From NCBI GenBank assembly GCA_963971425.1, contig OZ020517.1, forward strand, positions 17,450,904 to 17,514,903: a stretch of DNA of 64,000 bases. The letters are read 5' to 3'. The first letter of the stretch is position 1. Every line of letters starts with the position of its first letter. The notes beneath the pieces are model-generated. The model was not told where the DNA came from. It did no database searches and saw only the letters and a program-made list of their open reading frames with translations. This DNA comes from Bryoerythrophyllum caledonicum (lineage: Eukaryota; Streptophyta; Bryopsida; Pottiales; Pottiaceae). This document shows, in pieces, positions 1-64,000 of the stretch. A program made the translations under genes and the position numbers.

Positions 1-8
1 GAAATTAA

Positions 9-951
9 CCCCTAAATTTCCAAGAGTCCTCTCAAGGGACTCTAGAAGGTTCGGGCAAGTTCATGTGGTGTCAATTTACAACATTTTTCTTTGAAATTTT
101 CAGTGAAGATGGAAGTCACCAAAATCTTTGTGTGAGTTCAAGTTTTTCCTCAATCCAACATTTAATGAAAAAGTTATAGGGTTTTGAAGTTCAAAATGGT
201 TAGAGCGGGCATGTCGGGCAACTCCAAAAACTTTTGCTAGGACACTCTATTAAATGTGAGATTTTCAATACTAGCAAATTATATTATTTCCTTTCATATT
301 ATCAAAAAAAATCTCTTGTCTTATGTGGAAAATAGCATAAAAATTTAAGTCAAACATTTTCACACATTGTCACACATTGTTGGGCAAGGTACCAAAAAAC
401 TTCTTCTTTTCCACATTAAACTTAGAGATCTTCTTGTTTTTCACATTTTATTTTTTCCATAGCATTATATGGTGTGAAACTTTGCATTGACCGTTTGGAT
501 TCTCATTCTAAAACATATTAAGTTCACAAAAAATATAACATGAATTGACATTATTTTGAACCTCCACTACTTCCACAATTTTTTTGAATATTCTACACCC
601 CACCTCTACCTCTAAAATATGGTGTACAAGGAACTAGTATCATCTTTAACATGATGGAAATGAAATTAGACCTTGTGTAGCGCAAATGTTTGACACCAAG
701 TGAAGTCAAAGTCTGCTGATCCACTAAACCCAGGAAAGAAAATGAACCTTTTTTCTACTTTAAACACTATTATCTTCGAATCCGTCCGGCCAAAGTTATG
801 AAATTTTGTGAATATGTTACTAAAAACGTCTTAATTGAGATCCTATGATTAAAATTAGAAATAAAAGTTTTACGTTTCTTCCTTACTCATTGCACTATAA
901 CTAGCAGTTTTGAAGTGTTTTTGGTGCGAGATTGTCAAAGAAATTTAGGGG
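9..951. mobile_element. T1-family TIR element, near-complete non-autonomous copy
   Basis: The left end is CCCCTAAATTTC (9-20) preceded by TTAA (5-8). The right end is GAAATTTAGGGG (940-951) followed by TCAA (952-955). The 12-bp terminal repeats match perfectly, and the target duplication reads as TTAA with one substitution. A subterminal palindrome (AGTCC..GGACT, about 27-43) recurs in other copies. No transposase is visible. TTAA targets with CCC..GGG termini are the piggyBac signature, but Sola-type elements also use TTAA, so the superfamily is left open. Many diverged pieces of this family are scattered through the window. Confidence 0.65.
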
Positions 952-1864
952 TCAACAAAGACCACGCTCGTATATACGAAGACAACGGGAGGCATCTAAT
1001 CTCAATTCCCGTCACTAGACTCCAATGACTATGGAACCAATACCATAACAAATTACAAACTTTCACAAATATAAAACCAATAATCCAACCATTTGAAACT
1101 GAAATAATTTGGCTGTACCAAAGATATAAATATGGCATCCCAAAAAATGACCCCCCCCCAAACTAGCACATTACACATTACCCACACCCATTCTAGACTC
1201 ACAAATCTCATCCTTCATCATCCAACACTTTTACTTTTCATCCGCCATCACATGCTCCATTCTACTTACTAAGTTCTATTCACCTTTCGAAAGAAATAAT
1301 TTTTTTTGGCTCAATAGGAAATGCCTCTAACCACAAATGGATTAGAAATGGTATTGCACACCTCCACAACATAGAAGAACCACAACAAGTAATACATTGG
1401 GCAAGACCTCCGGCCAAAAATGATCCAAACTCTACCTCCACTATTTTTATTACACCGGACAATAATTGGTACCAAAACTTCAACCCACACTTAGGCCTAT
1501 TTTTACACTCTCACATCATAGCTCTCTTTGAGACAAACTCGGTACCATATGAAGAACCCACCTTACCACTCAAATTATTAAATAAATGTAGGCTTGAATC
1601 ATCTACCATACAAATACTATGCATACACCATCAAAACAATAACATTCGTCCGGCGGAACAACTTGTCACACTCACCTCCATAACAAACAACCTCAACATA
1701 AGCCGACTATATACAAAAATAGCTCCACCTACACCTCTCCAAACCCCAACAAACCATAACAAAAAACGGTCCCAATTTAGATATGTCAATACAACACAAA
1801 CCCACATCACCACACCACCCCCCTATCCACATATCAAAACCATACCCCCTTAAAGTTTGCCCCC

Positions 1865-2300
1865 GCATATAGTTACTATATAAATGGTTCTTTTAAAGAA
1901 CCAACAGAAGTCAACCCGAGACATTGGCATAGAGAAAAAGTTGGATATGATATATACAACTCAATCAAAGCAATAAAAGTTATTCAATAGACTACATGGA
2001 CTTCAAAATATCCTCAGAGCAGAAATGATGGCCCTCCATAAAACTCTCTTCATTATCACTACACAATATGCTAATGAACATGCACAAATCTTTACAAATT
2101 GTATAAACGTATTGTATCTATTAAACACACAAATAACACATCCTACCCTCCACACTAGCCACCTCGACCAAGCCACACTGACATTTATGGTTCAAAATGC
2201 TTCAATATTGAACTCAAACTACAACCCTCCATAAGGTTAGAGCACATGTCAATATAGAACAGAAGAAACAAGCGGATACTCTAGCCAAAGGCCCAAAGAA
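1865..2300 (+). pseudogene. RNase H-like remnant of the + retrotransposon
   Basis: The translation matches the minus-copy RNase H domain across NGSFKEPTEVNPRHWHREK, LRAEMMALHKTL and the IFTNCIN motif. The second catalytic position (Glu in LRAEMMAL) is kept here but is Gln in the other copy. The third (Asp) is Asn here but Asp in the other copy. The first motif reads NGS rather than DGS in both copies. Stops interrupt the frame, so this is not a working enzyme. Confidence 0.55.
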
Positions 2301-3810
2301 GGACTAGGTAAATTCCATTGAAATGCCAAACATCCGCATGAACACGCCCACGCTACCCCATAGTCAAGTAGAGGCACTCAATTCCGATCACTTAAGCCGG
2401 TTGGGGACTAAAATGACATTGTATGTCAAAAACATTTATGTAGAAAGATGCGGAATTAGAAATGGAACTCAACAAATATTTTTTCAAAACTGATTACATA
2501 GATTTGGAATTGGTATAGAATTTAGAAACCAAGAAACCATCGGAGCCTATAATCAAACTATAGAGCAGGTGAGATTTGGTGCCCTCCTTTGCCCAATGCC
2601 AATAAGTAAGAGTGAGTAAAAAGAGAGAAGACATGCCATGGATAACCAACTCATGGAGGTACCTAATGTTGACCGGCCTTATTCAACTTTTGAGGCAAGG
2701 CCACCAATGAGAGCTCAATTAAGGTGGAGCAATCCAAAATTGCACACTTCATGACCCAATGGCAATAATGACTCGAGTTTTCAGATTTTGAGTTATCGGT
2801 TTTCGGCCGCTTCATGCACCATTTCATGCACCATTCCATGCATACTTTTACTGATTGAAATTGAGTGGCCGATTGAAATTGAGTGCCTCTACCTAACCTT
2901 CAAAGATAATGTTGGTCTTCTACGGAAGACACCCCAAACAAAGGCCCCATAAGATAAATACCTAAAAAACAAGATCTAACTAACAACCTTGATCTAATCT
3001 CAAAAAGTCTCCCTTACATAGACAAGTGGACCGATAATAACGCCGTTGATAACGAACTCTCTACAAACTTTTGGAAAAATCCCACAATTACAAGTTCACA
3101 AAAAACATGCCTTATCAATCTTTGTACTGGACAATACATGGAAAATGCCCGCAAACAAACTCTTCTTTGGAATAGAACAATTTCCATCTATAACATGGCC
3201 AATATGCACCTTCATTGACCCAGACACATGGTTACACGTACTCTTCAAATGCCAAAACCAACATATACACTACCTAATTGTCGAAAAGGCACAATAAAGC
3301 GGTATGAGAAATCCGTATATTAATAATATCCTTTATTAAATCACAATGCTTTATATTTATGAACGTTCGAACCTTCAGCAACAAACCACAAGAAAATATA
3401 GTCCCTTCATGGCTACTCCCATGCACATGTGGAACATAAATATGTCACTATATTTGAGTTATTTGTAAAGGGAACTGGTCTTTTGTCCTCCTTTTTTCAT
3501 GCAAAAGAGAATCTAACCTATATTTGAGTGTAGCCGCAAAGTAATCCTGTGAAAAAAATTCAGGGTTTGAGGGTTTTGAGGAGGTGTTATTTATGGCACA
3601 AGTGGCACAAATCTCCCAAAAAAAACACAAGAACAATCATGAACGTCATGACACTCTGGCATGTATCCTACATCCTAGAGTTGTGCATGATGTGAAGGGT
3701 CAATGATTGCTTAAAATAAAAGCCAGGCACAAACTCGAGTGTGGGAATTCTAAGGCTCAAAAACTAGTCTATCCAGTGTTCTATTCTAGGTCTACAGTGA
3801 AACCCTACCA

Positions 3811-4212
3811 ATGGACTCGGCGACCCTGGCTTTTCCATTTTACAGGTTAGAAACTGAGGATTTGGGGTACTTTGCGGATAACTCTATTGTCAAATTCAAA
3901 CCAGACGTACTATGTGTAAAAGGACTACCATATAGAGGCCCCCCACCTGACCACGTAAACACAATCCTTACTATCCAATTTATTGAATTCAAATATTGTA
4001 ATGATAGATTTTTTCCAAAATCAATTGAATTTTTTTTTAATAAATACCAACCACTTATTAATGACATTGCAGTTCTTGGATGGAAAGTTGAACCCCTTAT
4101 TTTCATCACCGTTGGAGCTAGAGCCACTACCTTTATTCCCTTTATAAAATGTCTTGAAAAAACATTCAATATCCCTAATAATCCAATTAAAATAGACATT
4201 CACAAAAATTAA
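3811..4212 (+). pseudogene. C-terminal PD-(D/E)XK-like endonuclease remnant
   Basis: A 133-codon open stretch contains KPDVLCVKG, about 30 residues, then FIEFKYCNDRF, and later LIFITVGARATTF. The PD...ExK spacing is that of the restriction-like endonuclease (RLE) found at the C-terminus of early-branching non-LTR elements such as R2, where KPD is followed by a D/E-x-T/K strand. It follows a Cys-rich segment homologous to the CCHC/RHN motif of the other copy. The other copy has KSD and EFT at the same two positions, so this copy keeps the better nuclease signature. The domain assignment is inferred from motif and position. Confidence 0.5.
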
Positions 4213-4372
4213 CACCATTGCTACCGAACATGCGATGTCCATACTCCTACACAAACGGAAATTTGAAAATAATCAACCTCTCCTAGAATTAAATGATACC
4301 CCTCAAACCCTCTTAAAATCACACTTTTAACCTTCACATATCACCTCTTCAAGTTGAGCCGTGTGACTTTGA

Positions 4373-4650
4373 GGCGAGGGAGAATTGACCCCCTCGCTTG
4401 TCCTTGCCCGTGGGGGTCACGATGTGGTGGGGCCAAACCTCGCCCCTATTTTGTTTTTGGATGGGGCCCTATTTATAGCAAAGAGGGTCTTCTACGGTAA
4501 ACAAAGCCCAAAGGCTTCAAATTTGTAAAAAAAATCCGAAAAAAGCCTCTGGACCCCCCAAAATAAGAGGGCCAGAAAAATGACCCCATGCAATTAAGGT
4601 GGGGGCCCACCTCGGGCAAGGACGAGCAAGGGGGTCAATTCTCCCTGGCC
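4373..4650. mobile_element. Mutator-like MITE with 10-bp target duplication
   Basis: Terminal inverted repeats of 38 bp (4373-4410 and 4613-4650; 3 mismatches) begin GGCGAGGGAGAATTGACCCC on the left. They are flanked by a perfect 10-bp direct repeat GTGACTTTGA at 4363-4372 and 4651-4660. A 9-11 bp duplication and long TIRs are the mark of MULE-type elements. No coding capacity. It is inserted in the 3' UTR of the + retrotransposon; removing it restores alignment with the minus copy. Confidence 0.85.
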
Positions 4651-4681
4651 GTGACTTTGATGGGTCCTTGATCCTTGGTTA

Positions 4682-4904
4682 CTACACTAAAGATCACATT
4701 TAGTGTAATGCTCAGTAAATGACTTGTAAATGTGATAAGTTTTTACTTTAAGTGAACATTTTTACCAACTATGTTTATAATGATCCTCTTATATGAATAC
4801 CATAGAGAGTTGTGCTCTTGGTAAAAATTGGCATCAAGAGTAAAAACTTATCGCATTTACAAGTCATTTACTGAGCATTACACTAAATGTGATCTTTAGT
4901 GTAG
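4682..4904. mobile_element. Foldback MITE with TTA target duplication
   Basis: Arms 4682-4747 and 4839-4904 (66 bp, 1 mismatch) start CTACACTAAAGATCACATTT. TTA flanks both sides (4679-4681, 4905-4907). The 3-bp TTA duplication suits PIF/Harbinger-type insertion, though CACTA elements also make 3-bp duplications. It is nested in the retrotransposon 3' UTR, 22 bp from the MULE-type MITE. Degenerate relatives lie near 8583-8775 and 59727-59925. Confidence 0.8.
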
Positions 4905-5070
4905 TTACTGGTATTGGTTACAAGTTATATAGTGTCTATCCTCAAGAGGGGGGAGTAATTCCATACTACTAAACCTATGTCTAGCGGACATTGATTTAGT
5001 GGTGGTATGAATAGACACTTTATTCACTCGGGCCTCTTTCTAGTAACTAGTAACCAAGGATTGGAGTTCT

Positions 5071-5095
5071 TTGTATATATATATATACCCCTTCC
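5071..5095 (+). promoter_or_regulatory. Probable TATA region of the PAS/receiver gene
   Basis: TGTATATATATATATACCCC lies about 500 bp upstream of the ATG at 5597, just after the retrotransposon 3' end. It is followed by a C-rich leader and then a long CT tract, a common plant core-promoter and leader layout. The start site is not known. Confidence 0.4.
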
Positions 5096-5374
5096 ACAAG
5101 CCCCTCTACAGACCCCACTCTCCTACCTGCCCACCTACTGACCCACCTACCTACCTACCTACCAACCTGCCATATTCACGGCAAGCAGCGTGTGTGTGCG
5201 CTTCCTTAATTTCGCAGCGCATCGCTCGCGACATTACTTATTCACAATTCATCGTCTTGTTGCCCCAGACATTTCCGCAGCCAGCCAGCCAACTCGCTCA
5301 CTCTTCCCACTCCAATTGCGCGCCCGGCGCTCATCATCTCGCCCTATCAACGCACTTTCTGCAACAACCTCACT

Positions 5375-5376
<2 letters not shown>

Positions 5377-5445
<69 letters not shown>
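5377..5445 (+). repeat. (CT)n microsatellite in presumed 5' UTR
   Basis: About 34 uninterrupted CT dinucleotides sit between the presumed TATA box and the ATG at 5597. CT/GA tracts are common in plant 5' leaders. All long open frames across it (LSLSLS / RERERE) are artefacts. Confidence 0.95.
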
Positions 5446-5448
<3 letters not shown>

Positions 5449-5596
5449 TTCTCGCAGCAGTCTTAGGATTTTTTTTCTCTCTCGGTATACTTGCACATGC
5501 CGGTGCGAGCCGGCGCGGCGTCTGCTTCCTCTGGGGCTTCTGGTAGTGGGGGAGCTGTGAAGTGAGGAATTTGCGAGGTTTGGGTTGGTTGCGGTG

Positions 5597-7390
5597 ATGT
5601 TTTTGGAGATGACGACGGGGGGCGTGAACCACAAGCGCCAGGCGCAGAACTTCGTCGCGGAGCTGACGGGCGGGTGTGCCGTGAGGCGGGAGCAGCAGCA
5701 TGGGTGCTCCGGCTACGGCGGTGGCGACGCCGTGGCACACTCCTACGTGCACGCGGACGAGCTTCCCGTGCCCATGTTTGGCGTGGACTTGAACCTGCGG
5801 TGCACGTTCTGGAACAGGTGAGGGAGAGAGAGAGAGAGGGAGAAGGTTTCTTGGTGGAATTTGTGAGAAGGCATTGTGAGAGGATCGTTGATTGAATTGG
5901 GTGAGTGGAGGTGGGTTCTGGTAGTTGAGTTGGCGATCCGCTTGGAGCCCCTACTGGTGGGTGGCGTCTCGATCGCGTTAGAGAGCGTCGTTGAAAGGGA
6001 AGGTGGGGTCTTGGGAGTGAGTGAGTGGGAATTTCTTGCAACAACACGGATTTGGGAGTGAAATCGGGGGTTGCTGATGTATAGTTTCGTTGGTTGGTTT
6101 TCAGACGTGCGACTGAGGCGACTGGGTGGAGCGATACTGAGGTGCTGGGGAATCCGAGGTTCACCGCGACTATTTTCAGCCACCAGAAGGACAGCGAGAA
6201 GTGAGTGCTTTGTTAAGTTGTTTGGCGATCTCGTGAGTGGAGTGTTTCTTGGATCCTAAACGTGGTGTGATTGAATTCTTCTTCCTCTTTCAGGGACTGC
6301 GTTGAGCTTCTGAAGGCCGCGTTGGACAGCAGCGACGGCGTCCAGGAGATTTGGACGCTGAAGACCAAGTGGGGGAGCGAGGTGATCGCGGCGCTGATGG
6401 CCAATGCGCACACGGACAGCATGGGAGCCCCGTGCGGCGTTGTGTGCGTGATCATGCCTCTGGGTGCGTCTCAGCAGCCGAGCCTGAAGCTGGACGTGAG
6501 CAATGTGAGCGCCCTGGACCACCTGAGCCTCTTGGACCTGGAGGAGGACGTGAACAGCTACGGCAGCCCTCGCGAGGAGGACTCGTTCCTGGCCGCGCTC
6601 GAGCAGCCCCCGTCGCCCTACTTCGACGGCTCCGTGCGCTGCGACCTGTACGGCGACCCGGCACACACGTTCTACGAGCCCGAGAGCTCCTCCATGTGCT
6701 CCCAGGACTGGTGCAAGAGCGAGCAGAGCCCGGATGCCAGCAAGGCCAGCCGCAACAGCCTGGAGCGCAGCAGCCTCACGCAGGCCCGCGCCATGGTGGT
6801 GGTCCCCGACGCCCGCGACCGCAAGTCCCTCAACCTCATGCTCGAGCGCTGCGGCTTCGAAGTCTCCTGCGTCTCCAGCGGCCGCGAGGCCCTCTGGACC
6901 TTCGAGCAGAGCATGCAAGACCCCGAAGGCTTCTCCATCGTGTTCGTCAACCTCGACAGCGCGCGCAGCGACGACTACGTCCTCATCCGCCACCTCCGCA
7001 CCATGGAATCCAACTCTACACCCCCCAACATCACCTCCCAAGTCGTCATCGTCGCCATCACCCACCTCAACAGGTAACAGCACCCCCTCTCCTCTCTCCT
7101 CTCCTCCTCTCTGTTCTCCTCTCCTCTCTCCCCTTCTCTCCTTGCAACCTGTTTCTAACTACCCGCATTCTGTTCACAGATGGCAAGACTCCACCCAGAG
7201 AGATATCTCCGCGACACAGAAGGACATGTCGGCCGGTCTGGACGCGATCATGAACTACCCGCTGCGCGTGCAGCAGCTGCGCGACACGCTCAACTCGCTG
7301 GGCGTGCAGATCGACCACCTCGACTTCGGCAACAAAACGCTCCGGGCGTCCTTCAACTCGTGGAACAACCCGCTCATCCTCGCCAGATAG
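5597..7390 (+). CDS. PAS-domain protein with pseudo-receiver domain
   Basis: Four exons with GT..AG introns: 5597-5817, 6105-6200, 6294-7073, 7180-7390. The joined length is 1308 nt (435 aa) and every junction keeps frame. The start is the first ATG in frame (MFLEMTTGG). Residues about 55-163 look like a PAS domain (VPMFGVDLNLRCTFWN.. then ATGWSDTEVLG). Residues about 165-265 are an acidic, Ser-rich linker. Residues about 270-405 have the receiver fold pattern: MVVVPDARD for strand 1 and its acidic pair, FSIVFVNLDSARSDDY for strand 3, VVIVAIT for strand 4, then MNYPL. Aligned to canonical receivers, the phospho-acceptor Asp is Asn (about residue 325) and the KP Lys is Tyr, so phosphotransfer is unlikely. 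A role in signalling or transcription is inference. Exon GC is far above the flanking DNA. I do not recognise a named orthologue. Confidence 0.85.
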
Positions 7391-8320
7391 CACAGCATGG
7401 ATTATCTTAGTAGTAAATTTTAGGTACGCATACTACCAATTCGAAATTTCCCTCTGGTTCCTTCCATCTTTTAAGTGAAGTGACCAGCCACCCTCTGCTC
7501 GGTAGATCCTCAAATTTTAGGGGCGGCTCTCTGGGATAATGGAGTCTAGCAGCTTCGCTTTTGGTGCGACGTGAGCGAAGCGTATTCTAGGTAGTTTCAC
7601 TTCGGTTCCCTCAAATTCAGTAGGCTCGGATCTCTAGAGTGATCACTTGGGCCCTGTACAAGACAACAACAACAACCACAACATCTGGATGACAAGAAGG
7701 TGTAGCTTTGCAAACCTCGGTCGCCGATGTTCCTGTATTTACAACGTATGATTTTTCTTCCATACTATACCAATCATAAAAGCTGGTCAGTTCCACAGGT
7801 CTTCGTACCTACATCCCATCTCTCGCTTCCATTGTAAAGTGCATTGTTTGTGCACTGCTAGCAACTGTGTTGGTTTGGAGGGTAGGGTCTCCGATTTGTT
7901 GAATTTGCAGTTTTTCTTCCATACTATATCAATCACAAAAGCTGGTCGGTTCACAGGTCTTCGTTTCTACATCCCATCTCTCGCTACATTTTGTGCACTG
8001 ATAGTAACTGTGTTGGTTTGGAAGGTAGATCTTATGTAGAGTCTCCGATTTGAGGTTTTTGCTCTGCACCCATGTTCTCGAATTTGTGGTTGCCTTTTCC
8101 ACATTACACCAGTCATAAAGATGGTCAGATTCACAGGTGTTAGTGTGTAAAACCCATGTAACTGTGTTGGTTTGGAAGAAGGTAGAGTTTACATTGAGGG
8201 TTGTTTTGCACCCATTTTGTTGCAAAAATGTCTGGTCCTTGAATCTGCCTTGGTTGGCTACAAACTGTACATCTGACAGCGTGTCCGGCAGTTGACTGTT
8301 ATAAACAAATCACAGTTGTT
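7391..8320 (+). repeat. 3' region of the PAS gene with a triplicated 110-180 bp segment
   Basis: Three imperfect direct copies begin at 7751, 7911 and 8091. Each opens with a TTCTTCCATACTATA-like or TTTTCCACATTACACCAG sequence and carries GGTC.G.TTCACAGGT and AACTGTGTTGGTTTGGA. They lie downstream of the stop codon and may belong to the 3' UTR. No coding potential and no clear poly(A) signal were identified. Confidence 0.6.
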
Positions 8321-8329
8321 AATCACTAA

Positions 8330-8585
8330 GTTTCCAAGAGTCCCCTTGGGAACTTTAAAAGTTTTGGATAGGTTCCTACCATGTTAATTCAGAACATGAT
8401 TCTTTGATTTTTATTTTTACGGTAGATGGACATTGCCAAAAGCTTTCTATCATAATATTTTTTCCTGTATTGGACATTTAATGCAAAAGTTATGCCATCT
8501 TAAAGCAGAACTTCTCGAGTGTAGGTACGATGGACAACTCCAAAAACTTTTGCTAGGACACTTTATTGAATGTGAGATTTTCAAC
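8330..8585. repeat. T1-family left-end fragment
   Basis: Starts CTAAGTTTCCAAGAGTCC and is colinear with the left 250 bp of the element at 9-951, including the subterminal palindrome and the segment ending GACACT.TATT.AATGTGAG. The right end is absent. Confidence 0.6.
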
Positions 8586-8775
8586 ACTACACTAAAATTG
8601 ATGTTTAGTGTAGTATACACTAAATGCAAACCCATACACCAATTGCGAACACCGCATTTAATGTAGTGACATAACCGTACACTAAATGCCATCTACTACT
8701 CTATTTGTCAATTCTGGTGAAGATCTCAATTTTTTTTTTCACTTGTGCACATTTAGTGTATCAATAGTAGAAGTA
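8583..8775. repeat. Degenerate CTACACTAAA-type MITE cluster
   Basis: Several copies of ACACTAAA / TTTAGTGTA in both orientations (for example CTACACTAAAATTGATG and GTTTAGTGTAGT near 8586-8613, and CATTTAGTGTATC near 8750). These match the termini of the MITE at 4682-4904. No intact TIR pair could be assigned. Confidence 0.4.
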
Positions 8776-8838
8776 CAAAAAATGGTTCAACACTTGAGGG
8801 CTGCCAAGGTATCTTATCAACAATCATCTGATGAATAT

Positions 8839-8952
8839 AACTCATTCAATCTTTGTCCAAATTGGGCATATGAGGTATTTTTTGACATATCAGAAAATGT
8901 AGATGTCAAAAAACACCTCACATGCCCAATTTGGACAAAAATTGAATAAGTT
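8839..8952. repeat. 50-bp inverted repeat with 14-bp loop
   Basis: Arms 8839-8888 and 8903-8952 pair over 50 bp with four mismatches, all transitions. In a minus-strand RNA all four become G-U pairs. It sits between MITE-like sequences; no gene is associated. It could be a small foldback element or the source of a hairpin RNA. Confidence 0.75.
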
Positions 8953-9256
8953 ATGGCCTTTTGAAAGTTGAGAATGAGGAGAAGCATGGCTGCTTGCTGA
9001 AAATCACAGATTAAGGGCGTTTCTAATAAAGATTGCATTATAAATTATTCTTACTTGTGGACATTTAGTGCATCAAAAGTGAAGAAGGTTTTAAGTAATC
9101 AACGATTTGCAACAAAAATATTCCAAAAAAAATTGTACATATGGAAGGAAAGTGAAATTGCAACTTTTAAAAAAAACATTTGGAAGAAAAGTATTGGAAA
9201 AGAAGAACTTAGAAATAAAATAAAAGTGAAATTGCAACTTGAAATTTTTGTTTAAA

Positions 9257-9515
9257 CTAGCAATTTGCGCTTGCTTTGCAATGCATTAGTCCAACCATTT
9301 TAATGTAGTTTTTATATTACAAACTATAAAAAAAAGTAACATGATTCACTTCGCGGTTGAGTGCAGCGTTTCTGTAGTTCACTGCACCATTGAGTGCAGC
9401 GTTTCTGTAGTTCATTGCACCGTTGAGTGCAGCGTTTCTGTAGTTCACTGCACCGTTGACTGCATGGTTGATCGCAGCGTGCTTCACTACGTAGATTATG
9501 ATTTTAGAAGTATGA
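9257..9515 (-). mobile_element. Short Helitron, family H2
   Basis: Read on the minus strand it starts TCATACTTCTAAAATCATAA (9515 downward) and ends at 9257 with CTAG. A TTGC-AAA-GCAA hairpin precedes that end. Host A lies at 9256 and T at 9516, the expected A^T target. The interior has three copies of a roughly 35-bp GAGTGCAGCGTTTCTGTAGT repeat. No coding capacity. It is related end to end to the element at 53785-54669. Confidence 0.7.
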
Positions 9516-9719
9516 TTGCGAGAAAAATATTGGAAAAATCAGAATTTAACAAGGGGAAGAAAAGAAAATTGGAACATAAGAAAAAAGAAAGATTTGGAAG
9601 AAAAATATTGGAAACCTAGGAACATAGACATGGGAGGTAAGGAGAAGTGCCCCTTAATTCCTAAAGCTCCTCATCAATTTCACATCAAACACACTTCAAA
9701 ATTGTTGATTCTAGTGCCA

Positions 9720-10570
9720 TGAGTAAGGAAGGAAACACAAGCTTTTCTTTCCATTTTTAATCATAAGATCTCAATAAATACTTATTAAGGAACCTACTCA
9801 CAATATTTCATCAACTTTGATTGGACAAATTGAAAGATTACAGTGGTAGAAGTAGGAAAAACATTTCATTTCCTTCCATGTGTTGAGTAAATCAGCACAC
9901 ATTGACTTCACTTGTTGTCAAATTTTTGTACTACACAAGGTCTAAATTCAATCATAGCATGGTATTAATTCCTTGTACACCAATTTTTAGAAGTTAAGAA
10001 GGGGTGTAGCATATTCAAAAAAATTATGCGAGGATTGGAGGTTCAGAAATGGCCAACTCACGTTTTATTTTTTGTGAACTATATATTTTTTATAATGTCA
10101 TTCCAAATGGTCAATAAGGAGATTTACACCACATCTTGTAGTAAACAAAACAAAAAATATAAATATTTCTAAGCTTTTAGAGGAAAAGAAGATCCCTCCT
10201 TGCCCAACAATGTATGCAAATGTTTGAATTGGGTTAACATGCTTTTTTTACACTATAGAGAAGAATGTTTTTGGACATCTTCAAAGAAGGTAGTATTCTT
10301 TATATTCAAGAAAAATCACAATGTGAACAAAAACTTTTAGCAATAAAGTTTGAGCTGCCCACCGTCCCCATTTGTGGCTTTGAATGGTACTAACTTTCAT
10401 ACCATGATTCGAATAAAAATAATAAAAATACCTCCACAAACCTCTTATCAGGGACCACTTGGTATAAAATGTTCAAAAAGAAAGTTTTCTTTTGGATTTT
10501 AGGAACTTGCCGAAAATGAAGATTGTCTCGACCCCCCCCCAAAAGGGACATGGTTCTTTAGGGGTGGAGA
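9720..10570 (-). repeat. T1-family copy, inverted and diverged
   Basis: The reverse complement is colinear with 9-951: CAAGTGAAGTCAA..TGACTCA, the TTGTACACCAATTTTTAGAAG block, the TTGCCCAACAATGT block and a TTTAGGGGT terminus near 10536-10551 all match. Neither TTAA flank is intact. Confidence 0.55.
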
Positions 10571-10659
10571 TAAAAGAAAGATTTGGAAGAAAAATATTGG
10601 GAAAATAATAAGAATATAGACACGGAAGGAAAGTAAATTCCCAACTTAACCTCTAAATG

Positions 10660-11515
10660 AAAAAAGTCTCAACGTCAATTTGTTTAAATCTTGGGCACGT
10701 TCCTATGGCTCCAATATATATTTATAATTTTCAACATTTTTTAAAATGTTGTTAGAAGAATAAAGGTACATAAGAATATTATTATTAATTTTTATCGGAC
10801 CTATGGATAAAAAGTAATGCCATATTAAAGAAAAACTTCTCGAGTGCCAGCCTGTCCGACAACGTATTCTATGACACTCTTGTTTATGTGATAAATAGCA
10901 TAGTAACCCACGTCAAACCTTTTCTCACATTGTCACACATTGTCGGGCAAGGTACCAAAAAACTTCCTTATTTCCCACATAAAACTTTGAGGTCTTCATA
11001 TTTTTTATATAATAGTTTTTTTAATATAAGATGTGATGTAAGCCTTCTTACTAGCCGTTTGGATTTTCATTCAAAAACATATGAAGTTCACAAAATATAA
11101 AATGTGAATTGACAAATTTTGCACAACCACTTATTTCAGATGTTTTTTGAATATGCTACACTTCTTCTCTACCTCTAAAAATTGGTGTATAAGGAAACAA
11201 TATAATGCTTGACATGATGGTAATGAGTTTAGACCTTATGTAGTATAAAAAATGGACGTCAAGTGAAATCAAAGTCTGTTGATCTATTGAATGTAGGGAA
11301 GAAATGAAACCGCTGCTCTACTTCTAACACTATAATCTTTCAATCCGTGCCGTCAAAGTTTATGAGATTTTGTGAGTATGTTTTTTTGCTATGTTGTAAT
11401 TAAGATTCTATGGTTAAGATGGAAATAAAAGTTTTTGTTTCTTTCCTTATTCATTGCCCAAGAATCAATGGTTTAAAAGTGTTTTTAATGTGAAACCGTA
11501 AAGGAAACTTAAGGA
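10660..11515 (+). repeat. T1-family copy, diverged
   Basis: Same order as 9-951: AACTTCTCGAGTG, CACATTGTCGGGCAAGGTACC (near 10931), GCCGTTTGGATTTTCATTC, GACCTTATGTAGTA and GTCAAGTGAAATCAAAGTC. Ends are degraded. Confidence 0.55.
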
Positions 11516-12189
11516 TTAGGAGAAAATAAAAACATGCAAGAAATACATTGGGAAAACATAAGAACTTATATTTTAAGGAGAAAAGGATGTAAAAACAAAA
11601 CTTTATAATAAAAAAGAAACTTAAAGATAGAATAATTTGCCTATAACAAATTAGGCATTTCTAGTCCATCAAAGTATGGACAGTGCCTTGCAATGATAAC
11701 ATGGAATTAAGCAATTATGCACTTAGCCAAGTGCATTGACTGGCGGTGACTAACGGCAACTTATGACTCAAAACTTGAGGGGGAAAAAACATTTGGGACA
11801 ATTTTTATTTTTTACTTTCATTGAAATGACATGTCTTTTGCGTTAATTATTAGTTCTTGAAGGTCAAGTCAGTGATATATTTTGTTCTATTTTTCTCTCT
11901 ATCTTATATGACTTTTTATAGAATACATGATTCATAGTCTAATCTACGATTCCTTTTACAAAACTTCAATCATGTATGTAAAGTTATTATATATATGTTT
12001 TGTATTATTATAGGATTTTATGTAATCTCACTACAAATGCAATTTATAAGAGATACCAAAATAAAGCATGCATCTCCGTGAAAAAAGGAAAAACTATTTA
12101 CTATAGTCAAAAGTTGACATAATCAAACACATTAAAACTATCCTAACACAAAACAATCACATATGTCATACAATCCAGTCTAAATACAA

Positions 12190-13450
12190 TAAAGCATCCC
12201 TTGCGGCAACTACATAAGTTTGTTGAAGGGCATTATATTTAGCTGTGTGCTATGAAACAACATGTCTACTTGACAATAATACAACTCCAAGGCTCATCAC
12301 TCATCCTCTACCAAAGCAACTCATTGCTCAGATTCCATGCATGATGGGCCAAATCCTGCATGTTCTTTGCGAGTTTCTTAACCGAAACATTTCCACCCTA
12401 TCCCATGGGCAACCTATGCGCTGCACTTGCCGCACTCACTAAAGCAATAGCCTTTTGAACATCGTCCGAGTGGATGAGCTATTAGGCCTCCCATATAGAT
12501 CTCAGATTTGGTCTGATAGGTTGTTAAATTCTTCGTCTTCTGCTGCCACGGCCGATAAATTCACTAAATCATCTAGCATAGATGCGGAGGTCCTACGATG
12601 AGATTCAGTTGTTCTGAGCCCTAACCTAGGAATTGTGTCTCCGGATCCCAAGCCGCTTCTAGTCAACCTTCTACCGCTTCCATCCAAAATCGAGGGGCCT
12701 CCCTAAAAGAAGAAGCTATATTCTTCTCATCACGTCGTGGCCGCTTCAAAAGACGTCTTCTTGCTAAAGGTGGAATATGAGATGTAGGCTACTCAAAAAT
12801 TTTGGCGTGATGATGATCTTCACGCTCTCTCCTCTCCTCCATTGGCCGCCAATCCAGCTTCAACGGACGTACAAGAACAAGATAAATTGGTTTTGTCTCT
12901 TCATGTTTTGTTGGTAGATTATAAGTTGTTGCACGTGTTGGATCCATCTCCCGTGATGCCTCATATCTAATATGCTCCTCCATCATCCTCTTAGCTTTCA
13001 GCACCATCTTCGGCGATAATCCCAAACATTCCAAAACATTATTATGTCTAGCAATATGTACCGCATGAGATATGCTCACCCAAAACGCTTGTAGTGATTT
13101 GAGAAATTTCACTTGCCCTTGAACCTAAAGCAAATTTGCAGGTACGGGTGCAAAAAGTAGTTCCTTAGAGAAAAAAGTCCTAATCCCTAATTGACTAGGA
13201 CCGGGAACGCACGTCACATATATCATATCTTCACGTTGAAGCAAAATTGCTTGGATTTCGCCAAAACGCTTCTCCAACGTTGATGTACGCTTCCCTAGAT
13301 GAAAGGGATTACATGTCACCTACAAGAATGCCTTTAACGGCTCCACTTCCTCGATTCACCAGCCGTGGTTCTCCTAGACATAGTCAATCGTTGTTGGTGC
13401 CATAACGCTACACTTTAAAAAACCTGTACCTCCTTACAGAGCAATAGTAA
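12190..13450 (-). pseudogene. Unrecognised coding remnant
   Basis: Consecutive minus-strand frames 13125-13319, 12789-13112 and 12502-12687 read as one protein-like sequence with breaks. It includes PGPSQLGIRTFFSKELLF, VHIARHNNVLECLGLSP, EHIRYEASREMDPTRAT and LVRPLKLDWRPMEERRERED, and upstream of the last frame PPLARRRLLKRPRR. Composition is protein-like (amphipathic and charged) rather than random, and GC is higher than the flanks. I do not recognise the family. Its setting among repeats suggests a transposable-element gene or a dead host gene. No function is assigned. Confidence 0.4.
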
Positions 13451-13559
13451 TTGTTAGAATGGTGTAAGATTTTTCCATCCGTGTTAGATTTGTATTCTAA
13501 GAGAGTGTCCATCTTCATCAAAAGATATTCATTTTACATGATCATGAAGAGATAAATAT

Positions 13560-13937
13560 TCCAACAATTAACATTTAACCATACAATGTCAATAAAAACT
13601 TATAAGGTAACGTACTCACAACATTTCATAAACTTTGACCGCAAAGGTTGAAATATTCTAGTGTTTCTTGTAGTACAATATTTTCATTTTTTTCTATGCA
13701 TAATTCGATCACGAGACTTTGAATTCACTTGGAGACCATTTTTTTGTACTACACAAAGTCTAAATTCATTAACATCGTATTAAGTATGTTGTTAATTTGT
13801 TGTACACCAATGTTTGAAAGTACGGAAGGATGTAGCATATTCAAAACAATCAAACAAAGGTAGAGAAGGAGAAAATTTCTTGTTATCAATTTTTAATCAA
13901 AGCTACATATGTTTTTGATCTAAAAGGCCAACACAAA
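13560..13937 (-). repeat. T1-family fragment, host of the element at 13945
   Basis: Inverted T1 sequence (CACTTGGAGACC, TTGTACACCAATGTTTGAAAG, GGCCAACACAAAGG). It stops where the TTAA element begins and resumes at 14773 with ACCACATCCTCTAGTAG. Other copies show this as continuous (GGTTTACACCACAT near 10122 and 16995). Confidence 0.5.
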
Positions 13938-13944
13938 GGTTTAA

Positions 13945-14768
13945 CCCCTAAAGTTTCAAAGCCCTCAAAACTGCCCTTTTTCAATGCAAGGTGAAAATTT
14001 TTAACTTTTGACAAATTTTCGAATATGTAACCGTAAGATCTAGTACCTAACTTGTACATGTACATGCATACCGAATCTTAGATTCAAATCCCTCTCCATT
14101 TGTGAGATCATAATGTTCAAAGTTGAAAAAAAAAGATTTTTTCCTTGTTGTAGAATGGAAAACTAATGTTTTGGGGGCCAAAAAAACCAATTTTGAAAGA
14201 AAATTTGACATGAGGCTCTTCAAATTCTTGTTCCTATGTGAGTAAGGAATATGTCCATATAATTTTTACCCTCATAGGACCTATAAAACCTAAAGAAATG
14301 CTTAATTTTTCACATGGAGGTATGCTGAAATACAAATACAAATGCCCATTTTAAACAATTAAAAAGGCATGTAAAAAATTATCTGATTGAAAATTCAAAC
14401 GGTGAGATCATACTTTACTACCTCTTTTACATGTACGAAAAAAAAAATTCGAAAAAAAGTAAAATCTCAAGTTTTGGTGAATTTTTGAAGTTACTGCGAT
14501 CTGATTGATTTTGGGCAGATTTTGAGAATAAATGAGCATATACCGCAGTTCTGGGCAGATTTCAGCATGCCCTAACAGTGTTTTCAAACTTTGACCGTGA
14601 ATATCTCCTAAAGTATGAGGAATTTTGAAGCATGAATGGTGTCATTTTAAAGGTATGGGAAAAATCTACAACCTCCTAAAATTGTAACTTCATACGATCT
14701 AAATTTAGTAACTGAGAGCCTGACCAGAGTCAGATCGACCACATTCTGGTCGATGTCGACTTTAGGGG
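13945..14768. mobile_element. TTAA-flanked TIR element
   Basis: Termini CCCCTAAAGT (13945-13954) and ACTTTAGGGG (14759-14768) are perfect inverted repeats. TTAA lies directly outside both (13941-13944, 14769-14772). Joining the flanks gives GGTTTAAACCACAT, one base from the uninterrupted GGTTTACACCACAT in other T1 copies, so the insertion is supported by an empty site. A subterminal hairpin ATCGACCA..TGGTCGAT lies near 14735-14755. No open frame encodes a transposase. Confidence 0.8.
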
Positions 14769-14966
14769 TTAAACCACATCCTCTAGTAGAAAAAAAAACA
14801 ATTTCAAAGTGTTTTTTAAGTGGAATTGTCAAAGAAATTTAGGAGTCAAGAAAATACAATAATATTTTGTCTAATTAAGGTATAAAATGAGTAATATTTA
14901 GGAAAAGTATTAAAATAAAGAAAACCGTTTATGAATATGAACAAAAATTAGTGAAAAAAAAGCCTA

Positions 14967-15060
14967 GGTAGGAAGGGGCAGGTAGGAAGGGGCAGGTAGG
15001 AAGGGGCAGGTAGGAAGGGGCGGGTAGGTCAAGGTAGGAAGTCGGGTAGGAAGGGACGGT
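14967..15060. repeat. 14-bp minisatellite (GGTAGGAAGGGGCA)n
   Basis: Four near-perfect units followed by degenerate units (GGTAGGTCAAGGTAGGAAGTC...). The array directly precedes the GC-rich segment at 15070. Confidence 0.9.
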
Positions 15061-15069
15061 TGCCTCTTC

Positions 15070-15840
15070 AGGGATGTGCGCGCGCACACCCCTGCACCAT
15101 ATCTCTACATCAAACCGTCATGTCAGGGTTTCAGGGAGGCGGCGCTTTCTAGGGTTTTATCGCTAACTTATGACAGAAAGGACGAGATCCGCACCAGCGT
15201 CGCCGTTGCCAACAAGAGGTCTACGAGCACGTCGAGCACGATGACCGCGAGGGCGACGAGCACAACATATGCGATCACGAGGGCAGTACACACGTCTGCT
15301 TAACGGGCACAAGGGCAAGGAGCACGACGTTGAAGACCACAAGAGCGCAATAGTGGTGCAATAGGACAACGCGGAGGCACTAGGAGACCACGATTGATGT
15401 GCACAATCGCTGAGCACGATCGATGTGCACAAGGAGAGCACAATTGATGTGCACAAGGAGAGCACGATCGATGTGCACAAAGAGAGGACGATCGCGGTGC
15501 AAGAGGAGAGCACGGTGGCACGAGGTACAGAGCGCGGTGGCACAAGGAACAGAGCGCGGTGCGAGAAGTGAGGGCGGAGGAGACGTCGAGGGCGACGCAC
15601 ACAATACGCAGGCGCACAAGTTGACGACCATGTCCACGAGCACGTCGTAGTTCACGAGCACGTCGCAGTGCACGAGCGTAAGCAAGGGAGGAGGGAGGAG
15701 AGAGGTAAGGGAACACACCTTCGATTATGGTTGCAGCACGTCGTCTTCTCCGCACGTCCGGATCATCATAGGGCTCTGTAAGATTTGTGGCTTAACTTTG
15801 GGGTTGTTGGGGTGTGCGCGCACACACCCCAGGTGGCGCC
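15070..15840. repeat. GC-rich segment bounded by GGGGTGTGCGC palindromes
   Basis: The left edge AGGGATGTGCGCGCGCACACCC (15070-15093 overall) and right edge GGGGTGTGCGCGCACACACC (near 15809) are near-palindromes. Inside are GA/CG-rich sequence and a 24-bp tandem (GAGCACGATCGATGTGCACA.., about 15409-15500). A similar layout occurs at 51926-52530, and all edges are followed by GGCGGCGC or GGTGGCGC and TAGGGTTT. The open frames in it are compositional. It may be a mobile unit, but its type is unknown. Confidence 0.4.
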
Positions 15841-16497
15841 GTCCGCATTTTCTGGCAACTCTAGGGTTTACACACCACGCGGCGCAATCCGTTTTTTTCG
15901 GGATTTTCAGCGATAGGGTTTATTGCCGCTTTAGGGATGGCGCCGCCTTAGAGCTTAGTGTACAATGGCAAGTATTGATCTTGATGATGTGATGATCTTC
16001 TTCTTTGCTTGTGATCTTATTATCTTATATACAGGAGGAAGACGTGGAACTCGTGGAGCAGGAGCTCTCGGCGCACACGATTGTAAGTCGGAGACTAGGT
16101 GCGTGCTCATCGTGCATCTGAATGCGTTCACTGGTAGCCATACGTACCGCATCCGTGTCTGATTCGTATCCTGGTTATGTATCTTGCGACCCTTATAGTT
16201 GTACCAAGGTAGCGAAGAGTTTTGTTCTCCATTCTAATGAACCGCGTCTGATCGACATTTCTCATCATTCTTCATTTTCGTTTCACATTTGTATGTTTTG
16301 TTCTGTCATTCTTCATTTTCGGCCGCAAGTATGTGTCTGATCCATGTTTCTGATCTTTCTTCATTTTTGTTTCAAATCTGTAAGCTTTGTTCTGTCACTC
16401 TTCATTTTCGTCCGCAGGTATGATTTTGCACCAATGATTTTGAACCATGCAACCTTGATCGTCAAATATTGTATATCATGTATGATTCTGTTGGGAC
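15841..16497. other. No gene recognised; duplicated TTCATTTTCG segment
   Basis: Two roughly 110-bp partly duplicated stretches with TTCTTCATTTTCG / TTGTTCTGTCA lie between about 16255 and 16420. Short open frames here have no recognisable domains. Confidence 0.4.
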
Positions 16498-16560
16498 AAT
16501 TTCACACCGAAATTTCACACCAAAATTTCACACCGAAATTTCACACTGAAATTTCACACT
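16498..16560. repeat. 13-bp tandem repeat (AATTTCACACCGA)n
   Basis: About five units with single-base variants (ACCGA, ACCAA, ACTGA). Non-coding. Confidence 0.9.
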
Positions 16561-16569
16561 AAGAACTCT

Positions 16570-17455
16570 TCAAAACTGCCCGTTGTAGTGCAATGATTAA
16601 CAATGAAAAAAAATCATCTCATTTCAAGTTTTAAGTAAGACTTTTCAAGTAACTCACTTAGAAAGATTCATAAACTTCGACCACACGGATTGATAGATTA
16701 CAGTGTTTGAAGGTGAAGGAAAAGCTTCATTTTCTTTGTCGATTTTAGTGGATCAACAGACTTTGACTTCACTTGGTGTCAAACTTTTGCACTACACAAG
16801 GTCTAAATCCATTACCATTGTGTTAAACATGATGTTAGTTCCTTGTACACAAATTTTTAGAGGTAGAAAAGGTGCTTAGCATATTCAAAAAAATTGTGAA
16901 AGGAGTAGAGGTTCAAAATTGCCAATTCAGGTTCTATTTTTTGGTGAACTTACTATGATTTAAAATTAAAATTGAAATGGTCAATATGAAGGTTTACACC
17001 ACATATTGACTTAGAAAAAAATAAAAGTGAAAAATATGGAAATCTTTAAGTTTTTTGTGAAAAAAAAGTTTTTTTTGTACCTTGCCCGGCAATGTGTGAA
17101 AATAATTTACTTAGGTTAACATGTTTACATTTGAAGAGAAGAGGTTTTTTAACAAGATTAAAGGAGTTATTGTTAGTTGAAAGTATTGAACATCTCACAT
17201 TCAATAGAGTGTCCTAGCAAAAGGTTTTTGAGTTGCCTGACGTGCCGACCCTCCCCAAGCAAAAACCTATTTTTAAAAAAAAATCATAAAATGTCGGATT
17301 TAGGAAAAATTAGTACCACACCAAGATTTTTGTAAAGTCCATCTACAATAAAAAATTCATGGAAGAATGTTATAAATTGACACCATAGGAACGTGTCCAA
17401 ACCTTCAAGAGTCCCCCAAGAAGATCCTTGGAGTTTGGAGAGGTAGAGGTTAATT
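16570..17455 (-). repeat. T1-family copy, inverted, near full length
   Basis: The reverse complement follows 9-951 closely. The right edge CAAGAGTCCCCCAAGAAGAT (near 17407) is the inverted left-terminal palindrome region. The middle carries AATGGTCAATATGAAGGTTT ACACCACAT, an uninterrupted version of the site that holds the insertion at 13945. Confidence 0.6.
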
Positions 17456-17839
17456 TTTCATGTGCAGATTTTGTCTCAAAAACATTCTTGTAATTTTTGA
17501 GTCTATTCACTTCCATTGGTTGTACAAATCTTTTCACCCTTTTGAAAGAAAATTCAGTTATTGGTACTCATTCCATTTCTTAAGATATAACTTTCTCCCT
17601 CGTATTTGTTGGCTTTGGCCTTTGATCCTCAAATTTATGTTGTATTTTACCTTTGCAGGTAACTCCAACACTCTCACATGGCGCACCAGAAGAGTTGTAT
17701 TGTCTGGGTTATGCCAAATGAAGTAGTATTTTTGGTTCCTTGCTAAAAATGTGTGGCAATGTTAGAATTTTTTTGACTTTGAATAAAATGCAATGTTTAA
17801 CTAAAAATAGTAAATGTTTAATAATAGTATGTAAGGTAA

Positions 17840-19080
17840 TAATATTACTTCCTAGTATTGAAAATCTCACATTCGATAGAGTGTCATAGTAAAAGTGTTT
17901 GGAGCTCCCCGATGTCGACGCTCTTCTTGTTTCAAATTTTAAACTCTACAACCTTTTCATACATGGAAGATGAAGGAAAAATTTGTACTCACTAAGGTTT
18001 TGGTAATGCCCAGCTGCAGTAACTATTCAAAAGAGAAATTTTAAAAATAGATATCATAACAATCCAACCAAAGTTTCAAAAAGCCCATATGTGACACTTA
18101 GTAACAATTTTTATACAACAAGCCTTTTTTTTTGTACTACTTCAAATTTTATTTTGAAAGAGCATGTTATATTATTAAATAATCCCATAAGTTTTTGTTT
18201 TGGGTGCAACTCTTTATTGACCATGCTTGCAATGATCACAATCTTTAAATAATCTAGATTGTTGTGTAGTCAAATACTTTTTTGGTGAAATGTAAAGAGT
18301 TTTTTTGTTCTCCAATTATAAAGTACCGCAACAATAGATAGAAAATGTAATGTAAGCATTTGATATGAAGATACATCGCATTTTTTATCCCTTGTTGTGA
18401 AGTAACAAACCATTTAATTATTATCGAGGGTGTAGAGGGTTTTGGCAAAGGTTGAAGAAGATGTCTGCCAAACGGTGATTTGAGTTGAAGGCCATCACAT
18501 TCTGGTGCCTATATTGCTAATACGTGCATCTTAGTTTAAGGTGAGAAATATTGTTTTATTGCTTTTGAATTTGTTTCTATTTGTGACGGTTGTCACAATA
18601 TCTTCACATTACTCACATTTCAATTGCATGGTTATGAAATCTTCATATTTTGCAATAGTTTTCCGTAGTAGTAACATATGGAGTATAATATTTCATTTTG
18701 TTGTGGTGGATAGTTATATTAGACATATAATACAATGTATTGAGTCATGTTCAATAAGCAGGGTTTGAAAGATTAGTAGGGACCGCACAGAATGAAATAT
18801 TTGTTTTATTATCTATGATCTGTAAGCCCATATTTCGAATTACTAAGTAAAATACTCAAAATGTTTCATCAACTCTGACCAGAAAGATTAAATTATTAGA
18901 GTGTTTGAAATAGAGAAACACTTCATTATCTTCCATAGATTGAGTAGATCATCAAAGTTTGAATTCATTTGGTGTCAAAAGTGTGCCCTACACATGGTCT
19001 AAATTCATTATAATCACGTCAAAAATGATGATGGTTCTTTGTTCATCTATGTTTAGAAGTAGGGAAAGGGTGTATTATAT
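17840..19080. repeat. T1 fragments separated by unrecognised AT-rich DNA
   Basis: 17840-18120 and 18835-19080 contain T1 motifs (ATTCGATAGAGTGTCATAG; TTTGGTGTCAAAAGTG; TTTAGAAGTAGGGAAAGGGTGT). 18120-18830 shows no recognisable gene or repeat. Confidence 0.45.
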
Positions 19081-19139
19081 ATTTTTGAAATTAAAGAAGG
19101 AATTTAGACTAACATGATAGCAACCAGGTTGTGAGCACA

Positions 19140-20480
19140 TTGTTGTATGTGATAGGAGATGGTTGCGGAGGAAGGGCTTTTTGCCACCAACAATGTGCAT
19201 CCAAGCAGACAATTGCACACACGAGAACAAAAACATTTATATGTTTGTTCTATATGCTACATTGGTGGAATTGGGCTTCTTTCAGGAGGTTGAATTATCT
19301 TTCCTTGTAGTAGATCATACGCACAAAGATATTAATCAATGCTATAGTTGTATATCAAGTACGTTGAAGACAGTCCATGAACGTACTTGATATACTTAAC
19401 TTATTAACAGGTCCGGATTCATTGGTTGGCATAACATTTTCTCACCACATGCAATTCTATATGGCGAATCAAGAGGGGATCCGTGAAGTTCGAATACAAC
19501 ACAAACATTATTGCAAGGATCCATGGGGTTGGAGGCAGGGACGATGACATTGAGGTTGTTGCCTGGTAGAGAAGAGCGACCCGCATTTGCAAAGGTGTTT
19601 GCAGCAAACAAACATGAGCTAAAGGCGTTGGATGACTGCATTGCATATAAAGAACGGTGCATTCAAAGATTGCAACATGAGGTTAGGAATTGTGAAGCAA
19701 AAGTAGAGGCGGAAAGGTTGAAATTTTATCTATCAGAATTTCCACTAAAAGACCGGAACAACAAGCATCGTTCTTCACAATTTTGGCCTTTTGAGGTCTC
19801 CAACATTACAATAGTTGTTGAACGTGCACCCTTTGATATGAGGGACAGTCCAATTAAAGAAAATAGCGGGACGACCGCCATAGACCAAATAATGGCCATG
19901 CTTCCAAATGCTCAGGCTCGAGAATACTTTGGACCTCGTATAGTAATTGATATACTATAATAGTGTATGTATAAGAGTAGTATATTCTAAGGGTGATGTA
20001 AGACGTATGTCATTAATCCCAAAGGTGTAAAGGTGTTTTTACTATTGGTGCTAAGTCCAATTGTAGAAGCATCTTTATCTAGTTTCCACCATTGTATGCA
20101 TTATGTACTACGTAGAATATCTTTTAACCAACTGCCAACCGTTGCATAAAGTATGTTTTTTTTGTGATTATGCATGTTTTTATACTACAATCCTTCAAAT
20201 CTATCTTTGAAATATTGTGAAACTATATTAAATACACATTTATCTAGTATTAATGAAGGGCCACCAAAAATTAGTTGAAAATGCCAAAAAATCGCTTCCA
20301 ATATTAACAACCATGATTGTAAGTAATATTGTTGCAGAAGCTCAATTTTTTTTCTTTTGGAAAACATTTTTTTTCTTTGATTTTTTTTTTTTTTTCAATA
20401 GTGCCACTTTTGTTCGCAATGGCTGCCGTTGTACCCAAGTGCACTTTTAAATGGCCAAGTGCATAATTGCTTAATTGCGT
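19140..20480 (+). pseudogene. Element A: DUF7869-like coding remnant with 3' sequence
   Basis: 19163-19390 encodes LPPTMCIQADNCTHENKN followed by a hydrophobic stretch and FLVVDHTHKDINQ. The DN..ENKN and HTH.DI motifs are those of the DUF7869 family, common in repetitive, transposon-like genes of plants and animals. A second frame after 19410 reads GITFSHHMQFYM and HKHYCKDPWG, and 19511-19960 is a charged, partly helical tail. Frameshifts and stops break the gene. The 3' part (19966-20480: AAGAGTAGTATATT.TAAGGGT.ATGTAAGAC and AAGTGCACTTTTAAA.GGCCAAGTGC) recurs at 55690-56190, so this is a dispersed element. Family assignment is from memory of the motif. Confidence 0.5.
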
Positions 20481-21115
20481 GTTTGATGTCTGCAAGTGCG
20501 GATACAATTGATTAATAGTCCAAATGCCGTCTAAGCCGCATCAAATCATAGATTTCCTAGCATAAGACATGATCACAATCATTTTTGCAATTAACATCTT
20601 CAACTGAATCTACCGCTAATTGAAGAAAAAAACGCACTTGCTTCTACGTTGACGGCGGGTGTGTGCAATTTTCACGTGGAAAAGTGGTCCTTTTGAGGAT
20701 TAAGATTCTTCCTTGTGGGGAATTTTTGTCCTCAAAAGCAACTGAACATGTACAAAAGACATCAGATATTCCAAGAAGGTATTGATCTTAACACTCCTAG
20801 GTAGGACTATTTTAAAGTGCAAGCTTGGGACTTTATTTTAGCACTATTTTGAGGTGCAAGTAGTCTTAGAGTTGTTATAGTTGAGCAATCATTTGGAACT
20901 CTCATATCATAGAAGATAATTTTGCCTAGAAAATAGATTGAAACAGAATATTGTTTTGTGGTGCTGGAGCTCATAGAGGTTTCTAATAATTTTCCATGAT
21001 GCATAGTGGAGGTGGAGTCGTTAGTTCTGCAATGAAGCCGAAGAGGAATCCTACGGATTTGGACCTTGAAGTATACTAAAATCGTGATGTTCTAGGAGAT
21101 CTAGGATGAGAAAGT

Positions 21116-22239
21116 GTGCACGAGCCATGGACTACTACAAATGAAATGGACTATGTTAAGTTTGCGCATCTTGATAGATGGTGGCCAGAAGAGCTCCACA
21201 AGAAACAATGTTTGGCGAAGGCCGTCACTTACCGGGACATCAAAGACGTGGATGTGAAGTGGAGGTTTCTTGAGATTCTACGTGCCATTTCAAACTTGGA
21301 GCAATGGCCCAAAAATAATATTCCTAAAAGTATCGCGACATTGATGTGTGTGGAATATTAGTTGGGGAAGAGGGAGGATTGGTCAATGCTACACAAGCCT
21401 TATTGTGGTGGGAAGATCTTGGGCGCCCCCTTTCCGCGAAGAAACCCGTAGAGATTCCAAGAAAATCCGTTCCCCCATGGTTCCGCGATACTCCAAGCTT
21501 GTTTGACGACCCTGATGAACCATTGCGAGTGGATCGAGAAGCACCTCCTAAACAAAAGAGTAGAGCAATTATAAGGACAAAAGCAGTGGGTGCCTTTGAG
21601 CGATCAAAGCACGAGCCCAAAGTCACAAATGCGAGGCAATTGGGCATCCATGTCAGTAATGAGATTAACGTGGAGTCAATGTCATTATCATTATCTATGG
21701 AAGTGACCTATGCGGATCAAAACAAAGTCGTTCAAATATCAACAACATGCATGCTGCATGGTATTGTAAGTGACCATGGGGGGGTCGTTGGCAAAATTGG
21801 AAGTGAGCATGAATACAAACGACTAGGAGAGGCAAATGAAGGAAAAAGGTCAATGGTCAATATTTGTGATTTGCAAGCTCATGGAGACCCCAACATTCGG
21901 GATAAGTGTGTTCACTTGAAGGCGCAATTACAAATGCTTTGTGTGGAAATTACAAGGTTGCAATACAATAGGGACGCCGCTGTAGAAGTTGCATTCAAAG
22001 CACGTGTGCTAAAGGCAGAGAGGGGCACCTTGCTTGCCGAAATGGCCGAGTTACGTGATGAGCTTGACCAAGTAAAGAACGATAATGGAAATTATAGGGT
22101 CGATATTGCAGTCTTGAAAAGAGAGCTAGAAGAAGTCCAATCACAACATATTACAAATGAGGCGACACGTGCAATTTTCCAACTTGAGGTGGATGAGTTA
22201 AAGGGAGATAGTGCAAAACGAGGAATCAAAGAGAAATAA
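21116..22239 (+). pseudogene. Element B protein, N-terminal and coiled-coil part
   Basis: Two overlapping frames (21116-21361 and 21346-22239). The first gives FAHLDRWWPEELHKKQC and DVKWRFLEILRAISNLEQW; the second gives PLSAKKPVEIPRKSVPPWF, a Pro/Lys linker, then about 120 residues of heptad-like sequence (LKAERGTLLAEMAELRDELD, VLKRELEEVQSQHI). The minus copy conserves the same order at 32842-32009. No known family was recognised. Confidence 0.5.
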
Positions 22240-22282
22240 GCTGAAAGCCTTAGTTTTAGAAACCATTGCCTAGTGCGAAGAG

Positions 22283-22792
22283 ATGATGCTCCTAACGGTG
22301 TTTGCGGTGGCACGAGCACGGCAGTATGAGGCGGAATTCAAGAGCATTGTTGTCGAATGGACGTTGGAAAATAAATTGAGGACCCTCTTGCTCACATCAT
22401 GGCCTCTAGAAGAAACTATATATTTGAAAAGTTGGGACAACAAAGAACCGTTGATAAAGATGAATAACAATAGCATTGATTGGAAGCGCGTCACAGATGA
22501 CGATCATCATTGGAACATTGAGGTTGTGCATGACCATCCGCTAGATATAATTGGAAAACCGTTGTGGCTAAAACCACATTTGATGACATCTGACGGATTC
22601 CCATGTCCTATCTGCGGAAATGCTTGGGGCCCAAAAGGGTGTTTTACAATTGGATCATGTGGCCATTCGTTCCATCTACAATGTCTAATAAAGAGTATGA
22701 TTTGCTCACGTACGTGTAGTATCTGTAGAGCGCCACTACATCCACGTTTGAATATGCAATTTGGCATCAGGGATTTTATGCCAAGGCATTAG
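22283..22792 (+). pseudogene. Element B protein, RING-H2-like part
   Basis: This frame encodes CPICGNAWG..GSCGHSFHLQC..CSRTCSICRAPLHP: C-x2-C, C-x-H-x2-H-x2-C, then C-x2-C, a C3H2C3 arrangement. The upstream part (WTLENKLRTLLLTSWPLEET, SIDWKRVTDDDHHWNIE) aligns with the minus copy at 31626-32012. Whether it binds zinc or acts as a ubiquitin ligase is unknown. Confidence 0.5.
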
Positions 22793-23879
22793 GTGTATCG
22801 CCATTATGGTTGTGATTTTGAACTTGGCGACTTCAATGGGCACCCTGTTAAGTGGAGCTGGAGGCACAATATGTCAAAGGCACCAGTGTGGCATAAGTTT
22901 GGAGGGAGAAACTTGGAAGATGATACTGAGAAACTAATTCAAGCTGCAAACAAGATGTATCCTGACAACCCATTTGGGTACGGCATGAAGATGTTTTTTT
23001 AATCAAACCATGGATTGGCATTGGAATCCTCAGAGGAAGGAGTTGGTGCACGATTTAGGACCAAAACCATACTACAACTCATATGGTGAGCGAGCTGTAG
23101 AGACCTTGGAACTACGTAGAGCCTATCGTGAACTCCTCTAGCTGAGAACACCAGAACAGAGGACTTGTTTTGGGGAGAACGCTACAATCGTAAATGACTA
23201 CTGGAGGTGGCGCTCGATGCCATTTTGGACGAAGTTGCCCCGGAGATGAAGGAATGGCTAAATGGTGGGGACATACCTTGATATTCGGAAATGGTGATTT
23301 CACCATTTAGCCATTCGCCGTGGATATGGAACACGTAGTAATGTTCGTGCACCAGGAGGTGCCTCCTCCAACCCTTTAAGACCACGACAGTAAATTTTCA
23401 AGGTAAAAGAAAGGAAACCGAGTAATATGATCGGCAACAGATTCCCCCTTCAAATGGTAGAATGGAAATTCCTCGTCCATGTTGTTGCCATTATGGACAT
23501 AGCCATATAGGTATAGTTTATGAAGGGATGTTTTTGCCCATTTTGAATTTATTAATATAAAGGTTCAAAGTATGTTTCTACTTTGTCACTTCTAATATTT
23601 ATTATCAGGTCAATCCCATTGCAAGAATTGTCCGCCCCATCCTCACCCACAATAGCACTGAAAACGCTATCCATGATAAATACCAAGGGAGAAGGTGACG
23701 CTAAGCCGAAGCCTAGCCTTAGCCCGTCCAAAACCCCCGTCAACCACAAAATACAAGTTCCCATGTCTTTGACAATGTCATCGTTGAGTACAACATGTGC
23801 ATGGACTTTGGCATGGGGGGGGCCGTATTTTCTTGCGGATTGTCATTAGCTAGTCATTAAACTAGACAAGGCATTCTAC

Positions 23880-24660
23880 AAGGAATCCGACCTCATTTTT
23901 AAAAATAAAATTTAAAGAGTTTTGCTAAAAGTATAAAAATAAATATAAGGGACAAAAGAAAGAGATTGGAACAACGACAAATTTATTATCTTGGGCTGAA
24001 ATGGAAGGAGAAGGGGAAGGAGAAAGAACTACATAGAGACAATGATAATTTTCTAAGACACTCTAGTAGATTTGAGATTTTCAATACTAACTAGTAATAT
24101 TATTTCCTTTCACATCGTCGGTTTTTTTTTTGCCTTTAGTGGAAAATTGCATTTTATTCCTAGTCAAAGATTTTCACGCATTGCCACACATTGTCCGGCA
24201 AGGAATCCAAAAAACTCTTCTTTCCACCAGAAAAAAAATCTTGTCCTAATGTAGAGGACATGGAATCCCGGTGACATGGACAATGAATTTCAATGACAAG
24301 GGAGAGGAAGAGGGAGAGGGAGGGGAATTAAATATTATGCTCTTTTAAAATATAATTTTTTCATCAAAATTAGAGGGAGAAGGAAACCAAAAAAAATGCA
24401 AATAAAGAAGAAGAGAAGGACGGATTTTTGCTATGTTGAATCTATTGAAGGTAGTTGTAGTTATGCACATGACATACATTTTTTATCAATACATAGGCAT
24501 GAGATTAATGCACCAAAAGAAGCCTTTGGATCAATACCTTCTACACATAAAATGAGACATAATTTTTCACAGAATATGACAAAAAATATATTCATTGCAA
24601 CGCTGTACACAAAAAAAAATTCAAAAAATAACATCTATCAATTTTCCTAGATATTTAATC
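23880..24660 (+). repeat. T1 fragment, then unrecognised A-rich sequence
   Basis: 24040-24230 matches 230-420 of the T1 element (TAGTAGATTTGAGATTTTCAATACTA, CACATTGTCCGGCAAGGAA). From 24240 to 24660 I see nothing identifiable. Confidence 0.5.
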
Positions 24661-24989
24661 GATATTGAGACTCTAGGCGCTTCTATTGTTCGCTATCCAC
24701 ATTGAGATTCACATACACCACAGAAGAAGAAGAAGAACGACGGTCCCCGAAAGGGGGCCGGCATGAATAAAGTGTCCGTTCGTTCCACCACTAAGTCCAT
24801 GCCCACCAAGCATGGGTTAGTAGTATGGAACTACTTCCCGCTTTCGAGGGTAGACATCATGTACCTAGTAACAAGTAGCCAAGAACAAAAGACCATAGGT
24901 CCCAAAGGTCTCCAAAAGGGGCATGTACGGTGAAATGCATAGGTTTGTCTATGAAGGGGGGTCGGGAGCGTGAGGAAGGGGTTGGTTGT

Positions 24990-25795
24990 TTTCAAGTTTT
25001 TGTTTATGTAGGAGTATCGACATAGCATGTTGAATTGCAATAATGTTAATATTTGAAAAAGTGGTTTTGAATGAAGTGATGGGGATTTTGAATGTTTCTT
25101 CAAGGGTTGTCATTGAGGGAATGAAGGTGGTGGCTCTAGCACCCGTGGTGATGACAATGAGGGGGTCTACTTTCCATCCTAGTGCTTGAATATCTTCAAG
25201 TAGTGGTTGGTATTTGTTTGTTTTGTTTGCAATAGTGTCCGGGGAGAATCTATCATTGCAATAAGTGAATTCAATAAATTAAATAGTGAGACTAGGGTCT
25301 ATGTGGTTTGGTGGAGGGTCTTTGTATGATAGTCCTCTAACACATCGTAGGTCGGATTTAAATCTTGCATTACAGTGGCATCTTTGAGTGCAACATATGC
25401 ATGGTAATAGCCAAGGAGGGACCGTATTTTCTTGTGGGTTGTCATTTAAGGTTCCGGCATTCATGAGAATGAAGCAATAGGATTTGGTTGATGATACAAG
25501 TAGTTTACAAATTGCCCATATGGCTTTGTTGTGTCTTTTGACAATTAGTGAATGTATATGGGGGTTTTGGCATTTGAGTAGGACATGTAGCCATGTGTCC
25601 GGGTCTGTGGTGTTGCAAATTAGACATGTTATTGTAGGAAATCTTTCTATTCCAAAGAAGAGTTGTTTGCGGGCATTTCCCATGTATTGTCCGATGCAGA
25701 ATTTGATTAGGCATGTGATTTGTGGATCCGTAATTATGGGGTTTTTCCAAAAATTGGTAGACAGTTCGTTGTGAATGTTTGGATTGCCGGTCCAT
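24990..25795 (-). pseudogene. CCHC/RHN and RLE-like C-terminus of the minus retrotransposon
   Basis: FPTITCLICNTTDPDTWLH..LKCQ..KRHNKAIWAI carries the C-x2-C-H-C arrangement followed by RHN that precedes the restriction-like endonuclease in R2-type elements. After it come RFKSDLRCVRGLSYKDPPP, a stop, FIEFTYCNDRFSPDT, and LIVITTGARATTF. The PD pair is SD here and ExK is ExT, whereas the + copy has PD and ExK. Function is lost in this copy. Confidence 0.5.
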
Positions 25796-25838
25796 TTATC
25801 AATATTGGGGAAATTTTTTGTAAGTTTTTCTAGGTTAA

Positions 25839-26614
25839 TTACGAGATCATGTTTTTTGAGGTATTTGTCCAAGAATCGTATGGGGCCTTTATCGGGGGTT
25901 TCGTCCATAGACGGCGATTCATATCTATGAAAGTAATATGGGGTGGCATAGGCGTGCTCGTATGGGTGTTAGGCATTCTTGTGGGTTTTTCCTTTCCTTC
26001 CTTTGCTAGTTTGTCGGCTTGCTCATTGTCGGCGATATTAGCATGAGCTCGGACTTTATGGAGTGTAGTGACTTGTGTGCGATTTGGGAGCATTACAACC
26101 ACAGATGTGAGGATAGTTTGGTCCGGGTGGCTGTTGTGTAAATTGGGGTGTTTTTTTGTGTATTAAGGAGACATAATGCATTTATGCAATCTGTAAAAAT
26201 GTAAGCTGGTTTATTTGGGTATTGGGTAGTGATTATCTTAAGGGTTTTGTGTATAGCCATCAGTTGGGCTCTTAGAATATTTTGGAGTCTATGTAGTCTT
26301 TTGCCTAATTTAATTTGTTTGGTTGGGTTGTATACCCCATAACCGGCTTTTTCCCGGTGCCAATGTTTCGGACTTACTTCGGTTGGTTCTTTAAAGGAGC
26401 CGTTGGTGTAATAGCTGAAGTTGGGGTCAAATTTAAGGTCGGTATTAATTTGGTAGTTGGGGAGTGGGAGGCTTAATTCGGTAATTGGTGGTGCGGAAAT
26501 GTTTGTGTGGAAGGTCTTAGACCATTTTTTGGTACGGTTTACAAGGATTGGAATAGGTGAGGGTGGGGCAATTGCGGTGTATACCTTGTTGATGTTTAGA
26601 TTTTTTGCTATCAA
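25839..26614 (-). pseudogene. RNase H domain of the minus retrotransposon
   Basis: Two overlapping frames. Visible are YYTNGSFKEPTEVS, LRAQLMAIHKTL, AYIFTDCINALCLL and VRAHANIADNEQADKLAKEG, matching the four RNase H motifs in order. The first Asp is Asn (NGS), the Glu is Gln, and the third Asp (FTD) and the final NE.AD motif are kept. The frame shifts near 26095. Confidence 0.65.
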
Positions 26615-26634
26615 AGTGAGATGAGGGAGGTTTT

Positions 26635-27967
26635 CTAGTGTACCAATCTCTCGAGTTTGGTGATGTATACATAGGATACGTAGGGTGCTGGTTCAAGACG
26701 GGGTGTTTGTATTTGCGGTGGTATAGTGGGTTCTTTGTAAGTCATAGAGTCCGCTTCAAATAGTACTATGATGTGGGAGTCCGAGAATGGGCCTAAGTGT
26801 GGGTTAGAGTTGTAGTACCAATTAGTGTTGGGAGTGATAATAATGGTGATGTTGTGGTTGGGATCATTGTTTGCCGCTAGGCGTGTCCAATGTGTTGCTT
26901 GGTGCGTTTCTTCTTCATTGTGAGGGTGTGCAAGGCCTATTCCGCTCCACCTATAGTCAAAAGCTTTTCCAAGAGAACCAAAATTTTTATCACTTTCAAA
27001 TGGAGAGTAGAATTTTGAAATTTTTGTGGAGCATGTAATAGGGGATGAGAAGTATGAATGTTTGATATTCAAGGATGTAATAAGGTAGTCTAAGATAGGA
27101 TCGGGTAATGTGTAATGTGCATTTCTAAAGGGGTCATTTTTGGGTATACGATATTTATATCTTTGGTATAGCCAAACAATTTCGGTTTCAAATGTTTGGG
27201 GTATTGGTTCAATGTTAATGGAGGTTTGTAGTGCCTTGTGGTATTGGTTCCACAACCATTGTAGTCTAGCGAGTGGTATGGTTATTAGGTGTCTACCATT
27301 ACCTTTGTATATGTGGGCATTATCTTGTTGTATTTTGATTGCATTTTTTTGTGCAAGGATGTCAGTTTCGGAATTGCATTCGGTTGTAAAGATGTTGAGG
27401 AGGGGGATAATAAGGGGTGGGGTGACAAATCTTCTATCTCGAAGTTGTGCTTGAGGGTGGTGATTGTATGATATTCAGGTAATAATTGTTTTGAGTTCTA
27501 AAGTAGTAATGTGTGAAGATTTCGGTGTTATGTAGGGAAGCGTTTGGGTTGTGCCAAGGGAAAAGATTTCTCTGCGGGAGCCATTTGATGTAGGTGGTGT
27601 TATTGTGGGGCCAATGGCATAGGTATGACATATATTGTTTGCTTATGTTGTTGGAGTCAATGTACTTTCTATGTTTGTGCGCGGTAATGTTGTTTATAGG
27701 GTGCATGGAAGGATTTTTTAATATATGTGGTGGAGGGGCATATGGTCGTGAGTGTGGCGGGTTTGGAGGATTTAATAGGAGGTTGATGTTGGGATGGATG
27801 TCATTGTGACCAATGATGTACGGATCTTTAAGTGTGTAAGGTGGGGTGTGAGTGGTGCAAGGGTTGGGGCATATGGGGAGGCATGGAGGATGACAAAATA
27901 ATTGTTTAGCAATATTTAGTGCACTTTTTATTAATTTGTAGAATTTTTTGTAGCTCTTGTTGTCCAT
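26635..27967 (-). pseudogene. RT-RNase H connection region of the minus retrotransposon
   Basis: Two long frames, 27967-27434 (Pro/His/Asn-rich, with YMSYLCHWPHNNTTYIKWLP) and 27255-26635 (VWLYQRYKYRIPKNDPFRN, YRWSGIGLAHPHNEEETHQA). The second is colinear with 956-1650 of the + copy. No domain was recognised. Confidence 0.55.
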
Positions 27968-28792
27968 AAGGTGTGTTCCATTTGATAGTGTAATTTGTTT
28001 TAGATCGGTAATGTTTGCGGATTTTTTTTTTGTAGGAGTTTAGCGGATAATTGTCAGTCAAGTCTAGGGAGGTTATGTACTTCATTTGCCCAACTTTGTT
28101 CAAGCGGCGCGGGGCCTAGTAGGAAATCTTCTAGTGTGATTTTTGAAATGTTTGGCCTTCTGTTTTGAGTAGAAGAAGTGTGCGGGTAATGGGAGACCAA
28201 AGGCAATTAGATTTTTTAAGTCTTTGGAGGTATTGTGCACCTCCATAAATGGCGAGGATGTGCCAAAGGAGTCCACTGTAAATTAGTCCTAGTCGTCCCT
28301 TGTCGTTAAGTGCATTTCGGAGTTGTTCTCCAATGCAATGTAGATAGGCATTTTTACGGGAAAAAGCTTCTAGCCCGAATAGTTCGTGGGGGATTTGTGT
28401 TGTGACATTGGGCGTATAATTAGGGAGTCCGCATACTTTCTTTTGTATGGCTATGATTTTTTTTATCAAGTTTGTTCATGGCGGGCATGGAATAAGGGAC
28501 CACATAGAAACTATATGAGATACCCGGATGTATTACGGTATCAATCATTTTATTTTTTGTTGCAATGTGGCCGGACATAGTGTAAGTTCATTGCATTGTT
28601 TAATAAGTTTTGTAGTAGTAGCGTGAATTTGAATTTTCCATTTTAACGATGGGACTAGATTTATTCCAAGGTATATGTAGGGTTGGTTTTGATTGAGAAG
28701 TGGAATTGGTTGGTTACGATAGTGGATATTTCTCGCTTGGATGAGGGCTTTGAAGGCGGTCGGATTTATTTTGGATTTGTTTGGGCATCCAA

Positions 28793-29638
28793 TTACGGCA
28801 CATTTTTGGATCCCTTGAGTTCCATCCCGGTCCATAGACAAAATTTGTCTATTTTGTCTAATTGAGTTTGGAGTGATTTAAGGCGTCCAGAGATGGCGGC
28901 TAGATGGTCGGCATATGCGGCTAAGTTTACGGTGACTTTTGAGGTGCCAAAGGTATAGCCATTATTACCTCTTTGAAGCCATCTCAGTAGAGGTTCTAGA
29001 AAAATAATGAAGAGGTATGGGCTCAATGTATCGCCTTGGATGGTACCACGTTGAATGGAGATAGGGCGTGTTTTACCAAAGAATTCTCCAATGTATGTAG
29101 TGGTAGATTGGGAGTATATATTGCCAACCAGTGTGACTGTGTCTTCCGGGTATCCAAGATCGCTCATAATGGCTAGCAATCGAGGATGGCCAATGGAACC
29201 AAACGCGTTTTTGAAGTCAATGTAGAGTATGTAAATGTCTTTATTAGTGAATTTTGCATCCTCAAGAGCAGCAATGAGGGTTTGAAGTTGTTGTGTGGTA
29301 CTTCTCTCGGCTCTAAACCCTTCTTGGCTTTCGTGTAATATTTGGTGTTTTTCCCGGTAGGCCGATAATATTGATGTTAGTGTGCTAGTGTACAATTTGT
29401 AAATGGTGTTAGCTAAGGCAATAGGTCGGTGGTTAGGTAGCACAGATGGGTTGCCTTTTTTGTATAATAAGATTGTTAAACTTGTTTTCCAAGATGCGGG
29501 AATTGATTTTTGTTTGTAGCAATGAAGGAAAAATAATGATAGAAGGTCATGGAATCTTGGGGGCATGTTTTTTAGAATTGAGTTAGGTATATGGTCCGGG
29601 CCGGGGGCTTTGTTGGTTCCCAAATTTTTTAGGCACAT
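28793..29638 (-). pseudogene. Reverse transcriptase domain
   Basis: An open frame of 281 codons. It has the LINE RT order: NKAPGPDHIPNSILKNMP, SWKTSLTILLYKKG, RPIALANTIYKL, GFRAERSTTQQLQTL, YIDFKNAFGSIGHPRL (motif A), RGTIQGDTLSPYLFIIFLEP (motif B) and AAYADHLAA (motif C). Motif C should read YADD; the second catalytic Asp is His, so the enzyme is inactive. Translation breaks shortly after SKNVP. Confidence 0.9.
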
Positions 29639-30769
29639 GTTGTATGTGTCTCTGTTATAATATTTGTTGGTTCACCTCTTTTATCAATGGTAAATCCGTC
29701 AAGATCATGCCACGGGTATTGCCTAACTTAGCACGTGCATGTTAATGTATGTTGTGGTTGGAAGTGACATGGGGGGGGGGGTAGATGGTCTATAGTTTAT
29801 GGATGTTGAAAATGTATTTTGTTTGCAATGTCATCTGGGTTGGTTAGAATGTTGTTGTTTTGATCTGAAATGCAATCTAGTGGCAAGTTTGTGATATTTT
29901 TAAAGACTTTCTATTAATTTTTTTTGGACTAGTTTCATAAAAATGACGATACTTAGAAATGGCTTTTTTGACACATTCTCTTGCACATTTTGTAGTAATT
30001 TTCCGAGCTTCTTTGTTGGCAATTTTTGCAATGATTGCAATATCTTTTAGATCGTCTTCGTGATGGTTGTTGGGCAGTGGTACTTGTGGGATTTGAGAGG
30101 GACGGAGGTTTTGTAGTTTGGAGAGTGTAGGGTGGGTTCACCAATTGTGGTTAGTTTTAGCAATATAAAATTGTTTTACGAATGGTGTGGTATGTGACAA
30201 GATGTTGTTTCCATGTTTTGGCTAGTTTTCTCGGGAGATACCCGCCTTGTTGCGAGGTTCTAGGTGTGAGTTGTGGGATCGGGGGCACTTTATAGGTCTT
30301 TTCTAATATAGTGGAAATTTCATTAATAAGTTTGTCAAGAGTGGCGCAAGCTTCTTGCCATTGTATGTGTGTGAGGTGTTGGTGGTTAGAAAGAACACTT
30401 GTAAGGTAGTCTATTTGTAGTGAGTTTTTTCAAAGAATATTGTATTAAAGTTATCAAGGTTTTCTTTCGGGATGGGGTTTAGTATTTTGATATCATTTGA
30501 GTTGATGGTTGTGGGAGGTCTACTTATAAGGGTGTTATGAGGTATATTGAGTTGGATTGGGAAGTGGTCCAAGTTTAAGTTGGTTGTGATATTGGTGATA
30601 GATGTGTATTGAGTATGGTTAGGTGTTTTAATGTAAAATCCATCAATTAGGCTAGTGTGTGTGTAATTAAGTCCACCTTGACGAGAGTATTGTGTATTGG
30701 TTGAGATTAAATATAATTCTAGGTCATCCGTGTAATTTCACCATTGATAGCCTATGTCAAGTGGGGGGT

Positions 30770-33400
30770 AAAAACCCCTCCGTTTCACATACGTCGCATC
30801 TCTAGGCATTATTTATCTTGGTTGGCTTGCGTGCGACAAGGATGCACCATCATTACCACGCGTTTGGTATCCATGAGAAGCACAAGGCACCTCCATTCCC
30901 CGTCTCCATAGGTTGCCCTCTCGTTCTAGCCAAGCCTTGACTTCTGGGGAAAGATCGTTCAATATGACGTCTAGTGCGGCGCCCCTAAGTTGTGCCTGAT
31001 GGTACGTTCTTTCTGCAAGCAAGTCCTCTTCTGCACTACGCGCTTCTTGGATACGATCCAAACGGCGATATAATCAATTGAATTGTACGGTGGTGAGCGC
31101 CAACTCTCCCGATTAATTGTAATGCGGTTTGTCTTCCACACCCGACAATAAAGTCATTCTCTCACGATCGTAATGCCACCCCATTATGTTGTACAAAAAC
31201 ATCTTCAAGCCGGAATCCAATGGTTGATTTGGATATAAGCCCTGTGCCGCCTTAATTAAATTCTCTAGATTGTTTAATGTGCCGGCTTCCTCGTTTGCAG
31301 CAATAAGTTGTGCGGATAAGACGTTGTATCTCCAATTCCACTCGACGGGTTGTCCGACATCGGCGCCAATGTCAAAATATGGGTGATCTTCTTGGCAATA
31401 CACCCAATGGCTTGGCATGAAATCCTAGAGGCCAAATTGAAGATACAAGCGGGCATGATATGGCGATTTACAAACAGTGCATGTCTGCTTTTGGATCATA
31501 TCCTCAACCAGACATTGTGGGTTGTACGAATGACCACATGATCCAAGCGTGAAGCTCCCTTCTAGGCCCCACGGACTTTGGCAAATGGCACATTGCAATC
31601 CATCCTTGGTCTTCTCATCCGCGTATTACCATATTTTGTGAACAACTTCGGTGCCGGCAATCATCTCGTGAATATTCCACCGGTGATTCTCTTCCACAAT
31701 ACGCCCCCAGTCAATGCTAACGTTGGCCTTAAACATTGGTGGATCTATGTCTTCCCAATTGCTTGAATACATATCTTCTAACGTTGGCCAAGAAGTGAGT
31801 AACAAGGCTCTTAGCCTACGGTTGGTTATCCACTCAACATAAATCTTTGGCAACTCTCCCCCAAACTGCTTTGCCATTGTCAAAGCTAACACTGTGTCTA
31901 GCATCATGGTTTCCCGCTCATCATGGAGTTTGCTAACATCGTGGAGTTTGCTAACATCGTGTAGTTTGCTAACATTGTGTTGCAAGGTAGTAACATCTGC
32001 CTCGTATTTCAAATGTTTGCTTCTAGGAACTCGATGCGCAAATGGGCCATGCTGGAAACCAATTTGTTCCTCTCCGCTTCCAAGGTTGATGTATTCATCG
32101 CTGCTTCTCTTGCACGCTCTTCCATTAGCGCCTTGTATCCAAAAAATTCCGCGTTTAATTGTTGGTATTGCTCCACCGTGCCATTTGTGATACTGACACC
32201 CACCATTCCATGTCCCATTACTTCCGTTTGTCCAAGCCTGAGACGTTCACTTCCACCGCTAACTGGCGTGTTCGACTCCACATTCATTACATCAGTGTTG
32301 GGGATGCCAAGTTCATCATGTAGATGGTTTAAGACCGCAACCTCTGGAGCTCTTATTGCAGTAGCTCGTCTCTTTGGCAATTCCCGACCCGGTGGCAACA
32401 GTTCATCCGGTGGATCAACCAAATTATTGTTGGTGCAGAGCCATTGTGGAACCGGGTTCCTCGGAATGTCAATGATCGGTTGCTTTGTAGAAAGTAGGGG
32501 GCCAAGATACTTCCCAACATTGCCACCTGCGGTCAACAATTGGTGAATTGTTGACCAATCAACCCGCTTGTGCAACACACACTCCGCATACACCACTGCT
32601 ATCCTCCTTGGAATGCTATTTTAGGACCAACGTCTTTGGTGTAAAATGGCTCGTAAAATCTCCAAGAACCTCCACTTCAAATCCACATTTGTAATGGCGT
32701 TCCATGAGAGTTGCTTGTTGCGGCAATGATCCTTGTGAAATTCCTCGGGGTACCACCGGTCGAGGTGCGCGAAACCAACAAGGTTGAAGGCCTGTTGACA
32801 TGTCCATGGCTCTCGCACAACTTTCCATCCATTGTACCCCAAGAGATTGGAGTTTCTAGAATATCCAACTCCAAAGGCGCCCCCTTCTTCTATTTCTTTG
32901 AAGTACCCACTTCCGCACTTGGCCCATTCCGCCTCCTCCGGCCCGCATCATCTCCACCACCGCCTTGCATTGCCATTTTTTTTCAAAATGGCAAAGCATT
33001 GCATTGCATTGCAAAATGGCCTTGCATTGCATTTTATAATTGCACCACCACTTTGAAATGCTTTACTCGCTATCATGTACTAAATCGCTAAGCTGGTAAA
33101 CTAACTATTCTATATGAGAATCCTGGCAGTAACTAATCTCCCATAAATACCCTAAAACTAATTGCACTTAAAAATAGTGCTAAAATAACCCCCAAGCATG
33201 CACTTCAAAATAGTGTTGCATAGGAGTGTTTAAAATTGTTATAAAAAGTCGGCATTCAACAAATCTATGACGTCTTCGGTACTTGTGTTGTTGACTTTGA
33301 GGACAAATTCTCCCTTGGCGGAATCAATGTCCTCAAAAGGACCACTTTTCCACCTAGAAACCTTGCACACCCGCCATCAACGAGGATGCAAGTGCGTCAG
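30770..33400 (-). mobile_element. Element B, inverted copy
   Basis: Colinear with 20625-23880. In order on the minus strand: the GTGGAAAAGTGGTCCTTTTGAGGA block (near 33340), 32842-32621 (FAHLDRWYPEEFHKDH, DLKWRFLEILRAI), 32596-32009 (IPRNPVPQWLCT, coiled coil), 32012-31626 (three tandem SKLHDV repeats, LLTSWPTLEDMY, SIDWGRI), the RING-like stretch about 31590-31430 (CAICQSPWG..GSCGHSYNPQC..CTVCKSP), 31418-31113 and 31061-30813 (ALDVILNDLSPEVKAWLERE). One RING His is Asn. Stops differ from those in the + copy, so both decayed independently. Confidence 0.6.
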
Positions 33401-33469
33401 AGCGCCCGAAAAAGTCGGAAAGAATAATGTTGTTTTACTTCACCCTCTTTTTTTATACCCCATCTACTG

Positions 33470-33890
33470 CCTTTCATCCACCTCTTGTCCGCACCGGTCT
33501 AGGGCCCATTACAAACCGTGTGCAATCGTACAAGCCCCATCCGCCTCTCATCCACTCCCCATCCGCTGCCCATAGGCGTCGCGTCCGCATCTGAGTCCGC
33601 ATTCGAGTCCATTCTCCATCTGCACCTTGTCCACTTCCTAGTCCGCCCCCCATCCGCGCCCCATCCGCACCTCGTCCGCTTCCCAGTCCGCCTCCCATCT
33701 GCGCCTTTTCCGCTTACCAGTCCGTCCTCCATCCGCCCTAAATCCGCTCCCCATCCACGCCTGTCCGCTGCCCAGTCCGCTCTCCATCCGCGCCTTATCC
33801 GCGCAGCATCTGCAGTTTCCATCCGCATGCCCTTTCCGCTCCTAGTCCGCGCCCCATCGGCGCCTAATTTGCACCCACATCCGCAAATTT
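33470..33890. repeat. Degenerate (CCATCCGC)-type minisatellite
   Basis: C-rich runs of CCATCCGC / CAGTCCGC / TCGTCCGC with a loose 17-25 bp periodicity. Open frames (Arg/Gly-rich on minus, Pro/Ser-rich on plus) are compositional. Confidence 0.7.
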
Positions 33891-33892
33891 AA

Positions 33893-34449
33893 CTCCTAAA
33901 GGACCAATGTCCCCTCGGAGGACATTTTGAGTTTGGATAAGGTACCACGTTCTCAATTCTAGGCATTATTTTCTGAGATTTTTTTTTAATGGACAACTTT
34001 TGATTGGCTTTGCGTAGACACAAATTTCGTAGAATTCCAACTTACAGTTCAAAAGTTACAATTTATATTCACTTACATATACAAATATTGCAGCAGTTTA
34101 GTGTGACATATCACAAATACTGTCACTAAACTTTAACAACTTCTAAATTCAATAGAAATTTGAGTTTTTGTCCATTTAAAAGAAAGAAAATGTCCTCTTG
34201 GAAAAGAAATTGAGATCTTTGCATCTACCGTACGGATTTGTGAATTCCAAAAATTTGAGAAGGATATGATATATGTCCCCATGCGGTCAAACTTACCAAA
34301 ATTTTCACCACACACTCTCATACAAGTCTAGTACAAGATCCTACGGTTAAATTTTCATAATAAACATTTTGTATCATTTCGTGTTGAATGTGCTGAAAAT
34401 GGCGGTTTCGGAGTGTTTTTGAGGAAAAATTGCCTTGGTCCTTTAGGGG
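33893..34449. mobile_element. TTAA-flanked TIR element
   Basis: Left terminus CTCCTAAAGGACCAA (33893-33907), right terminus TTGGTCCTTTAGGGG (34435-34449): 15 bp with one mismatch. TTAA lies outside both ends (33889-33892, 34450-34453). The subterminal palindrome GTCCCCTCGGAGGAC (near 33909) parallels that of T1. Non-coding. Confidence 0.8.
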
Positions 34450-34489
34450 TTAACCATGGGCAGACTTTTTAATTTTAGGCTGGTATTAA

Positions 34490-34945
34490 TTTTTGAAATA
34501 ATGGCTTTAAAGAATGAGAATCAAAATGACCAATTTAAAGGAAACCACACATCTTTTAGCAACAATTTTTTTGATAAAAAAATATGATGACTTCTAAGTA
34601 TTATTTGGGAAATAATAGGTTTTCTTGGTATGTGCTTGCAGCTTGATAGTGTGTGACGATGTGTCGCAATTTAAGAAATTGGCAATTTTGAAGATCTCCA
34701 AAAATAAAATAGAACTCAGAGCTTTAAGATCATACGAGGATGAAAAAATAAGAAATGAAGACTGAAAATCCGAATGGTAAAAAGACCGCTTATCCCACAC
34801 CTTAGTATGAATAGCATATTAAAAAGTTTGGATTATTAACATCTCTCAAAACATACGCAAATAAAGCTCTTCCATCATACAAAGATGGATAAATAGGAAG
34901 TAACAAATTTGACACCGAATGGTTGAGAACAAGACTAAATCATTA
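34490..34945 (+). repeat. T1-related direct repeat, copy 1
   Basis: Matches 35690-36145 in the same orientation: GAATGAGAATC.AAATG.CCAAT, TTGGTATGTGCTTG, CCACA..TAGTATGAAT..CATATTAAAAA, ACATACG.A.ATAAA. No TG..CA ends, primer site or coding core lie between the two, so they are not treated as LTRs. Confidence 0.6.
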
Positions 34946-35497
34946 ATCAACAAATCATGCATAATCTTCTAGGCAATGCACATAGCATGAGAATTGTCCC
35001 CAAACACACGAAGGGGTATATACCACCGGCAAGACCTTGCCTACCAGCACACAAAGTTCCTCACATCCTATTAAGGCCCTTGAAACATCGTACTCCTCCT
35101 CACATCACATGTCAAATTGCTAATCACTTCAAGAATCCACGTATATATATATTTAATAAGCAACCATTTGTCGGCAGTAATCTTGGCAAATTGATTCGAA
35201 CTAACTAGGCATGTGCTCAATTTGCTCAGGTTTGTTCTGGGACCACCCTCTCCTGACTATCTCAATTGTTGAATGCACGAAGCATTTTTCATCTTCTAAT
35301 ATACTGCCATGTTTCAAGAGTCGTGCTCGTGTGTGTAAAGGTCTTTTATGCTCTGACTTCCATAGCTTCTAGTTTTTTAGCTCCATTGTCAAAACAATAA
35401 GTTCTTGGTTCAATTGTCACGACAAACGGTATATATTCTTAGAAAGTAGAGGGATGAGGTTGGGTTGACAATATGGTGGTTTTGGTGCTACTGAAAC

Positions 35498-35671
35498 ATG
35501 GACATGGAGGTTGGCATGTGGAGCAGGTTCCCATGCGAGATCCTCGAGGAAGTGCGTGCGTTTGTGACGGTCCTTGACACGTGCAAGTACCGTGTCGTAT
35601 GCCAGGCGTGGGACCGCCTGATTAGGAATTTGTTCATGTTTATTTCGGTAATGTTAGCGCATTGGAGATAA
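35498..35671 (+). pseudogene. F-box motif fragment
   Basis: A 57-codon frame encodes MWSRFPCEILEEVRAFVTV followed by CKYRVVCQAWDRLI. The pattern (FP.EIL..V..F.....KYRxVCxxWxxLI) is that of an N-terminal F-box, which binds Skp1 in SCF ubiquitin ligases. The frame runs into FMFIS then GGTAATG, which could be a splice donor; no second exon is seen. It is embedded in repeats and much more GC-rich than its surroundings, so it is likely a captured or relict exon. A short real gene is possible. Confidence 0.5.
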
Positions 35672-35689
35672 GATGTCATTACAATAGTT

Positions 35690-36145
35690 CAAAACAATGG
35701 TGCATAAACTCGAGGTTCAAGAATGAGAATCCAAATGGCCAATACAAAGAAAACCTCAGACAATTTAGGAAAAAAGAATATAAAAAACACATGAAGACCT
35801 TTGAGTTTTATATGGGAAAGAAGAGGTTTTGTTGGTATGTGCTTGATAGTGTATGACAATTTGACAAATGTGTCAAACTTTAACAATTATACAATTTTGA
35901 ATACCTCCAAGAAAAAGATAGAGCTCATAGATTACACAAATTAGGAAAAATAATAAATGAGGAAGGATAATCGGAATGGTTAAAAAGACCGGTTAACCCA
36001 CATTTAGTATGAATTTCATATTAAAAAAATGGAATTACAAACATCTCTAAAAACATACGTAGATAAAACTCTGTAATTATACAAAGATGAAAAATAGTAA
36101 ACAACAAATGCAAATCCAAATGGTTAAGAACAACACTAAATCATT
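35690..36145 (+). repeat. T1-related direct repeat, copy 2
   Basis: Direct partner of 34490-34945, about 1.2 kb downstream, with the F-box fragment between them. About as diverged as other T1 pieces. Confidence 0.6.
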
Positions 36146-36149
36146 AAAA

Positions 36150-38176
36150 TATACTACCACATAAATAGCAACGTACACCTTAATCATCTACTAATAAATT
36201 GCTAATAACTCCTTGATTAAAAATTTAAATATTATAAATAGACCTCATCGTACATGTATTGGAAAATTTAAGACATCCATGATCCCACTAAGACTTAAGT
36301 CCGCACTCGAACTGTAGGATTGTTTTTTTCTATGCATCGTGGATCCACATCGGACTTGTATGTGCTCTCTTCATCGTCGGATTGAGGAGTACAACTTTTC
36401 AATTGTAAGTTGTCGTCTCGAGTAATGACCAACCTCCTTGTTGGACGAGATCCCTCAACGTCACGTGATCCATCATCATCCAAATTGGATCTTCTGTCTG
36501 ATGGGTTGTAATCTTCACCTATAAATGGAATTGTACTCCCTTGATTCCTTCAACTTCTCTTCGTTCGTGTAGTCCTCCGTTGTCCACTATCACTTGGGGT
36601 GCTAGTAGAAGCCTCTCCGCAATGAGGAAGAACTGTAGGTAGGTCGACAACCTAGGAAGAAGAATTAAAACCTATGAAGAGAAGGAAGACAAACTTAGGA
36701 AGAAAATTGGTTATCCTAATAATTCTCAAGATAAAAGTAGTATAATGGTATAGGTGCATGGATAAGTAAATTACGAAAAAGGTTGAAAAGGTAATTTGAA
36801 AGGGGTGGATGGGGGCCTTTTCAATGATTGGCATGCTAACCCAACATTTTGTTGGGCTAGGCACATTGGGGCAAAGAGTCCTAACACAAGCCCATAGCTC
36901 CCAAGTTGGAGTGCAAAGAAGCATATATGCACGCATAAGCGCCTAGCTAATGTTGTTAGCTCTTGAGGGGGAAGCAAACTTTGTTCATTGGTACAAATTG
37001 TACATTTTCATCAACAGTGCCAAGCCACAATATGTCATAAAACCGCTCAAACAAATCCACAAGGTTTCAAAGCTGGATCAATAGTATGGAGCACACCTAT
37101 GCCAACCAATAGAATTGAGTTCATGTTATGACAATAGAAACAGAGATAAAATGCACTTGTATACCTATGAGTTACGTTTACTTGGTTATATTATTTGTTA
37201 CATAAAATCTACCACCAAGAGGACGCAAAAGGATAGTACATGTTATCTAGGTGGCCTAAATAGTGGTACTACCTCAACAAACTCATTATTCACGCTAGTT
37301 ATAAATAAGGCTAGCATTTTTCTTTAGTATCTTTGTATGATAGAAGTACTAGGTTATGGTGTAGTGCATCTTAAATGAAGATGCATCTCTTGTTATGTTT
37401 TTTTCCCCTATGAAAATGGAATTATAAAATTTGTAAATTTTTAATGAAGCATAAAAAATTTATCAACTCCGTAGAAAAAAAACCCCTACAAAACACTTCA
37501 TAATTATATCAAGCAGAACACTAAATATCAATTAAACCTAGGTCCAAATTGCAATATTAGGGGAGAAAATTAGAAAAGACAAGGGCCCCAAGATAAAACA
37601 AGCATTTGTTGAAAGATGGTACGCGAATGACCAATGGATATACCAATTGATAGTAGTTTATAGCCTACACTTAATGTCACTGTTACTAGCTGATATATTT
37701 GTTGGTTGTCTAAGACCATCTTTCCAATAGTAGAAATAAGTTTGTTGTACACTTGTACACGTGTGGAAATTCTCAAGGTTGTAGTTGTGGGTGCTTCTAC
37801 TATATATGTTATTGCATCCATAGCGTACGGCGGGAATAGCCTTTGGTTGGAATAACAATGTGGCTAGTTCTAAAAGGGCTTGCAAAATTGACACAATGAC
37901 ATGGAATTAACCCCCTCAAATATGAATATGCATTCTTTATAAGACAATTGCAGTGGTGTACCACTCTAGATAAAGATTTTGTACTCAGTGGCCATCGACA
38001 TGCCGACATTGTGGAAACAGAATTGTCACAACTCAATGAATAAATCAAGGACCAAACCTAAACATCCCCCCTTCCTTCTTTGTTGACTATGGGTTGCTCT
38101 TGTTGTTGGTGAAGTAAAATACAAAATTAAAAGATGAAAAAGAATGATGGATTTGAAATATTTTCTTATAATTTTT
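36150..38176. other. No gene recognised
   Basis: AT-rich. The minus frame 36295-36483 (DDDGSRDVEGSRPTRRL..QSDDEES) is acidic and low-complexity and continues upstream as a Ser/Thr/Arg-rich stretch past a stop; it could be the tail of a dead gene. Other frames show no domain. Confidence 0.4.
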
Positions 38177-38580
38177 ATTGAGAGTTACACGTGTCCTCCG
38201 GACACAACAATTTTTTGTGTTGACTCCCCATCTCGTCCCGGCCCCCATCCCGTCCCCGTCCCCGTCCCTATCCCCGCCCCATCCTTTTATCCAAAACCCT
38301 AACTTTTAGCTTTTCATTTTATCCAAAATCCTAACTTTTAGCTTTTCATTTTATCCAAAATCCTAACTTTTAGCTTTTCATTTTATCCAAAACCCTAACT
38401 TTTAGCTTTTAACTTTTAGCTTTTACTTTCGCATCACTTTTTCATCCCGTCCTTTTATCCAAAACCCTAACTTTTAGCTTTTCATCAAAAACCGTTTCTT
38501 CATCCAAAAGTGTATTTTCATCTACGCATCATTTCATCTACGGGTTCATTTATCATCTTGTATTCTTTTATAGATATAGA
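38177..38580 (-). mobile_element. Helitron H1, array unit 1 (404 bp)
   Basis: On the minus strand it starts TCTATATCTATAAAAGAATA at 38580 and ends at about 38177. The 3' end has the GTGTCC-GGA-GGACAC hairpin, but the terminal CTAG is mutated to CAAT (ATTG on +). It holds a 31-bp tandem (TTTATCCAAAACCCTAAC..) and a G-rich tract. Nearly identical to the solitary copy at 52719-53220. Its 5' end abuts the 3' end of unit 2. Confidence 0.75.
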
Positions 38581-39224
38581 CTAGTGGGGTACCCGTGTCC
38601 TCCGGACACAACATTTTTTTGTGTTGAGTCCCCACCTCCCCGTCCCCTAGCCCTTTTCCTCCAATCCATCGTCCCCCCGCCCCCTGCCCCCCTGCCCCCC
38701 GGTCCCAGTCCCCCGTCCCCATCCATGTCCCCATCCCCATCCCCACCCCATACATTTTTTGTTTTGGTGGTTTTTCTTCTCATGCTGACCTGACAATATT
38801 TGTTTTTTCCAACCTGACCCAGGTTAGGAATTACTGACCTCCAAGGTTTGAGATTAGGGTTTCAGGGGGTCGATGCTCTAGTTGGAGGTTTGGGGTTGAG
38901 TTTTTGGGGATTCCGGGTTACCATATTGTTGATGGGTGAGATGTGATTGCATTTACAAAGCAGGAGAAGGTGTTGGAGCTTACGCAACTCGTTGGCCTTG
39001 ATATTCGAGAGGACACCTTTCTGATTGTGAGTTCGTAGTAGATCTGGAATTCTTTTGTTGTGTCCGTTTCTCAGTTTCTGTGGTGTAGGTTTCGACATTG
39101 TATGATGATTTTGTGCCCTTTGTCACCAAAGATGATGGATACGAATGTTTCATTGTCCGCTTAACACATGTATTGTCTATTTAGCCATCATGTCTGTGAG
39201 ATTGCTTAGCTTACTTTCTTGCCT

Positions 39225-39414
39225 AGTGAAAACTTTAGGTTCAAAACACTATAAATGTAAAAGTCCATCACAGTGAAAACTTTAGGTTCAAAACACTATT
39301 AATGTAAAAGTCCATCACAGTGAAAACTTTAGGTTCAAAACACTATTAATGTAAAAGTCCATCACAGTGAAAACTTTAGGTTCAAAACACTATTAATGTA
39401 AAAGTCCATTACAG
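39225..39414. repeat. 47-bp tandem repeat, four units
   Basis: Four copies of TGAAAACTTTAGGTTCAAAA.. ending CCATCACAG, nearly identical (one A/T and one C/T variant), inside Helitron unit 2. Confidence 0.95.
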
Positions 39415-39641
39415 CTTTTCCATGTCCCGTTTTGATTGAGTTTTGAGGTCAAGTACCGGCTTTCCAAATATCTTTGAGATTCGTCAATATTTACCATGCA
39501 CGTGCATGTCTCTTCCACTTTGGCATAAAACAATTCTTTTGTCTCCTGAAAGCTTCCCAGTACATGGTGGAATCGTTGTACACAATTATCACCATTGGCC
39601 TCATCACAAAAGTTGACAAAAATACTCCAGCATTCAACACT

Positions 39642-39857
39642 TCATTGCCATTCCTCCACACCAAGAAAGCGTGTATTCAACAGCCCATGTTCAAGAAGCT
39701 TTTGCACAAATTCATGCCAACCTTCGGCCATCTTTTCATATGCTAGATGGCTTGGCAGTATAGGTGTCTTCTCTCGAGAGCATGGATGTAATAACCCTAA
39801 AGTCAGGCACCTGAAAAAACACACATCCATCAGACTGATTCTCTCATCCTCTTCCAT
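39642..39857 (-). pseudogene. Unidentified exon-like fragment in unit 2
   Basis: A 71-codon minus frame with LPSHLAYEKMAEGWHEFVQK and LLEHGLLNTRFLGVEEWQ, preceded by a TTTTTTTCAG acceptor-like site. Protein-like, in Helitron sense orientation. Family not recognised. Confidence 0.3.
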
Positions 39858-40157
39858 CCAACAAAAAGCATGTATCCAAAATCCTAAAAGCAGGTATTAA
39901 CACTTCCCAAGCACCTGGAAAAAAATCCATCCGACTAATCTCCTCTCCCTCTTCCAATCAAACGCATGGATGTAGCAACTCGATTCAGATACCTAAAAAA
40001 ATACACATTCATGAGACTAATTTCCTCTTCTTCTTTTATTCAATCAAGAGCGTGGAAATTACGGCCAGAACACTTTTCCAGGCACCTGAAAGAGTACGAT
40101 CATCGCACCAATTCTCTCGTTCATGATGCTCTACGGCACCGTGCAGGAGGCCAGATC

Positions 40158-40671
40158 TTAAATCCAATCCCGTTGTCGCCAACCTCCCCGCGAGGAATCT
40201 CGTTCAATCTGTAGCTGCTTCGCAACTTCTACAATCTCGCTGCTTGGCACCGTTAACTTCACATCACCAACTCCTGACTCCTCTATGATCAACGACTTAG
40301 AAAAATTATGGACACGCTGTAAGAAGTATTTGCCAGGCTCCTCGCCTTCTATCTTTGATTGGTAGACGGCGCTCACAAGAATCGTCACGCGGCCTGATGT
40401 TAGAGGAGCCATAAATGCACCAAATCTCTGCAACCAAACAGAAGCGAATCATATTCAGAAACAAAAGAATTGCTCATAAGTATCACATGGAAGGTCATTG
40501 AGCGTATCCATCAAAGGTCCGACCTAAGAGCGAATATCACATGTGAATATGAGCCTGTCTGAGAGACTAACCTGGTCAGGATCTTTGATTGCACTTTGGT
40601 ATTTTCCATCTGGAGTAACGTCTGCTACTGCGTTGAGCAGATTCTCGCGAGGGATTCTCACATTGTCAAAC
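40158..40671 (-). pseudogene. ACX3: Captured ACX3 (acyl-CoA oxidase) exons, fused to unknown sequence
   Basis: Exon 40572-40671 encodes RFDNVRIPRENLLNAVADVT..KDPDQ, flanked by TGTCAG and GTTAGT splice sites. After a 138-bp intron, exon 40350-40433 encodes RFGAFMAPLTSGRVTI..SAVYQSK. In plant medium-chain peroxisomal acyl-CoA oxidase (ACX3) these two pieces are contiguous at KDPDQ-RFGAF, so the intron is genuine and capture was from genomic DNA. After QSK the frame continues into IEGEEPGKYFLQRV..VPSSEIVEVAKQL (down to 40158), which is not ACX3 and is unidentified. Only about 65 residues of a roughly 670-residue enzyme are present. Confidence 0.85.
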
Positions 40672-41601
40672 CTGACATGAGATATGAAATCAAAACACGG
40701 ACCCACGTCGATCCATGTGACGTTTTCTTTAGAACTGATCATCATTTTTACAACATGATACGCAGCGAGAGTGGATTCAGCCTACACAACTCACCAAACA
40801 CGAAAACGCAAACTCGGAAACTACAATCAACCTCGAAATTGACATGCACCTGTGAAGAATCGAGTCTCCGTCACGCTCCGAGTGCAGTTGCAGCCTCACC
40901 CTGGCTGTCTTTCCAGCTCGTCTCCTCTACCACCTTGCAGCAGATCGTAGCATGTTTCAGCTCGTCCGAGCTCCACCTGCGACTCCGCCGATTCCCGTTT
41001 TCAAGCCCTAACCGCGACTTTCCATCGGCGCGTTCATCCATCCGACGTGTTTTTCATCCGACGCGTTCATCCAAAAGGATCACCCTTCGTCCAAGATTCT
41101 TTTATAATAAGAGAAGACTAGTGAGGTACCCTTGTCCTCCGGACACAACATTTTTTTGTGTTGAGCCCCCATCTCCCCGTCCCCTAGCCCTTTCCCTCCA
41201 ATCCATCGTTACCTCGTCCTTGTCCCCTTGTCCCTTGTCCCTTGTCCCTTGTCCCCCATCCCCATCCCCGTCCCGGTCCCCGTCCTTTTTTTTGGGTGGT
41301 TTTTCTTGTCATGCTGACCTGGCAATATTTATTTTTTCCAACCTGACCGAGGTTAGGAATTACTGACCTCCAAGGTTTGAGATTAGGGTTTCAGGGGTCG
41401 ATGCTCTAGTTGGAGGTTTGGGGTTGAGTTTTTGGGGATTTTGGGTTACCATATTACCACAAGGAGATTCACGCACCGGCATTGCAGCTGTGATCTATTT
41501 CATCTGATAATCCGAGACAGAAGGAAACTGGTAGATCCACATCAACAAACGCATCAGTTTCAGATTATCACAATGAACGCTAGACATGTGCAAGACTAAT
41601 T

Positions 41602-41790
41602 CTAGATTTTCCTTGTGAATGCACGACCTACATTCCACAACATGATAGTCCAGGTGACAGTTTTGGAGCAGGGCGGAGTGGTGAGAGAGCCTCGGTATCT
41701 TCCATACGTGGGCTGCAGCACTGGCATTTCAAACCCCGGGATGTTCAGGCTTGTGTAGGGGTTCTTATGTGTCGGCAGCTCATCCAGGAA
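41602..41790 (-). pseudogene. Captured alpha-carbonic anhydrase exon
   Basis: After an ACGACAG acceptor the frame reads FLDELPTHKNPYTSLNIPGF..YGRYRGSLTTPPCSKTVTWTIM. YRGSLTTPPC followed by VTW is the conserved C-terminal motif of alpha-carbonic anhydrases, where the Thr-Thr-Pro-Pro loop lines the active site. The frame then passes into unrelated LWNVGRAFTRKI and a stop. The zinc-binding His exons are absent, so there is no activity. Confidence 0.85.
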
Positions 41791-42060
41791 CTGTCGTAAA
41801 ACACAATGGATCAGAGCTTCAGAATTACACATCATCTGAAAACTCAGGCAAAGATACCAAGAGTTTTGACCTCCTTTCTCGGTCTTGAGTACCAAAATCA
41901 GCTCTAAATCAGTTTAAACCTCTTGTGCGTTGTGTAGATATCCTCCACCTTTGTTGACAGCTTATGAATCTGCGACGTCACCACAGTATTAAGCGGGTAG
42001 TAGGGCAATATTGGCGGACTATGAAGGTAGTATCACCTGGGTATTGCACAGGTATCTCAC

Positions 42061-42231
42061 CTTCTTGGAAGGGACGAAGTGTGAGCTTTCGACTTCTTTC
42101 ATGTAGATTGGTGCGATTGCCCAGCCGGTGATGGCGTCGTACTTGTTGGTGATTTTCGCGAAGGCGGTGATGTTCACGGAGCGGTAGCTGGAGAGCAGAG
42201 TGAGGCTTCGGTGGAAATCCGCAAACGTATC
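42061..42231 (-). pseudogene. Captured SPX-domain exon (PHO1-like)
   Basis: The frame reads DTFADFHRSLTLLSSYRSVN ITAFAKITNKYDAITG..YMKEVESSHFVPSKK and ends at a GTGAGA donor. The order LL.SY.S.N..AF.KI.KK.D..T then Y...V..SHF..S.K is the C-terminal part of the SPX domain of PHO1-type phosphate exporters, which bind inositol pyrophosphates. Its upstream edge is fused directly to the E2 exon at 42231. Only this one exon was recognised. Confidence 0.8.
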
Positions 42232-42613
42232 AACTCCAGCAACGTCTCGCCGACCTTTACGATGTCCCCCGGGTTGAACCGAATCTGCGAGACCTGGCCC
42301 TTGTAGCGGCTTGTGATCACCACGGAAGTTTTGTCGCTCTGGCCTCGCACACGGACGCAAACTCCTCCACCAAATCACCCTGCACATCAAAACGTCGCGA
42401 GACTCCAAAACTCATAATTCCACGTCAAAAAACTCGCGTGACTTCTCTCACAACGTTCTCCCGGTTGAAAAATACCTCTTCCACGAACCACCGGATGAGC
42501 TCGCAATCCGCAATTCCTTCGCCCATCTGCGCCAGCGGAATCTCCACAATCCCGCCCGTGACCTCCACGTCCGGCATCGAGCTAAACCACCTCGCCCTCT
42601 CAATCTGAAACCA
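42232..42613 (-). pseudogene. BCE2: Captured branched-chain 2-oxoacid dehydrogenase E2 exons
   Basis: Exon 42476-42613 encodes WFQIERARWFSSMPDVEV..GGIVEIPLAQMGEGIADCEL IRWFVEE with a GTATTT donor. Exon 42232-42379 encodes GDLVEEFASVCE.. and, after a 1-nt deletion, TSVVITSRYKGQVSQIRFNP GDIVKVGETLLEL. This is the N-terminal lipoyl-domain part of mitochondrial dihydrolipoyl transacylase (BCKDH E2). The deletion lies just after SVCE and removes the segment holding the lipoyl Lys motif from frame. The 96-bp intron is kept. The catalytic domain is absent. Confidence 0.85.
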
Positions 42614-43319
42614 CTGCACAACGTGAGCAACAGCGCCTGTCAGAAAGTTGACCGGCGGCAAGAGCGAGGGAAAAACACTACCACTGCTGCTCCGCCCCGC
42701 CATAGCCATAGCTGATCCACAACGATACACTCGCTGAAGCTTCCTCAATTGCTAAGGCTGATATCCAACACAACCCAAACTGCGCGGAATCGCTTCATGA
42801 GAACCGCTTGCTGCAACTCGCAATGCTCCTGCGAGAATCCGCCTCGTCCTCATCGCTGCAAACCTGCAATAAATCCATCAATCTAAACTCTTCAAACACG
42901 AAAACGCAAACTCGGAAACTACAATCAACCTCGAAATTGACATGCACATGTGAAGAATCAAGTCTCCGTCACGCTCCGAGTGCAGTTGCAGCCTCACCCT
43001 GGCTGTCTTTCCAGCTTCACCCTAGCTGTCTTTCCAGCTTGTCTCCTCTACCACCTTGCAGCTGATCTCACCGCACCCTGGCTGTCTTCCCAGCTCGTCT
43101 CCTCTACCACCTTCAGAGAGCGAGACGTCGCAAACCCGACTTTTCATCCATTCGACTTTTTATCGGCGCGTTCATCCATCCGACGTATTTTACATCCGAC
43201 GTGTTCTTCATCCAAGATTCTTTTATAATAAGAGACTAGAGTGTTACCCGTGTCCTCCGGACACAACATTTTTGTGTTGAGTCCCCACCTCCCCGTCCCC
43301 TAGCCCTTTCCCTCCAATC

Positions 43320-43525
43320 CATCGTCCCTCCCATCCCTCGTCCCCGTCCCCGTCCCCCGTCCCCCGTCCCCCGTCCCCCGTCCCCGTCCTCCGTCCTCCG
43401 TCCCCCGTCCCCCGTCCCCGTCCCCCGTCCCCGTCCCCCGTCCCCGTCCCCTATCCCCGTCCTCGTCCTCGTCCCCATCCCCATCCCCGTCCCCCATCCC
43501 CATCCCCCGTCCCCCGTCCCCGTTG
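43320..43525. repeat. (CCCCGT)n minisatellite in Helitron unit 4
   Basis: About 30 units of CCCCGT / CCCCCGT / CCTCGT. Shorter arrays occupy the same relative place in most H1 units. The minus (Helitron sense) strand is (GGGGAC)n and could form G-quadruplexes. Repetitive Gly/Asp/Thr frames here are artefacts. Confidence 0.95.
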
Positions 43526-43736
43526 TCCTGATGCAAATAAATACAGTATGTAAAAAAATAATATAGATGCAAAAAGTGTGGTCGTAGAGTGACCTACAGT
43601 TTAATTCAATGTGGGAACAATTGGAGCTTGTTAGCCTAGCTTGGATGTACTACATCTGTCACTCTAGCTTAGGTGTAGGTAGGTGGCTAGTTGGCTGCTT
43701 ATTTTCCTGCTCTCACTAGCAAGTGCCAAGCCGCAG

Positions 43737-43835
43737 CCGCCCGAACAGTTCAACGAGCTCAATGAGACTCGAACTCGGAATCAGTCGGCGGATAACAAAC
43801 GGGCTCTAACAGCCAACCAAGTCTGCAACTTGGCG
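43737..43835 (-). other. tRNA-like (possible SINE head) sequence
   Basis: On the minus strand TTGGTTGGCTGTTAGAGC resembles a D-arm/A box, and about 30 nt later GAGTTCGAGTCTC resembles a T-arm/B box. The anticodon stem and acceptor stem do not pair well, so this is not a functional tRNA. A tRNA-derived SINE fragment is possible. Confidence 0.3.
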
Positions 43836-44123
43836 ATTATCATCGAGCCTACAATAGTTTTATACTGCTTCAGATAAGTCGTTTGTTTCTTAATCTGGCT
43901 TTACTGTCGACCTTCTTTTAGATGGAAAGGCATCTATGGCTACTTAAATTTGCTTAACCATTTACTATTAAAGAAATGTCATTGAGTTAATGTTAGGGAA
44001 GGCAAGCTTCTTGATGAAGTTATCGAAAAACATATAAATGCTAGATGGTTGCCGTGCCTTATGTATTACTTCAGGTCATTATTAGTTTGGATTGTTTCTT
44101 CTTAGTTTTTATAGGTTGATAGT

Positions 44124-44555
44124 ATGGCTTCTCAAGACCCTGATGATTGGGAGTTTCCTTTAGCTCACTCACCGGATGATCTAATTCAACTTTCTCAACC
44201 ATCGACATCAAGGCGGCGTGAGCGAGAGGAAGCAGGGCCTTCTGAGCGTCGTGTTCAACCACGTACCGCTTTTGATCCTCAACAAGTTCTTTTGACAAGT
44301 TTAAGAAGTTTACAACCGGAGGCAAGAACTTTAGTAATCGTCTTGGAGGTTGGAGATGTGCTTATCGAAGGCCATCAAGTGGTGTTTGAAGGGTGTTTTC
44401 AAAACACTAACGAAGGTCAAATGATAACCCGCTTGTCCAATGACCTTGGTCACCATCTTTGGCTTCAAGGCCCGCTCAGACACTTGGGTAGTGAAAGGCG
44501 AGCAAGTTACATTGCTGCTATTCTTTGTGAGATTCTTGACTTTTTACATGTGTAA
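44124..44555 (+). CDS. Hypothetical 143-aa protein inside Helitron unit 4
   Basis: A complete open frame starting MASQDPDDWEFPLAHSPDD, with an Arg/Glu-rich middle (SRRREREEAGPSERR) and a hydrophobic C-terminal half (LVIVLEVGDVLIEGHQVVFE). It opposes Helitron sense. No family recognised and no RNA evidence. It could be cargo, part of a nested element or chance. Confidence 0.3.
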   Translation: MASQDPDDWEFPLAHSPDDLIQLSQPSTSRRREREEAGPSERRVQPRTAFDPQQVLLTSLRSLQPEARTLVIVLEVGDVLIEGHQVVFEGCFQNTNEGQMITRLSNDLGHHLWLQGPLRHLGSERRASYIAAILCEILDFLHV

Positions 44556-45960
44556 TCCATCTAGGGGCTGAAGTTGAGATAATTTATTGTTATTTCTCAT
44601 TATTTATTTGTGGTTAGTTGTTGTTGAAGAAACCCGGTCTTTAGATTGATGACCAGGTAGTTAGTGTTTAAAAATACAAAGAATAGAAGGGATAGAGGGA
44701 TGATAAGAGTTGATAAGGGGGAGAATTTGAGCAACCAATGTGGGGTTTAAGATGCCCATGTGGCCTTTGAATGGGCTGAGGTTAGTTGTGATTGGCTCAT
44801 TTTCCCGTTTTGGGGGTTGAGTTCTTCCTTACCAAGCAGGGGTTGGACTGCGGGGCTCTCTTTGGTTGTTTTTTTTGTAGTTTGTTTTGGATTTTGAGTA
44901 TGTTGTAGCCCTTGTTGTTAGCTCTCTATGAAGCTATCACTCGGTCTTAGAGCTAAAAGTATGAGTGAACGGCGCCTTGTTGAACACAAGGGGGTCTGCT
45001 GCCCCATGTTTTCATGAGCAGTAGGTTTGAAGCCTTGTAGCGAGTTTTACAAAGTATATCTAAATGACATCTTTGATGAGTGTTTGTACACTGTAAATAG
45101 CTTTCCAAAGAGCTATCTTATGCTCTATTTTGAGCTTTTGTGAAGTCATAGCACTAGTTTGAAAGAAGAGGGGTCAGCTGATTTGAATTTTTGTAAGAAG
45201 TAACTTTGATTGCACATAGCGGCTGGCCAGATGAGTTTCTGGAAGTGAAATTTGGTGTGTTTGTGGTATATTTTAGTGGCTTTTCAAGTAGCTATAGCAC
45301 GTCTCATTTTGAGTTTGTATGAAACCGTAGTGGTATTTTGAATTAGAAGGTTAATCAAGAGTTTAAAAGAGAGTTTGAGTTCGGTTTAATACTTAATGAG
45401 AGGTTAGATAAATGATTTCAAAGGGAGTAAGGGTATATAGGAGAAGGGTATGAAGTGGTTAGGGTATGTAAGGGTAAGGGTATGTGGGATTGAGGTTAAT
45501 TAGGGAATTAATTATCTTAATCAAGGTATATTGTGTTAAGTAAGATTAATTAGTCTAATTGTAATCAATTAGCTTAACTAAAATTAAGTGGATTAATCAA
45601 GGTTAATCATTTTAGTTAAATATAATTATCTTAACTATTAATTAATTATTATTAAGTGGAATTAGTTAATTTAATCAGAGTTTGATTAAGGCTTGATTTA
45701 GGTTAAGGATAATTGATGTTTTTAGTTAAGTTTTTGAGAGACAATTTCTACAAGACATCTGCATCATGTCCTATTATATGTACATCGAGTTTTATTATAC
45801 AAGTTGAAGATCGGAGGCCTTTATGATATGGTGAATGAGGACTTATAAGTTTTTATGGACTTGGACACAAATCATATGTTCTATATTCTCCCTTTCCCTC
45901 TCTAAACTAAGTGCAGCCAAGAACCCTGAGTTTTCCTGAAACAAAGACTCTCTACACGAC
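44556..45960. other. Unit 4 interior, no gene recognised
   Basis: AT-rich. 45420-45720 contains many TTAATTA/TTAATCAAG variants, a low-complexity stretch. No domain-bearing frame. Confidence 0.5.
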
Positions 45961-46232
45961 ACCGTCCCCCGTCCCCGTCCCCATCCCCGTCCTCCATCCC
46001 CGTCCCCCGTCCCATGTCACCGTCCCCGTCCCCGCCCCATCCTTTTATCCAAAATCCTAACTTTTAGCTTTTCATTTTATCCAAAACCCTAACTTTTAGC
46101 TTTTCATTTTATCCTAAATCCTAACTTTTAGCTTTTCATCCAAAAATATTTTTTCATCCAAAAGAATCGTTCATCCATCGACGTGTTCATCCATTCGACG
46201 CATTGTTCATCCTAAATTCTTTTATTTTATAA

Positions 46233-46728
46233 CTAGTGGAGTACCCATGTACTCCGGATACAACATTTATTTGTGTTGAGTCCCCACCTCCCCGTCTCCT
46301 AGCCCTTTCCCTCCAATCCATCGTCCCCCCGTCCTCGTTCCCGTCCCCGTCCCTGTCCCCGTCCCCATCCCCGTCCCCATCCCCGTCCCCCATCCCCGTC
46401 CTCGTCCCTGTCCCCGTCCCCATCCCCGTCCCCATCCCCGTCCCCCATCCCCGTCCTCCGTCCCCGTCCCCCGTCCCCGCCCCCTCCTTTTATCCAAGAC
46501 CCTAACTTTTAGCTTTTCATTTTATCTAAAACCCTAACTTTTAGCTTTTCATCCAAAAATTGATTTTTCATCCGTCCCCGTCCCCGTCCCTGTCCCATCC
46601 TTTTATCCAAAACCCTAACTTTTAGCTTTTCATCCAAAAGCGTTTTTTCATCCAAAAGGATCGTTCATCCAACGACGTGTTCATCTATTTGACGCATTGT
46701 TCATCCTAAATTCTTTTATTATATAGGA
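46233..46728 (-). mobile_element. Helitron H1, array unit 5 (496 bp)
   Basis: The 3' end has CTAG at 46233-46236; its hairpin is weakened (GTACTCCGGATAC). The 5' end TCCTATATAATAAAAGAATT is at 46728. It contains two blocks of CCCCGT and two of the TTTATCCAAAACCCTAAC repeat. No gene cargo. Confidence 0.85.
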
Positions 46729-47204
46729 CTAGTGGGGTACCCGTGTCCTTTGGACACTTTTCTTGTTGGATAATTTTTGTTGGATGAATTTATTTACTGG
46801 GAACGGACGGATCGACATCAAGCTTAACATATTGTATGATTGTTAGTACCACGGCAAAGACAATCATTAATATCTAGGTTTGCAAGGTACAATTGAGGTT
46901 AATGGACGATTATACATACATTCACATAATTTACTCTTGATGCACAAAAAATGTATTAAATTGAAGCAAAATAAACTTTTTAAAATAGAAGTACCACACC
47001 ATACATGTTGACACAATATAAGACCTTTTTTTATACATGTAGTAGGTGAAATAATGATATGAATTTGAAACACCAGGTTTCATTGAGTTGGGTTCAATAC
47101 AAATACAAAATTCTAACACTATTGTATACACCAAAACCCACATCGAGTTCATATCCACAAACCTGCAGCCAGCAACAGCAACCTTCACGTTAGTCCATCT
47201 CTAG

Positions 47205-47302
47205 AATATTGAGGGAGAAGAAACATCCGACAGCTTCGCAAACTGCTCGTTCAAATGATTTCTTTTCAACCTCTCCCGACCGGCTTCCTGCAGCTTTCTA
47301 GT
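47205..47302 (-). pseudogene. Captured bHLH exon
   Basis: The frame reads KLQEAGRERLKRNHLNEQFA KLSDV. The pattern R-E-R/K-L-x-R-x-x-L-N-x-x-F-x-x-L is the basic region and first helix of a plant bHLH factor, closest in memory to the bHLH121/IVc group (KAGREKLRRE.LNE.F.EL). The frame stops soon after; helix 2 is absent, so it could not dimerise. Confidence 0.65.
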
Positions 47303-47545
47303 AGGCTAAAACATTACCCAAAAACATTACCGTATTTTGATAATTTCTATTGAATCAAAATACATATTGTCAACTGAAAGTATCATTTATGACCCGAAAC
47401 CTATCACCACACAGAGAAACAACTTTTTTTATTCTTGAATATGTGGGTGCATGCTTATCGTCAACAACTGCCCCCGATTTTCCCATACAATTCGGGGGCA
47501 TTCATGTAGCTGGAATGCACCCTAAGAGTACAATAATAACATCTT

Positions 47546-47596
47546 CCCGTTAAGCACTCTTAATGGTGCAAAAACTCGTTAAGAGTGCTTAACGGG
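47546..47596. repeat. Perfect 18-bp hairpin
   Basis: CCCGTTAAGCACTCTTAA (47546-47563) and its exact complement (47579-47596) with a 15-nt loop. It lies within a longer inverted pair: TCGTCAACAACTGCCCCCGA near 47459 and TCGGGGGAAATTGTTGACGA near 47611. Confidence 0.9.
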
Positions 47597-47633
47597 GAAA
47601 GAATTCTTTATCGGGGGAAATTGTTGACGACAG

Positions 47634-47733
47634 GTACAGACCCCGCCCAAGTGCTTGCCGGGAAATGAAGCGCACTTGGGCTACTGCCCTCGTGCGCTTC
47701 ATTTCCCGGCAAGGACTCGGGTGGGGTCTGTAC
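47634..47733. repeat. 42-bp hairpin, miRNA-precursor-like
   Basis: Arms 47634-47675 and 47692-47733 pair over 42 bp with three mismatches and a 16-nt loop. The inner 22 bp (TTGCCGGGAAATGAAGCGCA..) pair perfectly. Size and shape are compatible with a small-RNA precursor, but also with a foldback insertion. It lies right next to the G-patch exon. Confidence 0.8.
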
Positions 47734-47744
47734 CCCTTACTTAA

Positions 47745-47932
47745 GGGCCTTCCTCTGACTTCGCCTCTCTTCAGAATTTAGTACCACCTTCTTCAAATCT
47801 GCCCCTATGCCCCGCCTGTCCTGTTTCATGTGGGTCTCCACTGGATCCAACCTGCCCTGCTCTGTGGCACCAAGGCCTGTGCCTTCCTTCCACCCCGATT
47901 TCTTGAGCAACTCCACCGATTCATCCAGAGAA
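47745..47932 (-). pseudogene. Captured G-patch exon
   Basis: After a TTTAG acceptor at 47933 the frame reads SLDESVELLKKSGWKEGTGL GATEQGRLDPVETHMKQDRR GIGADLKKVVL. G-W-x-E-G-x-G-L-G and the trailing GIGAD are the G-patch signature, which in RNA-processing proteins binds DEAH helicases. About 55 residues, one exon. A TTAAGTAAGG donor-like site follows. Confidence 0.8.
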
Positions 47933-48818
47933 CTAAATCAATCCATGATCAAGCATCACACACCATACAGACACATCTACATGCATATTCCCTACTGAAT
48001 GGACACCACCTCTACTGAAAGATCAACCTGGCTTCAATGATTGCAACAATAAGAAACCAAAAGCACATGTAATCATCTCAAAGTCAACACTCTGCTGGAC
48101 ATGTTGAAAAAGAAAATCCAATTATATTCCTGATAGAATTACTACAGAAGGGAGTGACTCAGCTAACCCTAATCTCAAAAAATAATCTCACTACGGGTCA
48201 TGTCAAAGTTAAAAACCAATAAAACTCCTCATTACATACCTCATGAAAATTATACTATAGTTATAAGATTTCAAAGCAAATTACTACAAAAGAGTAGAGC
48301 TCAGCTAATCCTAATCTGAAAAATTTCTTAGTTATACTACTACAAACGGGAACACCTCATCAAACCCTAGCATGAAAAACCATCTCACCGCAGCCAGGGT
48401 GTGCGATTATACTGCAAGTACCTTCTGGTTTTAGCTTCGGTAGCATATCCTGTTTAGTGGAAAGGGATTGTCCCCGGATAATGTTGGTGTGGCGTCTCTT
48501 CCCGTGGAAGATTGTGGATGCTTGTTGGAAGAGACTGAAGAATAGTTCATAGACAAAAGGTGTAAACACAGACAAAGAAAAGGATCATCAACAGCGTTCA
48601 ATTTCACATAATCAGTGATTCCTTGCACATCATGTCATTTGTTTCAATCCATGTGCACTTTAGTTGCAGAAATGTAATTAAAGTATCATCATTTCTCCAA
48701 TTAAAGTATCATCATTAGCTAATACATACCAATTAGCTAATACATACCTGTGAAGGAGCATCCAAACCCTAATTGACACGAATCTGTCAGGCATTGAGAG
48801 AAATTCCAGACCTCACAT

Positions 48819-49274
48819 CGGCAGCTTCATCTTCTGGCGCAGCTTCTCCACTTCCAAGTATGCCGTGCTATATGGCAGATACTCCTGCATGTGCTCCTAC
48901 GCGAGCTCGCAGAGCCCATCTGCAAGCTTGGGAATGGCCATGATCTCGTCATTGGTGAGTATCCTGACGAAGCGCGCGGGATTCCCGGCCCAGAGCTCGC
49001 CCACTGGGACGCGGCGCTCGGGCGGCAACACAGACCCGGACCCGAGCATGGAGTTCATCTCCACAAGGCTGCCCTCCATCAACACGCACCTCTGTCTGGC
49101 GACCGCCTCGTCCTCCACCGTGCACGACCGCAGCGTGCTGAAGCTCCCGATGGTGCAGTACTTCCCGATGAGCGTCTCGGCCGACAGGCCAGTGGGCGCC
49201 GTGCTCGCCGCGTGCAACACGCACTTGTCCCCAACGCTGGAGGAAAATCCCAGCGAAACTGCGACCTGCGACAT
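48819..49274 (-). pseudogene. Captured gamma-carbonic anhydrase-like (complex I) fragment
   Basis: The frame from 49274 gives VGDKCVLHAAS, GKYCTIGSFSTLRSCTVEDE, VLMEGSLVEMNSMLGSGSVL PPERRVPVGELWAGNPARFV RILTNDEI. These hexapeptide repeats and the GELWAGNPARFVR motif are those of plant gamma-CA-like subunits of mitochondrial complex I. A TAG interrupts at about 48900, after which EHMQEYLPYSTAYLEVEKLR QKMKLPM-stop continues the natural C-terminus. So a C-terminal fragment of roughly 150 codons with one premature stop. Confidence 0.85.
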
Positions 49275-49375
49275 GTTTCATCCAAGTTGCGGTTTATCAT
49301 CGGCGCGCCCATTTTTCATCCACGTATTCATCCAAAAGGATCGCCCTTCATCCTGTATTCTTTTATAGATATAGA

Positions 49376-49823
49376 CTAGTGGGATACCCGTGTCCTCCGG
49401 ACACAACATTTTTTTGTGTTGAGTCCCGACCTCCCAGTCTCCTTGCCCTTTCCCTCGAATCCATCGTCCCCCCGTCTCCGTCCCCGCCCCAGTCCCCGCC
49501 CCCGTCCCCATTCCCGTCCCCGTCCCCGTCCCCGTCCCCATCCCCATCCCCATCCCCATCCCCATCCCCATCCCCACCTCGTCCTTTTATCCAAAATCCA
49601 AACTTTAAGTTTTTCATTTTATTCAAAATCCTAACTTTTAGCTTTTTATTTTATACAAACCCTAACTTTTATCCCGTCTTTGTATCCAAAACCCTAACTT
49701 TTAGCTTTTCATTTAATCCAAAACCCTAATTTTTAGCTTTTCATCCAGAAGCGTTTTTTCATCCAAAAGGATCGTTCATCCATTTGACGCATTGTTCATC
49801 CTAAATTCTTTTATTATATAGGA
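49376..49823 (-). mobile_element. Helitron H1, array unit 7 (448 bp)
   Basis: The 3' end has CTAG at 49376-49379 with intact hairpin. The 5' end TCCTATATAATAAAAGAATT is at 49823. It contains the CCCCGT/CCCCAT block and three to four CCAAAACCCTAA-type repeats. No cargo. Confidence 0.9.
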
Positions 49824-50129
49824 CTAGAGTGTTACCGCTGTCCTCCGGACGCAACATTTTTTTGTGTTGAGTCCCCACCTCCCCGTCCCCTAGCCCTTTC
49901 CCACCAATCCATCGTCCCCCCCGTCCTTGTCCCCTTGTCCCCTGTCCCCATCCCCCATCCCCATCCCCATCCCCGTCTCCGTCCCGTTCTTTTATCCAAA
50001 ACCCTAACTTTTAGCTTTTCATCCAAAAGCATTTTTCATCCCCGCGTTCATCCATTCGGTGCTCGTTTTTCATCGACGTGTTCATCCAAAAGGATCGTTT
50101 GTCATCCTGTATTTTTTTATAGATATAGA
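49824..50129 (-). mobile_element. Helitron H1, array unit 8 (306 bp)
   Basis: The 3' end has CTAG at 49824-49827 (GTAACACTCTAG type) with a slightly altered stem. The 5' end TCTATATCTATAAAAAAATA is at 50129, followed by host T at 50130. The shortest unit, essentially two ends plus one C-rich and one CCCTAA block. It closes the array. Confidence 0.9.
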
Positions 50130-51063
50130 TAAGAGATACAGAATATAAATATTAAATACTACAAATATCATATACTATAATTAAACATACCATCTCTAAA
50201 GCGAACATATGAATCACACTATACTAGTCACCTAAACATCATGTATGCTCAGGTACGGTATGACTCAAGAGTCTTCATCATCCTGTGGCGAAGCGACTCC
50301 CGCAACGACTCTCATAACGTGTTCCATGGCCACAATACTAGCTTCGACGCCGCGTCCACTGCGCTCCACCAACCGTACTGCTCCCAAGGATAACGTTGAC
50401 TGGAAGCGATGGTGCCATGATGCCACGCGCAAGCAACTTCACCATGATCACAACACATATATATGATTTTTCCTACGGCATTATGTGTTGTGACCCATCT
50501 GATTGACCACTTGGATTCTTATTTAAAACAATATCTGTCAATACGGTGTACACCTCTATATAATGAAAGACAACATCCAGCTCTTTCTTTCTTAAAATTC
50601 ACATCGTAAATTGTTTCCTACATGAAATATGTATAGTGGTTGAAAAACCTAGGTCTCACAAAATTATGAGCATCAAACCAGGTTTGATAACACAATCACG
50701 AATAGTGAGCTAAACGTTACAGGTTAGTGGAGGACACTATATACGGTCACGTATTTTACCCTTAACCATATATAGATTCTACAACAAAGACCTTTCATTT
50801 GGAAGTTATTTCAATATCTAAACCCTAACATGCTCAAATACAACACCATACATGTTGAATACATGGCAATTTTCTAGCTTCACAAGCATGTACTAGGAGG
50901 TGTAATATTGATCTAAGTCATAAGTGTCATATGTCATTACATTGGGCTCAATACAAATACAAACTCTTGTAACTATCATATACATCAATTCTTACACCTT
51001 GTAAGAAAAATACACAAAAACATCACGTTGGAACCCAAATGTCGCTTCCTTGACCTTTAAAGG
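50130..51063. other. No gene recognised; short T1 piece
   Basis: AT-rich spacer between the Helitron array and the next TIR element. About 50465-50540 resembles the T1 middle (GGCATTATGTGTTGTGACCC, TGACCACTTGGATTCTTATT). The frame 50245-50466 shows no domain. Confidence 0.45.
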
Positions 51064-51925
51064 TTAATCCCTAATTTTTAAGACTCTTTAAAATGTCAAA
51101 TTTTGAAAATGGTAGTTGCAATTTTTTTTTCTTACTAGATGAAAACGCACCTAAAAAGTTCAAATCCGAAGTCGGATTTCAATTTTTTTTAATTTTGGGA
51201 GATATTAACTCACAGTGAAATGAATTTGCCCAAATTACTACTTCATCCGTAGTGGATAAAAAACAGTGATACATATGAAAACAATGACACGGACAAAAAA
51301 ATGTGACATGGATGAAAAATCTTGATGGGGATGAAAATAGAAAAAGAGGATGATAACTAGCGGATGAAAACCACAATAGATGGAAAATCACAATGGACGA
51401 AAATGAGGATGAAAAAAGAGGATGAAAAACAACGGATGAAATGCCAAAAAAAATCAAATTGGAATGGAAACTAAGCTTCATAAACTTCATTTCATTAGTT
51501 GGACTCAATATAAAAAAATATCATTTTAATGACTCAAATTCAGATTTGGTGCTGGAGCTAGAATCTAGGAAATCGGAAGAATTTCTGCAAATCTTCACTG
51601 TGGTGAATTCAGCAACTTTTGACGATTTTTAGAAAAAAGAGAAAAAATGAAAAAAATCTGAAAAAAATGTGAATGATACCTCCAAAGTCAATCTACAAGG
51701 AAAAAAAAATTCAAGCTGTTTTGCATTGTCAAAAATGAGTTATCGGCGTTTCCGTTTTGCCCAAATCTATGGAAAAAAAACTTTTTTTCTTTTTTTCTTT
51801 TTTTTGCTTTTTTTTCCTTTACACCGTAGCAACTCGAGATGATTTTCCGGGCAGGGTATCATCACAACAAGGTATCAGCAAGGCAGGGTACCATCCGGGG
51901 TATCCTGATGGTGGACTAAGGACAT

Positions 51926-52660
51926 GAGGGGTGTGCGTACGTAGGGAGTTTTAGAGGGAGAGGGAGAGACAACGAGCGCAAGGGGATGGAGAGAGGGGGT
52001 TAGAGTTAGAAGGAGAGGTGAGATTAGAAGTAGAAGAGAGAGATAGGGTTCTGACGAGGCGTGAGGTGGCGGCTAGGAGGGAGGGAAGGTGGGTGAGGGC
52101 GAGGAAGTCGACGACGGGCGAGGACGGCAAGGAAGACGACCAAGCGAGGACGGCGAGGAAGACGACCGAGCAAGAACGGCGAGGAGAATGACCACGCGGA
52201 GAGCAAGACGACCAAGTGAGGAGGAAGACGACCAAATAGGGAGGGGGCGGCTGCTCAAGCTACGCCACAGCAGCCCGTGGCTGCTGTTTGGATTTAGGTC
52301 GTGCAGGTTTTGCACGAGGAGCAAAAGTAGTAGCGAGTTGCGAAGTGCAACAACCTAGTTGCGAGGTGCAGCAGCCTCGTTGCGTGGAGCAACAACCTAA
52401 CACCCCATGGCGAAATCCTAACACCCTAACATCTCATGCTTGAAACCCTAACACACCATGGACACCACTATCCTTGCGCACTTGAAACCCTAACCACCTA
52501 AGACACCCCCGCATACGCACACCCCTGAGGTCAGTTTTCCAAACATGGAAACGGCGGCGCTGCCAAAATTAGGGTTTGATAAATTAGGGTTTGATAAATT
52601 AGGGTTTGAAAAATTAGGGTTTCCATATCTGGGGTCTCCAGATCTAGGGTTTGGTGTAAA
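51926..52660. repeat. GC/GA-rich segment with GGGGTGTGCG edges and TAGGGTTT repeats
   Basis: AGGGGTGTGCGTACGTAGGG (51929) and CGCATACGCACACCCCTGAG (52510) form inverted edges. The interior is GA-rich (GAGGACGGCGAGGAAGACGACC repeats). Beyond the right edge is CGGCGGCGCTGCC followed by three AAATTAGGGTTTG repeats (52568-52620). Layout resembles 15070-15840. Compositional open frames only. Confidence 0.45.
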
Positions 52661-52718
52661 AAGAACATTTTAAACCAAGTTAGACATTTTCACACATGTT
52701 GAGCACTTATATTCTACA

Positions 52719-53220
52719 CTAGAGAGTTACCCGTGTCCTCCGGACACAACAATTTTTTGTGTTGACTCCCCATCTCGTCCCGGCCCCCATCCCGTCCCCG
52801 TCCCCATCCCTGTCCCCCGTCCCCGTCCCCGCCTCCGTCCCTATCCCCGCCCTGTCCTCGTCCCCGCCCCCGTCCCTATCCCCGCCCTGTCTTTTTATCC
52901 AAAACCCTAACTTTTAGCTTTTCATTTTATCCAAAATCCTAACTTTTAGCTTTTCATTTTATCCAAAATCCTAACTTTTAGCTTTTCATTTTATCCAAAA
53001 CCCTAACTTTTAGCTTTTAACTTTTAGCTTTTACTTTCGCATCACTTTTTCATCCCGTCCTTTTATCCAAAACCCTAACTTTTAGCTTTTCATTTTATCC
53101 AAAACCCTAACTTTTAGCTTTTCATCAAAAACCGTTTTTTCATCCAAAAGTGTGTTTTCATCTACGCATCATTACATCTACGGGTTCATTTATCATCCTG
53201 TATTCTTTTATAGATATAGA
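52719..53220 (-). mobile_element. Solitary Helitron H1 (502 bp)
   Basis: The 3' end CTAG (52719-52722) is preceded by host A at 52718; the 5' end TCTATATCTATAAAAGAATA at 53220 is followed by host T at 53221. Removing it joins TTCTACA and TAAAACCAGAGATCTTC, which matches uninterrupted T1 copies (TTCCACATTAAACTTAGAGATC near 410-435). That is direct empty-site evidence for precise A^T insertion. Nearly identical to array unit 1. Confidence 0.95.
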
Positions 53221-53784
53221 TAAAACCAGAGATCTTCAATTTTTTATTAAAAATTATTTTAACCATAGTATGTGGTGAAAATCTTATTATCATCCGTTTG
53301 GATTATCATACTACAACATACTTTGTTCACAAAAAAATAAAACGTAAAATGGTAATTTTTCAAAAGATTTTAACTTCCACTCCTTGCACAATTGTTTTGA
53401 ATATTCTACACTCCGTTTCTATGCCTAAAAATTGGTGAATATAAAACCAACATCATGTTGAACACAATTGTAAACAAATTAGACCTTGTGTAGTGCAAAG
53501 ATTTGATACCAAGTGAAGTCAAAGTTTGTTGACCTACAAAATGCAAGAAAGATAATGAACCATTTTTTAAATTTCAAATACTATGTTTCTATCCCTACGG
53601 TGGATTGCAGCATAAAAGTATGGTGACTTTATATAGATGCATGGTTTGAGATCTTACAGTTGGAAGTCCAAAATGAGACGTCAAAATTTGATGCCTTTGC
53701 CACTATTTGGTTGTGGCAATTTTGGGGTGTTTTCTTGATGAAAAAACGTTTGGGATTTTAGGGATTAATTCCAGCGGATACTTA

Positions 53785-54669
53785 TCATACTACTAAAATC
53801 ATAATCCGCGCAGTGAACCACGCAACGATGAATCGCGCAGTAAACCGTGCAGTGAACTGTAAGAACGGTGCAGCCAACCGCGCAGTTAATTGCGCAACCA
53901 ACCGCACAGTGAATCATGTTACCTTTTTTTTTTAATATAGTTTGTAATATAAAAACTACATTAAAATGGTTGGACTAATGCGTTGTAAAGCATTAGCTTG
54001 AGGTTTTGGGTGTGACAAATTTGCATTTGTGTGTTGCAATTTGTGCTCTTGATTACAAATTTGACGTTCAAAATGTTTTTTGAGTTAAGCACTAAAAGAT
54101 TGAATTGTAAATTATGAGTTGTAAACTTGGAGTGAAAAAGTTGTGAAGTTGGAGTTGTGATCTTGGAGGTTGGCATACAAAGTTGGACTTGCAAAATTGC
54201 ACATTTGAGTTGTGGAGATTGAAATTACAAGTTTTGAGGTGAGATTGCAAGTTTTGAGATTGTAATTGCAAATTGAGTTTGTGGGTGTGTGAATTTGAGA
54301 TTGCAATTGCAAATTGAGTTTGTGGGTATGTGAATTTGAGATTGTAATTGCAAGTTGAGTTTGTGGGTGTGTAAAATTTGCATTTGTGTGTTGCAATTCG
54401 TGCTTATCCAAAATAGATTTGAAACTCTTGATTACAAATTTGACGTTCATAACATTTTTGAAATTCCATGTTAGAATGCAAAAAATCTAAAACCTAATTA
54501 AATTTTTTCTATTCTATTCTATTACATTATTAAAATTCATGCATAGGTTTCAAAGACATATGTATGTTTTATGTAGATTGTTGTTACCTTTCTTTTTTAT
54601 ATTTTGTGATATAAAAACTACATTAAAATGGTTGAACTAATGCGTTGCAAAGCAAGCGCCAACTGCTAG
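53785..54669 (+). mobile_element. Helitron H2 with internal decayed 3' end
   Basis: The 5' end TCATACTACTAAAATCATAA follows host A (53784). The 3' end carries a TTGC-AAA-GCAA hairpin and CTAG at 54666-54669, followed by host T. At 53905-53990 there is a first copy of the 3' region (GAATCATGTTACC..AAAACTACATTAAAATGGTT..AATGCGTTGTAAAGC) with a broken hairpin and no CTAG. The second, intact copy is at 54588-54669. The 670 bp between is captured sequence with tandem GAGATTGTAATTGCAA repeats. Confidence 0.75.
54240..54375. repeat. 44-bp tandem repeat in the H2 Helitron
   Basis: Three to four imperfect units of TTTGAGATTGTAATTGCAAA plus TTGAGTTTGTGGGTGTGTGA. Flanked by two copies of TTGCATTTGTGTGTTGCAAT (54021 and 54378), so the block may have arisen by duplication. 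Confidence 0.8.
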
Positions 54670-55039
54670 TGTTCATTGAAATTTCAATATGCATTTGCCC
54701 TTCATAACAGGTTTTTGGAGGTATTCAATCTATCGTATTTGCAAACATGGTTTGAAAGTTAGTTCATACCTAATAATGGGGACTTATGAGTTTTGTTAGA
54801 AGTCTCTATTGTTGTTAAGATTTTCCATACAGATAAAGGAAAAAATAAAACTTTTAGAATTGACTAGAAAATAATTATTGTCTTTTGTGTGAATTGAAAT
54901 TCTAAATCCGAGTCAAACGTTTTCTAGCAAGGGATTGGAAAAAACTTTACCTTCTCTAGTACAGAAAACTTATAAATCTTCAAAGCATTCCTTTTTGATA
55001 TATTGGATAACTATGTTTTGAATAACTATGTTTCGGATA

Positions 55040-56190
55040 CTTTGGTCTTCGTAGAGGAAGACCATTGAATCAAGCGGTGCGTGGGGCGCAACGACTGGAA
55101 CACAACCATGTTCGGGAACGAGTCGAACAAGGGGCAGGGGATGAAGTTAATCACGACCTTTTTCCACCATTCAATCCACAATTTGATAACAATCGTGGAC
55201 AATTTGTAGCCTTAAGCATTGATAGAGCTGAGGTTGAAGGTGGTGTACCGTTCTATGTAGGGAAGGTGATTGAAGATGGGATAAATCAAAGGAGTCATTA
55301 GATAAAGGTTTGTTGATAGTGGCCCATCATGCGAGGGGAAAATGTTCACAAAACAAGGCGCACCGCACAACGGTATGCAAATTGCATGGATACATTCTAG
55401 GAGTCCTCATGTGGACCCACAACTCGATAGAGAATGAGGCATGCAATTTTTTATGGATAGAGAAAGAACGATGACTGGCACTTTCTGGATGAAAAGGCAA
55501 AATGTATTCAGATCGCAAGTTGAAAGCAAGATTTGAATCCTTCGGTCGGCTAAGGCTTACATATTAGAATATATTGCAATGCAAACCGAAGCAATTGACA
55601 ACGACCAATTGCAAGCAGCCTTGAATGATATGTAGTAGAGGAGGATACTACAATGAGTGTATGGTAATTGGTAATTGGCATGTAGGGTATGTGCAAGAGT
55701 AGTATATTGTAAGGGTAATGTAAGACATTTGGTGACAAATTACCAATAAATCCGAGAGGTTTTTCCCATTGATTGATTACATCACCAAGTACAAGAATAT
55801 ACGCATTATATTAATTTTCTTATGTATCATGTTCCATGTGTAATATATTCATATCGATTGGCATTTATTGTATAGTGTTCAAGTTTACGTAATTGCATAT
55901 TTTGTACAGTACTTGACAAGCTTCTTTCCAGAAACATAATGCTGAATATGAAACAAATATTCATCAAATTCTAACCAAGTTCCATATTGAATTTGTCAAA
56001 AATGCCAGAAAAAAGCTTGTTGAATTAACATTTCTGGTTATACGGAAAATTGTTCCTAGATCTTAAATTTTATTTTTAAAAACAAGAATTAAAAAAAAAC
56101 AAATTGGGTTTTTTCAACGCAGTGGCTGCCATTGTTACTAAGTGCACTTTTAAAAGGCCAAGTGCATAATTGCTTAATTGCTTGTTAAAG
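55040..56190 (+). pseudogene. Element A fragment (C-terminal part and 3' end)
   Basis: 55065-55301 encodes DNNRGQFVALSIDRAEVEGG VPFYVGKVIEDG, a small beta-rich module resembling the piece that follows DUF7869 domains in related genes. 55690-56190 matches the 3' sequence of 19966-20480 (GCAAGAGTAGTATATT, AAGTGCACTTTTAAAAGGCC). Read-through is blocked after 55301. It shows that element A is repeated in this region. Confidence 0.5.
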
Positions 56191-56276
56191 GTGAAAAAAT
56201 GAAGGATGTGATCTCTTTGAAAATCAAATAAATGTTCATCATAACAACTTACTTACAAGTCACATGTTCATTCATA

Positions 56277-56300
56277 TCTACCTATATAAAAGGGGTCAGT
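56277..56300 (+). promoter_or_regulatory. TCTACCTATATAAAAGGGG: Helitron 5' end or TATA box
   Basis: The sequence fits a plant Helitron 5' terminus (TC after a host A, then an AT-rich TATAAAAGG motif) and equally a strong TATA box about 830 bp upstream of the RING gene start at 57114. CTAG-T sites occur at about 56693 and 56715, but without a clear hairpin. Undecided. Confidence 0.3.
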
Positions 56301-57113
56301 CCGTCTGTCCGCCACTCCCGGTCACTTGACCTTTGGATTTGCCATTTGAATCAAATGTGCCCTTTGAATTGAATGTGAACTTTGAAAGAATCCTCCATAT
56401 GTGCCCTTTGGAGGAATCCTTTGTAGTGCCCTTTTATTCAAATTTGGCTTATTGAGTTTTAAAATTGTATTGTGTATCAAAAATAGAAAAATAAAACCAT
56501 AATTTCCAACATATTGAAACTACATAAAATAAATGATAGTTATCTAAAGACAATAACATGTATGTGAAATAAATAATGGATATTTAAAGTGAATAATAGG
56601 TATATATAGTAGATAATGCATATATAATGGGTTAATTTGATTTTTCATTTACATACGTTTATTTAACTTGGGATTGCCTCGGCTAGTTGATGACAATGGG
56701 GGATGTACTAGTCATACATAATTATTTTATTTTTGTAAAATTATTTGATATCATTCAGTATATAAAATATTTACATTTAAATATTTAGGGTTTTGAGATT
56801 TTTATAATTGTCAATGTATACTAATATTAATATCATAAAAGGATTTGTCAAAATTTATTGGTTTTCATTTAAATTTAATTCAATAATGTATGTTTCTAAA
56901 AACTAATTGGATTGTTTGTTTTTCTATTCCACATATTGTGTTCAAACTTGCATTATAGGTATTAGCTTTTGAAGTTATGACATCAATTTTAAAATTATAA
57001 GAAGGTAGATAAAAGCTAATGATGTAGATAGATTTGTATGAAATAGTTGAAATTAAGTATATAAACATAATATGTGTTTTATTTTTCATCACAAAATGAT
57101 GATTTATTAATTT

Positions 57114-59080
57114 ATGGCCAAAGAACTTAAAAGTATTGACCTTGAATCTCAACACAATGATAAATTTCCTCTACTAAAATATCCGTCATCTTCAAGTAAA
57201 TATGAAGAAATTGTCAATACACAATCTACAACAAATGCTTCTTCCTCCTCTTCTTCAAGGATACCAAATGTTTTTCTTTCAAGCAATTCTAATGACATAC
57301 CAAGTACACAAAATGAAGTGAATTTTTTAGGTTTGTTGATAAATTAAAGTTTTAAAATATGTTTGATAATATTACATATAATCATTTTGATAAAAAAACT
57401 ACATTGAAAATATAAATATATTGAATGGAAATGCCATGATTTCAGATATATTAAATGGAATGAAATTGATAACTAAAGTACAATTCATATTATCATATGT
57501 TAGGACCATGTTGCAATATATTGACAACAAAAGAAACTCCATCCACAAACAATCAAAGTGCTCCATCTTTAGAGATAGAGCCTTCATCAGATGCATTGAC
57601 TTCATCCTCAAGACCGTGGACTTTCAATAGCAACCAACCTAATATGAGACAAAGAGCACATCCTTTTAATACAGGAATATGGATATCTTTTGAACTTATA
57701 ATTACACTTGGACAAATCATAGCTTCAATTGTTGTACTTTCATCATCAAATCTTGATGATTTACAATCTCGTAAAAGTATTTGGATAGTAGGTTATACAA
57801 CGGCTTGTTTAGCAACTTTGCCACTTTTATATTGGCGCTATAAATATGGTCATATATTATTAAGGAATCAAGAGGTTTTAGCCCCTCTACAAACCACTCC
57901 ATCAACTTTAACTCCAACTATTACATCAGTTGTAGTAGGATCCAATTCCAATGTTTCTTTCAATCCAAATACTCAAGTTGGCACATTACAAAGTCAAGGA
58001 GTTAATAATTCAATTTCTCAAGAGAATAGGTGTTTACTGTTTGCTTTACAATTTCATCAATATTAAAATTGTGTTTTACCCATGAATAAATTATAGTCTT
58101 AAACAAATTCAAAATCTCATCTTCACATGGTTAATTTGTTACATCCTTCAAATTCCATTAAATTGAAACTAAAAAACATATCACATTAATGTAGTTTATA
58201 TTTGTATTGAATCAAAATCAACAAAGAATCATGTTTTATATAGGTTTCGCAAATTTATTGAAAAGTTCAAAGTTGGACTAGATTGTTTTTTTGCAATATG
58301 GTTTATAATTGGTAATGTGTGGGTTTTTGGTCTTGGTACATCTTATGAAGAACCAAAGTTATATAGGTACATGCTCCTCCATTAGTAATCTACAATAATC
58401 AACTATATATAAGAATAAACTTATCAAAAATATAATTAATAAATATAATATTTACATATTTTTTCAACATAATTTGATATACACATACTTGTTCTTCAAT
58501 TCAATAAAAAATTTGGTCACAATATCTTTGACATTTTTGTGACAAACGTGCTATGTATAGGTTGTGCATTGTATTTCTCTCCCTTAGTTGCATTGCTTAT
58601 GCAATGCCACTTGTTTTATGTACAACAATATGTTGTTGTTTACCATGTATAGTAGCACTTCTTGGGTTTCAAGAAGAACGGCGGCATCAAAGTAGGGGTG
58701 CCTCTTCTGAACTTATTGCAGCGTTGCCAACTTACAATTTCAAAGCGCAAAGTTCCCCCACGTCTAGTAACATAACGATAACAAAAGAAGACAATGGATT
58801 GGTGAATCAAGGAGGTTTTGTAGGTGAAGGGACTAAGAATAGAAGACTTGTCACAGCGGATGATGCTCTGTGTTGCATTTGTCTTGGAAAATACAAAGAC
58901 AAAGTGGACTTAAAAGAGTTGCCATGCTCACATCATTTTCATGTTGGTTGTGTAGATAAATGGCTCAAAATCAATGCCTCGTGTCCGCTTTGTAAACACA
59001 ATATGATTAGTGGTACTAGTGGATCACGCGAATCCAATACTTCCTCGCGAAGTGATGCCACTGTAAACTTATCATGTTGA
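57114..59080 (+). CDS. RIE1-type membrane RING-H2 protein, AT-rich copy
   Basis: Exons 57114-57330, 57534-58029, 58244-58366 and 58561-59080 join to 1356 nt (451 aa) with all phases kept. Intron positions and phases equal those of the gene at 61219-63202. Four hydrophobic segments are visible: ISFELIITLGQIIASIVVLS, IVGYTTACLATLPLLYW, GLDCFFAIWFIIGNVWVFG and LCIVFLSLSCIAYAMPLVLC. The RING-H2 is at about 383-424 (CCICLGKYKD..PCSHHFHVGCVDKWL..CPLCK). This is the family of Arabidopsis At1g12760/At4g11680/RIE1, membrane E3 ubiquitin ligases. Coding sequence is strikingly AT-rich with short AT-rich introns, unlike its neighbour. No stop or frameshift, so it is probably functional; expression is not known. 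Confidence 0.85.
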
Positions 59081-61218
59081 TAAATTGAGATGGTACTGAT
59101 TTAAGGTGATAGTTAAAAGTTTCTATTTATTGAAAGTCATATAAATTGCTTATTAAATCAAACTTGTACAACCATCTTCATTCTAATCATAGATAGAGTT
59201 GATGGAACAAACTAAAGTGAAATGTCTTCATCCTCAAATTTTTGTTGTGGAATTGAATAATCCAAAGAAAGAGAAGGTTCCCATTTTAATTTGTTGAAAA
59301 CCTTCCTTGTTTCACCCATTGTCTCTCAAGTAATCCTTGAGAAAGTTCAAAATGCTTTTATTATTGGTGAGCTACTTATAAAGATAGCGACAATTCAACA
59401 CTAAAGTTAGACAATATAATTACTGAAAGCCTATAAACACTTCTCATTTCTCCAATGCAGGCCACATTATTTGGAATAATTTATATTTTCTAAAAACCCT
59501 TCTAGTGATGAGTCACTTCAATTGAAAACCCTACGCTATCTGAGCAATATAATGACATTCTTGCACTCCTTAAACATTCAAATTCAACTATGTGGTTGGA
59601 AATCATGAGTCATTGTGCAGATCGAATACTAATATTGGTTGATATTAGAACTATAATCAATATGGGCGCTCCTCACACCACATTTTTTTATGATTCACAC
59701 AACACTCAATTTGGAATTTAGAGTTACCACACTAAGTAATTTAAAAATGCTGTAAGTTTTTACTTTTGATGAAGATTTTTACCAAGAGCACATCTATCTA
59801 CACTACTCAAAGAAGGGATCATTGTAGACATAGTTGATAAATATATTAATCCAGAATAAAAGCTTATAGCATTTATAACTCAATTATTGTGCTTAGCACT
59901 GAATTTCAAAATCAATGTAAGTAGAATTTGTGTTTTCAAAACTAAAAATTTCAACACTTATTCATGTTTGCAGTACAAAATGGGGTTATTTTTGAGAACT
60001 TTTTTTTGGTGAAGTGTAATGTCAAGTTATCATTAATTTGTGATAACTTGAGACCAAGAACTTCTATTTTAGGACCAAGAGTCTTTAAAAATCTGTCAAA
60101 GTATATAAATGAAACAGAACTAAATGACAAATTAAAAGGTACTTACATTCTTTTATGTCTGTTGTTGTGTATTTGTGAAACATAGGGTTAGAGTTGGAGG
60201 GGGAATAAAATAGACCCTTCGTGAGCCGGGGTTCTTGCTTGCAGGCGGCCCATACGACTTGTGAGGTCCTGACGTTTGTGTAGGAAGAAATTTTGCCTGG
60301 CTTTATGATAAATAATTTCCTTACTAAATCGGATTCAAGTCACTGATGAGAACTAGAATGTCATTTGAGTTGAAAAACCATGAGTAAAAGTTCAACGCTG
60401 AAAAAACACCATCAATGCGGACCCACAGAACTGGGAAATTTTGAGAGGAATGAAAATATCACCTGCCGGGCTGCAGAGCTTTTGTACTTCCCCAACACCC
60501 AAATTAGACAAATAAGCTAGGCCTCGAATAGGTCCTAAACCCTCTGCATTTTTTTGCTTATCTGGTCCTCCAGGTATCCGCAGCAAAATAATCCACATCG
60601 ATGAAAAGAGTCAGCAATCCAACCCCCTGCAACAAAAATGATCCAAAATCAATAACACAAACCCATTCAGAATCGTCCGTTCGAAGAGATCCACAAAAGA
60701 CGCGCATACTGTCAAAGATAAACTCTACCAAGACAATAACTTAAAAATCAACCCATTAGATAGCAAATAGGCGTAATTTCCCACAGGACATGAATCCAAG
60801 TCTCACTGTCTCAGCTGAGGCCATATATGCTTTATATCGTTACAACGAGACCAATCACATATCAGGCCCACCATGTGAACAGATGAATGTGAACATCGCA
60901 TGTGCCGATGTCTAACACGACGTGCTTCCCGTGTCTCCTCCCTCCACCAACATACATGGGAGCTCTGCCTTCGACCATCGCCCGAATGAGCGCGGCGTAA
61001 CCTCTGTCTACCTACCACTCTATGTACACGTCCCCACCGCGGTAGCCAAGAACGTCATTCTGCCATGCACTGCCATACAAGGTGCTCGAATCAACGGGTG
61101 TCACTCATCCACAGCCAGCCTGCCACCCACCACCCACGTACCCGGTTCTGCTCTACCAATCCACGTCGACTTCGCGTCTCCTCTCCCCCCCCCCCCAATT
61201 CGCTCTGCAAAACATCTC
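59081..61218. other. Space between the tail-to-tail RING genes
   Basis: 59081-59720 is AT-rich 3' flank. The frame 59964-60185 shows no domain. The minus frame 60392-60598 (LRIPGGPDKQKNAEGLGPIR GLAYLSNLGVGEVQKL) is open with a TTGCAG site upstream (near 60630) and might be a 3' exon or unrelated; I cannot assign it. 60780-61218 is GC-richer and probably 3' UTR of the minus gene. Confidence 0.4.
59727..59925. mobile_element. Degenerate relative of the TTA MITE
   Basis: TTA then CCACACTAAGTAATTTAAAAATGCTGTAAGTTTTTACTTTTGATGAAGATTTTTACCAAGAGCA parallels the 4682-4904 MITE left half in short blocks. The right half AAAAGCTTATAGCATTTATAACTCA..TGTGCTTAGCACTGA parallels its right arm. TIRs are now poor. 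Confidence 0.5.
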
Positions 61219-63202
61219 TCAACTCGCTGCACCGGATCCCACCGCCGCTCCCTCCTGCACCTCGCTGCTCCCACCCGCCGCCTCCCCTGCACCCCCACTC
61301 CCTCCTACGCTCGCGCCGCCGCCCACCTCATGCTTGCACAGCGGGCATGACGCATTGATCTTCAGCCACTTGTCCACGCACTCCACATGGAAATGGTGCG
61401 TGCAAGGCAGTTCCCGCAACTCCGCGCCATCCTCGTACTTCCCCAGACAGATGCAACACACCGCATCCTCTGCCGACACCTGCCTCTCCTTCTCCGTTCC
61501 CGCCGCCACCACCCCGCCCTCCCCGACGCTCTCCGAGTCCGAATCACTCCCGTCCTTGCTCCCTTTCGGGCTCGCTGAACCCTTCGCCTTGAACTTGTAC
61601 GTAGGCAGCGCAGTGATCGCTTCCGCCGACGCCCCTCGGGTCTGGCTCGGGTCCTCCCGGAACCCCAGCAGCGCGATGATGCACGGCAGGCAGCAGCATA
61701 TCGTCGCACATAGGATGAACGGCATGGCATACCCGATGCAGCTGAACGTCAGGAACACGATGCACAATCTGCCCGTACCACACCACAACTCATGTCAGCG
61801 CAACAAAACTGCAACCTCCACCAACACACCAACAACGCACGCGCAACTCCACAATCCTCGTCACTCCACCCAAACCATGTGTCCCCAGGATAAGGATCTG
61901 CACCTGTACAAGTTCGGGGCCTCGCTTGATGATGTGTGCCCGCCAAATACCCACACGTTGCCCACCACAAACCAGATCGCGAAGAAACAGTCCAGCGCTA
62001 TCTTGAACCTCTCCACGATCACCCCAATCCTGCACACGCCACCAAATTCATCACTTCACGCTCCCGTGCTCCAGACTCCCGTACTAACTGAACCTTCTCG
62101 TCAGGCCAATCCATCAGAAAATCCATAATCCATCAAGCTTTTCTAACCCGAGTGCCTCTGACCACCTCTCAACTGAACCTGGATGCCAACCCGAACGTAG
62201 TTCCAATCGGGAAAAGTTGCGTACAAGCAGAATGCCCAACCTCCGCAACATGTGCCTTCACATTCAGATTCATACTAAAACAAGAGGATGAGCACAATAC
62301 CGGTCATCGACCAGTGACTCCTGTCCGTCGAACCCTGAATGCCGAGCAATATTTGAGATCCCATTGCGTGTTGTCGACCTATAAGACGTCGCCGCAGATC
62401 CGCTCGTGGGAGTCGTCGGAGACGACGCAGCTTGTGGAAGCGCATTCTGCTCCCTCGAACGTACGTACCTATGCGTGTACCGCCAGTACAGCAGCGGCAG
62501 GGTGGCCAGGCACCCGGCTGCATACCCGATCACCCATGCCTGCAGCGGCGCCTGTGGATGCTCGTCTTGGGACAGCGACAGCACGACGATCGACGCAATG
62601 ATCTGGCTGATCGTGATCGTCAGCTCGATCGTGATCCACAGACCCGAATTCAGAGGGCTCGTCCTCTGTCGTGCGCTGCGCCCGTGCGAGTTCGACGATC
62701 TGCCCGTCGGAGTCGATGCAGCCGAAGGAAAAGAAGGTTGCCCTCTCAACGACGAGTTCGCAGACTGGCTCCTCGACAACGTCTCCCCTGCCGCCCAACA
62801 CATCACACAACCACCCTGCCTTCATCAACCATCTGCACTGCGCTACCAGATCCCTCACGCCCACCGTACGCATCGGAAACTCAATCTCCAATCTCATCGC
62901 CCAAACCAGACCACACCGCTCCAATTCCTACACATGCAAAATGCCACTACCACACGGCCATACGCAACCACACACCTCGCCATCGCATCGCCCGATTCCG
63001 TACCTGTGGATGCACCTTCTTGTGCTACCGACGGAGAACTCGAGCTTCGAAAGAGCGTGCCACCGTCCACGCTCGCAGCATCCGTATCAGGTCCGATATT
63101 CACAACATGCTCCTGCCGGACGGCTCCTTGATGATCCATTAGCAACGGAGACGTGTCGCTGGTCTGAGCTTCAAGATCCAAGTCCTCACACCGATCGGCC
63201 AT
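61219..63202 (-). CDS. RIE1-type membrane RING-H2 E3 ubiquitin ligase
   Basis: Minus-strand exons 63202-63004, 62787-62301, 62029-61904 and 61768-61219 join to 1362 nt (453 aa), with GT..AG introns and phases preserved (ACA-G/GG; CG/G; AG/A). Starts MADRCEDLDLEAQTSDTSPL. Membrane segments lie at about 116-138, 150-168, 236-255 and 272-300. Then come ALPTYKFKAKGS, the conserved GEGGVVAAGTEKERQVS, the RING-H2 at 375-415 (CCICLGKYED..PCTHHFHVECVDKWL..CPLCK) and a Gly/Ala-rich tail. All eight zinc ligands are present. It is the family of At1g12760/RIE1, which transfer ubiquitin at endomembranes. GC-rich. It converges on the AT-rich paralogue 2.1 kb away. Confidence 0.9.
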
Positions 63203-64000
63203 GAGAGGTTATGAGCCCTCCCTCCAACCTAGGGAGGGCGCACACGCGTGACCCGTCCGTCTTGGCTCTTCACAATGGCAGAGGAGGAAATATTAAGAAA
63301 TCTTCCGCAAGCTCTGGCTTAAGCCATAAGAGTACTCAGTACTGGAAATTCCGCACTGGTCGAAAGACCAGCTTTTTACAAGGCGATATGTTGAGACCAA
63401 TCAGTTTAGGCCGAATATATACGCCTGAGCGGTTCAGATACTCGAAATGCTCTTCTCTGATCAGTAGTGCACACATTAATACTGAATGTGGTGCAGTATT
63501 GTACTGTTATGGCGCTGTATATTGTCTAAAATTCCGAACATGCAAAATCCGCAGCCAAATATTAACTATGTCGAATGAATGAAGCCATCTTCAAGCAGCT
63601 GAGCATCAGGAACGAGCACCTCTCATCGTCCTTGAATCAAATGAGGCCCTACCATCACAAGCCAAAGCCGCGCATCAGTTACAATTTCGCTACTTTGCGA
63701 ACACAACAACTCTATAAAGCTTCGTTCAATAGGTCAAATTCACATAAAACATTAGAACCACTAGCCGATCTGCCAAAGAAGCGCAACCGCCACCAATTAA
63801 ATAGCAGCAACAGATTCATAGACCTAGGTTACTAATCAAGTGACTCCCACCACGAACTGCTGGACTGAAGCTCCTCCACACCTCATTCTACAAATTGTAT
63901 TCAGCACCAGATCAATATCCACACCAAATGCTCACAACAAATGGCCAAAATGCACATGGATCCGTTCTCTATCATGCAAGGGATCGCAAACCTATCGAAC
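63203..64000. other. Upstream region of the minus-strand RING gene
   Basis: No convincing gene. Plus frames 63211-63582 and 63575-63835 lack domains. On the minus strand this would hold the 5' UTR and promoter of the RING gene; no clear TATA was identified. Confidence 0.4.

Follow-up and report, generated by a model that had tools for sequence, protein, structure and literature searches.

Results

Eight Helitrons share one target site

On the minus strand of the window (the whole 64,000-nucleotide stretch of Bryoerythrophyllum caledonicum DNA that was analysed), positions 38178–50129 are occupied by eight non-autonomous Helitrons with zero spare bases between units. In the reading direction of that strand, from 50129 to 38178, the units run from U8 to U1; all lie in one orientation, head-to-tail, and each CTAG touches the first base of the next unit. 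The array is confirmed to be real, and an earlier note on this DNA, which had described gapless Helitrons in one orientation, had placed all seven internal boundaries exactly when they are read on the minus strand. The objection that CTAG does not abut TC, since the plus strand shows other bases after CTAG, was rejected because the elements are on the minus strand. Two details of the earlier description change. Its uniform CTAG|TC applies to six of the seven junctions, the other (46232/46233) being CTAG|TT, and its outer limit of 38177 is better replaced by 38178: the 3′ outer end of the array has no CTAG, which has decayed to CAA, and alignment to a sister copy at 52719–53220 (CTAG|T) places the boundary at CAA|T. 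The array as a whole occupies a single A|T target, with a host A (...CTCTTA) before U8 and a host T (TAAAAATT...) after U1. A|T is the normal target of one Helitron, and the inner joints are by necessity G|T.

The units are unlike in length, ends and cargo. The 5′-most unit, U8 (49824–50129, 306 bp), is a short Helitron whose TC follows the host A, and U7 (49376–49823, 448 bp) is a second short Helitron. U6 (46729–49375) carries a G-patch fragment (Pfam PF01585, E 9.6e-16) and a hexapeptide-repeat fragment (E 1.1e-5; 25.4 bits, under the cut-off of 27) that by eye appears gamma-carbonic-anhydrase-like. U5 (46233–46728, 496 bp) is short, with a mutated hairpin, and U4 (43236–46232) is a short Helitron (559 bp without its insert) that starts with TT and is split by a solo LTR. 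Fragments of three genes are found in U3 (41118–43235), with Pfam matches to a lipoyl domain (PF00364, E 4.9e-6), SPX (PF03105, 8.1e-11) and a eukaryotic-type carbonic anhydrase (PF00194, 1.9e-10). The fragment in U2 (38581–41117) looks like acyl-CoA oxidase, a name given by eye and without such a Pfam match. These three units, U2, U3 and U6, are the ones with recognisable gene fragments, all on the Helitron strand. Judged by eye, the genes in the window resemble those of a land plant. The 3′-most unit, U1 (38178–38580, 403 bp), is again short, with an intact TC at its 5′ end. Its sister outside the array, the solo minus-strand family member at 52719–53220, is flanked as host A|TC...CTAG|T host and differs from U1 by 9 mismatches over 403 aligned bases, gaps apart (97.8% identity).

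The interior of U4 is a 2,438-bp solo LTR (43524–45961) that entered a short Helitron, because copies of this repeat occur at 93–97%, it recurs in same-strand pairs 8.6 kb apart on contigs C11 and C12, matching the layout of full-length LTR elements, and it has TG...CA ends with CCGT on both sides, though within a GTCC-rich repeat. Among the best 40 of 1798 candidates scored, 40 of 46 listed matches (query excluded) fall in this interval, 37 of them at full length. Captured cargo was rejected as a reading of this interior in favour of the solo LTR. Hence the 2,997-bp Helitron of the earlier note (43236–46232) keeps its limits but gives up 2,438 bases to the LTR. The different interiors that the note had described are confirmed, but with gene fragments recognisable in three units (U2, U3 and U6) the cargo is less mixed than it had suggested.

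Helitron hallmarks were found at both ends of the units. The 5′ ends are AT-rich (e.g. TCTATATCTATAAAAGAAT) and begin with TC in seven of eight units (TT in U4), and 3′ CTRR, as CTAG, is likewise present in seven of eight (CAA in U1). This terminus is preceded by 10 bases and, before them, by a hairpin, typically GTGTCC-NNN-GGACAC. Folding predicted a hairpin shortly before the 3′ end in eight of nine sequences, U5 being the exception, with stems of 5–6 bp (one bulged) and z-scores of just –0.5 to –3.1; in U6 the stem is kept and the loop is different. Insertion into A|T without target duplication is seen where the array and the solo copy border on host DNA, and a host A also precedes copies of U2 on contig C8 and of U3 on C1 (see below). 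No genome match covers the 445 bases of 3′ host flank adjoining the array, where an empty-site paralogue was sought. For PF14214, the Rep/helicase expected in autonomous partners, at least 152 genomic matches came from the 150 candidates scored of 492. Comparison of the listed matches on C1–C9 with the listed family ends gave a single neighbour, C1:32369046, at 5.6 kb upstream of one family 3′ end, which is estimated to be not beyond chance. Searches of Rfam at the gathering threshold and for tRNAs each gave 0 matches. Over 220 kb surrounding the window, one weak 21-base match to the family ends and a 67% match to the U4 LTR were obtained.

The family habitually stacks without gaps

CTAG|TC alone proves little, because the hexamer GACTAG is fairly common by chance: it occurs 15 times in the window, compared to a mean of 6.95 in 20 windows simulated with a first-order Markov model. 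The combined joint motif, ATTCTTTTA followed after 2 to 18 bases by GACTAG, was found 0 times in the same 20 simulated windows. The 437-Mb assembly contains 367 exact copies of the family 3′ terminus and 130 exact joints without a gap, as against 0 for both in reversed-pattern controls. The two patterns are not nested, such that 130/367 is no strict fraction; when the two were matched by coordinate on contig C1, 24 of its 82 exact 3′ ends coincided with an exact gapless junction. The figure of 130 is itself a lower bound, as the exact joint pattern is matched by four of the seven joints in the window. Random landing of 367 elements would be expected to yield ~0.004 joints, assuming that A|T sites make up 7%. 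Gapless stacking is thus a habit of this Helitron family, given 130 exact junctions against none in the reversed controls. The earlier note had raised the prospect that the termini might not be conserved elsewhere, which these genome-wide counts dispel, and had called an eight-unit array unusual; the family makes such junctions across the assembly, and the array is no isolated oddity.

The 100 junctions listed of the 130 lie on eight contigs and, when chained on one strand with steps of <7 kb, form 58 single, 17 double and 2 quadruple chains, the last being the array under study and C6:5705655-5715881. This spread over eight contigs, together with a window free of N and units of different cargo, makes an assembly artefact scarcely credible, even though assembling such repeats is difficult. 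The spacing of neighbours was also labelled by eye in 49 ends fetched from outside the window, a sample that was partly chosen for pairs and for type A ends (see below) and that excludes the ends inside the window as well as an internal motif (L031 at 1417). In 24 of the 49, the next element follows at exactly 0 bases, and the only other values are 2 and 30 bases, once each; among 20 ends taken in order after the selected ones (L049–L068), six are gapless. Three ends have a possible 5′ end 100–129 bases further on.

Close copies of U2 have other partners

If the array were a rolling-circle concatemer, produced by run-on replication past the terminator or by insertion of a multimeric circle, successive units should be alike. 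Tandem CentHel arrays in rice have reportedly been explained in this way. Circles with joined 3′-to-5′ ends are Helitron intermediates, as described for Helraiser (PMC5876387). However, near-identical successive units were not encountered here, the units differing in length, ends and cargo. Moreover, in 12 pairs of gapless neighbours the 3′ ends show a mean difference of 12.1% (median 7.8%), compared to 10.2% (median 8.5%) for all pairs of family 3′ ends; the probability that random pairs are equally alike or more is 0.79, and with 10 of the 12 pairs the mean difference is 9.3%. Neighbours are therefore no more alike than random members, which disfavours the concatemer, as does the separate existence of U3 and U2 copies. 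The concatemer option offered in the earlier note consequently fares badly in this comparison of unit divergence, and we consider such an origin very improbable.

Copies of U2 are present on C8 (one) and C3 (two) at 98–99% over about 1.74 kb and at 86–97% over the next 374 bases searched toward the 3′ end, the 3′ part of the C8 copy being at 86%. All begin ≤12 bases from the 5′ end of U2 itself, without U3. The C8 copy follows a host A and is followed by another element. The copy at C3:15996605-15998988 is preceded by a different sequence ending in CTAG and followed by a third element. Both thus continue into elements other than U1, and beyond the 3′ side of the remaining copy the assembly reads N. 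A sister copy of U3 (93%, C1:45192083-45193991) is flanked by a host A on one side and a host T on the other, no other member of the family being attached. No full-length second copy of U6 was found among 40 scored of 1635 candidates, although long segments occur elsewhere at 81–96%. For U8 and U7, the longest matches of the nearest copies are at about 75–86%, with short pieces up to 92%. U2 and U3 have thus moved separately, U2 copies standing beside other partners and the U3 copy being solo; as neighbours are also unlike, the units appear to have moved on their own and then been put together here.

A variant in which joined pairs or blocks move together by bypass of a 3′ end, such that part of the array arrived ready-made, would account for several further observations. 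A U8|U7-like pair occurs at C6:26057875-26058617 (82%), a U6-type 3′ end and a U5-type 5′ end are joined over the junction at C14:9828828-9829398 (89%), and the two C3 copies of U2 have a common upstream flank ending in another CTAG. Maize and fungi are known to contain nested elements and elements with several termini. Yet the identity of the shared pairs is within the single-unit range, and among the best 40 of 1113 candidates scored, none was listed as a close copy running across the U3|U2 junction.

The 3′ ends themselves bear on this variant. Two types can be distinguished, A (GGGTACCCCACTAG and variants) and B, and among the units the 5′ types a and c are each paired with both. On C1, exact gapless junctions follow 16 of 35 type A ends compared to 8 of 47 type B ends (Fisher p 0.007), a bias that weakens to p 0.09 in the by-eye sample of 49. 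In same-strand neighbouring ends <5 kb apart on C1, the upstream member is type A in 12 of 14 cases, against 35 of 82 ends overall, which speaks for joint movement. On the other side, A and B ends both occur directly before a host T. The suggestion that type A is a purely internal, non-terminating end was rejected, since several A ends adjoin host T; a younger age for type A was also rejected, with mean pairwise differences of 9.0% for A and 7.7% for B. Taken with its evidence on both sides, ready-made arrival of part of the array seems unlikely.

Discussion

Probable successive insertion at resident ends

The eight family members were probably joined by successive independent insertions, each exactly at the terminus of a resident element. 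Because 24 of the 49 ends labelled by eye, a sample partly chosen for pairs, are joined at exactly 0 bases and just two at other distances, we infer that the transposase targets resident termini. It would cut a resident terminus that it recognises, and normal transposase steps would suffice: the CTAG 3′-OH of one element would be linked to the TC with which the other begins, a joint also made in Helitron circles. In the likelier version, the cut would fall at CTAG|T, with the incoming TC joined to the resident CTAG and the incoming CTAG to the host T, which would put the newest units at the 3′ end of the array (left on the plus strand).

The order of insertion may be read from nearest-copy identities, which climb toward the 3′ end of the array, from ~75–86% for U8 and U7 to 93% for U3, 98–99% for U2 and 97.8% for U1, and so suggest that the 3′ units were the last to arrive. 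Such identities are an upper bound on age only, and short units rich in GGGGAC repeats diverge fast; moreover, the trend lacks U4 (whose Helitron part has no usable nearest copy) and U5, U6 has no full copy, the U1 value comes from the window alone, the step from U2 (99%) to U1 (97.8%) runs against it, and the C8 copy of U2 falls to 86% in its 3′ part. In maize, PCR revealed lines with only the upstream of two adjacent Helitrons, for which later insertion at its 3′ end is the simplest account (PMC2267711). Given sequential insertion, growth at the 3′ end is therefore moderately favoured, despite its use of G|T when an A|T site sits at the resident 5′ end.

That A|T site underlies the converse order, in which a newcomer enters directly after the host A, ahead of the T of the resident TC, making U8, at the 5′ end, the newest unit. 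Insertion there always yields gapless G|T joints bounded by one host A and one host T. This order fits the flanks of the array (A ahead of U8, T behind U1), the C8 copy of U2, which has a host A on one side and another element on the other, and the decayed 3′ end of U1. It also agrees with the A|T preference of Helitrons, which is marked in 49 de novo insertions of wheat Xuan1 (PMC13286980). Against it, the closest copies were found for U2 and U1 and the most distant for U8 and U7, and the maize lines with only the left element would need precise excision. Growth at the 5′ end was demoted from leading reading to rival by the nearest-copy identities, and we regard it as the less probable order, with a substantial chance nonetheless. 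The earlier note's proposal of repeated insertion exactly at an existing 3′ end thus stands as to repeated insertion at ends; the nearest-copy identities favour the 3′ end and the A|T rule the 5′ end.

Relation to known tandem Helitrons

Tandem Helitrons have precedents in several groups. In rice centromeres, Xiong et al. (2016) reportedly found CentHel tandem arrays of hundreds of truncated copies, attributed to rolling-circle amplification; the array described here is likewise a plant Helitron tandem, but it consists of whole elements with mixed content, and neighbours are not more alike. In maize, Yang and Bennetzen (2009) are said to have observed that Helitrons prefer insertion near or inside other Helitrons, an attraction that is shared here, with the difference that the position is exact to the base. 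Pritham and Feschotte (2007) reportedly read tandem Helitrons of the bat Myotis lucifugus as tandem repeats. In the fungus Metarhizium acridum, a Helitron triple has been ascribed to insertion at the 5′ end or to rolling-circle replication (PMC5148889). Both the bat tandems and the fungal triple resemble the present array in their head-to-tail copies, the triple having fewer units. A close parallel is a maize tandem at r1 (2008; PMC2267711), with a gapless CTAG|TC joint and different gene fragments, which that paper reads as consecutive insertions, discussing both orders; it is a single case of two units, whereas the present array has eight and its family 130 exact junctions. With tandem Helitrons published for maize, bat, rice, Drosophila and fungi, the array is a longer, family-wide variant of known two- and three-unit tandems. 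Titles and the starts of abstracts of open-licence papers mention no array of eight different units and no family with such a share of base-exact joints, which is weak evidence of absence.

It has long been asked whether tandem Helitrons arise by rolling-circle run-on or by insertion targeted to ends. With at least 130 exact joints in one genome, many of them between distinguishable units, this family allows both mechanism and order to be tested across accessions. It is conceivable, though we advance this tentatively, that the ends of its own resident copies are a preferred landing site for the family, exact to the base, and that arrays grow by one element at a time at the 3′ end, at G|T and contrary to the A|T rule, serving as nurseries in which gene fragments are brought side by side and ends exchanged. 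Targeting of resident ends, if it occurs, would explain the clustering of Helitrons, the juxtaposition of fragments from different genes and the origin of elements with several termini.

Terminal types and exact joints

The family's 3′ ends on contig C1, which form part of the genome-wide set, fall into two types, A (GGGTACCCCACTAG) and B (GGGTAACACTCTAG), each with variants. Exact gapless joints on this contig were found at 16 of the 35 A ends, compared with 8 of the 47 B ends. Within the array (window 38178–50129), units with the 5′ type a carry both A and B 3′ ends, as do those with the 5′ type c; this mixing of terminal sequences among the units points to an exchange of ends within the family. 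Four B-type elements elsewhere in the assembly (L035, L055, L059, and L060) share an identical 3′ flank (TAAGACGAT...), suggesting that they are carried inside a larger repeat, or that they inserted at the same site within one. In addition, a Helitron_like_N match occurs at C1:32369046 (+), 5.6 kb upstream of an A-type family 3′ end, and could represent a decayed autonomous partner.

Other features of the window

The sixth array unit, U6, contains inverted repeats (window 47440–47740), one pair of which is 86% identical over 102 bases; the arrangement possibly reflects a foldback or MITE-like insert. By eye, ORFs on the minus strand (window 25279–29638) resemble the reverse transcriptase and RNase H of a LINE, and two RING-finger genes that form an inverted pair (window 57497–59080, plus strand, and 61219–62806, minus strand) are similar to each other.

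Joints with other sequence

Two copies of the second array unit, U2, on contig C3 (C3:12934343, L073, and C3:15998988, L071) are directly preceded, with no gap, by an unlike sequence ending in CTAG, which at L073 has its own GC-rich hairpin. Joining may thus also occur across different Helitron families.
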